Assembly (NCBI GenBank): GCA_946614165.1
Contig: CAMOGQ010000014.1
Location: 1-41,157 of the forward strand
Source: an uncultured Lachnospiraceae bacterium
GTDB lineage: Bacteria; Bacillota; Clostridia; Lachnospirales; Lachnospiraceae
Reading direction: 5' to 3'
DNA: 41,157 bases
The position numbers were made by a program, and so were the translations under genes. Positions 1-41,157 of the stretch are shown here, piece by piece (position 1 is the stretch's first letter; each line of letters opens with the position of its first letter). The notes beneath the pieces were generated by a model. The model saw only the letters and a list, made by a program, of their open reading frames with translations. It did not search any database and had not been told where the DNA came from.

Positions 1-28
1 GAGCACTGCTATAGCGCAGGCGGCTGGC

Positions 29-52
29 CATCATCTTCGAAAGGAGGTGATG
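29..52 (+). promoter_or_regulatory. Shine-Dalgarno-sequestering hairpin, copy 1
   Basis: CATCATCTTC (29-38) pairs along its full length, with two G-U wobbles, with GGAGGTGATG (43-52) around a GAAA tetraloop. This hides the whole ribosome binding site of the ORF at 56. Such inactive primary transcripts are known for type I toxin mRNAs; the link here is inference. Confidence 0.7.
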
Positions 53-55
53 CTT

Positions 56-133
56 ATGCGTATTACTTTGCATATCGGACGTTTCACAGTCACGATCATT
101 GTAAAAAGCAACAACCGCCACTCTGCCAAGTGA
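56..133 (+). CDS. 25-residue candidate type I toxin peptide, copy 1
   Basis: A 25-codon ORF encodes a short basic peptide with a hydrophobic/beta-branched centre (around residues 5-16, including TVTIIV) and a polar, positively charged tail ending in SAK. It is preceded by AAGGAGGTG four bases from the ATG, but that site lies in a stable hairpin (29-52). I do not recognise a named family. It is shorter and less hydrophobic than classical single-helix toxins, so the toxin role is inferred from the surrounding RNA architecture. The copy at 488-565 differs only at two third-codon positions (Ser and Ala), both silent. This supports selection on the peptide, although those bases also lie in a hairpin loop. 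Confidence 0.6.
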   Translation: MRITLHIGRFTVTIIVKSNNRHSAK

Positions 134-192
134 CGGTTGTTTAGAAATTAAACACTGTTTATGAGGCCAGCCGCTTGTCGCAGTGTTCCTCT
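103..192 (-). ncRNA. Predicted antisense (antitoxin) RNA, copy 1
   Basis: The promoter at 199-227 would start a minus-strand RNA near 192. It would run across the 3' UTR and the end of the ORF and stop at an intrinsic terminator: arms 129-141 and 110-122, then a run of five T at 107-103. On the minus strand the 13-bp stem is fully paired, with one G-U. On the plus strand the same position is a C-A mismatch. The stem therefore fits the antisense RNA better. Length is about 90 nt. Confidence 0.65.
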
Positions 193-198
193 TTTTTT

Positions 199-227
199 AT
201 TGTAAGACCAGCTCTGAAACCTGTCAA
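199..227 (-). promoter_or_regulatory. Antisense promoter, copy 1
   Basis: Minus strand: TTGACA at 227-222, a 17-base spacer, TACAAT at 204-199. This is a near-perfect sigma-A promoter directed at the small ORF from its 3' side. Confidence 0.75.
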
Positions 228-383
228 TGTTCAGCGCATTTCCCGCCGAAAATCCCGCGTCGCAGATTTTACGCTTTGCACCACCACGGTATGGGCAGAA
301 TTCTGTCCGCCAGTATGACATTTTGACTGATTTGTCTTCTCATTGACTTATTCATTTCTCTGTGCGAGCAAAAATCCCATAGG

Positions 384-410
384 TTAACTGCTTCGAAGTC
401 CTGTTAAAAT
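384..410 (+). promoter_or_regulatory. Possible sense promoter of toxin-like copy 2
   Basis: There is an extended -10 (TGT-TAAAAT, 402-410) with a weak TTAACT at 384-389 only 15 bases upstream. Transcription would start near 417, where AGTGCTC (414-420) can pair with GAGCACT (433-439) to give an alternative 5' fold. Confidence 0.4.
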
Positions 411-460
411 ACAAGTGCTCGAAAGAGCAGAAGAGCACTGCTATAGCGCAGGCGGCTGGC

Positions 461-484
461 CATCATCTTCGAAAGGAGGTGATG
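461..484 (+). promoter_or_regulatory. Shine-Dalgarno-sequestering hairpin, copy 2
   Basis: The sequence is identical to the copy 1 hairpin: a 10-bp stem with a GAAA loop that covers the AGGAGG of the ORF at 488. Confidence 0.7.
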
Positions 485-487
485 CTT

Positions 488-565
488 ATGCGTATTACTT
501 TGCATATCGGACGTTTCACAGTCACGATCATTGTAAAAAGCAACAACCGCCACTCGGCAAAGTGA
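488..565 (+). CDS. 25-residue candidate type I toxin peptide, copy 2
   Basis: This ORF encodes a peptide identical to that at 56-133 despite two nucleotide differences near its 3' end (Ser TCT to TCG, Ala GCC to GCA). It has the same buried ribosome binding site and the same stem-loop across the stop codon. The likely sense promoter at 384-410 would give a transcript of roughly 210 nt ending in the T run at 624-630. Function is unproven. An alternative is a translated leader or regulatory small ORF. Confidence 0.6.
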   Translation: MRITLHIGRFTVTIIVKSNNRHSAK

Positions 566-624
566 CGGTTGTTTAACTAATAAATTAACCTCATGAGACC
601 AACCGCTTGTCGCAGTGTTCCTCT
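535..624 (-). ncRNA. Predicted antisense (antitoxin) RNA, copy 2
   Basis: The layout is the same as in copy 1: start near 624, terminator arms 561-573 and 542-554, T run at 539-535. The loop sequence differs from copy 1 while both arms are unchanged, which suggests the stem is maintained. Confidence 0.65.
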
Positions 625-630
625 TTTTTT

Positions 631-659
631 ATTGTAAGGCCGGTACTGACGCCTGTCAA
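631..659 (-). promoter_or_regulatory. Antisense promoter, copy 2
   Basis: Minus strand: TTGACA at 659-654, a 17-base spacer, TACAAT at 636-631. Both boxes and the spacing match copy 1 although several spacer bases changed, so the promoter appears selected. Confidence 0.75.
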
Positions 660-724
660 CGTTCAGCGCATTTCCCGCTGTTTTCACCCGGCGCTCCCGG
701 CAGCTTCTCCCGCCCTTTCTTCTG

Positions 725-1801
725 TCACTGCTCCTGCATCCATCCGGGATAGTCTCCCCGGCTTACCTTCACTTCGTATCCCACGCTCCGGATCCGGGCC
801 TCCATGCATCTTCTGCATTCGGCGGCCTCGTCTCCCGTACAGATTTTCCCGTCATAGAGCATGTATTTCTTCCTGACGCCTACCGGAGACAGGTTGGGCA
901 TGACCACGTTGGCCCCTGCCAGGATCCCCAGCTCCCTTCCCCTGGGATGAATGGTCCCCAGGGCTGTGGTTGCGGGAAGAAGGACCTTTGGCAGCATGAG
1001 GCGGAGGATGGCAAGGACCCTCAGGGTCTGGTCCAGTCCTCCGGACGCCTCATCCTTAAAGGGCGTATCCTTGTGGGATATGAAGGGACCGATCCCAATC
1101 ATGTGGGGCTCAAATTCCTTCATCCAGTACAGATCCTCCAGGATATTGTCGTCCGTCTGTCCCGGGGAATGGAGCATGATCCCGCATCCCACCTGATAGC
1201 CGATGTCCTTAAGATCATAGAGGCATCTCTTCCTGTTCTCTATGGTCAGGGGCTCCGGATGGAGGAAGCGGTAGTGGGCGGGACTGGACGTCTCCTGCCG
1301 GAGAAGGTAGCGCTGGGCTCCGGCGTCGAAATAGGCCTTGTAGGACTCCCTGGACTTTTCCCCCAGGGAAAGAGTCAGGGCGCAGTCGGGATGGGCCGAC
1401 CGGATGGAAGAAGCCAGATCGCAGATCCTTTCGTCCGTATACCAGGAATCCTCTCCTCCCTGCAGGACAAAGGTCCGAAAGCCCAGCGCATAGCCCTTAT
1501 CGCAGCAGTCCAGGATCTGCTCTTTGTCCAGGCGGTAGCGCTGGGCATTTTTATTGGACCTGCGGATCCCGCAGTAATAGCAGTCGTTTCTGCACCAGTT
1601 GGAGATCTCGATCAGGCCCCTCAGATAGACGTCCTTTCCGAAAATGGACTCTCTGACCTCCCTGGCTGCGGCATAGAGGGCCTCGCTTTCCTCCCCTGTC
1701 AAAGGGCCCAGAAGGGCCTTCAGGTCTTCATAAGGGAGGGTCCCCCTGTCTTTCAGCTCTTCTATCCTGTCCATGACAGTTCTGTTTCCGCTCATGGTCA
1801 T
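725..1801 (-). CDS. hydE: [FeFe] hydrogenase maturase HydE (radical SAM)
   Basis: The protein has 358 residues, the usual HydE length. The radical-SAM motif C70-x3-C74-x2-C77 sits in the HydE-type context ISNWC-RNDCYYCGIRRSN. A second C-terminal cluster motif, C321-x7-C329-x2-C332, is also typical of many HydE proteins. In known systems HydE works after HydG in building the diiron subcluster of the H-cluster. The start is the ATG six bases after GGAG. It is the last gene of the long minus-strand operon, 47 bases after hydF. No HydG is present in the window, so its substrate here is uncertain. A HydE-like paralogue with another role is possible. Confidence 0.9.
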   Translation of the reverse strand: MTMSGNRTVMDRIEELKDRGTLPYEDLKALLGPLTGEESEALYAAAREVRESIFGKDVYLRGLIEISNWCRNDCYYCGIRRSNKNAQRYRLDKEQILDCCDKGYALGFRTFVLQGGEDSWYTDERICDLASSIRSAHPDCALTLSLGEKSRESYKAYFDAGAQRYLLRQETSSPAHYRFLHPEPLTIENRKRCLYDLKDIGYQVGCGIMLHSPGQTDDNILEDLYWMKEFEPHMIGIGPFISHKDTPFKDEASGGLDQTLRVLAILRLMLPKVLLPATTALGTIHPRGRELGILAGANVVMPNLSPVGVRKKYMLYDGKICTGDEAAECRRCMEARIRSVGYEVKVSRGDYPGWMQEQ

Positions 1802-1848
1802 CTGTCTCTCCGTTTCCGCTCCGGCGCTCCCGCGCCGGCAGCCATTTC

Positions 1849-3102
1849 TTATGCCTTTTCTTCCCTGGCCCTGTCAAACATCTCTGTCAGATGAGGGAAC
1901 ATGGCGATGCTCCTTCTCAGGATCCCGTGGGTATAGGCGATATAGGTCCCGTAGTTGGTAAAGGGGACGCCCTGGTCCCTGGCGCAGTTCATGCGGTAGA
2001 GCATTTCCCTGCCGGTCAGCATGCAGCCGCCGCAGTGGATCACCATCCTGTAATCGTCCAGATCCTCGGGGAAGCCCTTGCCGGAGCTGAACTCGAACTG
2101 TATGTCTTTCCCCGTATATTTCTTCATCCACATGGGGATCTTGACCGTGCCGATGTCCCCGCACTGCCTGTGGTGGGTGCAGCCCTCGGACACCAGGATC
2201 CTGTCCCCGTCCTGCAGGCTGTCTGCGGCCAGAACGCCTTCCACCGCCGTATCCAGAAAGCCCTTATAGCGGGCCATAAGGATGGAGAAGGAGGTCAGAG
2301 GGATCTCCTCCGGTACGATGGCGGAGACCCTTCCGAAGACCTGGGAGTCCGTAATGACCAGAGAAGGCCGCATGCAGTTCTTATGAAGGGCATCGTAAAG
2401 CTCGGTCTCCCTGACGCACATGGTCATGACGCCTGCGTCCAGAAGGTCTCTGATCACCTGCTGCTGGGGCAGGATCAGCCTTCCCTTGGGCGCTGCCTTG
2501 TCGATGGGAATGACCAGGGTGACCAGGTCTCCGGGCTTTACCAGATCCGCGCAGAGGTGCCTCTCCTCTTCCTTTGTATCCGCCAGGCGGCCTATGGCCT
2601 CCTTGAGCTCCCGGATGCCCTCCTTTAAAAGGGCGCTGACATAGATGACCCTGTCTGCGGGGATCCTGGCGGCACCGCCCGTAAGAGGGGCTCTTTCTGC
2701 CTTCCTCACCAGGTCCGACTTGTTCATGGCGATCAGGAAGGGGATCTGCTTGTCCACAAAGATATGGATCAGCTCCCTGTCCGCATCCTTTAAGCCCTCG
2801 TTGCAGGTAGCCACCAGGACGGCCACGTCGATCCTGTTCAGGATCTGCCTGGTCCTTCTGACCCTCTGCTGTCCCAGGGCCCCCTCGTCGTCGAAGCCGG
2901 GGGTATCGATAATGACCACCGGTCCCAGGGGCAGAAGCTCCATGGACTTGGTGACAGGGTCCGTGGTGGTTCCCTTGACGTCGGAGACCAGGGCCATCTC
3001 CTGACCCGTGACCGCGTTCACAAGGCTGGACTTGCCGGCGTTCCTTCTGCCGAAAAATCCGATATGGATCCGCTCTCCCGAGGGAGTATCATTCATTCCC
3101 AT
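1849..3102 (-). CDS. hydF: [FeFe] hydrogenase maturation GTPase HydF
   Basis: The protein has 417 residues. An N-terminal TrmE/Era-like GTPase domain carries the P-loop at 18-25 (GRRNAGKS), DTPG at 66-69 and NKSD at 127-130. The C-terminal cluster-binding domain has the diagnostic C308-x-H310 and H356-C357-x2-C360. HydF is the scaffold that carries the diiron precursor and delivers it to the hydrogenase apoprotein. The start is supported by AAAGGA six bases upstream. It lies between the nifK-like gene and hydE in the same direction with short gaps, so cotranscription is very likely. All diagnostic residues are intact. Confidence 0.93.
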   Translation of the reverse strand: MGMNDTPSGERIHIGFFGRRNAGKSSLVNAVTGQEMALVSDVKGTTTDPVTKSMELLPLGPVVIIDTPGFDDEGALGQQRVRRTRQILNRIDVAVLVATCNEGLKDADRELIHIFVDKQIPFLIAMNKSDLVRKAERAPLTGGAARIPADRVIYVSALLKEGIRELKEAIGRLADTKEEERHLCADLVKPGDLVTLVIPIDKAAPKGRLILPQQQVIRDLLDAGVMTMCVRETELYDALHKNCMRPSLVITDSQVFGRVSAIVPEEIPLTSFSILMARYKGFLDTAVEGVLAADSLQDGDRILVSEGCTHHRQCGDIGTVKIPMWMKKYTGKDIQFEFSSGKGFPEDLDDYRMVIHCGGCMLTGREMLYRMNCARDQGVPFTNYGTYIAYTHGILRRSIAMFPHLTEMFDRAREEKA

Positions 3103-3134
3103 AGTGTTTCCTTTCCCCGGGGCCTATCTCCCGG

Positions 3135-4316
3135 TCACAGGCAGGATGCGGGCAGATCTCCGAAGAGATCCGGCATATCCTTTAAAAAGATCCGGCCCGA
3201 AAAGGCCAGATGGGGCAGGGGGACAAAGGGGCAGGATGCGGGCACGATGGGCTGATAGAGGGGATCCGCGATCACGTACTCCCCGGCCCGGAAGGCCTTC
3301 TCCACTTCCTCTTCGCCTCTTGTCAGCATGTCTCCCTCTGCCATAAAGGCTTCGCAGTCCTCGGTGGGGCATACCAGCCTGACGCAGCACCCTCTCTTCT
3401 TTTCCAGTACTGCGGCCAGGGACCCCATGGTGACGGGCTCTCCGATAAGGAGGACCTTCTCTCCTTCCTGCTGCTTTCCCCGCAGGTCCCTGCAGGGAAA
3501 TCTGTCCTTCTTATCCTCCGCGGCCCTTTTCAGGTCACAAAGGACCTCCTGCCGGATCCCCTCTGCGGGAAGACCGAAGACCGAAGGGATACCGAAGGTC
3601 TTTTTCAGATAGACTGCCGCCCTCATGCCAAGGGAGGAAACCACAAGATTTACGTCTGCCTCAGGGGCCTTTAAAAGATCGTCCAGACCGTCCCCCATGG
3701 CCCAGCAGGATGTGACCTCCATGCCGGCTTCAGAAAGGATCCTCCGAATTGAACTGACGGAGGACGTTGCCGCAAAGTCCAGAGGGGTCATGCCAAGGAC
3801 ATTGACTCTGATCTTTCCGCCTTCGTTTTCCTCTTCTGTCCCTTTCCTTTCCTCTCTGTTCTTCTGATTCCTTTTCAGAAGCTTTTCCGCCAGCCTCTCC
3901 AGGGCCAGTCCCCCGCCCCGGACATAGTCGTGCATGCCGTTGGTGGGGATATAGAAGACGGGAAGGCCGGTATCCGCTTCCAGCACCCTGGCGATTCCTT
4001 CGAAGTCCGTCCCGTTCAGATAGGGGATGGGAGAGTTGGCCAGGGCAATGAAGCGGGGGTTTGTCTGCTCTGCCGCCACAGTGATGTCTTCGATCAGCTT
4101 GTCGTCGTTTCCCATGACCGCGTCCAGGTCATTAAGGCCCGATATATAGATCAGGGAGTCCTGATCGTACCAGCGGATCTCGTCGTGGGTATTGTAGGTG
4201 GAGTTGCAGCCGGAAGGATCGTGCATGACCGTCATGCCGCCCAGCTCGTAAAGAGCTGAGCATGCTCCCGACAGATCTCCTGTATATACGGATATGATTC
4301 TGTAAGCCTGTCTCAT
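3135..4316 (-). CDS. Nitrogenase component 1-like protein, K-type subunit (split set)
   Basis: The protein has 393 residues and belongs to the nitrogenase component 1/oxidoreductase superfamily (NifDK, BchNB/BchYZ, CfbD). The N-terminal region has Cys19 (SGAC-SALYELGG) and Cys37 (DPSGC), followed by a GNDDKLIEDI-type segment. The third NifK P-cluster cysteine position has none (ANSPIPYLNGTDF). It ends with a Pro-rich HLAFSGR segment shared with the fused paralogue at 11603-14038. The start overlaps the upstream nifD-like stop by four bases (ATGA), implying translational coupling and a D-K complex. The subfamily is not one I can name. Substrate or scaffold role is unknown. Confidence 0.8.
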   Translation of the reverse strand: MRQAYRIISVYTGDLSGACSALYELGGMTVMHDPSGCNSTYNTHDEIRWYDQDSLIYISGLNDLDAVMGNDDKLIEDITVAAEQTNPRFIALANSPIPYLNGTDFEGIARVLEADTGLPVFYIPTNGMHDYVRGGGLALERLAEKLLKRNQKNREERKGTEEENEGGKIRVNVLGMTPLDFAATSSVSSIRRILSEAGMEVTSCWAMGDGLDDLLKAPEADVNLVVSSLGMRAAVYLKKTFGIPSVFGLPAEGIRQEVLCDLKRAAEDKKDRFPCRDLRGKQQEGEKVLLIGEPVTMGSLAAVLEKKRGCCVRLVCPTEDCEAFMAEGDMLTRGEEEVEKAFRAGEYVIADPLYQPIVPASCPFVPLPHLAFSGRIFLKDMPDLFGDLPASCL

Positions 4317-5638
4317 ATGCAGCTCTCGCACCCAAAGCCTTTCCGGGGCAGTACGTCCCTTGGATCTCCCGCATGGAGGAAGGCCTCCTCCATCATGGAG
4401 GAGAGGCGGATCAGGGCGTCGTACCCCCACATGCCGTTCATCTCCACCAGGTTGACGAAGTGGTCCGTTCCCGTAAGCCAGGCCGCCTTGGGCCCTATGG
4501 CCAGGGTCTCCGGCGCGTCTCCGTGGTCAAGGCGGAGGGATACGTGGATGGTGGAACATAAAAGCAGGTCCGGATACCGCTCCTGCAGGTCCAAAAAGGC
4601 CTGCTCCTCTTCCGGAGAGACTGCGTCCAGATAGACCCTGGTCACGTTAAAACCTTTATCCAGAAGGAGCCCTGCCAGGCCCAGGGGCCTTGGAACACCC
4701 AGGTAGTCGATGGCGACGGGGGTGTCTCCGATGAGAGCAAGGGCTCTCTCAAGGGCCCTGTCGCATTCCTTCTCCCTCTCTTCAAAGTCCATGACCGGGA
4801 TCCCCAGTCTGCCGCAGAGGTCTTCCGTCTCCTGCCGGATCTCCTCATAGGAGACTGCGCAGGGCAGGTAGAGATAGTCTCCGCCCGTCCGCCTGGCCAT
4901 CTTTTCCAGGCCGTAGAGGCCCGGGGCGCTCCTTGTGACGTAAAGGCCGGAGGAAGCAAGGCCTTTAAACTCCTCAAAGGTCTGGCAGTCCGTGATCTGG
5001 CGGACCTTAATGCCGCGTTCCGTAAGGTGTCTGTACAGGCCACTTTCCTCCTCCAGTGGGAAGTTGTCCAGAAGAAAGCTGACCGCCCTTTGATCCCTTA
5101 CCTGCGGTTCCTCAAGGGGATCCAGCATGGCCTTTCTCAGCTTCTGGTCCGGGGTCAGACCCAGCTTCTGCATGATGGGATCCATCCAGCAGCGAAGAAA
5201 ACATATATCGGGAAAGCGCTTTTCCAGCTCCCTGTAGACCCTGCCCGTATCGGTCCCTATGAAGTGGTGGAGACAGACCAGAAAGACCATGACCACCGGG
5301 GGCCTCTCCTCCAGCTTTTCGATGCAGCTGGAGACCCCCTCTATGGTCACGTCCTCCAGGTTGCCCTCATAGAGGTCCTTCTCCTCCAGGACCACATAGG
5401 AAAAGCGGTCCGAGGCATTCATTTCCGCCGCGGTCAGGACCACGCCCCGCATGCAGTTGTCGGCGCAGACATAGATCTGCCGGCTCTCCGGCATCCGCAT
5501 CCCGATATGGACAATATTCCAGTTTTCGTGGACAGGGGGATTGAACTCCAGCCGCCCTTTAAAGGGGGCGGGATAGGCCGCCTGTCCTATGGGGACCTGA
5601 TATCCCTCGCCTGCCTGTCTGTCTTTTCTGACCAGCAT
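4313..5638 (-). CDS. Nitrogenase component 1-like protein, D-type subunit (split set)
   Basis: The protein has 441 residues. Candidate cluster ligands are Cys58 and Cys62 (YVC-ADNC-MRG) and Cys122 (FLVC-LHHFIGTD), matching the spacing of the three N-terminal cysteines of NifD/BchN-like subunits. The GTD after Cys122 corresponds to the conserved GDD/GTD of this superfamily. It sits between nifH-like 1 and nifK-like, so H-D-K are consecutive. No NifB- or NifEN-type companions are seen, and the full set of FeMo-cofactor ligands is not recognisable, so this is not a conventional nitrogenase. The start at 5638 has a weak AGGA upstream; the exact start is less certain than the identity. Confidence 0.8.
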   Translation of the reverse strand: MLVRKDRQAGEGYQVPIGQAAYPAPFKGRLEFNPPVHENWNIVHIGMRMPESRQIYVCADNCMRGVVLTAAEMNASDRFSYVVLEEKDLYEGNLEDVTIEGVSSCIEKLEERPPVVMVFLVCLHHFIGTDTGRVYRELEKRFPDICFLRCWMDPIMQKLGLTPDQKLRKAMLDPLEEPQVRDQRAVSFLLDNFPLEEESGLYRHLTERGIKVRQITDCQTFEEFKGLASSGLYVTRSAPGLYGLEKMARRTGGDYLYLPCAVSYEEIRQETEDLCGRLGIPVMDFEEREKECDRALERALALIGDTPVAIDYLGVPRPLGLAGLLLDKGFNVTRVYLDAVSPEEEQAFLDLQERYPDLLLCSTIHVSLRLDHGDAPETLAIGPKAAWLTGTDHFVNLVEMNGMWGYDALIRLSSMMEEAFLHAGDPRDVLPRKGFGCESCI

Positions 5639-5682
5639 ATATTAATCCTGCTTTCTGTCCCTGCAGCCTGTGCCGCCTGCGT

Positions 5683-6438
5683 TCAAAGAAGGTGATTCTG
5701 CTTAAGGATGGCTTCCGAAAGGGCCCGGATCTCTCCGGCTTCGGGGCTCTCCGGCGCATACTCCAGAAGAGTCTGCCCCTTTTCCTCCGCCTCAGGGATC
5801 AGAAGGCTCCTTCTGATATCTCCCAGGATCACCGTATCAAAGTCCTCTGCCAGCTCCTTTACCCTTACCTCCTCTCCGGATTCCCTTCTCCGGTTGAGGA
5901 TCAGGCCGCCCAGATCCGCGTAACCCCGCTTTTTAAAGTTGCTTACGGCAGTGCAGATGTTGGCGGCGGCGTAGACGGACATGTTCTCTCCCGATGTGAC
6001 CACGTAGACATGGTCGGCATAGCCCTGCCGCATGGGCATGGCAAAGCCCCCGCAGACCACGTCCCCCAGTACGTCGTAGAGGACGATATCGGGCCTGCAC
6101 TCCTTATAGACACCCATTTCCTCCAGCTTTTCCAGGGCTGTGATGATGCCCCTGCCGGCGCAGCCAAGTCCGGGAAGAGGGCCTCCCGCTTCGGCGCAGA
6201 AGATCCCCTCTCTTCCTTCCATGACCATGTCCGAAAGGCCGAAGGGTTCTTTATTCCTGACCAGGTCCATGACGGAGGGAAGGGGCCTGCCTTTCCGCAG
6301 CAGAAGGGTGGAATCCGCCTTGGGGTCGCAGCCGATCTGCAGGACCCTGAAGCCCTTCTGTGCAAAGGCCATGGACAGATTGGCGGCCACGGTGGATTTG
6401 CCGATGCCGCCCTTTCCGTAGATCGCAAGTCTGATCAT
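5683..6438 (-). CDS. NifH/BchL-like ATP-dependent iron-sulfur reductase 1
   Basis: The protein has 251 residues. A deviant Walker A (GKGGIGKST, 8-16) is followed by [10 protein letters not shown]. The two cluster ligands are Cys93 (GLGCAGRG) and Cys129 ([11 protein letters not shown]). Both are conserved, so it should dimerise around a [4Fe-4S] cluster and pass low-potential electrons to a partner with ATP hydrolysis. The partner is presumably the D/K pair that follows directly. The start codon overlaps the stop of the TM1266-like gene by four bases. It is distinct from the second NifH-like gene at 14061-14822, implying two separate H-D-K sets. Confidence 0.88.
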
Positions 6439-6716
6439 GCTCTTCCCCTCTCTCCGCTCTCCACGTGGGTGACCACGTTGGAGTAGGCGGCCTTGGCGCT
6501 GACCCCCTGCAGGCGGCCGATCCGGCCCGACAGGGCGGAAATGGCCTCCTGGGGCGCGTCAATAGCCACCGAAATGATGCTGATCCCCTTTGCTCTGTAG
6601 GGAATGCCCATGCGGCCTATGATATAGGCGGAGTATTCATGGAGAAGGGCGTTGATCCTCTCCACCATCTCCGGATTTTCTATAATGATCGAAATCACAG
6701 CGACACGTGTTTCCAT
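6435..6716 (-). CDS. TM1266-type iron-only hydrogenase system putative regulator
   Basis: The protein has 93 residues and opens [12 protein letters not shown], with a [12 protein letters not shown] segment and an ACT/NikR-like ferredoxin fold pattern. This matches the small 'iron-only hydrogenase system regulator' family usually found beside hydEFG. The start at 6716 is chosen because GGGAGGATCA immediately precedes it; an in-frame ATG 11 codons upstream lacks a good site. It overlaps the nifH-like 1 start (ATGA). No DNA-binding domain is visible, so any regulation would be through ligand sensing or a partner. Confidence 0.8.
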
Positions 6717-6786
6717 TGATCCTCCCGGGCAGGTCTGTTCCTGCCGCATATTTAACTCAGCTGCTGCCTTCCCCTTTTTCCCGGGA

Positions 6787-7794
6787 TCAGCAGATCCTGG
6801 GCAGGAGCTCGTTGCCGGGCTGGGGCAGAAGGGTCTGGGACCCGATCTCCGTGGTCATGACCACCCGGCCCTGATTCTCAGAGGTGACTCTGCCGATGAC
6901 GGCGGCTCCCTCCGAGGAAGGCACCTTCCGCAGGGCCTCCAGTACGGCCTGCGCGTCCCCTTCGGGGACGGCCATGACCATGCGGCCTTCGCAGGCAAGG
7001 TAGAGGGGCTCCAGGCCCAGCATGCCGCAGACTCCTCTGACCTCGGGCTCTACGGGGATCTTCTCCGCTTCCAGGCGGATTCCCACGCCTGACTGGTCCG
7101 CGATCTCATAAAGGACTGTGCCAACGCCGCCTCTGGTGGCGTCCCGGATCACGTGGATGTGGTCCGAAGCTCCAAGGGCTGCCTGGACTGCGTCCCAGAG
7201 GGGAGCGCAGTCGCTGGTCACGTCCGCTTCAATGCCGTATTCGTCTCTGGCCAGAAGGATGGTGCAGCCGTGCCTTCCCACGTCTCCTGTGACCAGGATG
7301 ACGTCTCCGGGCTCTGCCAGGGCTCCGCCGGTCTTTACGCCTTCTTCAATGACCCCTACGCCGGTGGTGGTGATAAAGACGCCGTCCACCTGGCCCTTTC
7401 CGGCCACCTTGGTATCGCCGGCCACCAGCTTTACTCCTGCCTTTGCGGCGGTATCCGCCATAGATTTGGCGATCCTGCGAAGATCCTCCATGGGGAAGCC
7501 TTCCTCAATGACGAAGGCGCAGGTCATATACAGGGGCCTTGCGCCCATACAGGAGAGGTCGTTGACCGTCCCGCAGATGGAGAGCTTTCCTATGTTTCCT
7601 CCCGGGAAAAAGGCGGGAGAGACGATAAAGCCGTCGGTGCTCATGGCCAGTTTCCCGGCCGGGATGTCCAGTACGGCCGCGTCGTCCGCCGTAAAGTAGG
7701 GATTGGAAAAATAAGCCTTGAATACTTTGTCGATCAGTTCGGAGGTCTGTTTTCCTCCGGCCCCGTGGGCCAGGGCTACGGTTTCTGTAAGCAT
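6787..7794 (-). CDS. hypE: [NiFe] hydrogenase maturation protein HypE
   Basis: The protein has 335 residues of the AIR-synthase/PurM-like family. It includes the DDAAVLDIPAG and STDGFIVSP segments and ends PRIC, with Cys335 as the residue that receives the carbamoyl group from HypF and is dehydrated to a thiocyanate. In known systems this supplies the cyanide ligands of Fe(CN)2CO on HypC-HypD. It is 30 bases downstream of hypD in the same operon. Confidence 0.95.
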   Translation of the reverse strand: MLTETVALAHGAGGKQTSELIDKVFKAYFSNPYFTADDAAVLDIPAGKLAMSTDGFIVSPAFFPGGNIGKLSICGTVNDLSCMGARPLYMTCAFVIEEGFPMEDLRRIAKSMADTAAKAGVKLVAGDTKVAGKGQVDGVFITTTGVGVIEEGVKTGGALAEPGDVILVTGDVGRHGCTILLARDEYGIEADVTSDCAPLWDAVQAALGASDHIHVIRDATRGGVGTVLYEIADQSGVGIRLEAEKIPVEPEVRGVCGMLGLEPLYLACEGRMVMAVPEGDAQAVLEALRKVPSSEGAAVIGRVTSENQGRVVMTTEIGSQTLLPQPGNELLPRIC

Positions 7795-7824
7795 ATGTAT
7801 CTGTACCTCTCTGTTCTCAGTGTC

Positions 7825-8874
7825 TTAAATGATCCCGCCGTAAAGATAGAAGGCGGAGCAGGCCCCCTCGCCGGAGACCATGCAGGCCCCCACGGGATGC
7901 TCCGGCGTGCAGCCCTTTCCGAAGACTCTGCAGTCGGAAGGGGAGCATTTGCCCTGGAGCACGTCGCCGCAGCGGCAGGCAGGGTTCTCCCTGCTCTCTA
8001 TGCCCTTTATGTCAAACTTTACCCTTGCGTCATAGTCTCCCCACTGGGGGCGGAGCTTTACGCCGGAATCCTTCAGGACTCCTATGCCCCTCCATCTGGC
8101 GTCGCAGGGCTCCATCATCTCCGCCACCAGCTTCTGGGCGGCGGGAGATCCCTGATCTGTGACGACTCTGGGATAGCAGTTGACAAAGAAGGGCTCTCCC
8201 TTCTGGGCTTTGGCAACCCCTACGGCCAGGGCGGTCAGGATCTCCTTTCCCGTAAAGCCGGCCACCACGCCGGATACCCCTTTGTCCAGCATGTCCAGGC
8301 AGTCCTTTGTGCCTGTGATGGCGTGGACATGGCCGGGATAGAGATAAAAGTCCGCCGCGTCCTTCATGGCCTCGTAGGCGGAGGGCATGGTCTTGTTGGC
8401 GGTCAGGATGGTAAAGTTATGAAGGCCTTCCTGCTTTGCCTTCTGCACCGCCAGGCAGGAGGAGGGAGTGGTGGTCTCAAAGCCCACCGACAGGAAGCAT
8501 ACCTGGGTATCCGGATGCCCTGCGGCATAGTCTACGGCGTCCATGGGGGAATAGACCACCTTTACCGCGGCTCCCCGGGCCCTTGCCCCTGCCAGGCTCA
8601 TTTTTGTTCCAGGCACCCTGACCAGGTCGCCGAAGGTGCAGATGGTCACGCCCTTTTCCAGTGCCAGAAAGACAGCCTCGTCGATAAAGTCCACCGGCGT
8701 TACGCATACGGGGCAGCCGGGGCCGGAGATCAGCTGGATATCCGGGGAAAGAAGGCCCCGGATGCCCAGGCGGAAGATCTCGTGGGTATGGGTCCCGCAG
8801 ACCTCCATGATGCGGATCTTTTTCCCGCGGTAGTCCTGCAGGATCTCTCTGGCGCTTTTTGTCTGTTTTTCCAT
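7825..8874 (-). CDS. hypD: [NiFe] hydrogenase maturation protein HypD
   Basis: The protein has 349 residues. Conserved motifs include Cys26 (CGTHTHE), GPGCPVC with Cys54 and Cys57, and a Cys-rich C-terminal region (ACRCGD, KCSPSDC) that binds a [4Fe-4S] cluster. HypD with HypC is the platform on which Fe(CN)2CO is built. It is transcribed between hypC and hypE. Confidence 0.95.
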   Translation of the reverse strand: MEKQTKSAREILQDYRGKKIRIMEVCGTHTHEIFRLGIRGLLSPDIQLISGPGCPVCVTPVDFIDEAVFLALEKGVTICTFGDLVRVPGTKMSLAGARARGAAVKVVYSPMDAVDYAAGHPDTQVCFLSVGFETTTPSSCLAVQKAKQEGLHNFTILTANKTMPSAYEAMKDAADFYLYPGHVHAITGTKDCLDMLDKGVSGVVAGFTGKEILTALAVGVAKAQKGEPFFVNCYPRVVTDQGSPAAQKLVAEMMEPCDARWRGIGVLKDSGVKLRPQWGDYDARVKFDIKGIESRENPACRCGDVLQGKCSPSDCRVFGKGCTPEHPVGACMVSGEGACSAFYLYGGII

Positions 8875-8917
8875 AATTCTCTGTCCTTTACATATCCGTC
8901 CTGCAAAGCTGCCGGCC

Positions 8918-9139
8918 TTAAATCTCGATCATCAGCTGGTCCATCAGCTGCTCTGTCTCGTGGCTGTCCTCGTCCGTGATCCTGGCAATGGCCGCGCCGG
9001 CATGGACCATGACATAGTCGCCGGGCTCCAGGTCCTCCAGGAGGGCCGCTGAAACTCTTCTCTTTGCTCCGGATGCGTCCACCAGAGCGGTGCCGTCCTC
9101 ATCTATGCCGACGATTCTTGCGGGTAATCCTACGCACAT
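8918..9139 (-). CDS. hypC: [NiFe] hydrogenase assembly chaperone HypC
   Basis: The protein has 73 residues and begins MCVGLPARI with the essential Cys2, followed by a small OB-fold (DYVMVHAGAAIARI). It carries the iron unit with HypD and normally chaperones the large hydrogenase subunit. AAAGGAAAAGAT precedes the ATG. A 65-base gap to hypF holds a small GC hairpin (about 9152-9173) but no clear terminator. Confidence 0.93.
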   Translation of the reverse strand: MCVGLPARIVGIDEDGTALVDASGAKRRVSAALLEDLEPGDYVMVHAGAAIARITDEDSHETEQLMDQLMIEI

Positions 9140-9205
9140 ATCTTTTCCTTTCTGCCGCAGGGTCTGCGGCCATGGCTTTTCATATATAAAAAAGTATTTC
9201 GTTTA

Positions 9206-11569
9206 TTACAGGTCCAGAAGTCCTTTTGACTTCCTGTAGAGCCCTGCTGCCGCCTGGCCCAGGGCAATGCCTCCGTCGTTGGGGGGCACCAGGCTGTGGA
9301 TCAGGACTTTAAAGCCTTCCTTCTCCAGTCCCTCCTGCACCATTCCCAGAAGGAGGGTGTTCTGGAAGACGCCTCCGCTGAGAGCGCAGGTCATAAGTCC
9401 TGTCCTTTCCCGGATCCTGATGCAGGCCCTTATGATCATATCTGCCAGGTGCCTGTGGAAGATCCATGCAAGCCTTCCCGGATCCTCTCCCTTCAGTCTC
9501 CTTTCCAGGAGATTCCCAAAGAGAAGGTCCGTCTGCAGGACAAGGCCCCCCTCTTCCTCAGAGGGACTGAGCCAGTCAGGGGAAGAAATACAAGTGTCCT
9601 GGGGGTACCTGGGCATATCCTGATCTGTTTCCGGCTCTTTCACATACTTTTCGGCCGCGAACTGCAGGGCCGTTGCCGCTTCTCCCTCGAAGGTGGAGAC
9701 TTTCCGGATGCCCAGAAGGGCTGCTGCACCGTCAAAGAGCCTGCCCGCACTGGTGGAGACCACGCTGTTGAGTTTTTTATCCGCCATCATGAGCTGGACC
9801 CTGGCTGTCCTGTCATCGCACAGATCCAGGTCCCTTATGATCCCAAGGGTCCTGTCCCTGTCCCTGATCAGGCTGTAGATCATGGATACGGCGATCCGCC
9901 ATCCCTCTCTGGAGGAAGCGTCTCCCCCGGTCTGCAGGAAGGGCCGGATGTGGGCTTCTCTCTCAAAGCCTTCAAAGTCCGCCGTCAGGATCTCTCCTCC
10001 CCAGACGGTCCCGTCACTGCCGTAGCCTGTGCCGTCGAAGGAGACCCCTATGACTTTGCCCGCAAAATCGTTCTCTGCCAGGCAGGAGGCTATGTGGGCG
10101 TAGTGGTGCTGGATCTCCAGGACCGGAAGGCCGTACTCCCTGGCCAGGAGAGAGGAATTGTAGCGGGGATGGAGGTCGCAGACCACCAGCTCCGGCTCTG
10201 TCTCCAGCAGGGTCTCCATTCTCCCCACGGTCTCCCGCAGGGCCTTAACGGACCGCAGGTCCTCCAGGTCTCCTATATAGGACGAAGGATAAAAGAGGCC
10301 GCCCGTCCCTATGCAGAAGGTGTTCTTGAGTTCTCCTCCCATGGCAAGAACGCTCCCCTTCATCTCCTCCGACATCATGTAGGGGAGGGGGGCGTAGCCC
10401 CGGGACCTGCGGATCATGTAGGGCTTATCCTGATAAAAGTCCATGACAGAGTCGTCGCACCGGATCCGGATCATCCTGTCGTGGGAAAGGATGCAGTCGC
10501 AGAGGCGGCCCAGCTCTCTTAACGCTTCCTCGTCGTCCCTGCAGATGGGGGCTCCCGAAATGTTGCCGCTGGTCATGACCAGGGTATCCGGCATGACCAG
10601 GCCGTCGTCATAGTCAAATAAAAGGAGCTGGACCGGGGCGTAGGGGAGCATGACCCCCACTTTGGGATTGCCCGGAGCTATGGCGGAGCAGAGTTTTCCG
10701 CCCTCTTTTCTCTCCAGCAGAAGGATGGGCTTCTGGTGGCCCGTCAGGATCTCCTCCTGGGCGGGGGTAAATAAGCACTCTCTTTTGACCGTCTCCAGGT
10801 CCCGCATCATGACGGCAAAGGGCTTCATGGGCCTTCTTTTTCTCTCCCGAAGGAGGGTGACCGCCTCTTTTGAGGATGCGTCACAGCACAGGTGAAAGCC
10901 CCCGATCCCCTTGACGGCCACGATGCCGCCGGAGAGGATGGTCTTCCTCGCGAAGGTGATGGCTTCCCTTCCCCTTTCCTCTCTGCCCGCCAGATAGACC
11001 TGGGGCCCGCAGTCGTTGCAGCAGACCGGCTGGGCGTCGTAGCGGCGGGATGCCGGGTCGTAGTATTCCTTCCTGCACCTGGGACACATGGGAAAGACCT
11101 TCATGGAGGTCCTGTGCCTGTCGTAGGGCAGGGCGTCCAGGATGGTCAGCCTGGGCCCGCAGCAGGTGCAGTTGATAAAGGGATGGAGGTACCTGGGATT
11201 CCCCGGGGTATACAGCTCCTCTTTGCATTCGTCGCAGATGGCGATGTCCGGGGAAATGAAGATTTCCCCCTTTGTCTTTTCGCTCTCGATGATGGAAAAA
11301 TCGGGAAAGGATCCGGAACCCGCCGCATCCCTTACGTCCATCTTCAGGATGGCGGCCCTCCTTGGCGGCCTGTGCTCCAGAGCTTCCAGGAAGGAGGTTA
11401 CCTGCTCAGGACTTCCCTGGGCATAGATCTCCACGTAGGGGCCCTTGTTGCAGACGGATCCCCGGATGCCGTAAGAGGCGGCATGTCTTGCCACGGTGGG
11501 CCGAAAGCCCACTCCCTGGACGATGCCGTAGACCCGTATTCTTTTTGTCACTTCTTTTAAGTCCGGCAT
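9206..11569 (-). CDS. hypF: Carbamoyltransferase HypF
   Basis: The protein has 787 residues in the complete four-part architecture. An N-terminal acylphosphatase domain (VYGIVQGVGFRP) is followed by two zinc-finger modules (CDEC...CTCC and CPRC...CNDC), a YrdC-like domain (IVAVKGIGGFHL), and a C-terminal Kae1-like domain with VSFDGTGYG and SGGVFQN motifs. It activates carbamoyl phosphate with ATP and transfers the carbamoyl group to the HypE C-terminal cysteine. It lies 33 bases after the D-K fusion gene. GAGGA precedes the ATG. Confidence 0.95.
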   Translation of the reverse strand: MPDLKEVTKRIRVYGIVQGVGFRPTVARHAASYGIRGSVCNKGPYVEIYAQGSPEQVTSFLEALEHRPPRRAAILKMDVRDAAGSGSFPDFSIIESEKTKGEIFISPDIAICDECKEELYTPGNPRYLHPFINCTCCGPRLTILDALPYDRHRTSMKVFPMCPRCRKEYYDPASRRYDAQPVCCNDCGPQVYLAGREERGREAITFARKTILSGGIVAVKGIGGFHLCCDASSKEAVTLLRERKRRPMKPFAVMMRDLETVKRECLFTPAQEEILTGHQKPILLLERKEGGKLCSAIAPGNPKVGVMLPYAPVQLLLFDYDDGLVMPDTLVMTSGNISGAPICRDDEEALRELGRLCDCILSHDRMIRIRCDDSVMDFYQDKPYMIRRSRGYAPLPYMMSEEMKGSVLAMGGELKNTFCIGTGGLFYPSSYIGDLEDLRSVKALRETVGRMETLLETEPELVVCDLHPRYNSSLLAREYGLPVLEIQHHYAHIASCLAENDFAGKVIGVSFDGTGYGSDGTVWGGEILTADFEGFEREAHIRPFLQTGGDASSREGWRIAVSMIYSLIRDRDRTLGIIRDLDLCDDRTARVQLMMADKKLNSVVSTSAGRLFDGAAALLGIRKVSTFEGEAATALQFAAEKYVKEPETDQDMPRYPQDTCISSPDWLSPSEEEGGLVLQTDLLFGNLLERRLKGEDPGRLAWIFHRHLADMIIRACIRIRERTGLMTCALSGGVFQNTLLLGMVQEGLEKEGFKVLIHSLVPPNDGGIALGQAAAGLYRKSKGLLDL

Positions 11570-11602
11570 AGCAGATTTCCTCTTATGTCCAGTCCTCTTT
11601 TT

Positions 11603-14038
11603 TTATTCCCACCTGCCGGATACGGCAAAGTGGGGAAGGTCGTGCCAGGTTCCTTTAAAGGATCCGCAGAGGGGCCGGTATACGGCGTCTGCCAGGATCA
11701 TATCGAAGGCTCCGGAGGATGCAAGGGCCGTCAGGTCTCCTTCTTCCTTCAGGGGGACGTCTCCTTCCCCTCTGCACTCTTCCGGCATCATGAACCAGGA
11801 AGCGCAGGTGACGGAGGAAGCGCCCCTTTCCAGAGCTTTTTTCCGAAGGCTCTCCGAAAGGACCGCCTGGTGGAGGATCAGGATCCTCCTGCCCCTAAGG
11901 TCCTCCTCCGGAAGCAGGCACTCCGCTCCCGGAACTCCAACTTCCACGGGGATGCCGAATCGCTTTTCCAGGTCCCCGGCCGCCTGAATGGCCGCAGGGG
12001 AAACGGCTATGGTAAGAGCGGCGTCTCCCGCCCTTTTTACGTCTTCCAGGGAGGCTCCCATGCCAAAGAGCCGGATCTTTTCAAAGCCCCTGGCTTTCAG
12101 AGCTTCTTTCATGCTCTTCGAAAGGCCCGCGGGCATATCCATGGGGATGGTCCCGATGACGTTGACCGTCCTTTCACCTTCTTCGGTCCTCAGGACGTTG
12201 TTGTCCGTAAGGGTCAGGATGAGCTCTCTGTAGGCGGCCTCCGCTCCTTTGTCGTACCACTGCATGCCGGTGGATTCCACCGTCAGGATAGGAAGTGAGA
12301 CCTTCTTTTCCGCCATCCGCTTCAGGGCTCTGAAGTCGGTGCCTATGACCGCGGGGACCGGAGTCCCTATGAGGGCGGCGAAGCTGCCCCCTACCCGCTT
12401 CGCGGCGTCCGTCAGCTTTTCGATCAGCTTATCGTCCCGTCCAAGGATGGCGTCCATGTCCCTAAGCCCTGCGGAAAAGACCGCTGCTTTCTCCGTCAGC
12501 CACCTGGGCTCGTCGAAGCCGCAGATGTTGCCGGTGCAGCCGCCCGCGTCCACAATGACGTTTATGCCGCCAAGGCCGTAGAGAGCCGCCACAGCCCCCG
12601 ACTGGTCCGGGGCAAAGGGAGTAAGGACCCTTCTTAAGCCTTTGACCGTCACTTCCGTTTCCTTTAAGGTCCCCTCCTCTTTCAGTCTGGCGTGGGTGCC
12701 CACCCGGACAAGAGAGCCGGAGGCGTCCTCCCTGCCCTCCGCCGCGGCGTAAAGGGCCCTGAAAAGGCTTTCCACCCCTCCGAAGCCGAAGGGCTGTACG
12801 TCCGAATTCCACTGGACCCCCGGAAGGTCCGGATGGTACCAGGCGGCGTCCTTTCCTATGGTCATGGTAATGCCCCTGTCCTCACCCTCATAGGTCAGCA
12901 TGGAGGGATCCAGGTTGGAGTAGACCCTGGTGCCGGGACTGAGGATGGCCAGGTGGCGCAGGTATACAAAGTACTCCGGCATGAGGGCCGCGTAGATCTC
13001 CCTGACCTGGAAGCCGCAGCGGATCAGGGCCAGAGCCAGCTCGAAGGGGTTGGCGTTCAGGGCTTCTCCCACGGCAAAGACCGTATCGGGATAGGCTGCC
13101 CGGAACTTCTTCATGGCCTCCCTGGCCCTCTCCATGGGGCCGGCATCGTCCAGGTCCCTGCCCAGAGCAGAGCCCAGGGCCATGTACTGCTTATGGATCT
13201 GGTCGATCTGATAGAGCCTTGTCAGTTCTATATAGGGGATGCCCAGCTTCCGGTTCATGTCCTCCGCTGCGGGCCTTGTCTCCGTATTCAGGACCAGGCT
13301 GAAGTTGGCCTCGGACATGCGCATAAATTCCTCCATGTCGGGGCATGTGGAAATCTGCCGGATCGTCCGGATCCCCGCCTGCTGCAGGAGAGAGGGAAGC
13401 TCGCTCCCGGAATCCAGCGGTGCGAAAAAGCCCAGGAGGTTGACGGCCCTTGGATCCTTCTTTCTCTTTTCCAGCATGGAATAGAGGGACTGGCGCACAT
13501 GGACCATGGGAGGCTTTCTGCCCTCCCTGGTCAGGGCGTACATGTAGCAGGGGCGGACCGGTACCCCGGCCCTTTCCTGGGCCTTTCTGCAGACCCTTTC
13601 CATGTCGGTGCCAAGGAGAGCGTCCACGCAGGTGATGCAGATCATGACCACGGAGGGCTTTCTGTCCAGTCCCCGGCAGATGGCCTCCACCGCCGCGGGG
13701 ATCCGCTTCAGGTGCCTTCCGGTCACCAGGTCCGTTTCGTCCATGAGAAGGTAAAAGAAACGGTTCTCATAACCCGGCAGGGTGGAGATGGAGGATGTAT
13801 TCCTGCCGCAGCAGCCCGGGGATACGATCAGCATGACCGAGCCGGGTACCGACAGACCCGCCCTCTTGACCCCGAAGCCCTCGGCGCCGGGGGAGTTGAA
13901 GGCCAGGGTGGCCGGGGAGGAATAGATCAGATGGCTTCCGGTCATCAGGTGGGAGGGGATATGGTCCTTTCCCCTCTCCCACAGGTCCCGGACGGTGTAG
14001 GATACAGCTTTTTCTTCTTTATGATTCATAGGTTCCAT
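11603..14038 (-). CDS. Fused nitrogenase component 1-like protein (D-type and K-type halves)
   Basis: The protein has 811 residues, about the sum of the split D (441) and K (393) proteins. Residues 1 to about 450 match the D protein: Cys76-Cys77 near the first ligand pair, and Cys137 (ICITC-VDALLGTDM) aligned with Cys122. Residues from about 460 match the K protein: Cys501 (DAGGC) aligns with Cys37, Val483 replaces Cys19, then GRDDKLIEKL and a C-terminal LPHFAVSGR. No stop or frame change lies between the halves, so it is a genuine fusion. It follows nifH-like 2 by 22 bases. The start could be Met1 or Met4 (14029); neither has a strong ribosome site. The D-K fusion and the function are not ones I recognise as characterised. 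Confidence 0.8.
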   Translation of the reverse strand: MEPMNHKEEKAVSYTVRDLWERGKDHIPSHLMTGSHLIYSSPATLAFNSPGAEGFGVKRAGLSVPGSVMLIVSPGCCGRNTSSISTLPGYENRFFYLLMDETDLVTGRHLKRIPAAVEAICRGLDRKPSVVMICITCVDALLGTDMERVCRKAQERAGVPVRPCYMYALTREGRKPPMVHVRQSLYSMLEKRKKDPRAVNLLGFFAPLDSGSELPSLLQQAGIRTIRQISTCPDMEEFMRMSEANFSLVLNTETRPAAEDMNRKLGIPYIELTRLYQIDQIHKQYMALGSALGRDLDDAGPMERAREAMKKFRAAYPDTVFAVGEALNANPFELALALIRCGFQVREIYAALMPEYFVYLRHLAILSPGTRVYSNLDPSMLTYEGEDRGITMTIGKDAAWYHPDLPGVQWNSDVQPFGFGGVESLFRALYAAAEGREDASGSLVRVGTHARLKEEGTLKETEVTVKGLRRVLTPFAPDQSGAVAALYGLGGINVIVDAGGCTGNICGFDEPRWLTEKAAVFSAGLRDMDAILGRDDKLIEKLTDAAKRVGGSFAALIGTPVPAVIGTDFRALKRMAEKKVSLPILTVESTGMQWYDKGAEAAYRELILTLTDNNVLRTEEGERTVNVIGTIPMDMPAGLSKSMKEALKARGFEKIRLFGMGASLEDVKRAGDAALTIAVSPAAIQAAGDLEKRFGIPVEVGVPGAECLLPEEDLRGRRILILHQAVLSESLRKKALERGASSVTCASWFMMPEECRGEGDVPLKEEGDLTALASSGAFDMILADAVYRPLCGSFKGTWHDLPHFAVSGRWE

Positions 14039-14060
14039 TGGCTTTGATGTGATTGTCCTT

Positions 14061-14822
14061 TTACTCCCTGTCCTGACTCTCCAGAAGTAGGTCCGCCAGG
14101 TCCAGGAATTTTTTCGAGACCTCCAGACTTATGTCTCCCTCGATCACGGTCTTTCCCATGTCCTCATAGCGGTTGATGTCATGGCTTCTGGGGATTTCTC
14201 CCACGATCTTAAGTCCTCTTTCCGCAGCAAAGGCCTCCACCTTTTCGTTTTCATTTTCCACGTTCCTGTGGTTTAAAACGATGCCGAAGACCTTGGCGTA
14301 GGACCTGTCCTCGAAGTTCTTTACGGCGGCATAGATGTTGCCCGCGGCATAAAGGGCCATCTTTTCGCCGGAAGTAACGATCAGGACCTTTTCTGCATAG
14401 CCTTCCCGGATGGGGGCCGCAAAGCCGCCGCAGACCACGTCGCCCAGAACGTCGTAAAGGACCACGTCCGCCTTCCAGGTCTCAAAGAGCTCCAGGTCCT
14501 CCAAAAGGTTGAAGGTCGCGATAATGCCTCTTCCCGCGCAGCCAAGGCCCGGGGTGGGGCCGCCCGTCTCTATGCAGAGGATCCCCCCGTAGCCCACTCT
14601 GGAGATCTGGGAGAGCCTGTCAGGCTCCTCGTCCTCCTCCCGCAGGTAGTTCATGACGGGCCTCAGAGGCTCTCCTCCCAGGAGGTTGATGGTGGAATCC
14701 GCCTTGGGATCGCACCCGATCTGTATGACCTTCAGGCCCTTTGACGCAAAGGCCGCGGCCAGGTTGCTGGTAACGGTGGATTTGCCGATCCCGCCTTTTC
14801 CGTATATGGCGATCTTGAGCAT
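14061..14822 (-). CDS. NifH/BchL-like ATP-dependent iron-sulfur reductase 2
   Basis: The protein has 253 residues from the ATG at 14822. Walker A is GKGGIGKST (8-16), with cluster ligands Cys95 (GLGCAGRG) and Cys131 ([11 protein letters not shown]). This start is chosen because the protein then begins exactly like other NifH proteins ([11 protein letters not shown]) and GGAAGG lies just upstream; a longer in-frame extension crosses the leader terminator. It is the first gene of the long operon and probably serves the fused D-K protein that follows. Confidence 0.9.
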
Positions 14823-14890
14823 GGATGCCTTCCTTCCTGCCGCCGGGCGGCGCGCATTTCCTTCCAGGAAAGTTCCGGAAAAAAACACAT

Positions 14891-14922
14891 AATAAAAAGC
14901 CCTCCCGCTGACGCGGAAGGGC
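14891..14922 (-). terminator. Leader (attenuator) terminator before the 12-gene operon
   Basis: On the minus strand GCCCTTCCGC (14922-14913) pairs with GCGGGAGGGC (14908-14899) around a four-base loop, with one G-U pair. A T-rich tail (14898-14891) follows. It sits about 70 bases before the first gene and after the promoter, so it should control read-through rather than end an upstream gene. Confidence 0.7.
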
Positions 14923-14977
14923 CTGCTGATACATGGCAAAAGACGCAGAAGGTGGGCAGCAGCCCGCTTTTTCTGCG
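14919..14977 (-). promoter_or_regulatory. Candidate antiterminator and upstream hairpin in the operon leader
   Basis: Two folds compete on the minus strand. In one, CGCAGAA (14977-14971) closes with TTCTGCG (14950-14944) over an inner GGGC/GCCC pair. In the other, GGGCTGCTG (14965-14957) pairs with CAGCAGGCCC (14928-14919) with one bulge. The second fold consumes the first half of the terminator stem and would allow read-through. The ligand or trigger is unknown; no riboswitch class was identified with confidence. Confidence 0.5.
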
Positions 14978-15042
14978 CACAGTGACTGTTTTTCAGGACT
15001 TCCGGATCAAAAAACATTTCTCCGTCAGAGGTTTTTTACAGC

Positions 15043-15075
15043 ATTATCATAGATGTGAGTCTGTCAGTTAGTCAA
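15043..15075 (-). promoter_or_regulatory. Promoter of the nitrogenase-like/hydrogenase-maturation operon
   Basis: Minus strand: TTGACT at 15075-15070, an 18-base spacer, TATGAT at 15051-15046 (an overlapping GATAAT lies at 15048-15043). The predicted start is near 15038, giving a leader of about 215 nt before the ATG at 14822. Confidence 0.65.
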
Positions 15076-15106
15076 TAATAACGCCCTGCTGCCGGGCAGC
15101 AGGGCG
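15075..15106 (-). terminator. Terminator of the DUF1858 gene
   Basis: A perfect 11-bp GC-rich stem (15082-15092 with 15096-15106, loop of three) is followed on the minus strand by TTATTATTG. It separates the DUF1858 gene from the operon promoter directly below. Confidence 0.6.
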
Positions 15107-15130
15107 CTTTCTTCAGACCTTTGAACTTCT

Positions 15131-15388
15131 TTAGTTTTTTTCTTCTTCGTCTTCCCATTCGATCAGGCCCAGTTCGTAGTTGAGGTACTTGAGGACCTCT
15201 TCCCCGTCGATCATGTGGACCATGCAGGCCTCATACAGAGATTCCATCTGGGCGGAAGGGCAGCTGATGCAGGCCATGCCACAGTTCATCAGAATATAGG
15301 AGGCTTCCGGATACTGCATCAGGATGTCGCCGATCAGCATGTCGCCGGTAAGGGGCTGCTTCTTCTCCAGGGCTGTTTCGTTTGCCAT
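15131..15388 (-). CDS. DUF1858 / redox-disulfide domain protein
   Basis: The protein has 85 residues. A DUF1858-type sequence begins around LTGDMLIGDILMQYPEAS, and the typical CGMACISC-PSAQ motif lies near residues 36-43 with a further Cys in LYEACM. The family is often annotated as a hybrid-cluster-protein-associated redox disulfide domain. The C-terminus is strongly acidic. The start is supported by GAGGAAG. It is transcribed in the same direction as the metallocofactor operon but has its own terminator; a functional tie is only suggested by proximity and the Cys-rich motif. Confidence 0.75.
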   Translation of the reverse strand: MANETALEKKQPLTGDMLIGDILMQYPEASYILMNCGMACISCPSAQMESLYEACMVHMIDGEEVLKYLNYELGLIEWEDEEEKN

Positions 15389-15535
15389 TTGTCTTCCTCG
15401 TTTCTTATATCATTACAGATTTATTCATTGCGTGCAATATAATTGTTCTACACCGACAATATACTCCCCTCCCCTTCTCTTTGCAAGAGAAAGATGGCAT
15501 TCCTTTGGCAAATATCGGTATAAATTTCAGTGCAG

Positions 15536-16924
15536 TCAGTCCACGGCATGGCCGTTGGCCCGGATCACGTCCACGATCTCCTGGGCATAGCTGTCGCAGG
15601 TCTCCTTGGACTCCGCTTCCACCATGACCCGGATCAGAGGCTCCGTACCGGATTCCCTGACCAGGATGCGGCCCGTTTCGCCCAGCCTGGCTTCCACTCT
15701 GTAAACGGCTTCCTTCACGTCGGGGTCGTTCTGGGCTTCCTTCTTGCTGGCCACTTTTACGTTGACCAGCTCCTGGGGATAGATCTTTAAGGGGGCTGCC
15801 AGCTCGGACAGGGACATCTTCTTGTCCATCATGACCTGCATCATCTTGATGGAAGTCAGGATGCCGTCGCCGGTCCTGGCGTACTTGGAAAAGATGATGT
15901 GGCCGGACTGTTCGCCGCCCAGTCTGCAGCCGTGGCTGGTCATGTACTCATAGACATACTTGTCGCCCACATCGGTCTTGGCATAGCCTATGCCCAGCCT
16001 GTCGAAGGCCTTGTAGAGGCCGAAGTTGGACATGACGGTGGTCACCACCGTGTTCTCCAGGAGCTTGCCTCTCTCCTTCATGTAGGCGCCGTAGATGTAG
16101 AGGATACCGTCGCCGTTGACGATCTGTCCCTTCTCGTCCACGCACAGGCACCGGTCGGCATCGCCGTCATAGGCAAAGCCCACGTCCATGCCGTTTTCCA
16201 CCACATATTTCTGCAGGCCTTCCATGTGGGTGGAGCCTGCGTTCTGGTTGATGTTGAAGCCGTCGGGGCTGGCGTTGATCACATGGGTATCGGCGCCCAG
16301 GGCGTCAAAAACAGCCTTGGCGATGGACCAGGAAGCGCCGTTGGCGCAGTCCAGGGCCACCTTCATGCCCCGGAAGGAATACATGCCCTGAGAGATCAGA
16401 TAGCCCACGTAGCGGTTGCGGCCCGCCACGTAGTCCACGGTGCGGCCGATGAGGTTCTTTCTGGCAAAGGGGACGTCCTTATAGGTCCTGCCGAAGATCT
16501 CCAGCTCTCCGTCCAGATAGGCTTCGATCAGGGAGATGGTGTTCTCGTCCATCTTTTCGCCGGCGCTGTTGAGGAGCTTGATGCCGTTGTCATAGTAGGG
16601 GTTGTGGCTGGCGGAGATCATAACGCCGCAGTCAAATCCGTCCACTCTGGTCACGTAGGACACAGAGGGGGTGGTGGTCACGTGGAGCAGGTAGGCATCC
16701 GCGCCGGATGCTGTCATGCCGCCCACCAGGGAATACTCGAACATGTAGCTGGATCTTCTGGTATCCTTGCCGATGACGATGCGGGCAGGACCCTCCTGGC
16801 CGTTCATCTTTCTGAGCTCACCGTAGTACCAGCCCAGGAAGCGGCCGATCTTATAGGCGTGGTCGGCGGTCAGTCCCACATTTGCTTCCCCGCGGAAGCC
16901 GTCTGTTCCAAAATACTTACCCAT
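15536..16924 (-). CDS. glmM: Phosphoglucosamine mutase GlmM
   Basis: The protein has 462 residues of the alpha-D-phosphohexomutase family. Features in order are KYFGTDGFRG at the N-terminus, the active-site serine loop SASHNP with Ser106, the metal loop DGDADR near residue 245, and the C-terminal phosphate loop RESGTEPLIRVMVE. It converts glucosamine-6-phosphate to glucosamine-1-phosphate for UDP-GlcNAc and cell-wall synthesis. AAAGGAAATGT precedes the ATG. No separate strong promoter is obvious between it and the upstream glycosyltransferase. Confidence 0.92.
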   Translation of the reverse strand: MGKYFGTDGFRGEANVGLTADHAYKIGRFLGWYYGELRKMNGQEGPARIVIGKDTRRSSYMFEYSLVGGMTASGADAYLLHVTTTPSVSYVTRVDGFDCGVMISASHNPYYDNGIKLLNSAGEKMDENTISLIEAYLDGELEIFGRTYKDVPFARKNLIGRTVDYVAGRNRYVGYLISQGMYSFRGMKVALDCANGASWSIAKAVFDALGADTHVINASPDGFNINQNAGSTHMEGLQKYVVENGMDVGFAYDGDADRCLCVDEKGQIVNGDGILYIYGAYMKERGKLLENTVVTTVMSNFGLYKAFDRLGIGYAKTDVGDKYVYEYMTSHGCRLGGEQSGHIIFSKYARTGDGILTSIKMMQVMMDKKMSLSELAAPLKIYPQELVNVKVASKKEAQNDPDVKEAVYRVEARLGETGRILVRESGTEPLIRVMVEAESKETCDSYAQEIVDVIRANGHAVD

Positions 16925-16955
16925 ACATTTCCTTTCTTATAAATAAACAGACCGT

Positions 16956-16996
16956 CAGGGAAGGGCCCTGCCCGGAGGGGCCGCCGGCTTTCCCTG
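16956..16996 (-). terminator. Possible intercistronic hairpin or weak terminator
   Basis: CAGGGAA (16956-16962) and TTCCCTG (16990-16996) enclose a GC-rich stretch that folds further. On the minus strand it is followed by ACGGTCTGTTTATTTAT, not a clean T run. It may partly separate the glycosyltransferase from glmM. Confidence 0.35.
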
Positions 16997-17005
16997 TACG
17001 GAAAA

Positions 17006-18040
17006 TCAGTTGAAGTTGAAGATCTTCTGAGCGATCTTATAGACGGTCACGATGACCCTGCGGCCGGCTCTGCCGGGCAGAAGAAGGAGGGTCCCGAAGA
17101 TCCCGTGGCGGAGCTTCTTATAGAGGACAGGATCCTTTTCTTCGAAATACTTCCAGAGCTCTTCCTTGGCCTTCAGGTGCTCCCGGGTGCCGGAGCGGTT
17201 TGCCAGGACGTCGGAGATGACGCACATGATCTCCAGATAGTTGTACATGTAGTTGTAGCAGGGCTGTGAACGGTGCAGGATCTCCTGGTTTTCGGGAGCG
17301 CAGAAGAAGTCGTACATGAGCCTGTTGACCCGCATCTGCTGGTCCAGGCGGCCGATCATGACCTTCTCGTTGACGGACTGGTCTTCTCTTCCGATGAAAT
17401 ACATGTAGAGGTCCACGTCCAGGTAGTAGAGCTTTTTCGCATAGGGCATGGGCTCGAACACATACATGTTGTCGACATAGAAGGTGTGCTCGGGCAGCTT
17501 CATGCCGCAGTCCCTGAGGATCCGGGTCCTGTAGATGACGGAGTGCATGAGGATGTACTGGCCCTTATGGAAGCGTTTTGCTTCGTCCCAGGTAAATTCC
17601 CGGCCCACGGGCAGGGAGCTTCTGTACTGCATGACTTTGTGGCGGTTCTCCAGTTCCTTGTCATAGACGAAGTTGCTGATGAGCAGGTCCACGGGCTCTT
17701 CTTCCCCGGCGAACTCTCTGAGCTTGTCCAGGACCTCCTTATAGGCCTTCAGGTCCAGATGGTCGTCGCTGTCCACCACCTTGAAGTAAAGGCCGGTGGC
17801 GTTCTCGATGCCGGTATTGACCGCGCCGCCGTGGCCCTTGTTGGGCTGGTGGATGGCCCGGACGATGGAGGGATACATGGCCTGGAGCTGATCCGCGATC
17901 TCCGCGGTATTGTCCTTTACGGAACCGTCGTCCACGATCAGGATCTCCACCTCGTCTCCGCCGGGCAGCAGGGACTCGATGCAGTTTTTCATATATGCGG
18001 CAGAATTGTAGCAGGGAACTGCTATTGTCAGTAATTTCAT
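17006..18040 (-). CDS. Family 2 glycosyltransferase
   Basis: The protein has 344 residues with a GT-A fold. LTIAVPCYNSAAYMKNCIES opens the nucleotide-binding region, EILIVDDGS follows, and the DxD-type metal motif is VVDSDDH near residues 92-98. It is likely cytoplasmic, transferring a sugar from a nucleotide donor to a wall or surface polysaccharide; the substrate cannot be told. AAAGGTATCAA precedes the start. It is the first gene of a probable two-gene unit with glmM, with its own promoter at 18118-18146. Confidence 0.85.
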   Translation of the reverse strand: MKLLTIAVPCYNSAAYMKNCIESLLPGGDEVEILIVDDGSVKDNTAEIADQLQAMYPSIVRAIHQPNKGHGGAVNTGIENATGLYFKVVDSDDHLDLKAYKEVLDKLREFAGEEEPVDLLISNFVYDKELENRHKVMQYRSSLPVGREFTWDEAKRFHKGQYILMHSVIYRTRILRDCGMKLPEHTFYVDNMYVFEPMPYAKKLYYLDVDLYMYFIGREDQSVNEKVMIGRLDQQMRVNRLMYDFFCAPENQEILHRSQPCYNYMYNYLEIMCVISDVLANRSGTREHLKAKEELWKYFEEKDPVLYKKLRHGIFGTLLLLPGRAGRRVIVTVYKIAQKIFNFN

Positions 18041-18073
18041 TTGATACCTTTCTGGAATTCTTATGTCTTGATC

Positions 18074-18103
18074 CCTGCAGGCTGCTGCCTGCAGGAATTT
18101 TTT
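18074..18103 (-). other. Perfect hairpin in the glycosyltransferase leader
   Basis: CCTGCAGGC (18074-18082) and GCCTGCAGG (18087-18095) form a 9-bp stem. The T run lies on the plus-strand side (18098-18103). For the minus-strand gene it is therefore a 5' UTR hairpin rather than a terminator. Confidence 0.5.
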
Positions 18104-18117
18104 GTCTGCAAAAGCCT

Positions 18118-18146
18118 ATTATAATACAGATCCGCGGCAAACACAA
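18118..18146 (-). promoter_or_regulatory. Promoter of the glycosyltransferase-glmM unit
   Basis: Minus strand: TTGTGT at 18146-18141, 17 bases, then a perfect TATAAT at 18123-18118. It is about 80 bases upstream of the ATG at 18040. Confidence 0.6.
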
Positions 18147-18232
18147 TTTTTTACTGCAAAGACCTGCATTTTCCCGCCATTTTCTTTTAAAAGCTTCTGC
18201 CTGCTTTCCCTTACGCCCTGTTTTGGCTGCCC

Positions 18233-19321
18233 TTACGTCTCCGGTCCTGTTTCTCCCCTGGCCCGGGCCATGTAGGCGGAAAAGGCGGAAGGGACGGAAT
18301 AGTCTTTGTCGATCTGAAGAAGGCTCACTGTCAGAAGGTCCCCTCCGGGGATCTCCTGCACATCGTCCGTCAGGATCTCGTAGCCTGTCATGTGCCACTC
18401 CCTGTGGGTAAAGATATGCCTGGCCTTTCCCAGGTCCCGGATCCTGAGGGGAAGAAGCCCCCTCTCCTTCCAGTAGCCGACGGCTTCCTCCGATGTCATC
18501 TGCCCGGGGGCATTCGGCAGTTCGTAGAGACCTCCCAGAAGGCCTCCCGGAGGCCTTTTCCGGATGACCAGGTCCCGGCCCTTCCGGATCACGAAGACGG
18601 TCATTTCCGTCACGGTCCTTGGCTTTTTTGCGGGGATATTGGGATAGAGGGTCTCTTCATGGTCTCTGCGGGCCAGGCACTGGTCCTGCCAGGGGCAGAG
18701 GCCGCACTTTGGCATGGCGGAGGGCAGGCAGACCGTGGCGCCCAGGTCCATGAGAGCCTGGTTGAAGTCTCCGGGGCGGCCTTCCGGGATCCTTTCCATG
18801 TAGTAGGTGGAGGCGGCAGAGATGACGGCGGGATCTTTGATGCTCCTTTTTTCTGCCGTCATTCTGGCAAAGACTCTCATAAGATTGCCGTCCAGGGCGC
18901 AGATCTTTTCCCCGAAGGCGATGGAGGCGATGGCCGCCGCGGTATAGTCTCCGATCCCGGGCAGTTTTTTCAGTTCGGACGCCCTCTCCGGCAGGCGGCC
19001 TCCGTAATCCTCCATGACGCAGAGGGCCGCCCTGTGCAGGTTCCTGACCCTGCTGTAGTAGCCAAGGCCCTCCCAGAGCTTTAAACAGGTATCTTCCTCC
19101 GCTTCCGCCAGGCTCCTCAGATCCGGGAGCCTGTCAAGAAAGCGGGTATAATAGCGCTTTACCGCCTCCACCCTGGTCTGCTGGAGCATGATCTCCGAGA
19201 GCCAGACATGGTAGGGGGAAGGGTCCTCCCGCCAGGGAAGGATCCTCCTTTCCCGGTCATACCAGTCAAGAAGGCGGCCTGCCATCTTGTTTTCCTTTGC
19301 TTCCTCAGACAGCCTTTCCAT
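18233..19321 (-). CDS. mutY: Adenine DNA glycosylase MutY
   Basis: The protein has 362 residues. Glu of SEIMLQQTRV and Asp of LDGNLMRV are the catalytic pair. The helix-hairpin-helix is LPGIGDYTAAAI. The [4Fe-4S] cysteines are present, but the first loop reads C-x7-C (CLPSAMPKC), one residue longer than the usual C-x6-C, followed by the normal C-x2-C and C-x5-C. A C-terminal NUDIX-like domain contributes 8-oxoG recognition. It removes adenine mispaired with 8-oxoguanine. Its ATG overlaps the holA stop by one base (TGATG), so the two are coupled. Confidence 0.93.
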   Translation of the reverse strand: MERLSEEAKENKMAGRLLDWYDRERRILPWREDPSPYHVWLSEIMLQQTRVEAVKRYYTRFLDRLPDLRSLAEAEEDTCLKLWEGLGYYSRVRNLHRAALCVMEDYGGRLPERASELKKLPGIGDYTAAAIASIAFGEKICALDGNLMRVFARMTAEKRSIKDPAVISAASTYYMERIPEGRPGDFNQALMDLGATVCLPSAMPKCGLCPWQDQCLARRDHEETLYPNIPAKKPRTVTEMTVFVIRKGRDLVIRKRPPGGLLGGLYELPNAPGQMTSEEAVGYWKERGLLPLRIRDLGKARHIFTHREWHMTGYEILTDDVQEIPGGDLLTVSLLQIDKDYSVPSAFSAYMARARGETGPET

Positions 19322-20373
19322 CAGCTTTTCCTCCGGCTCTGGCGGACAATGACCATTTCCACGGCGATCCTGTCCGTGACAAGGCCGCTCTTATAGTCCT
19401 GGTCTGCCTGTATGCAGTCCTCCAGGGCCGCGGTCAAAACCTGCCTGCCGTAGCGGGAGGCGGTGGGCATATATCTCTTTCTAATAAAATAGGGGCTCAT
19501 GCCGGTCCTGGAAGCGATCTCCGCCTCTCCCATCCTTTTGTCCATCAGCTCCCTGACCTGGAGCAGGGTATTGAACTGCCTCTGCATGAGGGCCAGGATG
19601 GGCTGGGGCGCCGTCTGCCGCTCCAGCAGCTCCATGTAGATCTCCAGGGCCCTTTCCGGCCTCTTGGCCACGATGGCGTCGATCATCTCAAAGATCCTGT
19701 CCTGGAGATGGACGCTGCATACGGCCCGGATATCCCTCTGGGTCACCTCTCCCCTGCCGTAGCAGTAGGCGCAGAGCTTGGCGGCTTCCGACTGGATGTT
19801 GAACATGTCGTTTCCTGTCAGCTCCAGAAAGTCCGCCAGGGTCTCGGGCCGGATGTTCAGCTCTTCCTTCTGAAAGAGGGAAAAGGCCCATCTGCGGATG
19901 GTCTCGTCGTCCAGGTCTCCGCAGGGCAGGATAAAGCCCTCCTTTTCGATGGCCTTATAGAGCTTCTTTCTTTTGTCCACCTCTTTTTCGCTGATCACGA
20001 AGTGGGTGGTCTCCGGGGCCCTCTCCAGGAAGGCGGCCAGCTGGTCTCCCCGGCTGTCTCCTCCTTTGGCACCGGCGGAAAGGATCCCGGTTTGATCCAG
20101 TACGATGACCATGCGGTCCGCCAGAAAGGGCAGGGTCTCCGCCTGTTCGATCACGGCGGAAATATCCGTGTCGGCCCCCGAGAAAACGCACAGATTCATC
20201 CTGTCCCCGTCTCCCAGCAGGGCTTTTTTCAGCCGGTCCCTGTTCTGGGACCGGAGATAGTCCTGGTCCCCGCAGAGCAGGTAGGCCCTGCGGAACTTTT
20301 CTTCCTTCAGCTCGCTGTTCAGTTGTTTCTGCAGGGCCGTAAAGCCGGGCCCGTCCTTTTTTCCTTTTGCCAT
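19321..20373 (-). CDS. holA: DNA polymerase III delta subunit HolA
   Basis: The protein has 350 residues, the usual length. It starts with the typical YLLCGDQDYLR segment near residue 31, then a RecA-like fold (MVIVLDQTG), a lid domain and a C-terminal helical collar (REL-MDKRMGEAEIA). It opens the sliding clamp as part of the clamp loader. The strong site GGAGGATATAAAGAC precedes the ATG. It is followed directly by mutY. Confidence 0.9.
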   Translation of the reverse strand: MAKGKKDGPGFTALQKQLNSELKEEKFRRAYLLCGDQDYLRSQNRDRLKKALLGDGDRMNLCVFSGADTDISAVIEQAETLPFLADRMVIVLDQTGILSAGAKGGDSRGDQLAAFLERAPETTHFVISEKEVDKRKKLYKAIEKEGFILPCGDLDDETIRRWAFSLFQKEELNIRPETLADFLELTGNDMFNIQSEAAKLCAYCYGRGEVTQRDIRAVCSVHLQDRIFEMIDAIVAKRPERALEIYMELLERQTAPQPILALMQRQFNTLLQVRELMDKRMGEAEIASRTGMSPYFIRKRYMPTASRYGRQVLTAALEDCIQADQDYKSGLVTDRIAVEMVIVRQSRRKS

Positions 20374-20419
20374 GTCTTTATATCCTCCGGCCGCATGTAT
20401 TCAGGCCGGATGTCATTTC

Positions 20420-20905
20420 TCAGTGTATCGCCTTGTAAAGTACATAGATGTGGCCGTTGTCCGCCAGGTTCAGCAGCATGTAGGTCCTTTTGCCGCTGTC
20501 CCTGCAGCCCCTGACCGCTCCGGGATTCAGGTAGCGGATCCCCTTCTGAACGGTATCGAAATGACAGTGGGTATGGCCGAAGATCACGATGTCGGCCTTT
20601 CTGGAAAGGGCCTCCTTTTCCAGCTCTCCCAGCCAGGGAACGGAAAAGCGGTGGCCGTGGGTCACCATGATCCTGTGGCTGCCGGCCGGAAATGCTATGG
20701 TCAGGGGAAGGTCTGATCCCGTCCAGCCGTCGCAGTTGCCGGCCACCGCATAGACCGGGACAGGCGTCATCTTCCGGACCGTTTCCGTATCCAGCTCCAG
20801 GTCTCCCGCTATGATGACACCGTCGATATTCTTTTCCCTGTCCAGGATCTTCTGGTAGAGATCCTTTCTCCTGTGAATGTCGGAGCAGACTGCGTATCTG
20901 AGCAT
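20420..20905 (-). CDS. YfcE/MJ0936-type metallophosphoesterase
   Basis: The protein has 161 residues from the ATG at 20905, chosen because a GGGAGGA site precedes it and the protein then begins with the strand before the first metal motif. Motifs in order are SDIH, GDLE, GNCDG, THGH and GHTHCH, the full dinuclear-metal set of small phosphodiesterases. The substrate is unknown; relatives hydrolyse cyclic or bis-p-nitrophenyl phosphodiesters. It is upstream of and codirectional with holA-mutY, about 46 bases away. Confidence 0.88.
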   Translation of the reverse strand: MLRYAVCSDIHRRKDLYQKILDREKNIDGVIIAGDLELDTETVRKMTPVPVYAVAGNCDGWTGSDLPLTIAFPAGSHRIMVTHGHRFSVPWLGELEKEALSRKADIVIFGHTHCHFDTVQKGIRYLNPGAVRGCRDSGKRTYMLLNLADNGHIYVLYKAIH

Positions 20906-21034
20906 TAGGCGTCCTCCCTCCCTGTTTCTGTCTGCCATAAAGCATACCAAATCCCGCTGTCTGCGTCAAAATAAAGGCTGAGGAGGACCCATATAAAAAA
21001 GAAGGAGGAACTTCCGTTCTTAACAAATCAAGGC

Positions 21035-21062
21035 TTGAAAGTAATAATAAATGTGCTATCTT
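21035..21062 (+). promoter_or_regulatory. Possible promoter giving a leaderless deacetylase mRNA
   Basis: TTGAAA at 21035-21040, a 16-base spacer, then an extended -10 TGC-TATCTT (21054-21062). The expected start point falls at about 21068-21070, on the ATG at 21070. No Shine-Dalgarno sequence precedes that ATG. Confidence 0.4.
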
Positions 21063-21069
21063 TGACTGT

Positions 21070-22587
21070 ATGAATAAGCAGAATACCCCTATGAAAAGAT
21101 ATAAAAAGAAAAACCCGGCAGGCCGCATACTCCTTGCGATCCTGCTGATCCTGGTCCTTCTGTGCACGGCCGCAGGGATCTTCCTTTTTGTCATCAACAA
21201 GTGGCAGGTACAGATCACCCTCAGGGGCGATGATACCATCCGCCTGGAATACCAGGAGCCCTATGAGGAGCCCGGAGCGGACGCGGTCTTTACCGGCACC
21301 CTCTTTGACCTCCCGGCCTTCGATGATCTGATCAGCCGCTGGTGGGACGTGCTGGATACCAGGCCAGAAGTCAAAATCTCCAGCAACGTGGATACGAACG
21401 AACTGGGGTCCTACATGGTCTCCTATGAAGCCAGCGCCTACGGCAGGACCGGAACGGCCCACCGGGTGGTCATCGTAGAGGATACGACCCCTCCCGAGAT
21501 CACTCTGAAGACCAAGAAAGATTACTACACACTGCCCGGCCATCCTTACAAGGAGGAAGGATTCGAGGCCGTGGACCTGTGCGACGGTGATCTGACAGAG
21601 TCGGTGGAGAGCAGGGAGGAGGACGGCGTCGTCTACTACACCGTCAAAGACCGGTCCGGCAACGAAGCCACCGCCGAAAGAGAGATCTTCTACGACGACC
21701 GCACCGCTCCCGTCATCGACCTTAAGGGCGGAGACGTCTCCTTCTATGTGGGAGAGACCTGGAAGGATTCCTACAGCGCCGAGGACGACGCCGAAGGCGA
21801 CGTTACGGAAAAGGTCAAGGTATCCGGCAGCGTGGATTCCTCCAAGGCAGGCACCTACACCCTGACCTATACGGTGGAAGACAACTTCGGAAACAAGACC
21901 GAGGTCAAACGAAAGGTGACCGTCAAGGGCATTCCCGTCAACGACGAGAGCAAGGCAGGCTCCGGCAAGGTCATCTACCTGACCTTCGACGACGGCCCCG
22001 GCAAGTATACGGAAGACCTCCTGGCCACTCTGAAAAAGTACAATGTCAGAGCCACCTTCTTTGTCACCCACGGCTTCCCCGCCTATGAGGACCTGATCGG
22101 CAAGGAAGCGAAGGCAGGCCATACGGTGGCCGTCCATACCTATACTCATGATTACGCCGCCATCTATGCCAGCACCGACGCCTACTGGAGCGACTTCAAC
22201 AAGATGAACGACATCATCGAGAAGCAGACCGGCAAGAGGACCACCCTCTTCCGTTTCCCCGGCGGCTCTTCCAATACCGTCAGCGCCAACTACAATTCCG
22301 GCATCATGTCCAGGCTGGTAAAGCAGGCCGAGGAAAAGGGCTATTCCTACTTTGACTGGAACGTATCCTCCGGCGATGCCGGCGGCACCACAAGCGCCTC
22401 GGGCGTCTACAGCAACTGCGTAGCCGGCGTATCGGGACGGGACACTTCCGTGATCCTCTGCCATGACATCAAGTCCTATACCGTAGAGGCCATGGACGAC
22501 TTCATCGAATGGGCCCTGAAGGAGGGCTACACCTTCCTTCCCCTGACGGCCTACAGCCCCAAGGCCCACCACGGAGTGAACAACTGA
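21070..22587 (+). CDS. Membrane-anchored polysaccharide deacetylase with Ig-like repeats
   Basis: The protein has 505 residues. A basic N-terminus and one transmembrane helix (about 15-40) lead to an extracellular part with three successive DUF5011/Ig-like modules (about 50-290; DTTPPEITL and DRTAPVIDL mark the joins). A NodB domain follows (about 300-500): TFDDGPG (metal Asp and catalytic Asp), HTYTHDY (metal His pair), FRFPGG and ILCHD. It should deacetylate cell-wall glycan (GlcNAc or MurNAc), perhaps for lysozyme resistance. Start sites at 21070 or 21091 both lack a Shine-Dalgarno sequence. It is the only plus-strand gene in this region. Confidence 0.9.
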   Translation: MNKQNTPMKRYKKKNPAGRILLAILLILVLLCTAAGIFLFVINKWQVQITLRGDDTIRLEYQEPYEEPGADAVFTGTLFDLPAFDDLISRWWDVLDTRPEVKISSNVDTNELGSYMVSYEASAYGRTGTAHRVVIVEDTTPPEITLKTKKDYYTLPGHPYKEEGFEAVDLCDGDLTESVESREEDGVVYYTVKDRSGNEATAEREIFYDDRTAPVIDLKGGDVSFYVGETWKDSYSAEDDAEGDVTEKVKVSGSVDSSKAGTYTLTYTVEDNFGNKTEVKRKVTVKGIPVNDESKAGSGKVIYLTFDDGPGKYTEDLLATLKKYNVRATFFVTHGFPAYEDLIGKEAKAGHTVAVHTYTHDYAAIYASTDAYWSDFNKMNDIIEKQTGKRTTLFRFPGGSSNTVSANYNSGIMSRLVKQAEEKGYSYFDWNVSSGDAGGTTSASGVYSNCVAGVSGRDTSVILCHDIKSYTVEAMDDFIEWALKEGYTFLPLTAYSPKAHHGVNN

Positions 22588-22612
22588 TTGATCCGAATCC
22601 ATAAGAAAGCCA

Positions 22613-22662
22613 TAAAAAATGAGCAGAGACCGGCTTCAGCCGTCGTCTCTGCTCATTTTTTC
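22613..22662. terminator. Bidirectional terminator between deacetylase and thrH
   Basis: GAGCAGAGAC (22621-22630) pairs with GTCTCTGCTC (22645-22654), with an inner CGGCT/AGCCG pair. A run of A precedes and a run of T follows. It can end both convergent genes. Confidence 0.85.
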
Positions 22663-22715
22663 TCTTCTGTGGATGTCTTCCCTGTCCGCATGCAGCAGGG
22701 CCGGCCCGCCGCCGG

Positions 22716-23318
22716 TCAGACCATGGCCTTTTTGATGGCCTCCAGCAGGTCATCGTATTCCTCGAAGGCCGGGAACTGGGGATAGTCCCTGCGGATCTGG
22801 TCCGTGGTACGGAAGAGGAAGCCTGCCTTGCTGGCTTCGATCATGGCCAGATCGTTGAAGCTGTCTCCGCTGGCAATGGTCTCGTAGCCGATGGACTGCA
22901 GGGCCCTGACCGTGGACAGCTTGGAGTTCTGGATCCTCATCCTGAAATCCGTGATCTCTCCCTTTTCTCCCACCACCAGCTCGTTGCAGAGCAGGGTGGG
23001 CATGCCCAGCTTTTTCATCAGGGGCATTCCGAACTGGGTAAAGGTATCGCTGATGATGACCACCTGGGTAATGCTCCTGAGCTCGTCCAGGAACTCCCTG
23101 GCGCCCGGAAGGGGCTCGATCCTGGAGATGGTCTCCTGGATCTCCTTCAGGCCCAGACCGTGCTCCTTTAAGATTCCGATCCTCCACCGCATCAGTTTAT
23201 CGTAATCAGGCTCGTCCCTGGTGGTCCTGCGAAGTTCGGGGATGCCGGACTCCTGGGAAAATGCGATCCATATCTCGGGAACAAGTACGCCTTCCAGATC
23301 CAAACAAGTAATATACAT
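22716..23318 (-). CDS. thrH: Bifunctional phosphoserine phosphatase/homoserine phosphotransferase ThrH
   Basis: The protein has 200 residues of the HAD superfamily. Motif I is DLEGVLVPE (nucleophile Asp7), motif II is SDTF, the conserved Lys lies in the NSKLS region, and motif III is GDSFND. The LEGVLVPEIW opening is characteristic of ThrH rather than SerB. It can dephosphorylate phosphoserine and transfer phosphate to homoserine. AGGAGAACTTT precedes the start. It is a single gene between terminators, with its own promoter. Confidence 0.9.
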   Translation of the reverse strand: MYITCLDLEGVLVPEIWIAFSQESGIPELRRTTRDEPDYDKLMRWRIGILKEHGLGLKEIQETISRIEPLPGAREFLDELRSITQVVIISDTFTQFGMPLMKKLGMPTLLCNELVVGEKGEITDFRMRIQNSKLSTVRALQSIGYETIASGDSFNDLAMIEASKAGFLFRTTDQIRRDYPQFPAFEEYDDLLEAIKKAMV

Positions 23319-23358
23319 AAAGTTCTCCTATTCCATGAAGTTCATTGAATACTTATTC

Positions 23359-23387
23359 ACTCTAACAGGAAGTCCGTGGCAAATCAA
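23359..23387 (-). promoter_or_regulatory. Promoter of thrH
   Basis: Minus strand: TTGATT at 23387-23382, 17 bases, TAGAGT at 23364-23359. It is about 40 bases upstream of the ATG. Confidence 0.45.
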
Positions 23388-23398
23388 CGGCCTGACAC

Positions 23399-23431
23399 AA
23401 AAAAATGTGCAGACACCGCGGCGCCTGCACA
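23399..23431 (-). terminator. Terminator of the DUF1508 gene
   Basis: TGTGCAG/CTGCACA arms (23406-23412 and 23425-23431), with a GC-rich interior, are followed on the minus strand by seven T (23405-23399). Confidence 0.75.
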
Positions 23432-23458
23432 AAGTCATTCCCTTTTCCGGGCCCTGTA

Positions 23459-23839
23459 TTATTCCTTCTCTTCCTCCGTTACGGCAGAATCCGGAGCGTT
23501 CTTCTTGATGGAAGCAATGCCGTTCTGGCAGGCCTTCATGGTGGTATAGCCCTCGCCTACGGCTACGATCTGGCCGTTGGTGGCTTTCAGGCGGAATCTG
23601 AATTCACCGGCCTTGTCCTGATAGACCTCGAACTTGGGGTGCTTGAGGACTTCGAAGCCTTCTGCGGTCTGGTCTTCCACGCCGGCTGCCGGAGCGTTCT
23701 TCCTGACGCTTTCCACGCCCTTCAGGCAGGTATCTTTCCTCTTATAGACCTGAGAGGTAGCGATGACCTGGCCGTTGGTGGCCTTCAGATCGAATTTAAA
23801 GCCGCCGTTCTTTGTAGTCTTGATCACATATTTACCCAT
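23459..23839 (-). CDS. YegP-like DUF1508 repeat protein
   Basis: The protein has 126 residues made of two DUF1508 repeats. Each has an F-x-F-x-LKATNGQ-(V/I)-(I/V)A core and an Ala-Pro-rich end (ESVRKNAPAA and ASIKKNAPDS). The first spans about 1-55 and the second about 60-120. The family is widespread and of unknown function. GGAGGTG lies six bases before the ATG. It has its own strong promoter and terminator, consistent with high expression of a monocistronic gene. Confidence 0.88.
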   Translation of the reverse strand: MGKYVIKTTKNGGFKFDLKATNGQVIATSQVYKRKDTCLKGVESVRKNAPAAGVEDQTAEGFEVLKHPKFEVYQDKAGEFRFRLKATNGQIVAVGEGYTTMKACQNGIASIKKNAPDSAVTEEEKE

Positions 23840-23949
23840 ACTGACACCTCCGAACTGTAAAAATCATATCTGCTGGACCTGTACATATGACCTTCTCTCA
23901 TAAGAGCGGTTCTTTCTCTGTGCCCTTACAAGTAAAGTATTCACTTATA

Positions 23950-23977
23950 ATTATAAAGCCAGTTTGGCAGTTTTCAA
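23950..23977 (-). promoter_or_regulatory. Promoter of the DUF1508 gene
   Basis: Minus strand: TTGAAA at 23977-23972, a 16-base spacer, TATAAT at 23955-23950. It leaves a 5' UTR of about 105 bases. Apart from this promoter, the 261 bases between this gene and the DeoR gene hold a GC hairpin (24037-24057) without a T run. Confidence 0.65.
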
Positions 23978-24100
23978 CAAAATTATGAGTAAATTCATGG
24001 AAAGCGACAGCAGTTTTTTGCAAGTTTCCGCCCTGTCCCGGCACTGAGGGTGCCGGGGGATCCTTCTGCCCCAAAAGGCAGGAGTGGCAGAGCGTCCGGC

Positions 24101-24856
24101 TCAGACGTACAGGATCTCCGTGCCGGCAGCCCTCAGATCCGCTGCCGTCTTCTCCCCTATGTTTTCATCGGTGATCACCGTGCGGATCCTGTCCCCGATA
24201 TTGAGGGGAACGGTCCCGTGCCTTTCAAATTTGCCGGATTCCGTCAATACGATCACCTTCTCCGCCTGCCTGGCCATATCCCGGACCGCCTGGGCCCGCA
24301 TCTGATCCCGGTTGAAAAAGCCTGCCCTTTCGGACCAGCCGTCCACCCCGATAAAGAAGGAGTCCACCCAGAAGTTCTCCGCGCACTGACGGACCATGGG
24401 ACCCACCATGACCTGGGCGGAGGGCTGATAGATGCCTCCCAGAAGAATGATCTGGAAATCGGCGGCTCCCCGGATGTAGGCGGCAATGAAGGCACTGTTG
24501 GTGATGATGGTCAGATCCTTTTTGGACTGTGCCAGGACTCTGGCCAGGAGGGCGCAGCAGGATCCGCTCTCGATCATGATGGTCTCCCCGTCTTCCACCA
24601 GGTCCGCCGCCCGGCGGGCGATCTTCATTTTTTCCTCGTAGTGGACGGCAAGGCGGCCCTGCAGATCGTCCCTGTCGGACAGAGCCGCAAAGCCGTGCTC
24701 TCTGGTGATCAGTCCTCTTTCTTCCATGTCGTCCAGATCCTTGCGGATCGTGACCTGGGATACCTGGAGCTTTGCTGCCAGCTCAGCCACTTCTATTTTC
24801 TGCTGGCCCACCAGAAGCTCCAGAATCTGGCCGGTACGGTCTTCTTTTCTTCTCAT
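24101..24856 (-). CDS. DeoR-family transcriptional regulator
   Basis: The protein has 251 residues. The N-terminal DeoR winged helix-turn-helix (about 5-60; VAELAAKLQVSQVTIRKDLDDMEERGLI) is followed by a ribose-isomerase-like sensor domain (SGSCCALLARVL, TNSAFIAAY, FFIGVDGW). It probably represses a sugar or sugar-phosphate operon, but no such target is adjacent; it stands alone. AAGGAGCATCTT precedes the start. A TATAAT lies just upstream on the minus strand (about 24895-24900) with a poor -35. Confidence 0.88.
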   Translation of the reverse strand: MRRKEDRTGQILELLVGQQKIEVAELAAKLQVSQVTIRKDLDDMEERGLITREHGFAALSDRDDLQGRLAVHYEEKMKIARRAADLVEDGETIMIESGSCCALLARVLAQSKKDLTIITNSAFIAAYIRGAADFQIILLGGIYQPSAQVMVGPMVRQCAENFWVDSFFIGVDGWSERAGFFNRDQMRAQAVRDMARQAEKVIVLTESGKFERHGTVPLNIGDRIRTVITDENIGEKTAADLRAAGTEILYV

Positions 24857-24942
24857 AAGATGCTCCTTAAAGGTTAATAGTTATGTTTGAAAGTTATTAT
24901 AACACAAAACGAAGCGCATGATGCAGGCGGAGGGAATCAGTA

Positions 24943-24983
24943 ATAAAAAAAATAACAGGGGCCCGGCCCGGGGCCGCCCCTGT
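24943..24983 (-). terminator. Terminator after the Rpn locus
   Basis: ACAGGGGC (24955-24962) and GCCCCTGT (24976-24983) close a GC-rich hairpin. On the minus strand it is followed by a long T-rich tract (24954-24943). Confidence 0.8.
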
Positions 24984-25029
24984 CATAAAAGATTACTTCC
25001 TGAAACTATGTGAATACCCGCTGCTTTAT

Positions 25030-25320
25030 TTATGCCTTTTTTCCAGCTGATTCCTGCATCGCTCTGATTCTGGCCTTTAATTCCTGGATCTCCAGTTTCC
25101 TTTCCGCTATCTTTCGATTATTTTCCTCTATTTCCCGGTCCTTTTCCGCCAGGATCCGGTCCATCTCCTGTATGGCCTCACTCTTCTCCTTTAATTTCCG
25201 CAGGGCCCTGGCCTCTCCCTCCATCCTTCCGGCTTCAAATTGTCCTCTGAGGGTCGCCATATACCTGTCATGATACCTCTCAAAAGAAACTTCGGGATCC
25301 TCAATGCCCATCACGCTCAT
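25030..25320 (-). CDS. Stand-alone C-terminal tail of an Rpn nuclease; possible antitoxin
   Basis: The protein has 96 residues. Its start region EDPEVSFERYHDRYMATLRG aligns with EDPRVSMARYHDRYVATMRG near residue 225 of the neighbouring full-length Rpn protein. A basic/acidic coiled coil of about 60 residues follows. There is no nuclease domain. The start at 25320 has GGGAGGTG eight bases upstream, and this site is homologous to an internal site in the full-length gene. It lies 39 bases downstream in the same operon. It could be a truncated paralogue, but the intact start, ribosome site and coding frame argue for a working gene. An antitoxin role like that of E. coli RpnS proteins is inference. 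Confidence 0.7.
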   Translation of the reverse strand: MSVMGIEDPEVSFERYHDRYMATLRGQFEAGRMEGEARALRKLKEKSEAIQEMDRILAEKDREIEENNRKIAERKLEIQELKARIRAMQESAGKKA

Positions 25321-25359
25321 TTTTCTGTCACCTCCCGGATGCATCCGCCGCTTCAGGAA

Positions 25360-25587
25360 TTATACGTTCCCTTCCTGTGATTCCTTCAGTTTTTTTATTT
25401 CTTCTCTCAATTTTTCGATTTCCTGATCTTTTTCTTCCAGGGCCTGACTCTGTTCCTGGATCTTCTGCTGGCTTTTAGCTTCTCCGTCCATCACACCGGC
25501 TGCATACTGCCCCCTCATGGTCGCCACATACCTGTCATGATACCTGGCCATTGACACTCTGGGATCCTCAAGATTCGATTTTACCAT
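25360..25587 (-). CDS. Possible intragenic small protein from an internal start in the Rpn gene
   Basis: An in-frame ATG at 25587 is preceded by GGGAGGTG (25604-25597), nine bases away. It would give 75 residues covering the RYHDRY segment and the coiled coil only. The downstream stand-alone tail gene begins at the homologous place with the same upstream sequence. Intragenic antitoxins of this kind are known for E. coli Rpn loci; whether this one is translated is untested. Confidence 0.45.
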   Translation of the reverse strand: MVKSNLEDPRVSMARYHDRYVATMRGQYAAGVMDGEAKSQQKIQEQSQALEEKDQEIEKLREEIKKLKESQEGNV

Positions 25588-26232
25588 GGATTCTGCCACC
25601 TCCCAATATACCGGATCTTCCGCGGCGATCTCCCTGAGTTCCTCCCAGGTTCTGCACAGAAAGAGCTTTGCCCAGAAGTCCAGGTGATTTATAATGTCTG
25701 TTTCCGTGGCGCTGTCTGTCTGAGATAAGTCTAACACATTCAGTTCAAAATCGGGAGTATACAGATGACCACTCTTAACATCTGTCAGGCGGTATCTGGA
25801 ATAAAAACGTCTGTGATCGGGAAACAGAGAGTAGCTCATGATGCTCACATGAATCGCCGGCACCAGGTCCGAATAGGGGTCGCCTCTGTTCAGACTGTCG
25901 TAAGATCTGCACAGATAGAGCAGGGCCCTCTCCCTGTAATAGGGATCGTAATAAGTCTGCAGCTCTATATTTACGATCTTAAAGTGGTTCAGCTCAGCCT
26001 TTATATCCAGGACCAGTTCTTTGGACATGGCAGTTTCAATGTCGATGGGATTTAAGATCTCCACAGCGGTGATCTCCTCAGCAGGGATCTGCAGCAGGGA
26101 AGCCAGCAGTCCCTTGAGACTGACCATGGGGGAATCTTCCATGGCGATGTGGAAAACCGCATCGTTGGTAAGTGAATACCGGATGGGACCGGACATGCTT
26201 TTCAGCTGGTCAGAGAAATGGATTTCGGACAT
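25360..26232 (-). CDS. Rpn-family PD-(D/E)XK nuclease (recombination-promoting nuclease/putative transposase)
   Basis: The protein has 290 residues. The N-terminal PD-(D/E)XK_2 nuclease domain has the Asp and the ExQ triad around VLDIKAELNHF-KIVNIELQ (about 75-95) and the conserved YYRERALLYLCRSYD helix. A helical middle part and a C-terminal coiled coil (about 255-285, EEKDQEIEKLREEIKKLKE) follow. AAAGGAGACACCT precedes the ATG. Relatives are DNA endonucleases linked to recombination and phage defence. An internal GGGAGGTG plus ATG (25587) could yield a 75-residue tail protein. The region upstream to 26612 holds no gene. Confidence 0.85.
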   Translation of the reverse strand: MSEIHFSDQLKSMSGPIRYSLTNDAVFHIAMEDSPMVSLKGLLASLLQIPAEEITAVEILNPIDIETAMSKELVLDIKAELNHFKIVNIELQTYYDPYYRERALLYLCRSYDSLNRGDPYSDLVPAIHVSIMSYSLFPDHRRFYSRYRLTDVKSGHLYTPDFELNVLDLSQTDSATETDIINHLDFWAKLFLCRTWEELREIAAEDPVYWEVAESMVKSNLEDPRVSMARYHDRYVATMRGQYAAGVMDGEAKSQQKIQEQSQALEEKDQEIEKLREEIKKLKESQEGNV

Positions 26233-26612
26233 AGGTGTCTCCTTTCAAAGATATGGCAGCCGGGAAGGCTGATACAGATGCGCATTACAGAAATGCAAAG
26301 CAGAACCGGCAGCATTGAGAAGTGGAATAAGGATGCCGCCGCCATAAGGATAACACGATATATGTAAAAAGATAAACAGGGGCGCCCTTCCGAACTGTTT
26401 TGACCTGCCCGGAGCAGCCTGCCGGATATTCCCTGAAGGACGGAAAAAGGCAGGGATACGGCTCTGCCGTACCCCTGCCCTGTCATTTTCCGTTTATGAA
26501 GTATGAATGCAGAAATGAGTCATATATGAACATCTTTCTGCAGGTTTCCCGGTCCGCTGCCCTCCTGCAGGCCGGCAGCGTCCTTTTCTGAACTGACAAA
26601 GCCTTTCAGGTA
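26233..26612. other. Intergenic region without a gene
   Basis: No credible gene was seen. The right part holds the terminator of the glycan operon (26444-26479). The left part should contain the Rpn promoter; a weak TTGCAT-18-TATCAG arrangement on the minus strand (about 26269-26298) is the best match. A short open frame on the minus strand lacks a ribosome site and crosses the terminator. Confidence 0.5.
26444..26479 (-). terminator. Terminator of the GH3-GH43-symporter operon
   Basis: GGCAGGG-x-TACGGC (26449-26462) pairs with GCCGTA-x-CCCTGCC (26466-26479) around a three-base loop. Five T (26448-26444) follow on the minus strand. Confidence 0.85.
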
Positions 26613-28427
26613 TCAGCCTTCAATGGAAGACCGTCCCGCGCCGGTCCTCAGCTTATTGAACTCGGCAAGAAGCTTTTTCTCTGCCTCCTCCTCAGTTCTT
26701 CGCTGTTCGGGAGAAAGGGCCTTTACTCTGGCCGCTTCCTTTTTGGCTGCGGCGGCCTGCTTCTTCAGCTCTTCTTCATAGGCCTCCTCTCCTTCCTCCA
26801 TACGGATCTTCTCCGCGGGAGAGATGTAAGGAACGCCTGCCGCTTTGGCCGCAGCCTTCTGGTCGGCCACGATGGCGGCGTGGTCCAGCTTCGAGTACTT
26901 CTCCACGTCCATCATCATGAAGATCAGAAAGATGCCCAGATAGCAGATGGTCTCGCCTCCGATGAAGACCCAGGGCATGGCGGCCCGGAGGGCTTCATTG
27001 GTCTGCAGGGTGGATACATCGTAGTGAAGGCCGGAAAGGACCGCATTGAGGACGCCCGTGGCAAGGCCGGTCATGCCTGCCATGATGGCTCCGTAAATGG
27101 TCATGGAAAGTCCGTCGGTACGGACCCCGTGGACTGCCTCCTGATGGTCAAAGATGTCCGCCAGAAGGGCCAGGGACAGATACATGGCCGGGGTGGAGCC
27201 CAGGGCCTTGATGATAAATGAAACAGTAACTACTACAAAGCTGTGGGGATTGATCATGCCGATGGCACCGCCGACGACAGCCATGACCGCACCGGTGAGG
27301 ATAGCCTTGGACTTGCTCTTTAAGAGATTGGCCAGAGGCAGGGAAATGACCATGCCCACGGCCGTGGGAACGGCGCCGATGATGGCCAGGATGCCCTGGA
27401 GCTGTCCGCCGTAGGCCACAGTATAGTTGCCCATGGAATCAGCGAACATGGCGGTGCAGAAATAGTTCTGGGAAACATTCTTGATCATGCCGCCGAACTG
27501 GTAGAGGAAGAAGAATACCATCATGATGACCCAGTAGCGGTCCCTCAGGCAGATGGCAGCCTGCTGCTTCATGGGCAGGGCAGCCTTTGTCTCGCTTTCT
27601 CCTGTCCCCATGGATTCTTCGGTGATACGCTCTCTGGTGAAGAAGTATTCGATCATGACACCGATCAGGGTGATGATGATGAGAGCGATGACAAAGATCT
27701 TCCAGTGGTCATAGGAGGCCTGGGCGTCGTAGATGGCTGCCCCGGTCTCGTCGATGTAGTACAGGACCGCGCCCGCGTCGTTTGTGACGGGGGTCCCTTT
27801 TCCGCTCATGTCATAGACAAAGAGCAGGTTCAGGAAGAAGGGCAGGATCATGGAAGAGAGGCCCATGGCTGCCAGCATGGTGGCGTTGGAAATGGTGGCC
27901 AGAAGGCTTCTGTCCTTGCTGTTCCTGGTGGAAAGGCTGACCAGGGAGGCATGGGGCGTATAGTACATGGGATAGGCAAAGGCGAACCAGAGATTGTAGC
28001 CTATGGCGATGCAGACCAGAGCCCCGGTATGCCACTCTGTCCCCGTCGCACTGTAGGGCGAGAAGACAAAGAGGAAGAGGAGGGCCGCCAGGCTGATGGG
28101 CACCGACACCAGAAGCAGGGGCCTTGCCTTGCCGTTCTTTGAACGGATCCCGTCCATGAGCCTTCCTACCAGCACGTTGCCGATGACCACGAAGATGACG
28201 GAGATCACCGGAAGCCAGGTAAAGAAGGCGGAGGCCCAGGAATTGATGTGGAGCACGTCGGACATATATTTGTTGAAATAGTTCGACAGCACCGAGTTGG
28301 CCAGAAGGGCCAGGGTAGGCCCGATCAGATAGCCTATGGCACCTTCCGGGATCAGAGTCACGTTGTTCTTTTTTATGAGGGTGGGCGGCAGCCGGTCAAA
28401 AAGGCTGCCGCTTGTTTTTTCTTTCAT
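26613..28427 (-). CDS. GPH-family glycoside:cation symporter
   Basis: The protein has 604 residues from the ATG at 28427, preferred over the ATG at 28445 because AAAGGA lies eight bases before it. It has about 12 transmembrane segments. The family-typical N-terminus (YLIGPTLALLANSVLSNYFNKY, split by loops) and GRLMDGIRSKNGKARP match the conserved MelB/XynT loop with Asp. After the last helix there is an unusual charged cytoplasmic tail of about 85 residues, rich in Ala, Glu and Lys (EEELKKQAAAAKKEA), predicted coiled coil. It likely imports the di- or oligosaccharide released by the neighbouring GH43 and GH3 enzymes. Confidence 0.87.
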   Translation of the reverse strand: MKEKTSGSLFDRLPPTLIKKNNVTLIPEGAIGYLIGPTLALLANSVLSNYFNKYMSDVLHINSWASAFFTWLPVISVIFVVIGNVLVGRLMDGIRSKNGKARPLLLVSVPISLAALLFLFVFSPYSATGTEWHTGALVCIAIGYNLWFAFAYPMYYTPHASLVSLSTRNSKDRSLLATISNATMLAAMGLSSMILPFFLNLLFVYDMSGKGTPVTNDAGAVLYYIDETGAAIYDAQASYDHWKIFVIALIIITLIGVMIEYFFTRERITEESMGTGESETKAALPMKQQAAICLRDRYWVIMMVFFFLYQFGGMIKNVSQNYFCTAMFADSMGNYTVAYGGQLQGILAIIGAVPTAVGMVISLPLANLLKSKSKAILTGAVMAVVGGAIGMINPHSFVVVTVSFIIKALGSTPAMYLSLALLADIFDHQEAVHGVRTDGLSMTIYGAIMAGMTGLATGVLNAVLSGLHYDVSTLQTNEALRAAMPWVFIGGETICYLGIFLIFMMMDVEKYSKLDHAAIVADQKAAAKAAGVPYISPAEKIRMEEGEEAYEEELKKQAAAAKKEAARVKALSPEQRRTEEEAEKKLLAEFNKLRTGAGRSSIEG

Positions 28428-28462
28428 ACCGCTTATCCTTTCCATAAGTCACTGCCGGTCCT

Positions 28463-29923
28463 TCATGCCAGGTCGAAGGAAATAAAGTCGAAGGTTCCCT
28501 TGCCCTCCAGGCTGAAGTACAGGGCTTCCTTTTCGCCCAGGCCTTCGGGCATGGCGCCGGTAAAGGTCTCCGCCTGCTTACAGGTATGAACGGGGATCCT
28601 GCAGATGACCTCTCCCTTTTCCCTGGTACGGATCACCACGGCGCAGCCGTCTCCATAGCCCTGGAGCTGTACGCTGACAGAACGGGTCTCCCGAAGGTCA
28701 AGATACTTGAATGCAACGGTGCAGTCCGTGCAGAAGTTGGAAACGTACTGGTCGGGGCCGGTCTCCCGGTCTTTGCCCTTCTGGGTGATGAAGGGGCATT
28801 TGCCTCTGGGGTATTTCAGCATGGACAGGAACCTGGTGCCGTTTTTCCCGTAAACGTTGCAGGCGCAGTAGGCCGGCACGTGTCCCTTTCCGGGAAGAGG
28901 TCCCCGGTTGAGGCCGCAGGAGGTCATCTCCGCCTGGAAGAACTTTCCGTCCTCGAAGCGGATCTCTTCCGCACAGGCCTGGCGGGAGGACTGCTTGCGG
29001 TTGGTATGGCGGTGGTAGAAAACATAGTACCTGCCTTCGATCTCAATCAGGCTGCCGTGGGTATTGCCCGTATCCATGTGGGCATGCTTCGTGTCCGGAA
29101 CCCCCGGAAGGCCGATATCGCCGCAGGAGATCAGAACGCCGCCGAAGGAGAAGCCTCCGGTGGGGGAGTCGCTGACGGCATAGCAGAGGTTGTGGCTGTT
29201 GAGGGAGCTGTAGATGAAATAGTACTTATCCCCGAATTTGCGCATGGAAGAGGCCTCGCCGAAGGGCTGGGGCTCATAGGGAGTGCCCTTGGCCTTTTCT
29301 CCGGTCAGGACGCCCAGGTAGTTGAGCTCGTCCCCGGAGATGACGGTCAGCATGTCGGAGGTGTCCAGTTCGAACCACATGGGGCCTTCCGTGGTGGGCT
29401 TGGAGCCGTCCAGCAGGATGGGGTTTCCGCCGAAGGCAAAGCCGGTATAGAGATAGAGCCTGCCGTCCGTATCCATCAGACAGCCGGGATCGAACTGGAA
29501 GGGCTCTCCCCTCTTGCCGATGGGGGTCCCGTCCTTGTATTTCACATAGCCGTAGAACTCATACTTTCCGGCGGGCTCGTCGCAGACGGCCACGGAGATC
29601 ATCTTGGTGCCGCCCATGAAGTAGTAAAGATAATAGCGTCCGTCGGGGCCCACCACCATGTCGGGGGCCGCCAGGCCGTTGGTGATGCGGTTTCTGGGGG
29701 CTGCGGGATCCTGGTCTCTTTTGAAGATCACGCCGTGGTAGGTCCAGCTGCCCAGATCGTCCACGGGAGCCGACCAGCAGACATAGTCGCCCAGACAGAA
29801 ATTGATGCCGTTGAAAAGGTCGTGGGAGCCGTAGACATAGACTCTCCCGTCCACGATATGGGGTTCCGCGTCCGGTACATACTCCCAGCTGGGAAGATAG
29901 GGATTCAGTGCCTGTTTTTTCAT
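28463..29923 (-). CDS. Glycoside hydrolase family 43 enzyme
   Basis: The protein has 486 residues with no signal peptide, so it is likely cytoplasmic. The five-bladed propeller begins WEYVPDAEPHIVDGRVYVYGSHD, with the general-base Asp in PDAEP. GLAAPDMVVGPDGRYYLYY follows, and a candidate catalytic Glu lies in GEASSMRKFGDKYYFIYS. A C-terminal beta-sandwich (about 340-486) is present. Activity is probably alpha-L-arabinofuranosidase or beta-xylosidase on imported oligosaccharides. The start at 29923 is set by GGAGGAACACA. The symporter gene follows. Confidence 0.87.
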   Translation of the reverse strand: MKKQALNPYLPSWEYVPDAEPHIVDGRVYVYGSHDLFNGINFCLGDYVCWSAPVDDLGSWTYHGVIFKRDQDPAAPRNRITNGLAAPDMVVGPDGRYYLYYFMGGTKMISVAVCDEPAGKYEFYGYVKYKDGTPIGKRGEPFQFDPGCLMDTDGRLYLYTGFAFGGNPILLDGSKPTTEGPMWFELDTSDMLTVISGDELNYLGVLTGEKAKGTPYEPQPFGEASSMRKFGDKYYFIYSSLNSHNLCYAVSDSPTGGFSFGGVLISCGDIGLPGVPDTKHAHMDTGNTHGSLIEIEGRYYVFYHRHTNRKQSSRQACAEEIRFEDGKFFQAEMTSCGLNRGPLPGKGHVPAYCACNVYGKNGTRFLSMLKYPRGKCPFITQKGKDRETGPDQYVSNFCTDCTVAFKYLDLRETRSVSVQLQGYGDGCAVVIRTREKGEVICRIPVHTCKQAETFTGAMPEGLGEKEALYFSLEGKGTFDFISFDLA

Positions 29924-29948
29924 TGTGTTCCTCCTGCTAAGAATGAGT

Positions 29949-29992
29949 GCAGAGGGGGACCCGGGGCACATGGGTGCTCCGCGTCCCCCTGC
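29949..29992. other. Long intercistronic hairpin
   Basis: GCAG-A-GGGGGAC (29949-29960) pairs with GTCCCCCTGC (29983-29992), with an inner GGGGCAC/GTGCTCC stem. The T run is on the plus side only. Within the minus-strand operon it is more likely an mRNA-stabilising or processing element than a terminator. Confidence 0.45.
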
Positions 29993-30022
29993 ATGTTTTT
30001 TAATTCGGTTCAGATGACCTGC

Positions 30023-30436
30023 TTACTTCTTTACGCTGAAGAAGGCAGCCAGGCAGGCCAGAAGGGCCGCTGCCGCAAGGGCTCCGATGGCTACCAGAGC
30101 GCTCTGCAGATCTGCCATGTTGGCGGCGTTGTTCTCAAAGGTCATGATGGCCGCGATGCCGTTGACGCGGGAGTTGACCAGGGTCAGCAGGGCAAACATA
30201 AGGAGGGCGGGAGCTGCGATGGGAAGGATGTCCTTCCAGGTAGGGCGGGCTTCGCCGATCAGGGTCCAGATAAGGAGCGCTGCGATGGCGGCGCCTGCCG
30301 CGCCGATGACGGCGGGATTGGTCCCCAGGCCCTTAAAGTAAGTCGTTCCGGCGTTGGTGAAATACTGGGCAAGGCCCACACAGGCCGCTGCCACTGCCAG
30401 AAGGTTCATGACCATTCCGGGAATTGATCTTTTCAT
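30023..30436 (-). CDS. Four-helix membrane protein of unknown function
   Basis: The protein has 137 residues with four hydrophobic segments (about 8-25, 42-60, 70-88 and 112-133). It has short loops and a Lys-Lys C-terminus. I do not recognise a family. It is only 17 bases after the GH3 gene and is transcribed with it. The GH3 protein has its own transmembrane ends, so a partner or anchoring role is possible. GGAGG precedes the start. Confidence 0.7.
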   Translation of the reverse strand: MKRSIPGMVMNLLAVAAACVGLAQYFTNAGTTYFKGLGTNPAVIGAAGAAIAALLIWTLIGEARPTWKDILPIAAPALLMFALLTLVNSRVNGIAAIMTFENNAANMADLQSALVAIGALAAAALLACLAAFFSVKK

Positions 30437-30453
30437 GATAGGCCTCCTTTCCT

Positions 30454-33400
30454 TCAGTCTTTGCGCGCTTTGAAAAGCATGAACGCGCAGAGGAGGAACA
30501 GCACTGCGGATGCGGCAGTGAGTCCGGTGATCAGGTTGTCGTACCAGGTCTTTACGTGGACCAGGTGGGATGTGGCTACCAGGCCGTCCATGGCGTTGGA
30601 GTTGGCCAGAGCGTAGTTCTGCATCTTCATGCCCTTCTTTAAGGCTTCCTGCAGGGCCTGGTCGGCGCCCACGGTCTCTTCGTTCCAGTTCAGAGCCGGA
30701 TAGTAGGCCGCCACCGCTTCAAGGGAGTTGTCGCCGGTATTGCAGGACATGGTGATGCCGTTCTGTACGGCCTCCTTGAGGGAAGCGTAGACGGGATCCA
30801 TGATGAAGTCTTCACTGACCAGTCCGTAGAAGCCAAATTCCTCATGCAGGATTCCCTGCTGCAGGCCGGTATGGGCGTTGTCGGTATAGACGCCGGCTCT
30901 GTTATAGGCGGTCATGACGCCCAGGCACTTTGCGTCCTCGATGGGGGACTGCATGGCGCGGATGTCGCCTTCTCTGGCCTTCTGCTCGGTCATGAAGGGA
31001 GCCACGCCGGTACGGTTCATTTCCGTATCGTTGAAGGCGAAGTGCTTGACGGCTGCGATGACTCCGTATTTCTGCTCGGCCTCGGTCTGCCTTGCGGCCA
31101 GGAAGGAGGACAGGACAGGATCTTCAGAGTAATACTCCAGATTTCTTGCGCAGTAGGGCAGTCTGTGGAGGTTGGCCGAAATGCCCCAGAGGATGGTGCA
31201 GTTGGACCACAGAGAGTAGTTGCCTACGATGGAACCCCACTCATAGGCCAGATCCTTGTTGAAGGTCTGGGCCACCACGATGTTGTTGGCCATGATGTTG
31301 CCCATGAAGCCTGCGTTCTTGTCATTCTCGGCCACCACGCAGGGATCTCCGGAGGAGGCGTCGTGGTTTGCGTACTGTCCCAGAGGATAGGAAGCGAAGC
31401 CGGTAGGGCCGTCGTTCTGAATGGCCTCGGGGGAGGTGATGGAAGCGATGGCCTTGGTGGAGGTGCCGCCGAAAGCAGTGCGGATCAGGGCCTCGGAGAG
31501 CTGCATCTGGTCGATCAGCATATCCCAGGCGGGATCGTCCCTGTCGGCCACACCCTTGAGGTTGGCCAGGGACAGGCCGTTCTCGGCGCCCCAGGTCACG
31601 GTGCCTTCTCCGCCGGTCTGGTACTCGTAGACGTCGTTGTCCATGATGGCCAGCATCTCGTCGGTGGCGGTCAGGCCGGAATAGGTGACGGGGAAGGTGC
31701 CTGCCCAGTCATTTCTGGTCAGGTAGACGGCTGTGCCGGGCATCCAGAAGTTGATGTCCATGTCAGCCAGGCGGTTCTCCACGTTAGTGCCGTTCTTGGA
31801 CTGGGCGAAGGTGGTGGTATCCAGATCCGCCAGTTCCCAGGTCTGTACGTTCTCAGCGCTGCCATCAGCGGTCATGCCGTCTGCGGAGGTCTTTCCCTGG
31901 GCGGCCAGCACGTTGTTGAGAGCCTCGTGGGCGCCGTTTCCTACGCTGAAGTAGTAGGTGCCTGCGTCAAGGATGTAGGTGCCCTTGGTGCCGGCGGCGT
32001 TGTCTGCGGTGCTGTCCCAGCTGGCCATGTAGTAAAGGTCAGGATTCAGGGTAACGGTCACTGACTGTCCGGGCTCAATGACCTCGGTCTTTGCGAAGTC
32101 CAGGAGCTGGATGGCGGATTTTTCCACCAGATGCTCTCTGTCATAGTCGGTATAGGGTACGGAAACGTAAAGCTGTACGGCATCCTTGCCGGCCACGGAT
32201 CCGGTGTTGGTGACTTCCACGTTCACAGTGGCGGTTTTGGATTCCAGATCCACGTTCACAGACTGGATCTTCTGCTCAAAGGTGGTATAGGAAAGGCCGT
32301 AGCCGAAGGGATAGGTCACTTCGTTGGCATAGTTCCATGCGCCGCCGGTGCTGCCCACTTCGGAATCAGCGCCGCCCTGGTCCAGGACAGTGTCCGCGTA
32401 GCGGGTCTCATAATACTTGTAGCCGGTATAGATGCCTTCCGCCTCTACGATGGCGTCGTTGATGTAGACGGCAGGATTAGCGTTGGCCCACTGCAGGTCG
32501 CCGTAGTTCATGGCGGCGGGGCTGATGGAATTGTCCACTGCGTAGGTATCGGTCAGATGGCCGCTGGGGTTGACGATGCCGCTCAGGATGTCGGCCACGC
32601 CGTAGAAGCCGTAGCTGCCGGGGGTCCCCACCTGAAGAATGGCGTCCACAGCGTCATTCTTCTCCAGCTCGTCGATCTCCATGGGATTTCCGTTGTTGAG
32701 AAGGATGATCAGCTTGCCGCCGTTTTTTCCCTTGGCCTCTGCTGCTGCCGCGATCAGGTTCCTCTCATCATCGGACAGGCCCAGGGGGTCTTTCTGGTTC
32801 AGGCCGTCTGCGGGATTGACGCCGGCTTCCCCGGGGGTATAGTCCGCGTTCTCGGAGCCCGCCCGGCCGATGGTCAGGATCAGGATATTGTTTTCGGCCA
32901 GGGAATCTCTCCAGCTGCCATCCGCGGCATCCAGCTCGGCAACGGAAGGTTCCTTATCGGTATAGACGCCGCCCACGGCGGGAGCCGTCAGGTTGAGATA
33001 CTCCATGGTGCCGGTCCAGGTGGCTACCTCAGACTTGAAGATCGCCTTCAGGGCGTCGCTGTTGTACATGCTCTTTAAGGTGGCGTTCAGGCCAAAGCCT
33101 TTGGCCTCCAGAGCGCCCACCAGATCGACGGTGTCCGCGTCCGTTCCGTGGTTTTCCGCTGCCACAGGGCCCAGGATGGCGCCCTTATTGGGGAAATAGG
33201 AAGAGAAGCCCAGAAGAGAGACCTTTCCGATCTCTTCCCCGCTGAGGGGCAGGGCTCCGTTGTTCTTTAAAAGAACGCTGCCCTCTTCGCTCATTCTCTC
33301 TCCGATATCTGCCATGGCCGTCACCAGAGCGGTGGTGTCTGCATAGTCAGAAGTATAGGTGTACATTTCAGAGACATCGGCTTCGCCTTCTGTCACGATC

Positions 33401-33534
33401 TTTGTGCTGGACGTGCCCAGAAACTTGTCGATGTCCGTGCGATGGTCGGAGACGACCGTGCCGGCGGTGACGGACAGAGCCAGAAGCATGGCCGTCAGGG
33501 CCGAAAGTCCCCGCCAGATTTGAGATTTCCGCAT
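30454..33534 (-). CDS. Membrane-anchored, domain-permuted GH3 beta-glucosidase-like enzyme
   Basis: The protein has 1026 residues. The usual GH3 order is reversed. The alpha/beta sandwich domain comes first (about 60-380; EGSVLLKNNGALPL, GNPMEIDELE). A fibronectin-III-like domain follows (about 400-530; YPFGYGLSYTTFE). The TIM barrel is last (about 650-970), with VKHFAFND and the candidate nucleophile Asp in GLVSEDFIMD. One hydrophobic helix lies at the N-terminus (about 10-28) and one at the C-terminus (about 1000-1020), ending in Arg/Lys, so it is probably tethered outside the cell at both ends. GGGAGG lies a few bases before the ATG. The bond specificity cannot be read. Confidence 0.88.
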   Translation of the reverse strand: MRKSQIWRGLSALTAMLLALSVTAGTVVSDHRTDIDKFLGTSSTKIVTEGEADVSEMYTYTSDYADTTALVTAMADIGERMSEEGSVLLKNNGALPLSGEEIGKVSLLGFSSYFPNKGAILGPVAAENHGTDADTVDLVGALEAKGFGLNATLKSMYNSDALKAIFKSEVATWTGTMEYLNLTAPAVGGVYTDKEPSVAELDAADGSWRDSLAENNILILTIGRAGSENADYTPGEAGVNPADGLNQKDPLGLSDDERNLIAAAAEAKGKNGGKLIILLNNGNPMEIDELEKNDAVDAILQVGTPGSYGFYGVADILSGIVNPSGHLTDTYAVDNSISPAAMNYGDLQWANANPAVYINDAIVEAEGIYTGYKYYETRYADTVLDQGGADSEVGSTGGAWNYANEVTYPFGYGLSYTTFEQKIQSVNVDLESKTATVNVEVTNTGSVAGKDAVQLYVSVPYTDYDREHLVEKSAIQLLDFAKTEVIEPGQSVTVTLNPDLYYMASWDSTADNAAGTKGTYILDAGTYYFSVGNGAHEALNNVLAAQGKTSADGMTADGSAENVQTWELADLDTTTFAQSKNGTNVENRLADMDINFWMPGTAVYLTRNDWAGTFPVTYSGLTATDEMLAIMDNDVYEYQTGGEGTVTWGAENGLSLANLKGVADRDDPAWDMLIDQMQLSEALIRTAFGGTSTKAIASITSPEAIQNDGPTGFASYPLGQYANHDASSGDPCVVAENDKNAGFMGNIMANNIVVAQTFNKDLAYEWGSIVGNYSLWSNCTILWGISANLHRLPYCARNLEYYSEDPVLSSFLAARQTEAEQKYGVIAAVKHFAFNDTEMNRTGVAPFMTEQKAREGDIRAMQSPIEDAKCLGVMTAYNRAGVYTDNAHTGLQQGILHEEFGFYGLVSEDFIMDPVYASLKEAVQNGITMSCNTGDNSLEAVAAYYPALNWNEETVGADQALQEALKKGMKMQNYALANSNAMDGLVATSHLVHVKTWYDNLITGLTAASAVLFLLCAFMLFKARKD

Positions 33535-33678
33535 AGTTACTACCTCCCTTTTTCTTGCTTCCTCCCGGAGCTGTGCGGACTGCTCCGGAAGATATTGAAA
33601 CTGCTGATCCTATTTTACAGCCTCAAAGTCCCGGACCTCTTTTTTTTCGCCAGATGTATCCCTGCGGCGCGAAATGAC

Positions 33679-33707
33679 ATGCAGGAAACTGCAAAATCGC
33701 CTATACT
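33679..33707 (+). promoter_or_regulatory. Possible promoter of the LytTR operon
   Basis: TATACT at 33702-33707 has a poor -35 (ATGCAG, 33679-33684) 17 bases upstream. A small GGGAGG/CCTCCC hairpin (33725-33743) follows in the leader. The 244-base divergent region between the GH3 and LytTR genes holds no gene. Confidence 0.3.
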
Positions 33708-33778
33708 TGTGTTTGACTGAAAATGGGAGGCATCTGCCCTCCCCGCCTGTTGCCTTATGTTTAATACGGAGAACTGCC

Positions 33779-34495
33779 ATGCTGCACATCGCCATCGTCG
33801 AAGATGACGCCGCCATGCGGCGCTATCTGAGGGATCAGATATCGGAATCCCTGTCCGCCTCCCGCGCATCTGCCGAATACGATCTTTTCGAAAGCGGAGA
33901 CTCCTTTCTCTCCGCGGCCGGAGACCACTATCATTTCGACGCGGTCTTTCTGGACATAGAAATGCCCGGGACCGACGGGATCGGGACGGCCCGGCGCTTT
34001 CTTCGCCTTCAGCCGGAGTCCCGGATCGTCTTCGTCTCTGCCAGGGAGGACCTGGTCTATGATACCTTCGCCGTCCGTCCCTTCCGCTTCCTTCCCAAAA
34101 GCAGGCTCCTTCAGCGCCTGCCCGAAACGGTGGAAGCCCTGGTAGAGGAGGCAGGAGCTTCCCTGGCAGACCGCCTGGTCTTTTCGGACTCCTCCGGGGA
34201 CATGTATTCCTTCTCCCTGAGGACCGTCGTCTATATAGAAGCCAGGAACAAGGACTGCCGCATCGTCACTGACGGCGGCGAGACACTGATCCGCTGCCGG
34301 CTGACCGACATAGAGCTAAAGCTTCCTTCCGAAAATTTCATCAAGATCCACCGCAGCTACATTGTCAACGCTTCCTACATTTACCTGATCGGCAGAGCCT
34401 CCGTTTCCCTGACCACGGGAGAGGAGCTTCCCCTGTCCAGGAACCGTGTCCAGGAGGTCCGCAGGGCCTTTCTTCTTTTTGCAGGAGACAACTGA
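33779..34495 (+). CDS. LytTR-family response regulator
   Basis: The protein has 238 residues. The receiver domain (about 1-120) has the acidic pair EDD and the phospho-acceptor Asp in VFLDIEMPGTDG. The C-terminal LytTR DNA-binding domain (about 140-235) has YIEARNKDC and FIKIHRSYIVN. The start is the ATG after GGAG at 33768, where the protein begins MLHIAIVEDD; a longer upstream frame has no ribosome site. It is the first gene of a five-gene plus-strand operon and overlaps the kinase gene (TGATG). Confidence 0.92.
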   Translation: MLHIAIVEDDAAMRRYLRDQISESLSASRASAEYDLFESGDSFLSAAGDHYHFDAVFLDIEMPGTDGIGTARRFLRLQPESRIVFVSAREDLVYDTFAVRPFRFLPKSRLLQRLPETVEALVEEAGASLADRLVFSDSSGDMYSFSLRTVVYIEARNKDCRIVTDGGETLIRCRLTDIELKLPSENFIKIHRSYIVNASYIYLIGRASVSLTTGEELPLSRNRVQEVRRAFLLFAGDN

Positions 34496-35859
34496 TGCAG
34501 ACAGCATACGAATTATTCAGACACTTACATTTTGAATGGGCCCTCTACGCCGGGATCCTTTCCCTGGGCCTGGGCAGATTTTTTTCGGAGGAAGCCCCGG
34601 GCCGCAGAGAGATCCTCTTTGTTCCCGGCTGCGTCATCACCTGCGCCCTGGCCATGCCCCTGGTCAACCTTCTGCCCTTCCGGCCGGTCTTTTCCTCTCA
34701 GGGCAGCGCTATCTGGGCCCTCTACCTGCTCTTTTTCGTGATCATGCTGGTCTGGACAGCCGTCTGCTGTCCCGGCCATGTCCGGACAGGGGCGGCCTAC
34801 ACGACCTATTACCTGCTTTTTATCATTCTCTTCAAGGGGGCCATGGCGCCCTTCTACGCCGCGGAGCCTGCCCTGGACCATGTCTTTTACGCCCTGGTGG
34901 ATATGGCGACCATCCTTGTGCTCTGCGGCATGCTCTTTCTGATGACTCTCCTGTTCGGACGCTTTCAGCTTATGATCCGCCATTCGGACGCCCCGAATTA
35001 TTACAACCTGGCTGTCCTGATCCCTTTCCTGATCATAATCGTCTTTTCCCTGATCGTTTCCGGACACTCCTTTTTTACGGAAAATACCCAGCCCATCCTT
35101 TCGGGCTGCCTGGCCCTGCTCCTGCCCCTCATCTACTATAACTACGCCCAGGGAAGCCGTGCCTTCGCGGAAAGCCGTGAGCTGGAAACGGCCCTCCTGC
35201 GCACCCAGGCGGACCTTGCCCACTACCGGGGGGCCATCGAACTGGATGAGAGGATCCGCAGGGAGCGGCATGAACTGAAGAACCGCTACCTCCACATCCA
35301 GGTCCTCCTTAAGGAAAACCGCCTGGAGGAACTGGACGCCTATCTGTCCGAAGAGATCGGCTCCCGTATGGAGGCTATGTCGGAAGCCTATACCGGCAGT
35401 ACCCTGATCGACTATATCCTGCATCTCAAGCAGCAGGAGGCCGAAAAGGTATCCGTCCCCTTCAAGGTATCCGTCCTGCTCAGAAAGACCCCCCGGGTCC
35501 CCGACGATCTCTTCTGCACCATCCTTCTCAATCTCCTGGACAACGCCATAGAAGCCTCCCGGACAGAGAAGGATCCCGGGATCCTGGTCACCCTCAGCAA
35601 CAAAGGGGCCTACCTGGTCCTGCAGGTCAGAAACCGGGTGTCCAGAAACGTCCTTCTTTTCAATCCGGGCCTTCTGACCACAAAAATGGACAAGGAACAT
35701 CACGGCCACGGCCTGTCCATCGTCCGCTCCGCCGTGAAGGAAGCCGGCGGCATGATGGAGATCCGGACGGACGACGGCTTCTTTGATGTTACGGCCGCCC
35801 TGCCGGACTTCACGGAGCGGACTTCCAGAAAAGCGGAGGATGTCCGCCATGCGCCCTAG
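34495..35859 (+). CDS. GHKL-type sensor histidine kinase
   Basis: The protein has 454 residues. Six or more hydrophobic helices (about 12-205) form a membrane sensor resembling AgrC/ComD types. A coiled linker leads to the dimerisation box RRERHELKNRYLH (phospho-acceptor His) and the ATPase domain with NLLDNAIEAS (N box) and GHGLSIVRSAV (G box). It is the cognate kinase of the LytTR regulator by overlap and order. No separate peptide-signal gene is visible nearby. Its 3' end overlaps the lipoprotein gene by 11 bases. Confidence 0.92.
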   Translation: MQTAYELFRHLHFEWALYAGILSLGLGRFFSEEAPGRREILFVPGCVITCALAMPLVNLLPFRPVFSSQGSAIWALYLLFFVIMLVWTAVCCPGHVRTGAAYTTYYLLFIILFKGAMAPFYAAEPALDHVFYALVDMATILVLCGMLFLMTLLFGRFQLMIRHSDAPNYYNLAVLIPFLIIIVFSLIVSGHSFFTENTQPILSGCLALLLPLIYYNYAQGSRAFAESRELETALLRTQADLAHYRGAIELDERIRRERHELKNRYLHIQVLLKENRLEELDAYLSEEIGSRMEAMSEAYTGSTLIDYILHLKQQEAEKVSVPFKVSVLLRKTPRVPDDLFCTILLNLLDNAIEASRTEKDPGILVTLSNKGAYLVLQVRNRVSRNVLLFNPGLLTTKMDKEHHGHGLSIVRSAVKEAGGMMEIRTDDGFFDVTAALPDFTERTSRKAEDVRHAP

Positions 35860-37702
35860 GATCCTCCTCTCCCTCTGCCTTCTGTGCGGTGCCCTCGTCC
35901 TCTCCTCCTGCGGGGGGCATGCAGACAGAAAAGAACGCACGGTCCGTGTGGTCCTGGAAGAGGGAGACGGCTTTACGGCCCCCGAGTCTGTCTTCGATCT
36001 GCCCTCCGGCACTGACTTAAGCGTCCGGATAGCCCCCGAGGAGGGCTGGCAGGTCACGGGCTGCGACTATGAGGGAGCCCTTCTTGAAACAGAATCCGAG
36101 GGGCAGATCCTCCTGACCCTCCCCGGGGTGCGCTATACCAGGACCGTCAGGGTCCATGCACAGAAGAACCCCTTTGTCATCCGCTGCCACCTGGGAAGGG
36201 AAGGAAGCCCGGACGGAGAAGAAACGGTCCGGGAAATGACTTATCCCGCATCCCACCTGCGGATCAATACCCCGGCGGGGTCCGGACAGGGCCTTTCCCC
36301 GGATGAGGGAAAAGAAACAGATCCCCTCCGCATTCCCCTGATCTCGGGGGACGGGACTGCACTTCTGTGCGGCTGGAACACGGCTCCGGACGGAAAAGGG
36401 ACAAAGATCGGTCTGGGAAGCCGGACGGAGGTCTCTGCTTTGGAACCCCTGGATCTTTACGCCGACTGGAGGCCCTTTGCGGACGCCTCCCTTTTTGACT
36501 ATGCCCTTACACCCGGGGGCGGCGCCAGGATCACGGGCTATGACGGAGCGGAGAAGGACCTGGTCCTTCCCGCCTTTATAGACGGCCATCCCGTCACCGG
36601 GATCGGGGAAAGGGCCTTTTCAGGCCTCTCCTGCGCCTCCCTGGTCCTTCCGCCCACCCTCCGGGAAGTGGGCCTTTATGCCTTCGAAAACGCCTCTTTC
36701 TCCTCTCTGACCTTTTTCGATACCCTCTCCTCCGTGACAGACTATGCCTTCTCCGGCTGCAAAAATCTTGAGACAATACGAATTCAGGCCGCAGAAGCCC
36801 CTGTCTGGTCGGGGACCTATTATGACACCTTTACAGACAAGACGGACCGGCTCCGCCTCCTGAAGGAAAAAAAGAAGATCCTTCTATTCTCCGGTTCCTC
36901 CGCCCGCTTCGGCTACGACTGCGGAAGGATCGACGCCGCCTTCCCGGACTATGGCGTGGTCAACCTGGGGGTCTTTGCCTATACCAACGCCCTGCCCCAG
37001 CTGGATCTGATCCTTCATTTCGCCGGGGAAGGGGACATCCTGGTCCACAGCCCGGAGTTTGACGCCGCATCCCGCCAGTTCTGCTGTACCAATGCCATGG
37101 ACTCCGCCTTCTTCCGCATGATCGAGTCGGACTACGACCTGCTCTCCCTTCTGGACTACAGGGACTACGGAGGCCTCCTTTCCGCCTACGCCTCCTTCCA
37201 CAGGGAAAGAGAAGGCATGCAGGCGGGAGACTACCGGATCAGCGCCTCCTCCTTCGATGAGGACGGCCATCCTGTTTCCGATCCCTCTTACAACGAATAC
37301 GGAGACTACGTGGTCCCCCGCCCCAATGCAGAAGGCGACGCCCCCATCTATGACCTGCCGGTGGATTACACCAGGGGTTCCTTTGCGAAGGATCGCTTCA
37401 TCGATCCCCTGAACGGGGTATACAGGCGCTTTCTGGATCAGGGGGTCACGGTATATTTCGACTATGCTCCCAGGAACCGGGAGGCCCTCTCGGACCAGAG
37501 CACCCCTGAGGCAAGAAGGGAGCTGGACACCTGGTTTCGGGAGAGCCTCTGCGTTCCGGTCCTGGAGGACATAGAAGACTCCCTCTATCCCGGCAGGTAC
37601 CTCTTCGGAACAGACAACCACCTCTCTTCGGAGGGAGTGCAGATCCGCACGGACCGTTTTCTGAAGGCCCTGGAGGCGCGGGAGAAAGGAGGCGCAGAAT
37701 GA
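35849..37702 (+). CDS. Lipoprotein with BspA-type LRR and an SGNH-like domain
   Basis: The protein has 617 residues from the ATG at 35849, preceded by GGAGGA. The signal peptide ends in the lipobox VLSSC, with Cys21. Two beta-rich modules follow, the second like an InlB B-repeat (GWNTAPDGKGTKIG ... LDLYADW). Leucine-rich repeats of BspA type come next (about 225-310; GIGERAFSGLS, VTDYAFSGCKNLETI). A C-terminal domain begins KKKILLFSGSSARFG and ends LFGTDNHLSSEG, resembling the SGNH-type partners of MBOAT acyltransferases (AlgX/AlgJ/DltD-like). An esterase or acyl-transfer role outside the membrane is inferred. Confidence 0.75.
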   Translation: MRPRILLSLCLLCGALVLSSCGGHADRKERTVRVVLEEGDGFTAPESVFDLPSGTDLSVRIAPEEGWQVTGCDYEGALLETESEGQILLTLPGVRYTRTVRVHAQKNPFVIRCHLGREGSPDGEETVREMTYPASHLRINTPAGSGQGLSPDEGKETDPLRIPLISGDGTALLCGWNTAPDGKGTKIGLGSRTEVSALEPLDLYADWRPFADASLFDYALTPGGGARITGYDGAEKDLVLPAFIDGHPVTGIGERAFSGLSCASLVLPPTLREVGLYAFENASFSSLTFFDTLSSVTDYAFSGCKNLETIRIQAAEAPVWSGTYYDTFTDKTDRLRLLKEKKKILLFSGSSARFGYDCGRIDAAFPDYGVVNLGVFAYTNALPQLDLILHFAGEGDILVHSPEFDAASRQFCCTNAMDSAFFRMIESDYDLLSLLDYRDYGGLLSAYASFHREREGMQAGDYRISASSFDEDGHPVSDPSYNEYGDYVVPRPNAEGDAPIYDLPVDYTRGSFAKDRFIDPLNGVYRRFLDQGVTVYFDYAPRNREALSDQSTPEARRELDTWFRESLCVPVLEDIEDSLYPGRYLFGTDNHLSSEGVQIRTDRFLKALEAREKGGAE

Positions 37703-39078
37703 ACTTTACCTCGCTTTTCTTTCTCCCCCTCTACGCTCTGACCGCGGTCCTTTATCCCAGGCTCAGGCCCCGGCACAGGACCTTCCTCCTTCTTTTTTCC
37801 AGCTGGCTTTTCTTCCTGCTGGAGAGCCCGGCCTCCGGAGTCATCCTCTTATGTATGATCCTCCTGACCTTCTCGGCAGGCCTGGCCATGGACTCTGCCG
37901 GGGAGCGGCCCGGCCTTAAAAAGATCCTTCTTGTCACAGTCCTGGCCCTCTGCCTGGGGACTCTTGGCCTGTTCAAATACACAGGCCTCTTTTTCCTGCC
38001 CGCAGGCATCTCCTTCTATACCTTCCAGGCCCTCTCCTATACCATCGACGTATACAGAGGCCGTTTTCCCGCAGAGAAAGACTTCCCCCGCTACGCCCTT
38101 TACCTTTCCTTCTTCCCCCAGGTGGTGGCAGGTCCCATCGAAAGACCGGGAGACCTGCTGGACCAGCTCAGGTGCAAGAATCCTGTGACCCCGGAGGATT
38201 TCCGGATCGGCGGCTTTCTCATGCTGCGGGGCTATGTCAAAAAGATCGTCATTGCAGACGCCCTTGCCCCCGCTGCGGACCTGCTCTTTGCGGGAAGCGG
38301 AGGATATACAGGCCCTAAGGTCCTTGCAGGTGCCTTTCTTTTTGCCCTGCAGATCTACGCGGACTTTTCCGGCTACTCCGACATAGCCCTTGGGAGCGCC
38401 CGCTTCCTGGGGATCCGCCTGAGCGAAAACTTCCGGGAGCCCTATCTGGCGGCGGGCCTTCGGGACTTCTGGCGCCGCTGGCACATTACCCTTACCAGGT
38501 GGCTGACAGACTATGTCTATATCCCCCTGGGAGGAAACCGCATGGGGCCAGTCCGCACCGCCTTAAATACCCTTCTGGTCTTTGCCGTAAGCGGACTCTG
38601 GCACGGAAGAGGCGCCCACTTCCTGGTCTGGGGCCTCGTCCACGGCCTTCTCCTTCTTGCGGAGGACAGTCTCAGAGCTTTTCTGAGAGGCCCCGCAAAG
38701 GATAAATCCTCAGGGACCTCCGGGATATCCCGGGTCCTTCTGACTTCCGCCACCTTCCTGACCGTCTCCCTCCTCTGGATCCTCTTCCGGGCCCCGGATC
38801 TTCCCACGGCCCTTGCCATGTACAGGGCCCTTCCCCTGGGCTGGGGACAGACAGGGGAGGTCCAGGGATGGATCATGATCCATGGCCTTGCCTTTGTCCG
38901 CACAGCCCTGGCCATCCCTCTCCTTTTCCTCCTGCGCCGCATCCCGGACCGGAAGGAAGTCCCTCCGGATATGAAAGCCCTGGCAGGAGGCTACCTTCTT
39001 TTTGTCCTGACCCTGATCAGCCTCTTCCTGAACCTGCAGTCGGGGGGAGCAGCCGCTTTTATCTATTTCCAGTTCTGA
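37699..39078 (+). CDS. MBOAT-family membrane O-acyltransferase (AlgI/DltB-like)
   Basis: The protein has 459 residues and about 11 hydrophobic helices. Family motifs include FFPQVVAGPIERP, ADFSGYSDIALGSARFLGI, RDFWRRWHITLTRWLTDYVYIPLGG (as separated blocks) and the catalytic His in VSGLWHGRGAHF. It should pass an acyl group, probably acetyl, across the membrane to a secreted polysaccharide through an SGNH partner. The start overlaps the lipoprotein stop (ATGA). It is flanked on both sides by SGNH-like proteins. Confidence 0.92.
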   Translation: MNFTSLFFLPLYALTAVLYPRLRPRHRTFLLLFSSWLFFLLESPASGVILLCMILLTFSAGLAMDSAGERPGLKKILLVTVLALCLGTLGLFKYTGLFFLPAGISFYTFQALSYTIDVYRGRFPAEKDFPRYALYLSFFPQVVAGPIERPGDLLDQLRCKNPVTPEDFRIGGFLMLRGYVKKIVIADALAPAADLLFAGSGGYTGPKVLAGAFLFALQIYADFSGYSDIALGSARFLGIRLSENFREPYLAAGLRDFWRRWHITLTRWLTDYVYIPLGGNRMGPVRTALNTLLVFAVSGLWHGRGAHFLVWGLVHGLLLLAEDSLRAFLRGPAKDKSSGTSGISRVLLTSATFLTVSLLWILFRAPDLPTALAMYRALPLGWGQTGEVQGWIMIHGLAFVRTALAIPLLFLLRRIPDRKEVPPDMKALAGGYLLFVLTLISLFLNLQSGGAAAFIYFQF

Positions 39079-39084
39079 ACCGCC

Positions 39085-40362
39085 ATGAAGACAACAAAAC
39101 GTTTTATCCTTATTACAAGTCTTATAACGCTGCTGGTCCTGGCCCCCCTGACCCTGGGCGGGATCCTTCTGCCTGCCGCCTACCGGGATACCTTCATGGG
39201 CGAGCTGCCTTTCAAGGTAAAGCGCCTTCATGAAGCGCCCGGCCCCCGGATCATCGTCATCGGCGGCTCCGGCATGGCCTTTGCCCTGGACAGCGCCCTT
39301 GTGGAAAAATCCTTCCCCGGATATGCTCCCGTCAACATGGGCATGTATGCGGATCTGGGCACCTCCTTTCTCCTGGACCTGACCGAGGACGAACTCAGGG
39401 AAGGGGACCTGGTGATCATAGCCCCCGAAGAGGATCCCCAGACCCTTTCCATGTATTTCGGAGGGAGAAGCGCCCTGCAGGGCATGGACGGCGCCTGGTC
39501 CCTTCTGAAAAAGGTCTCCCGCAGGGATCTGGGGACCCTGATCGGGGCCCTGCCCGCCTTCTCTCTGGAAAAATGGCGCTTTGCCCTGTCCGGGGAAGTT
39601 CCTCAGGGAGAGGGGATCTACAAAAGAAGCTCCTTCAACGAATACGGGGATATAGACTCGGATCTGGCGGACAAAAACCGCATGCCGGGCCGCTTCGACG
39701 CCGCAAGGCCTGTCTCTTTCGATCCGGCCCTTCTGGACAAAGACTTCGAAGACCGCCTGAACCGGTATGCGGAGGCAGCTATGAAAAAGGGAGCCCTTGT
39801 CTTCTGGTACTTCTGCCCTGTGGACCGCCTGGCTCTTGGGGATCCTTCCTTTACGCCGGACGATTTCTACGACGCTCTTTACGAAAGGCTGGATTTTCCC
39901 ATCCTAGGAGATCCGGGAAGCGCCGTCATGGACGAAGCCTGGTTCTATGACACCAACTTCCACCTGAACCGGAGCGGCCGGACCCTCTATACCGTTCAGC
40001 TGATCAGAGACCTGAAAGCCCAGCTGGGGATCACGGCGGCCACGGACATCCCCCTGCCCCAGGCCCCTCCTCTTCCTGCCTCCTCGGGCACCGTTCTTAC
40101 AGCGGACCGGTATGCGGGCAGAACGGACCTGGAAGAGATCTCCCTTCCCGAAGATACGGCATATATAGAAGACTATGCCTTCGATGGGTGCACAGGCCTT
40201 AAAAGGATCATTCTTCCGGTGAGAGAACCTTCCCGCGTTCTGATCGGAGACCACCTGCTGGACGGCACCGGGGCCTTCCTTTATGTCCCGGAAGGGACCC
40301 TGTCCGCCTACCGCACCGACTACCGCTTTTCCCGCTATGCCGGCAGGATCAGGGAGCAGTAA
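39085..40362 (+). CDS. Membrane-anchored SGNH-like protein with a C-terminal LRR
   Basis: The protein has 425 residues with an N-terminal signal-anchor helix (about 8-32). The SGNH-like domain has IVIGGSGMAF (Ser62 as candidate nucleophile) and FYDTNFHLNRSG near residue 287 (candidate Asp and His). The C-terminal part carries one or two BspA-type LRRs (ISLPEDTAYIEDYAFDGCTGLKRIILP) and the terminal motif LYVPEGTLSAY. It starts six bases after the MBOAT stop without a clear Shine-Dalgarno sequence, implying translational coupling. Together with the lipoprotein it probably accepts acyl groups from the MBOAT. Confidence 0.78.
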   Translation: MKTTKRFILITSLITLLVLAPLTLGGILLPAAYRDTFMGELPFKVKRLHEAPGPRIIVIGGSGMAFALDSALVEKSFPGYAPVNMGMYADLGTSFLLDLTEDELREGDLVIIAPEEDPQTLSMYFGGRSALQGMDGAWSLLKKVSRRDLGTLIGALPAFSLEKWRFALSGEVPQGEGIYKRSSFNEYGDIDSDLADKNRMPGRFDAARPVSFDPALLDKDFEDRLNRYAEAAMKKGALVFWYFCPVDRLALGDPSFTPDDFYDALYERLDFPILGDPGSAVMDEAWFYDTNFHLNRSGRTLYTVQLIRDLKAQLGITAATDIPLPQAPPLPASSGTVLTADRYAGRTDLEEISLPEDTAYIEDYAFDGCTGLKRIILPVREPSRVLIGDHLLDGTGAFLYVPEGTLSAYRTDYRFSRYAGRIREQ

Positions 40363-40399
40363 ATCTTCCTCCTCTCCTTCTTTTTTTGACCTTCTCAGA

Positions 40400-40427
40400 C
40401 AGCGGCCCGGGCAGGCCGCTGTTTTTT
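40400..40427 (+). terminator. Terminator of the LytTR-MBOAT operon
   Basis: CAGCGGCC (40400-40407) and GGCCGCTG (40414-40421) with a six-base loop are followed by six T (40422-40427). Confidence 0.88.
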
Positions 40428-40436
40428 GACTCTTCA

Positions 40437-40508
40437 TTATAATCCGCGGGATACCACGTCCATAGGAGCAGCTGCACCGCATGGGCGTGGAGGAACGCGG
40501 TCTTTTTT
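40437..40508 (+). ncRNA. Possible small RNA or second terminator hairpin
   Basis: A TATAAT (40437-40442) directly precedes a long hairpin: CCGCG (40444-40448) with CGCGG (40496-40500), and CCACGTCC (40454-40461) with GGGCGTGG (40483-40490). A T tract (40501-40508) follows. There is no good -35 for the TATAAT. It could equally be a backup terminator of the upstream operon. Confidence 0.3.
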
Positions 40509-40562
40509 CTTTCCACGAAAGTCCGCGCACCTGCTGTCCCGCTTTCTCCTCCCTATAGTGTC

Positions 40563-41157
40563 AAGTGAATAATTCCCTTAAAATCAAGGTTTTTCTGCGT
40601 TATACCTCTTCCGAATAAGCCTAGGATATGAGCATCTCTGCGTATCTGGTACGAGAATAGAGGTGTTTTGGGTACACAAAATAAACGTCATTACTCTAAT
40701 GGCCTTTTGTGTCCCCTTCCCTCTATGGCAGCGAACCTCCCGTATCTACCAGGATCACCGTTGGTTTCCCGCCGGGTCCTCACTTCCTTCGTCCCGCCTG
40801 CCCATATCTGGGGTGTCGGCCCAGCTTTCTAACAGGGTCATGCCCTATGGAGAATATTCCTGCCGACTACTGGCTCATTCTATGTTGTTTGCTGACTCCA
40901 GTTCCGGTTCTCCAGCACCTTTCGGTGGACGTTCCCTGGCGAACCTTCTCTCTCGTCACTCCCTCACGGGAGCCGGTCACCTGCCTGTGGCTGGACCCGG
41001 ATCCCTGCTCGATGGTCAGAGACCCGGGTCTGGCCGCAGACATCAGTTATGCTGTGTATCAGCAGCTTTTTCAGGCCGCTTCTGGTCTGCGGATATCCTT
41101 TATCATTTTTGTGTTCATGCCGGGCGTCGCCCGGCCCTCCTTTCAGTCGGCCGGCTC
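40563..41157 (-). other. Non-coding, highly structured region of unresolved identity
   Basis: No coding frame is supported on either strand. Several stems are seen: CATTA/TAATG nested in ACACAAAA/TTTTGTGT (about 40674-40713), GTCGGC/GCCGAC (40815-40820 with 40862-40867) around AGGG/CCCT, GGTTC/GAACC (40906-40945) enclosing CACC/GGTG, CCGCAGAC/GTCTGCGG (about 41034-41095), and GCCGGGC/GCCCGGC (41119-41135). The CACC/GGTG stem has a GAAA tetraloop only when read on the minus strand, which favours an RNA from that strand. It may be part of a large structured RNA or of a group II intron or other mobile element reaching past the window edge. Confidence 0.4.

Follow-up and report, generated by a model that had tools for sequence, protein, structure and literature searches.

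Why should one operon join parts of both hydrogenase maturation pathways to two nitrogenase-like systems, and yet lack hydG? The question is raised by the window, the whole stretch of 41,157 nucleotides analysed here from an uncultured Lachnospiraceae bacterium, in which two nitrogenase-like H-D-K sets stand together with HypF-C-D-E, a TM1266 regulator, HydF and HydE. Neither hydG nor HypA or HypB is among the twelve operon genes, which also include no tetrapyrrole, nif or mar gene. The missing hydG, on which the first-pass annotation of this DNA did not remark, is the key fact about the operon. In the available portions of the two reports, the described route to the H-cluster begins with HydG (PMC13360658), and tyrosine was shown to be the source of all five CO and CN ligands (PMC3105041). 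The best overall explanation of the observations below is most probably that the operon replaces HydG as the source of the Fe-CO-CN unit of the H-cluster.

Organization of the operon

The operon is present in the window sequence (Table 1). The first-pass annotation had described twelve codirectional genes with short gaps or ATGA overlaps, and this description held, with each family matched by NCBIfam or Pfam models. HydE, HydF, HypF, HypC and the TM1266 protein were identified by NCBIfam cut-offs, and HypD, HypE and the H, D and K proteins by Pfam. The nifDK-like fusion of that annotation applies to the window, where D1-K1 is a single protein of 811 residues; in many relatives it was matched as two pieces, often encoded by separate genes. 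The promoter-like site upstream is weak on its own, since five such sites were observed in a scan of the window and 4.8 were expected by chance; terminator-like sites numbered 21, with 14.8 expected.

Table 1 Features of the operon and its flanks, in window coordinates
Feature	Position	Strand	Basis or remark
Twelve-gene operon	725-14822	minus	all codirectional; neighbours 22 to 66 bases apart or overlapping by 4 bases
Terminator-like hairpin 3' of hydE	542..573	-	14 pairs
HydE, radical SAM maturase	725..1801	-	TIGR03956, 557 bits (cut-off 255)
HydF, GTPase scaffold of H-cluster maturation	1849..3102	-	TIGR03918, 555 bits (cut-off 326)
K2, nitrogenase component 1-like	3135..4316	-	PF00148, 103 bits; start probably 4316, giving an ATGA overlap with D2
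D2, nitrogenase component 1-like	4313..5638	-	PF00148
H2, second nitrogenase reductase-like iron protein	5683..6438	-	PF00142, 278 bits
TM1266-family putative regulator, iron-only hydrogenase system	6435..6749	-	TIGR03959, 111 bits (cut-off 61)
HypE with C-terminal cysteine (PRIC)	6787..7794	-	AIRS domains
HypD, Fe-S scaffold	7825..8874	-	PF01924, 423 bits
HypC	8918..9139	-	TIGR00074, over cut-off
HypF, carbamoyltransferase	9206..11569	-	TIGR00143, 738 bits, over cut-off
D1-K1, fused nitrogenase component 1-like protein	11603..14038	-	PF00148, two stretches
H1, nitrogenase reductase-like (NifH/CfbC-like) iron protein	14061..14822	-	PF00142, 281 bits; start probably 14822, residue 66 of the listed ORF 14061-15017
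Terminator-like hairpin in leader, between promoter and H1	14897..14924	-	12 pairs, then T-rich
Degenerate copy of conserved leader element	15000..15031	-	CUCUGACGG kept; first half 10/15
Promoter-like site upstream of operon	15046..15075	-	TTGACT-18-TATGAT, 10/12

Distribution of the gene set

The gene set was found in 46 genomes from six families, 31 of them in the window's own family, which rules out an adjacency unique to the window genome, the outcome that the proposed co-occurrence check was to detect. H1, D1, K1 and HypF are present in the DNA examined of all 46 carriers, placing the association of these genes beyond chance, and gene order is conserved across the six families. H2 was seen in 17 of the 46. 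The DNA examined showed neither D2 nor K2 in three carriers (G071, G741 and G1083), nor in three others whose contigs end there (G091, G230 and G699); in G230, hydE-hydF is placed between D1 and K1. A D1 relative is also recorded under the name of the cultured Blautia sp. HCP28S3_G10. Four further genomes with a D1 match (G004, G293, G533 and G659) were left out of the carriers because the DNA read contained H-D-K or D-K sets with no hyp genes beside them; HydG exceeded the cut-off in G659 and in none of the other three. A search for an additional conserved partner gene returned only PLP-enzyme, transporter, HAD and IspD-like clusters, at 3-5 loci each.

HydG, HydF and HydE in carriers and relatives

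No HydG match exceeded the cut-off in any of the 46 carriers, although these are draft genomes (the window genome is 87.65% complete), so that absence is not proof. HydG was over the cut-off in 175 of 366 other genomes of the window's family and in 39 of 60 others of the class; within the family, exclusion between HydG and the operon gave a Fisher p of 8e-9, with kinship ignored. HydF was matched in all 31 family carriers (30 over the cut-off, one cut by a contig end) and in 18 of 19 HydG genomes, as against none of the 17 tested genomes with neither HydG nor the operon. Outside the carriers, it occurred only alongside HydG among the 67 genomes tested. One genome (G048; 93% complete, 250 contigs) has HydE and HydF with no HydG over the cut-off and no operon match. 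Another, G050, was considered as a HydG-free exception and rejected: its HypF-D-E proteins, which lie beside HypB-like and NiFe-type genes, are 38-44% identical, and its HydE match reaches only 29% identity.

In the seven HydG genomes whose locus was read, hydE, hydG and hydF lie together, accompanied by TM1266 in five. The HydE proteins of carriers and HydG genomes are intermixed on a tree whose well-supported branches force at least five swaps, and no HydE alignment column separates operon partners from HydG partners better than shuffled labels do (111 of 300 shuffles reached the observed maximum). The three cysteines of CX3CX2C are kept in 8/8 HydE sequences. This pattern, in which HydE does not differ between the two contexts, is consistent with the gene set performing the job of HydG, which we regard as highly likely.

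The [FeFe]-hydrogenase client

An [FeFe]-hydrogenase domain (PF02906) is encoded in all 31 family carriers, and in 24 of them at least one such protein was read with the TSCC, PC..KK and C..GC motifs. The window genome encodes a HydA with FTSCSPGW, MPCIAKK and EVMGCPGGC (G000:C6) and a shorter form with TTSCCPAF, GPCIAKK and EGMVCPGGC (G000:C39). The best HydA of many carriers has TSCSPGW instead of the usual TSCC, whose second cysteine we take to be a cluster ligand. This form was the only one read in five carriers (G025, G202, G203, G294 and G313), and it is also the best match in seven of the ten HydG genomes read. No ORF fitted the HydA motif reading in G136, and G383 lay outside that reading.

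In carriers of two different families, hydrogenase genes adjoin the operon: NuoE-like, NuoF-like and HydA genes in G203, this HydA being of the TSCSPGW form, and a group A6 HydA with an NAD(P)-binding partner in G550. HydA also occurs with no HydE-range, HydF or HydG match in at least nine family genomes (G003, G008, G017, G019, G022, G032, G037, G039 and G293), so HydA alone is no proof that the operon matures it. The client of the operon is nonetheless very probably an [FeFe]-hydrogenase.

Hyp proteins and the [NiFe] question

HypF was judged by model score alone, and HypC, HypD and HypE also by their key residues. HypC Cys2 and His46 are kept in 28/28 sequences, nine cysteines and three histidines of HypD are invariant in 28/28, and HypE Cys335 is present in 27/27. 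No [NiFe] large subunit (PF00374) was matched in 25 of the 31 family carriers, the window genome among them, and service of these Hyp proteins to a [NiFe] enzyme was rejected on this ground. The remaining six carriers have a large subunit and also a second HypD; operon copies of HypD are 60-71% identical to that of the window, as against 41-44% for the three NiFe-side copies read and 43-44% for the two read from these six carriers. HypCD is known for making Fe(CN)2CO, in which the CO:CN ratio is wrong for the H-cluster.

Two nitrogenase-like systems

All H, D and K proteins scored below the NCBIfam cut-off of every characterised family. NifH and NifD cut-offs were not reached (H1 296 and H2 300 bits, with 394 required; D1-K1 39 bits, with 654 required for NifD), nor were those of BchL/N/B, BchX/Z or CfbC/D (for example CfbC 298/402, BchB 60/490 and CfbD 37/268 bits). 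In a 37-row tree built without CfbC, BchX and MarH, the H proteins form two clades apart from NifH and BchL, H2 being a clade of its own (support 100/99). Placement of both sets inside a characterised clade, which the first-pass annotation had named as evidence against its proposal, was not found in this tree or in the profile scores.

H1 has a P-loop, YGKGGIGKS, and four cysteines invariant in 34/34 sequences. For D and K, the comparison used profiles, alignments and predicted folds. Cys76, Cys77 and Cys137 of D1 are invariant in 32 rows and Cys56 of K1 in 30; Cys62 and Cys122 of D2 are invariant and Cys58 nearly so in 24 rows, and K2 has one invariant cysteine in 22. Judged from the alignment, these residues may form a cluster site at the D/K interface. 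The position of the cysteine that binds FeMo-cofactor in the nitrogenase alpha subunit is not Cys in the D1, D2, K1 or K2 rows aligned (three each). Models of D1 and D2 were confident (mean pLDDT 86 and 89), and in these predictions both adopt the nitrogenase component 1 fold. Fold searches ranked NifEN, nitrogenase and DPOR chains about equally, at 10-20% identity to solved chains; in the comparison with methylthio-alkane reductase (Mar), D2 gave a weak sequence match of 28 bits to 9d9u/9fmg.

Proposed HydG-free pathway and its alternatives

By analogy with their families and retained key residues, HypF and HypE would convert carbamoyl phosphate to cyanide, which would be passed to an iron bound by HypC-HypD; supply of cyanide by HypE/HypF is likely. 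The pairing of H1 with D1K1, and that of either iron protein with D2K2, would then spend low-potential electrons, driven by ATP, on increasing the share of CO, giving an Fe(CO)2(CN)-type unit as opposed to the Fe(CN)2CO unit of [NiFe] enzymes. As in the established route, HydE would dimerise two units, and delivery of the resulting diiron cluster to HydA would fall to HydF. The least certain step is the source of CO. Reduction of CO2 to CO on an H-D-K system, for which iron proteins offer a precedent also in vivo (PMC9298215, in the text available), is our leading but tentative candidate. Reductive ligand exchange on a HypCD-made unit is only slightly less probable, and a pure scaffold role slightly less so again. 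The full proposal has about an even chance of being correct: a second natural, HydG-free pathway to the H-cluster that joins cyanide chemistry of the [NiFe] type to a pair of new nitrogenase-like enzymes giving CO and electrons, has repeatedly changed places with HydG beside the same HydE, and is governed in many hosts by a hitherto undescribed leader RNA of its own.

The first-pass annotation had offered two readings, a metal cofactor made by a new route and a new reductase, and is partly supported. The former would take the shape of HydG replacement. The latter becomes a rival in which the operon builds a new Fe-CO-CN cofactor for one of its own nitrogenase-like proteins with HydE and HydF in its service, and the maturation of HydA proceeds by other means. 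The two D-K pairs with conserved interface cysteines would suit such a reductase, as would the family genomes whose HydA has no known maturase. We nevertheless consider it improbable, given that HydF is otherwise limited to HydG genomes among the 67 tested, that hydrogenase genes adjoin the operon in two families, that HydE of both contexts is intermixed, and that the known cofactor cysteine is missing from D and K.

A looser reading, with even less to commend it, assigns the genes three unrelated functions: Hyp for a [NiFe]-hydrogenase, HydE and HydF acting on free CO and cyanide, and H-D-K reducing a tetrapyrrole or thioether. As told in the part of PMC9431212 available, HydE and HydF gave about 1% activation in vitro when HydG was left out, and incorporation of free diatomics has been raised for Clostridium acetogens without a clear HydG. 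The distribution of [NiFe] large subunits and second HypD copies, the gene order kept over six families and the lack of HydG in 46/46 carriers argue against this division of labour. In 20 of the 31 family carriers, the HydG model also matched a second protein, with a score of about 165-205 bits; this range we take to be that of ThiH. Were another radical SAM enzyme of this kind performing the tyrosine lysis of HydG, the operon would be merely correlated with it, and an atypical radical SAM candidate for HydG has indeed been named in acetogens (PMC9431212, same portion). This is the least probable of the three rivals, since 11 of the 31 carriers, including the window genome, have a HydE-range match alone, and ThiH-range matches also occur in HydG genomes.

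Relation to known systems

HydG replacement would draw on components of several known systems. The operon shares the HydE, HydF and TM1266 family genes with the HydE-HydF-HydG pathway, its HydE being inseparable from that of HydG genomes, but Hyp and H-D-K genes stand where HydG would be. With [NiFe] maturation it shares HypF, HypC, HypD and HypE and the key cysteines and histidines of the last three; it differs in lacking HypA/HypB and, in most family carriers, a [NiFe] large subunit to serve. From NifEN, DPOR (BchLNB), CfbCD and, more tentatively, Mar it is set apart by its profile scores and low identity to solved chains. Uncharacterised H-D-K sets also lie beside iron-type ABC transporters, as on plasmid pTS1 of Treponema saccharophilum, where H is 56% identical to H1 and K has a GCTGN stretch in common with K1; that set differs in having no Hyp/Hyd genes in the 25 kb shown, and identity falls to 30% between its D and D2 and to 33% between its K and K2.

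According to the available portion of PMC9431212, C. ljungdahlii, C. sp. AWRP, C. coskatii and C. ragsdalei have HydE, HydF and HypCDEF, with no HydG by known motifs and no HypA/HypB. As described there, these acetogens differ from the carriers in that a radical SAM candidate is offered for HydG and no nitrogenase-like partner is named; the HydG-free route could explain this published gap. NifH scores are found in many genomes from the rumen, where N2 fixation is negligible (PMC6776011, in the part available), and the gene set may help to explain these scores. The available text of PMC4149025 lists nitrogenase-type genes only, and PMC9815643 is unrelated, the hypD in its available part being another gene. 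Our literature search, in which subscription papers and bioRxiv were poorly covered, found no description of the gene set. If true, the HydG-free route would imply that the carbon of the CO and CN ligands has another source and that nitrogenase-like proteins take part in maturation, and it would open the origin of CO in anaerobic hydrogenase maturation to direct tests.

Leader RNA upstream of H1

A leader RNA is conserved 5' of H1 in 22 loci, from which the window is absent. The window has a degenerate copy of the element, the second half of which is not recognisable there. No Rfam model matched the window or seven related loci at gathering cut-offs; when E values as high as 5 were allowed, five weak matches to the window leader came up, all short of their cut-offs (the best PyrR, 23.6 bits, with 54 required), and none to the L155 leader. 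The fold of the window leader has a z of -2.75, and 27 of 38 loci have a terminator-like hairpin no more than 350 nt 5' of H1, counted without a shuffled control.

Gene content and distribution of the operon

Twelve codirectional genes had been placed in one operon by the first-pass annotation, and the gene calls on the minus strand bear this out. In order of transcription they are H1, D1K1, hypF, hypC, hypD, hypE, a TM1266-family gene, H2, D2, K2, hydF and hydE, the H genes encoding nitrogenase reductase-like proteins and the D and K genes (fused in D1K1) component 1-like proteins; hydG is not among the twelve. The genes are separated by 22-66 bases, except that TM1266-H2 and D2-K2 overlap by 4 bases. 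None of the relatives' loci inspected showed the codirectional DUF1858 gene that lies upstream of the operon here.

Features of the window and of the loci fetched around related genes
Feature	Sequence	Position	Strand
Twelve-gene operon	window	725-14822	-
Promoter-like site	window	15075-15046	-
Terminator-like hairpin	window	573-542	-
Degenerate leader-element copy	window	near 15000-15031	-
DUF1858 gene	window	15131-15388	-
PD-(D/E)XK family transposase gene	window	25360-26232	-
1026-aa protein	window	30454-33534	-
Leader element	L048	12593	-
Leader element	L155	8125	+
Leader element	L055	7548	+
Leader element between hypF and hypD	L159	13396	
HydE-HydF pair of G048 (contig C160)	L165	7771-9950	
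H-D-K set beside ABC transporter genes	L217	11959-18255	

The gene set also co-occurs beyond this genome, as the annotation had proposed to check: 46 carriers were found, in six families in all. Of the 397 genomes searched in the window's family, 33 (window genome counted) gave a D1K1 match at E <= 1e-60, and 31 of these were taken as carriers; G004 and G293, with distant H-D-K sets and no hyp genes nearby, were left out. A D1 profile added 10 carriers from the class (391 genomes), where the distant matches of G533 and G659 were dropped, and 5 from the phylum (378 genomes). D1K1 of Lachnospiraceae bacterium UBA3287 (L007) is 90% identical to the window's. In the DNA fetched around the operon, H1, D1, K1 and HypF are each present in all 46 carriers, HypC and HypD in 44, HypE in 43, D2 in 39, K2 in 38, TM1266 in 32, HydF in 31, HydE in 27 and H2 in 17, all lower limits, as stretches stop at contig ends or 20 kb and some were fetched deliberately for HydE or HydF. 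The genomes examined are mostly drafts. HydG was seen in none of the 46. Because no other component goes unseen as often as H2, both D-K pairs may rely on H1. A literature search, with most subscription journals outside its coverage, found no paper describing the gene set.

Absence of HydG and its proposed exchange with the operon

The HydG model TIGR03955, scored against its own cut-off, exceeded it in none of the carriers (0/31 in the family, 0/10 in the class, 0/5 in the phylum), and in 175 of 366 other genomes of the family and 39 of 60 others of the class. HydF and HydG were both tested in 67 genomes, the 31 family carriers and 36 others. HydF was matched in every carrier (30 over cut-off, G395 being cut by a contig end), in 18 of 19 HydG genomes and in none of the 17 genomes with neither HydG nor operon. 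The carriers in these HydF counts are those of the family; each of the 15 carriers outside it has a HydE-range match. One genome, G021, passes the HydG cut-off but gave no match to HydF at E <= 1e-40. Another, G048, encodes HydE and HydF, yet has no HydG over cut-off and no D1 hit (assembly 93% complete, 250 contigs).

The family table of HydG versus operon gives a Fisher p of 8e-9, which ignores kinship among the genomes; because they are related, the HydE tree is the better argument. Its 42 rows, 25 operon-partnered and 15 HydG-partnered, are mixed, with 11 changes of partner, and the labels cluster no more than shuffled ones (136/500 shuffles as low). Well-supported branches force at least five changes; for instance, HydE of the operon genomes G071 and G368 pairs with that of the HydG genomes G007 (support 98/95) and G012 (100/99), respectively. 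No alignment column splits the two partner classes better than shuffled labels. The mixed tree and the lack of a separating column suggest, rather than prove, that the substrate reaching HydE is the same with either partner. In all seven HydG genomes inspected, hydE, hydG and hydF lie together, with TM1266 in five; hydE and hydG are on separate contigs in three others (G012, G014 and G026).

Tyrosine lysis by ThiH-like proteins in place of HydG is conceivable, but 11 of the 31 family carriers have only a HydE-range match. Replacement of HydG by the operon is the reading that we develop below.

Probable hydrogenase clients

PF02906 is encoded in all 31 family carriers, and its proteins were inspected in 30 (G383 left out). 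At least one protein with the TSCC, PC..KK and C..GC motifs occurs in 24: 20 by motif pattern, plus the window genome, G083, G303 and G312 with a shorter protein (about 490-530 aa) that we take to be group B. In G136 no ORF fitted the motifs. A form with TSCSPGW for TSCCPxW, the first H-cluster motif, occurs in the window genome (L173, contig C6) and 11 other carriers, and is the only one seen in G025, G202, G203, G294 and G313. The changed cysteine is presumably a cluster ligand, and we regard this form as a putative hydrogenase. It does not set carriers apart, because it also occurs in HydG genomes (L078-L085, L097) and ranks as top hit in seven of the ten inspected.

The [NiFe] large subunit (PF00374) is found in only 6 of the 31 family carriers, all six of which have a second HypD. 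At two such loci inspected, the NiFe-side HypD shares 43-44% identity with the window's, against 60-71% for operon HypDs; one of the two has a large subunit ending in DPCISC. Five non-carriers of the 67 have HypD over cut-off (G003, G004, G010, G038, G267), all with PF00374. A NiFe-type locus is also present in G050.

A hydrogenase adjoins the operon in two carriers. In G550 a group A6 HydA (NF040763 over cut-off, TSCCPGW) and an NAD(P)-binding partner are next upstream of H1, and in G203 the next genes downstream of hypE, about 0.8 kb away, encode NuoE-like, NuoF-like and HydA proteins. The D1 and K1 genes of G230 flank hydE and hydF.

HydA genes also occur with neither the operon nor HydE-range, HydF or HydG matches, in G003, G008, G017, G019, G022, G032, G037, G039 and G293, a lower bound (loci such as L098, L088, L095 and L184-L189). 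They keep the H-cluster motifs (TSCC, in G039 TSCS). Alternative or missing maturation in the family is therefore wider than this operon.

Nitrogenase-like proteins and proposed pathway

All H, D and K proteins of the operon fell under the cut-off of every characterised family profile scored. In the H-protein tree, H1 and H2 fall into two clades (support 100/100 and 100/99), both separate from NifH, BchL and ABC-transporter-linked H proteins, and their cysteines are kept, including two cluster positions. D1 keeps Cys76, Cys77 and Cys137, and K1 Cys56; D2 keeps Cys62 and Cys122, with Cys58 nearly so, and K2 one cysteine. These correspond in the alignment to some of the P-cluster ligands and, by analogy with DPOR or NifEN, would suffice for one interface [4Fe-4S] cluster. 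The FeMo-cofactor-anchoring cysteine was not found in the aligned D1, D2, K1 and K2 rows. As modelled, D1 and D2 both adopt the component 1 fold, and NifEN, nitrogenase and DPOR are about equally close to them. Another, uncharacterised H-D-K set lies beside iron-type ABC transporter genes on Treponema saccharophilum plasmid pTS1 (L217), and such sets also occur in the window's family (L070, L071).

CO outnumbers cyanide in the H-cluster, which calls for a step that increases the proportion of CO. The gene content, the exclusion of HydG, the intermixed HydE, the retained residues and the linkage to hydrogenase genes are observations, and we infer every chemical step of the pathway. HypCDEF is described as building Fe(CN)2CO (PMC9431212), with cyanide from carbamoyl phosphate via HypE/HypF (PMC6802093). 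The operon would unite a second cyanide source, HypE/HypF, with HydE and HydF, while the H-D-K systems would supply CO and low-potential electrons. They are proposed as the CO source because of this need for CO and because nitrogenase iron proteins, both in vitro and in vivo, convert CO2 to CO (PMC9298215).

Leader RNA upstream of H1

A conserved leader element, ACUCUGACGGCAAGG-N3..8-UCCGAGCGGGAAUAGU, scores at least 24/31 upstream of H1 in 22 loci. Across the 1.75 Mb of fetched DNA searched, the sole other copy of this quality lies between hypF and hypD; five matches of score 22 occur elsewhere, and one arose when 60 loci were shuffled as a control. None was present in the hydEGF loci inspected or seen in carriers of four families (f5, f43, f114, f144). 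Over 23 copies, the ten proposed pairs are kept in 94.8% of cells. Three change on both sides, as reached by 104/500 shuffles, and the covariation score was reached by 3/500; pairing is therefore well kept and covariation modest. No Rfam family exceeded its cut-off for the leaders searched, and the L155 leader matched no family at E <= 5. Of 38 loci, 27 have a terminator-like hairpin in the 350 nt before H1, a raw count without shuffled control. The leader looks like a transcription attenuation element, possibly a riboswitch.

Elsewhere in the window are a PD-(D/E)XK family transposase gene and a 1026-aa protein in which an Fn3-like domain separates a leading C-terminal-type glycosyl hydrolase 3 domain from the N-terminal-type one that follows.
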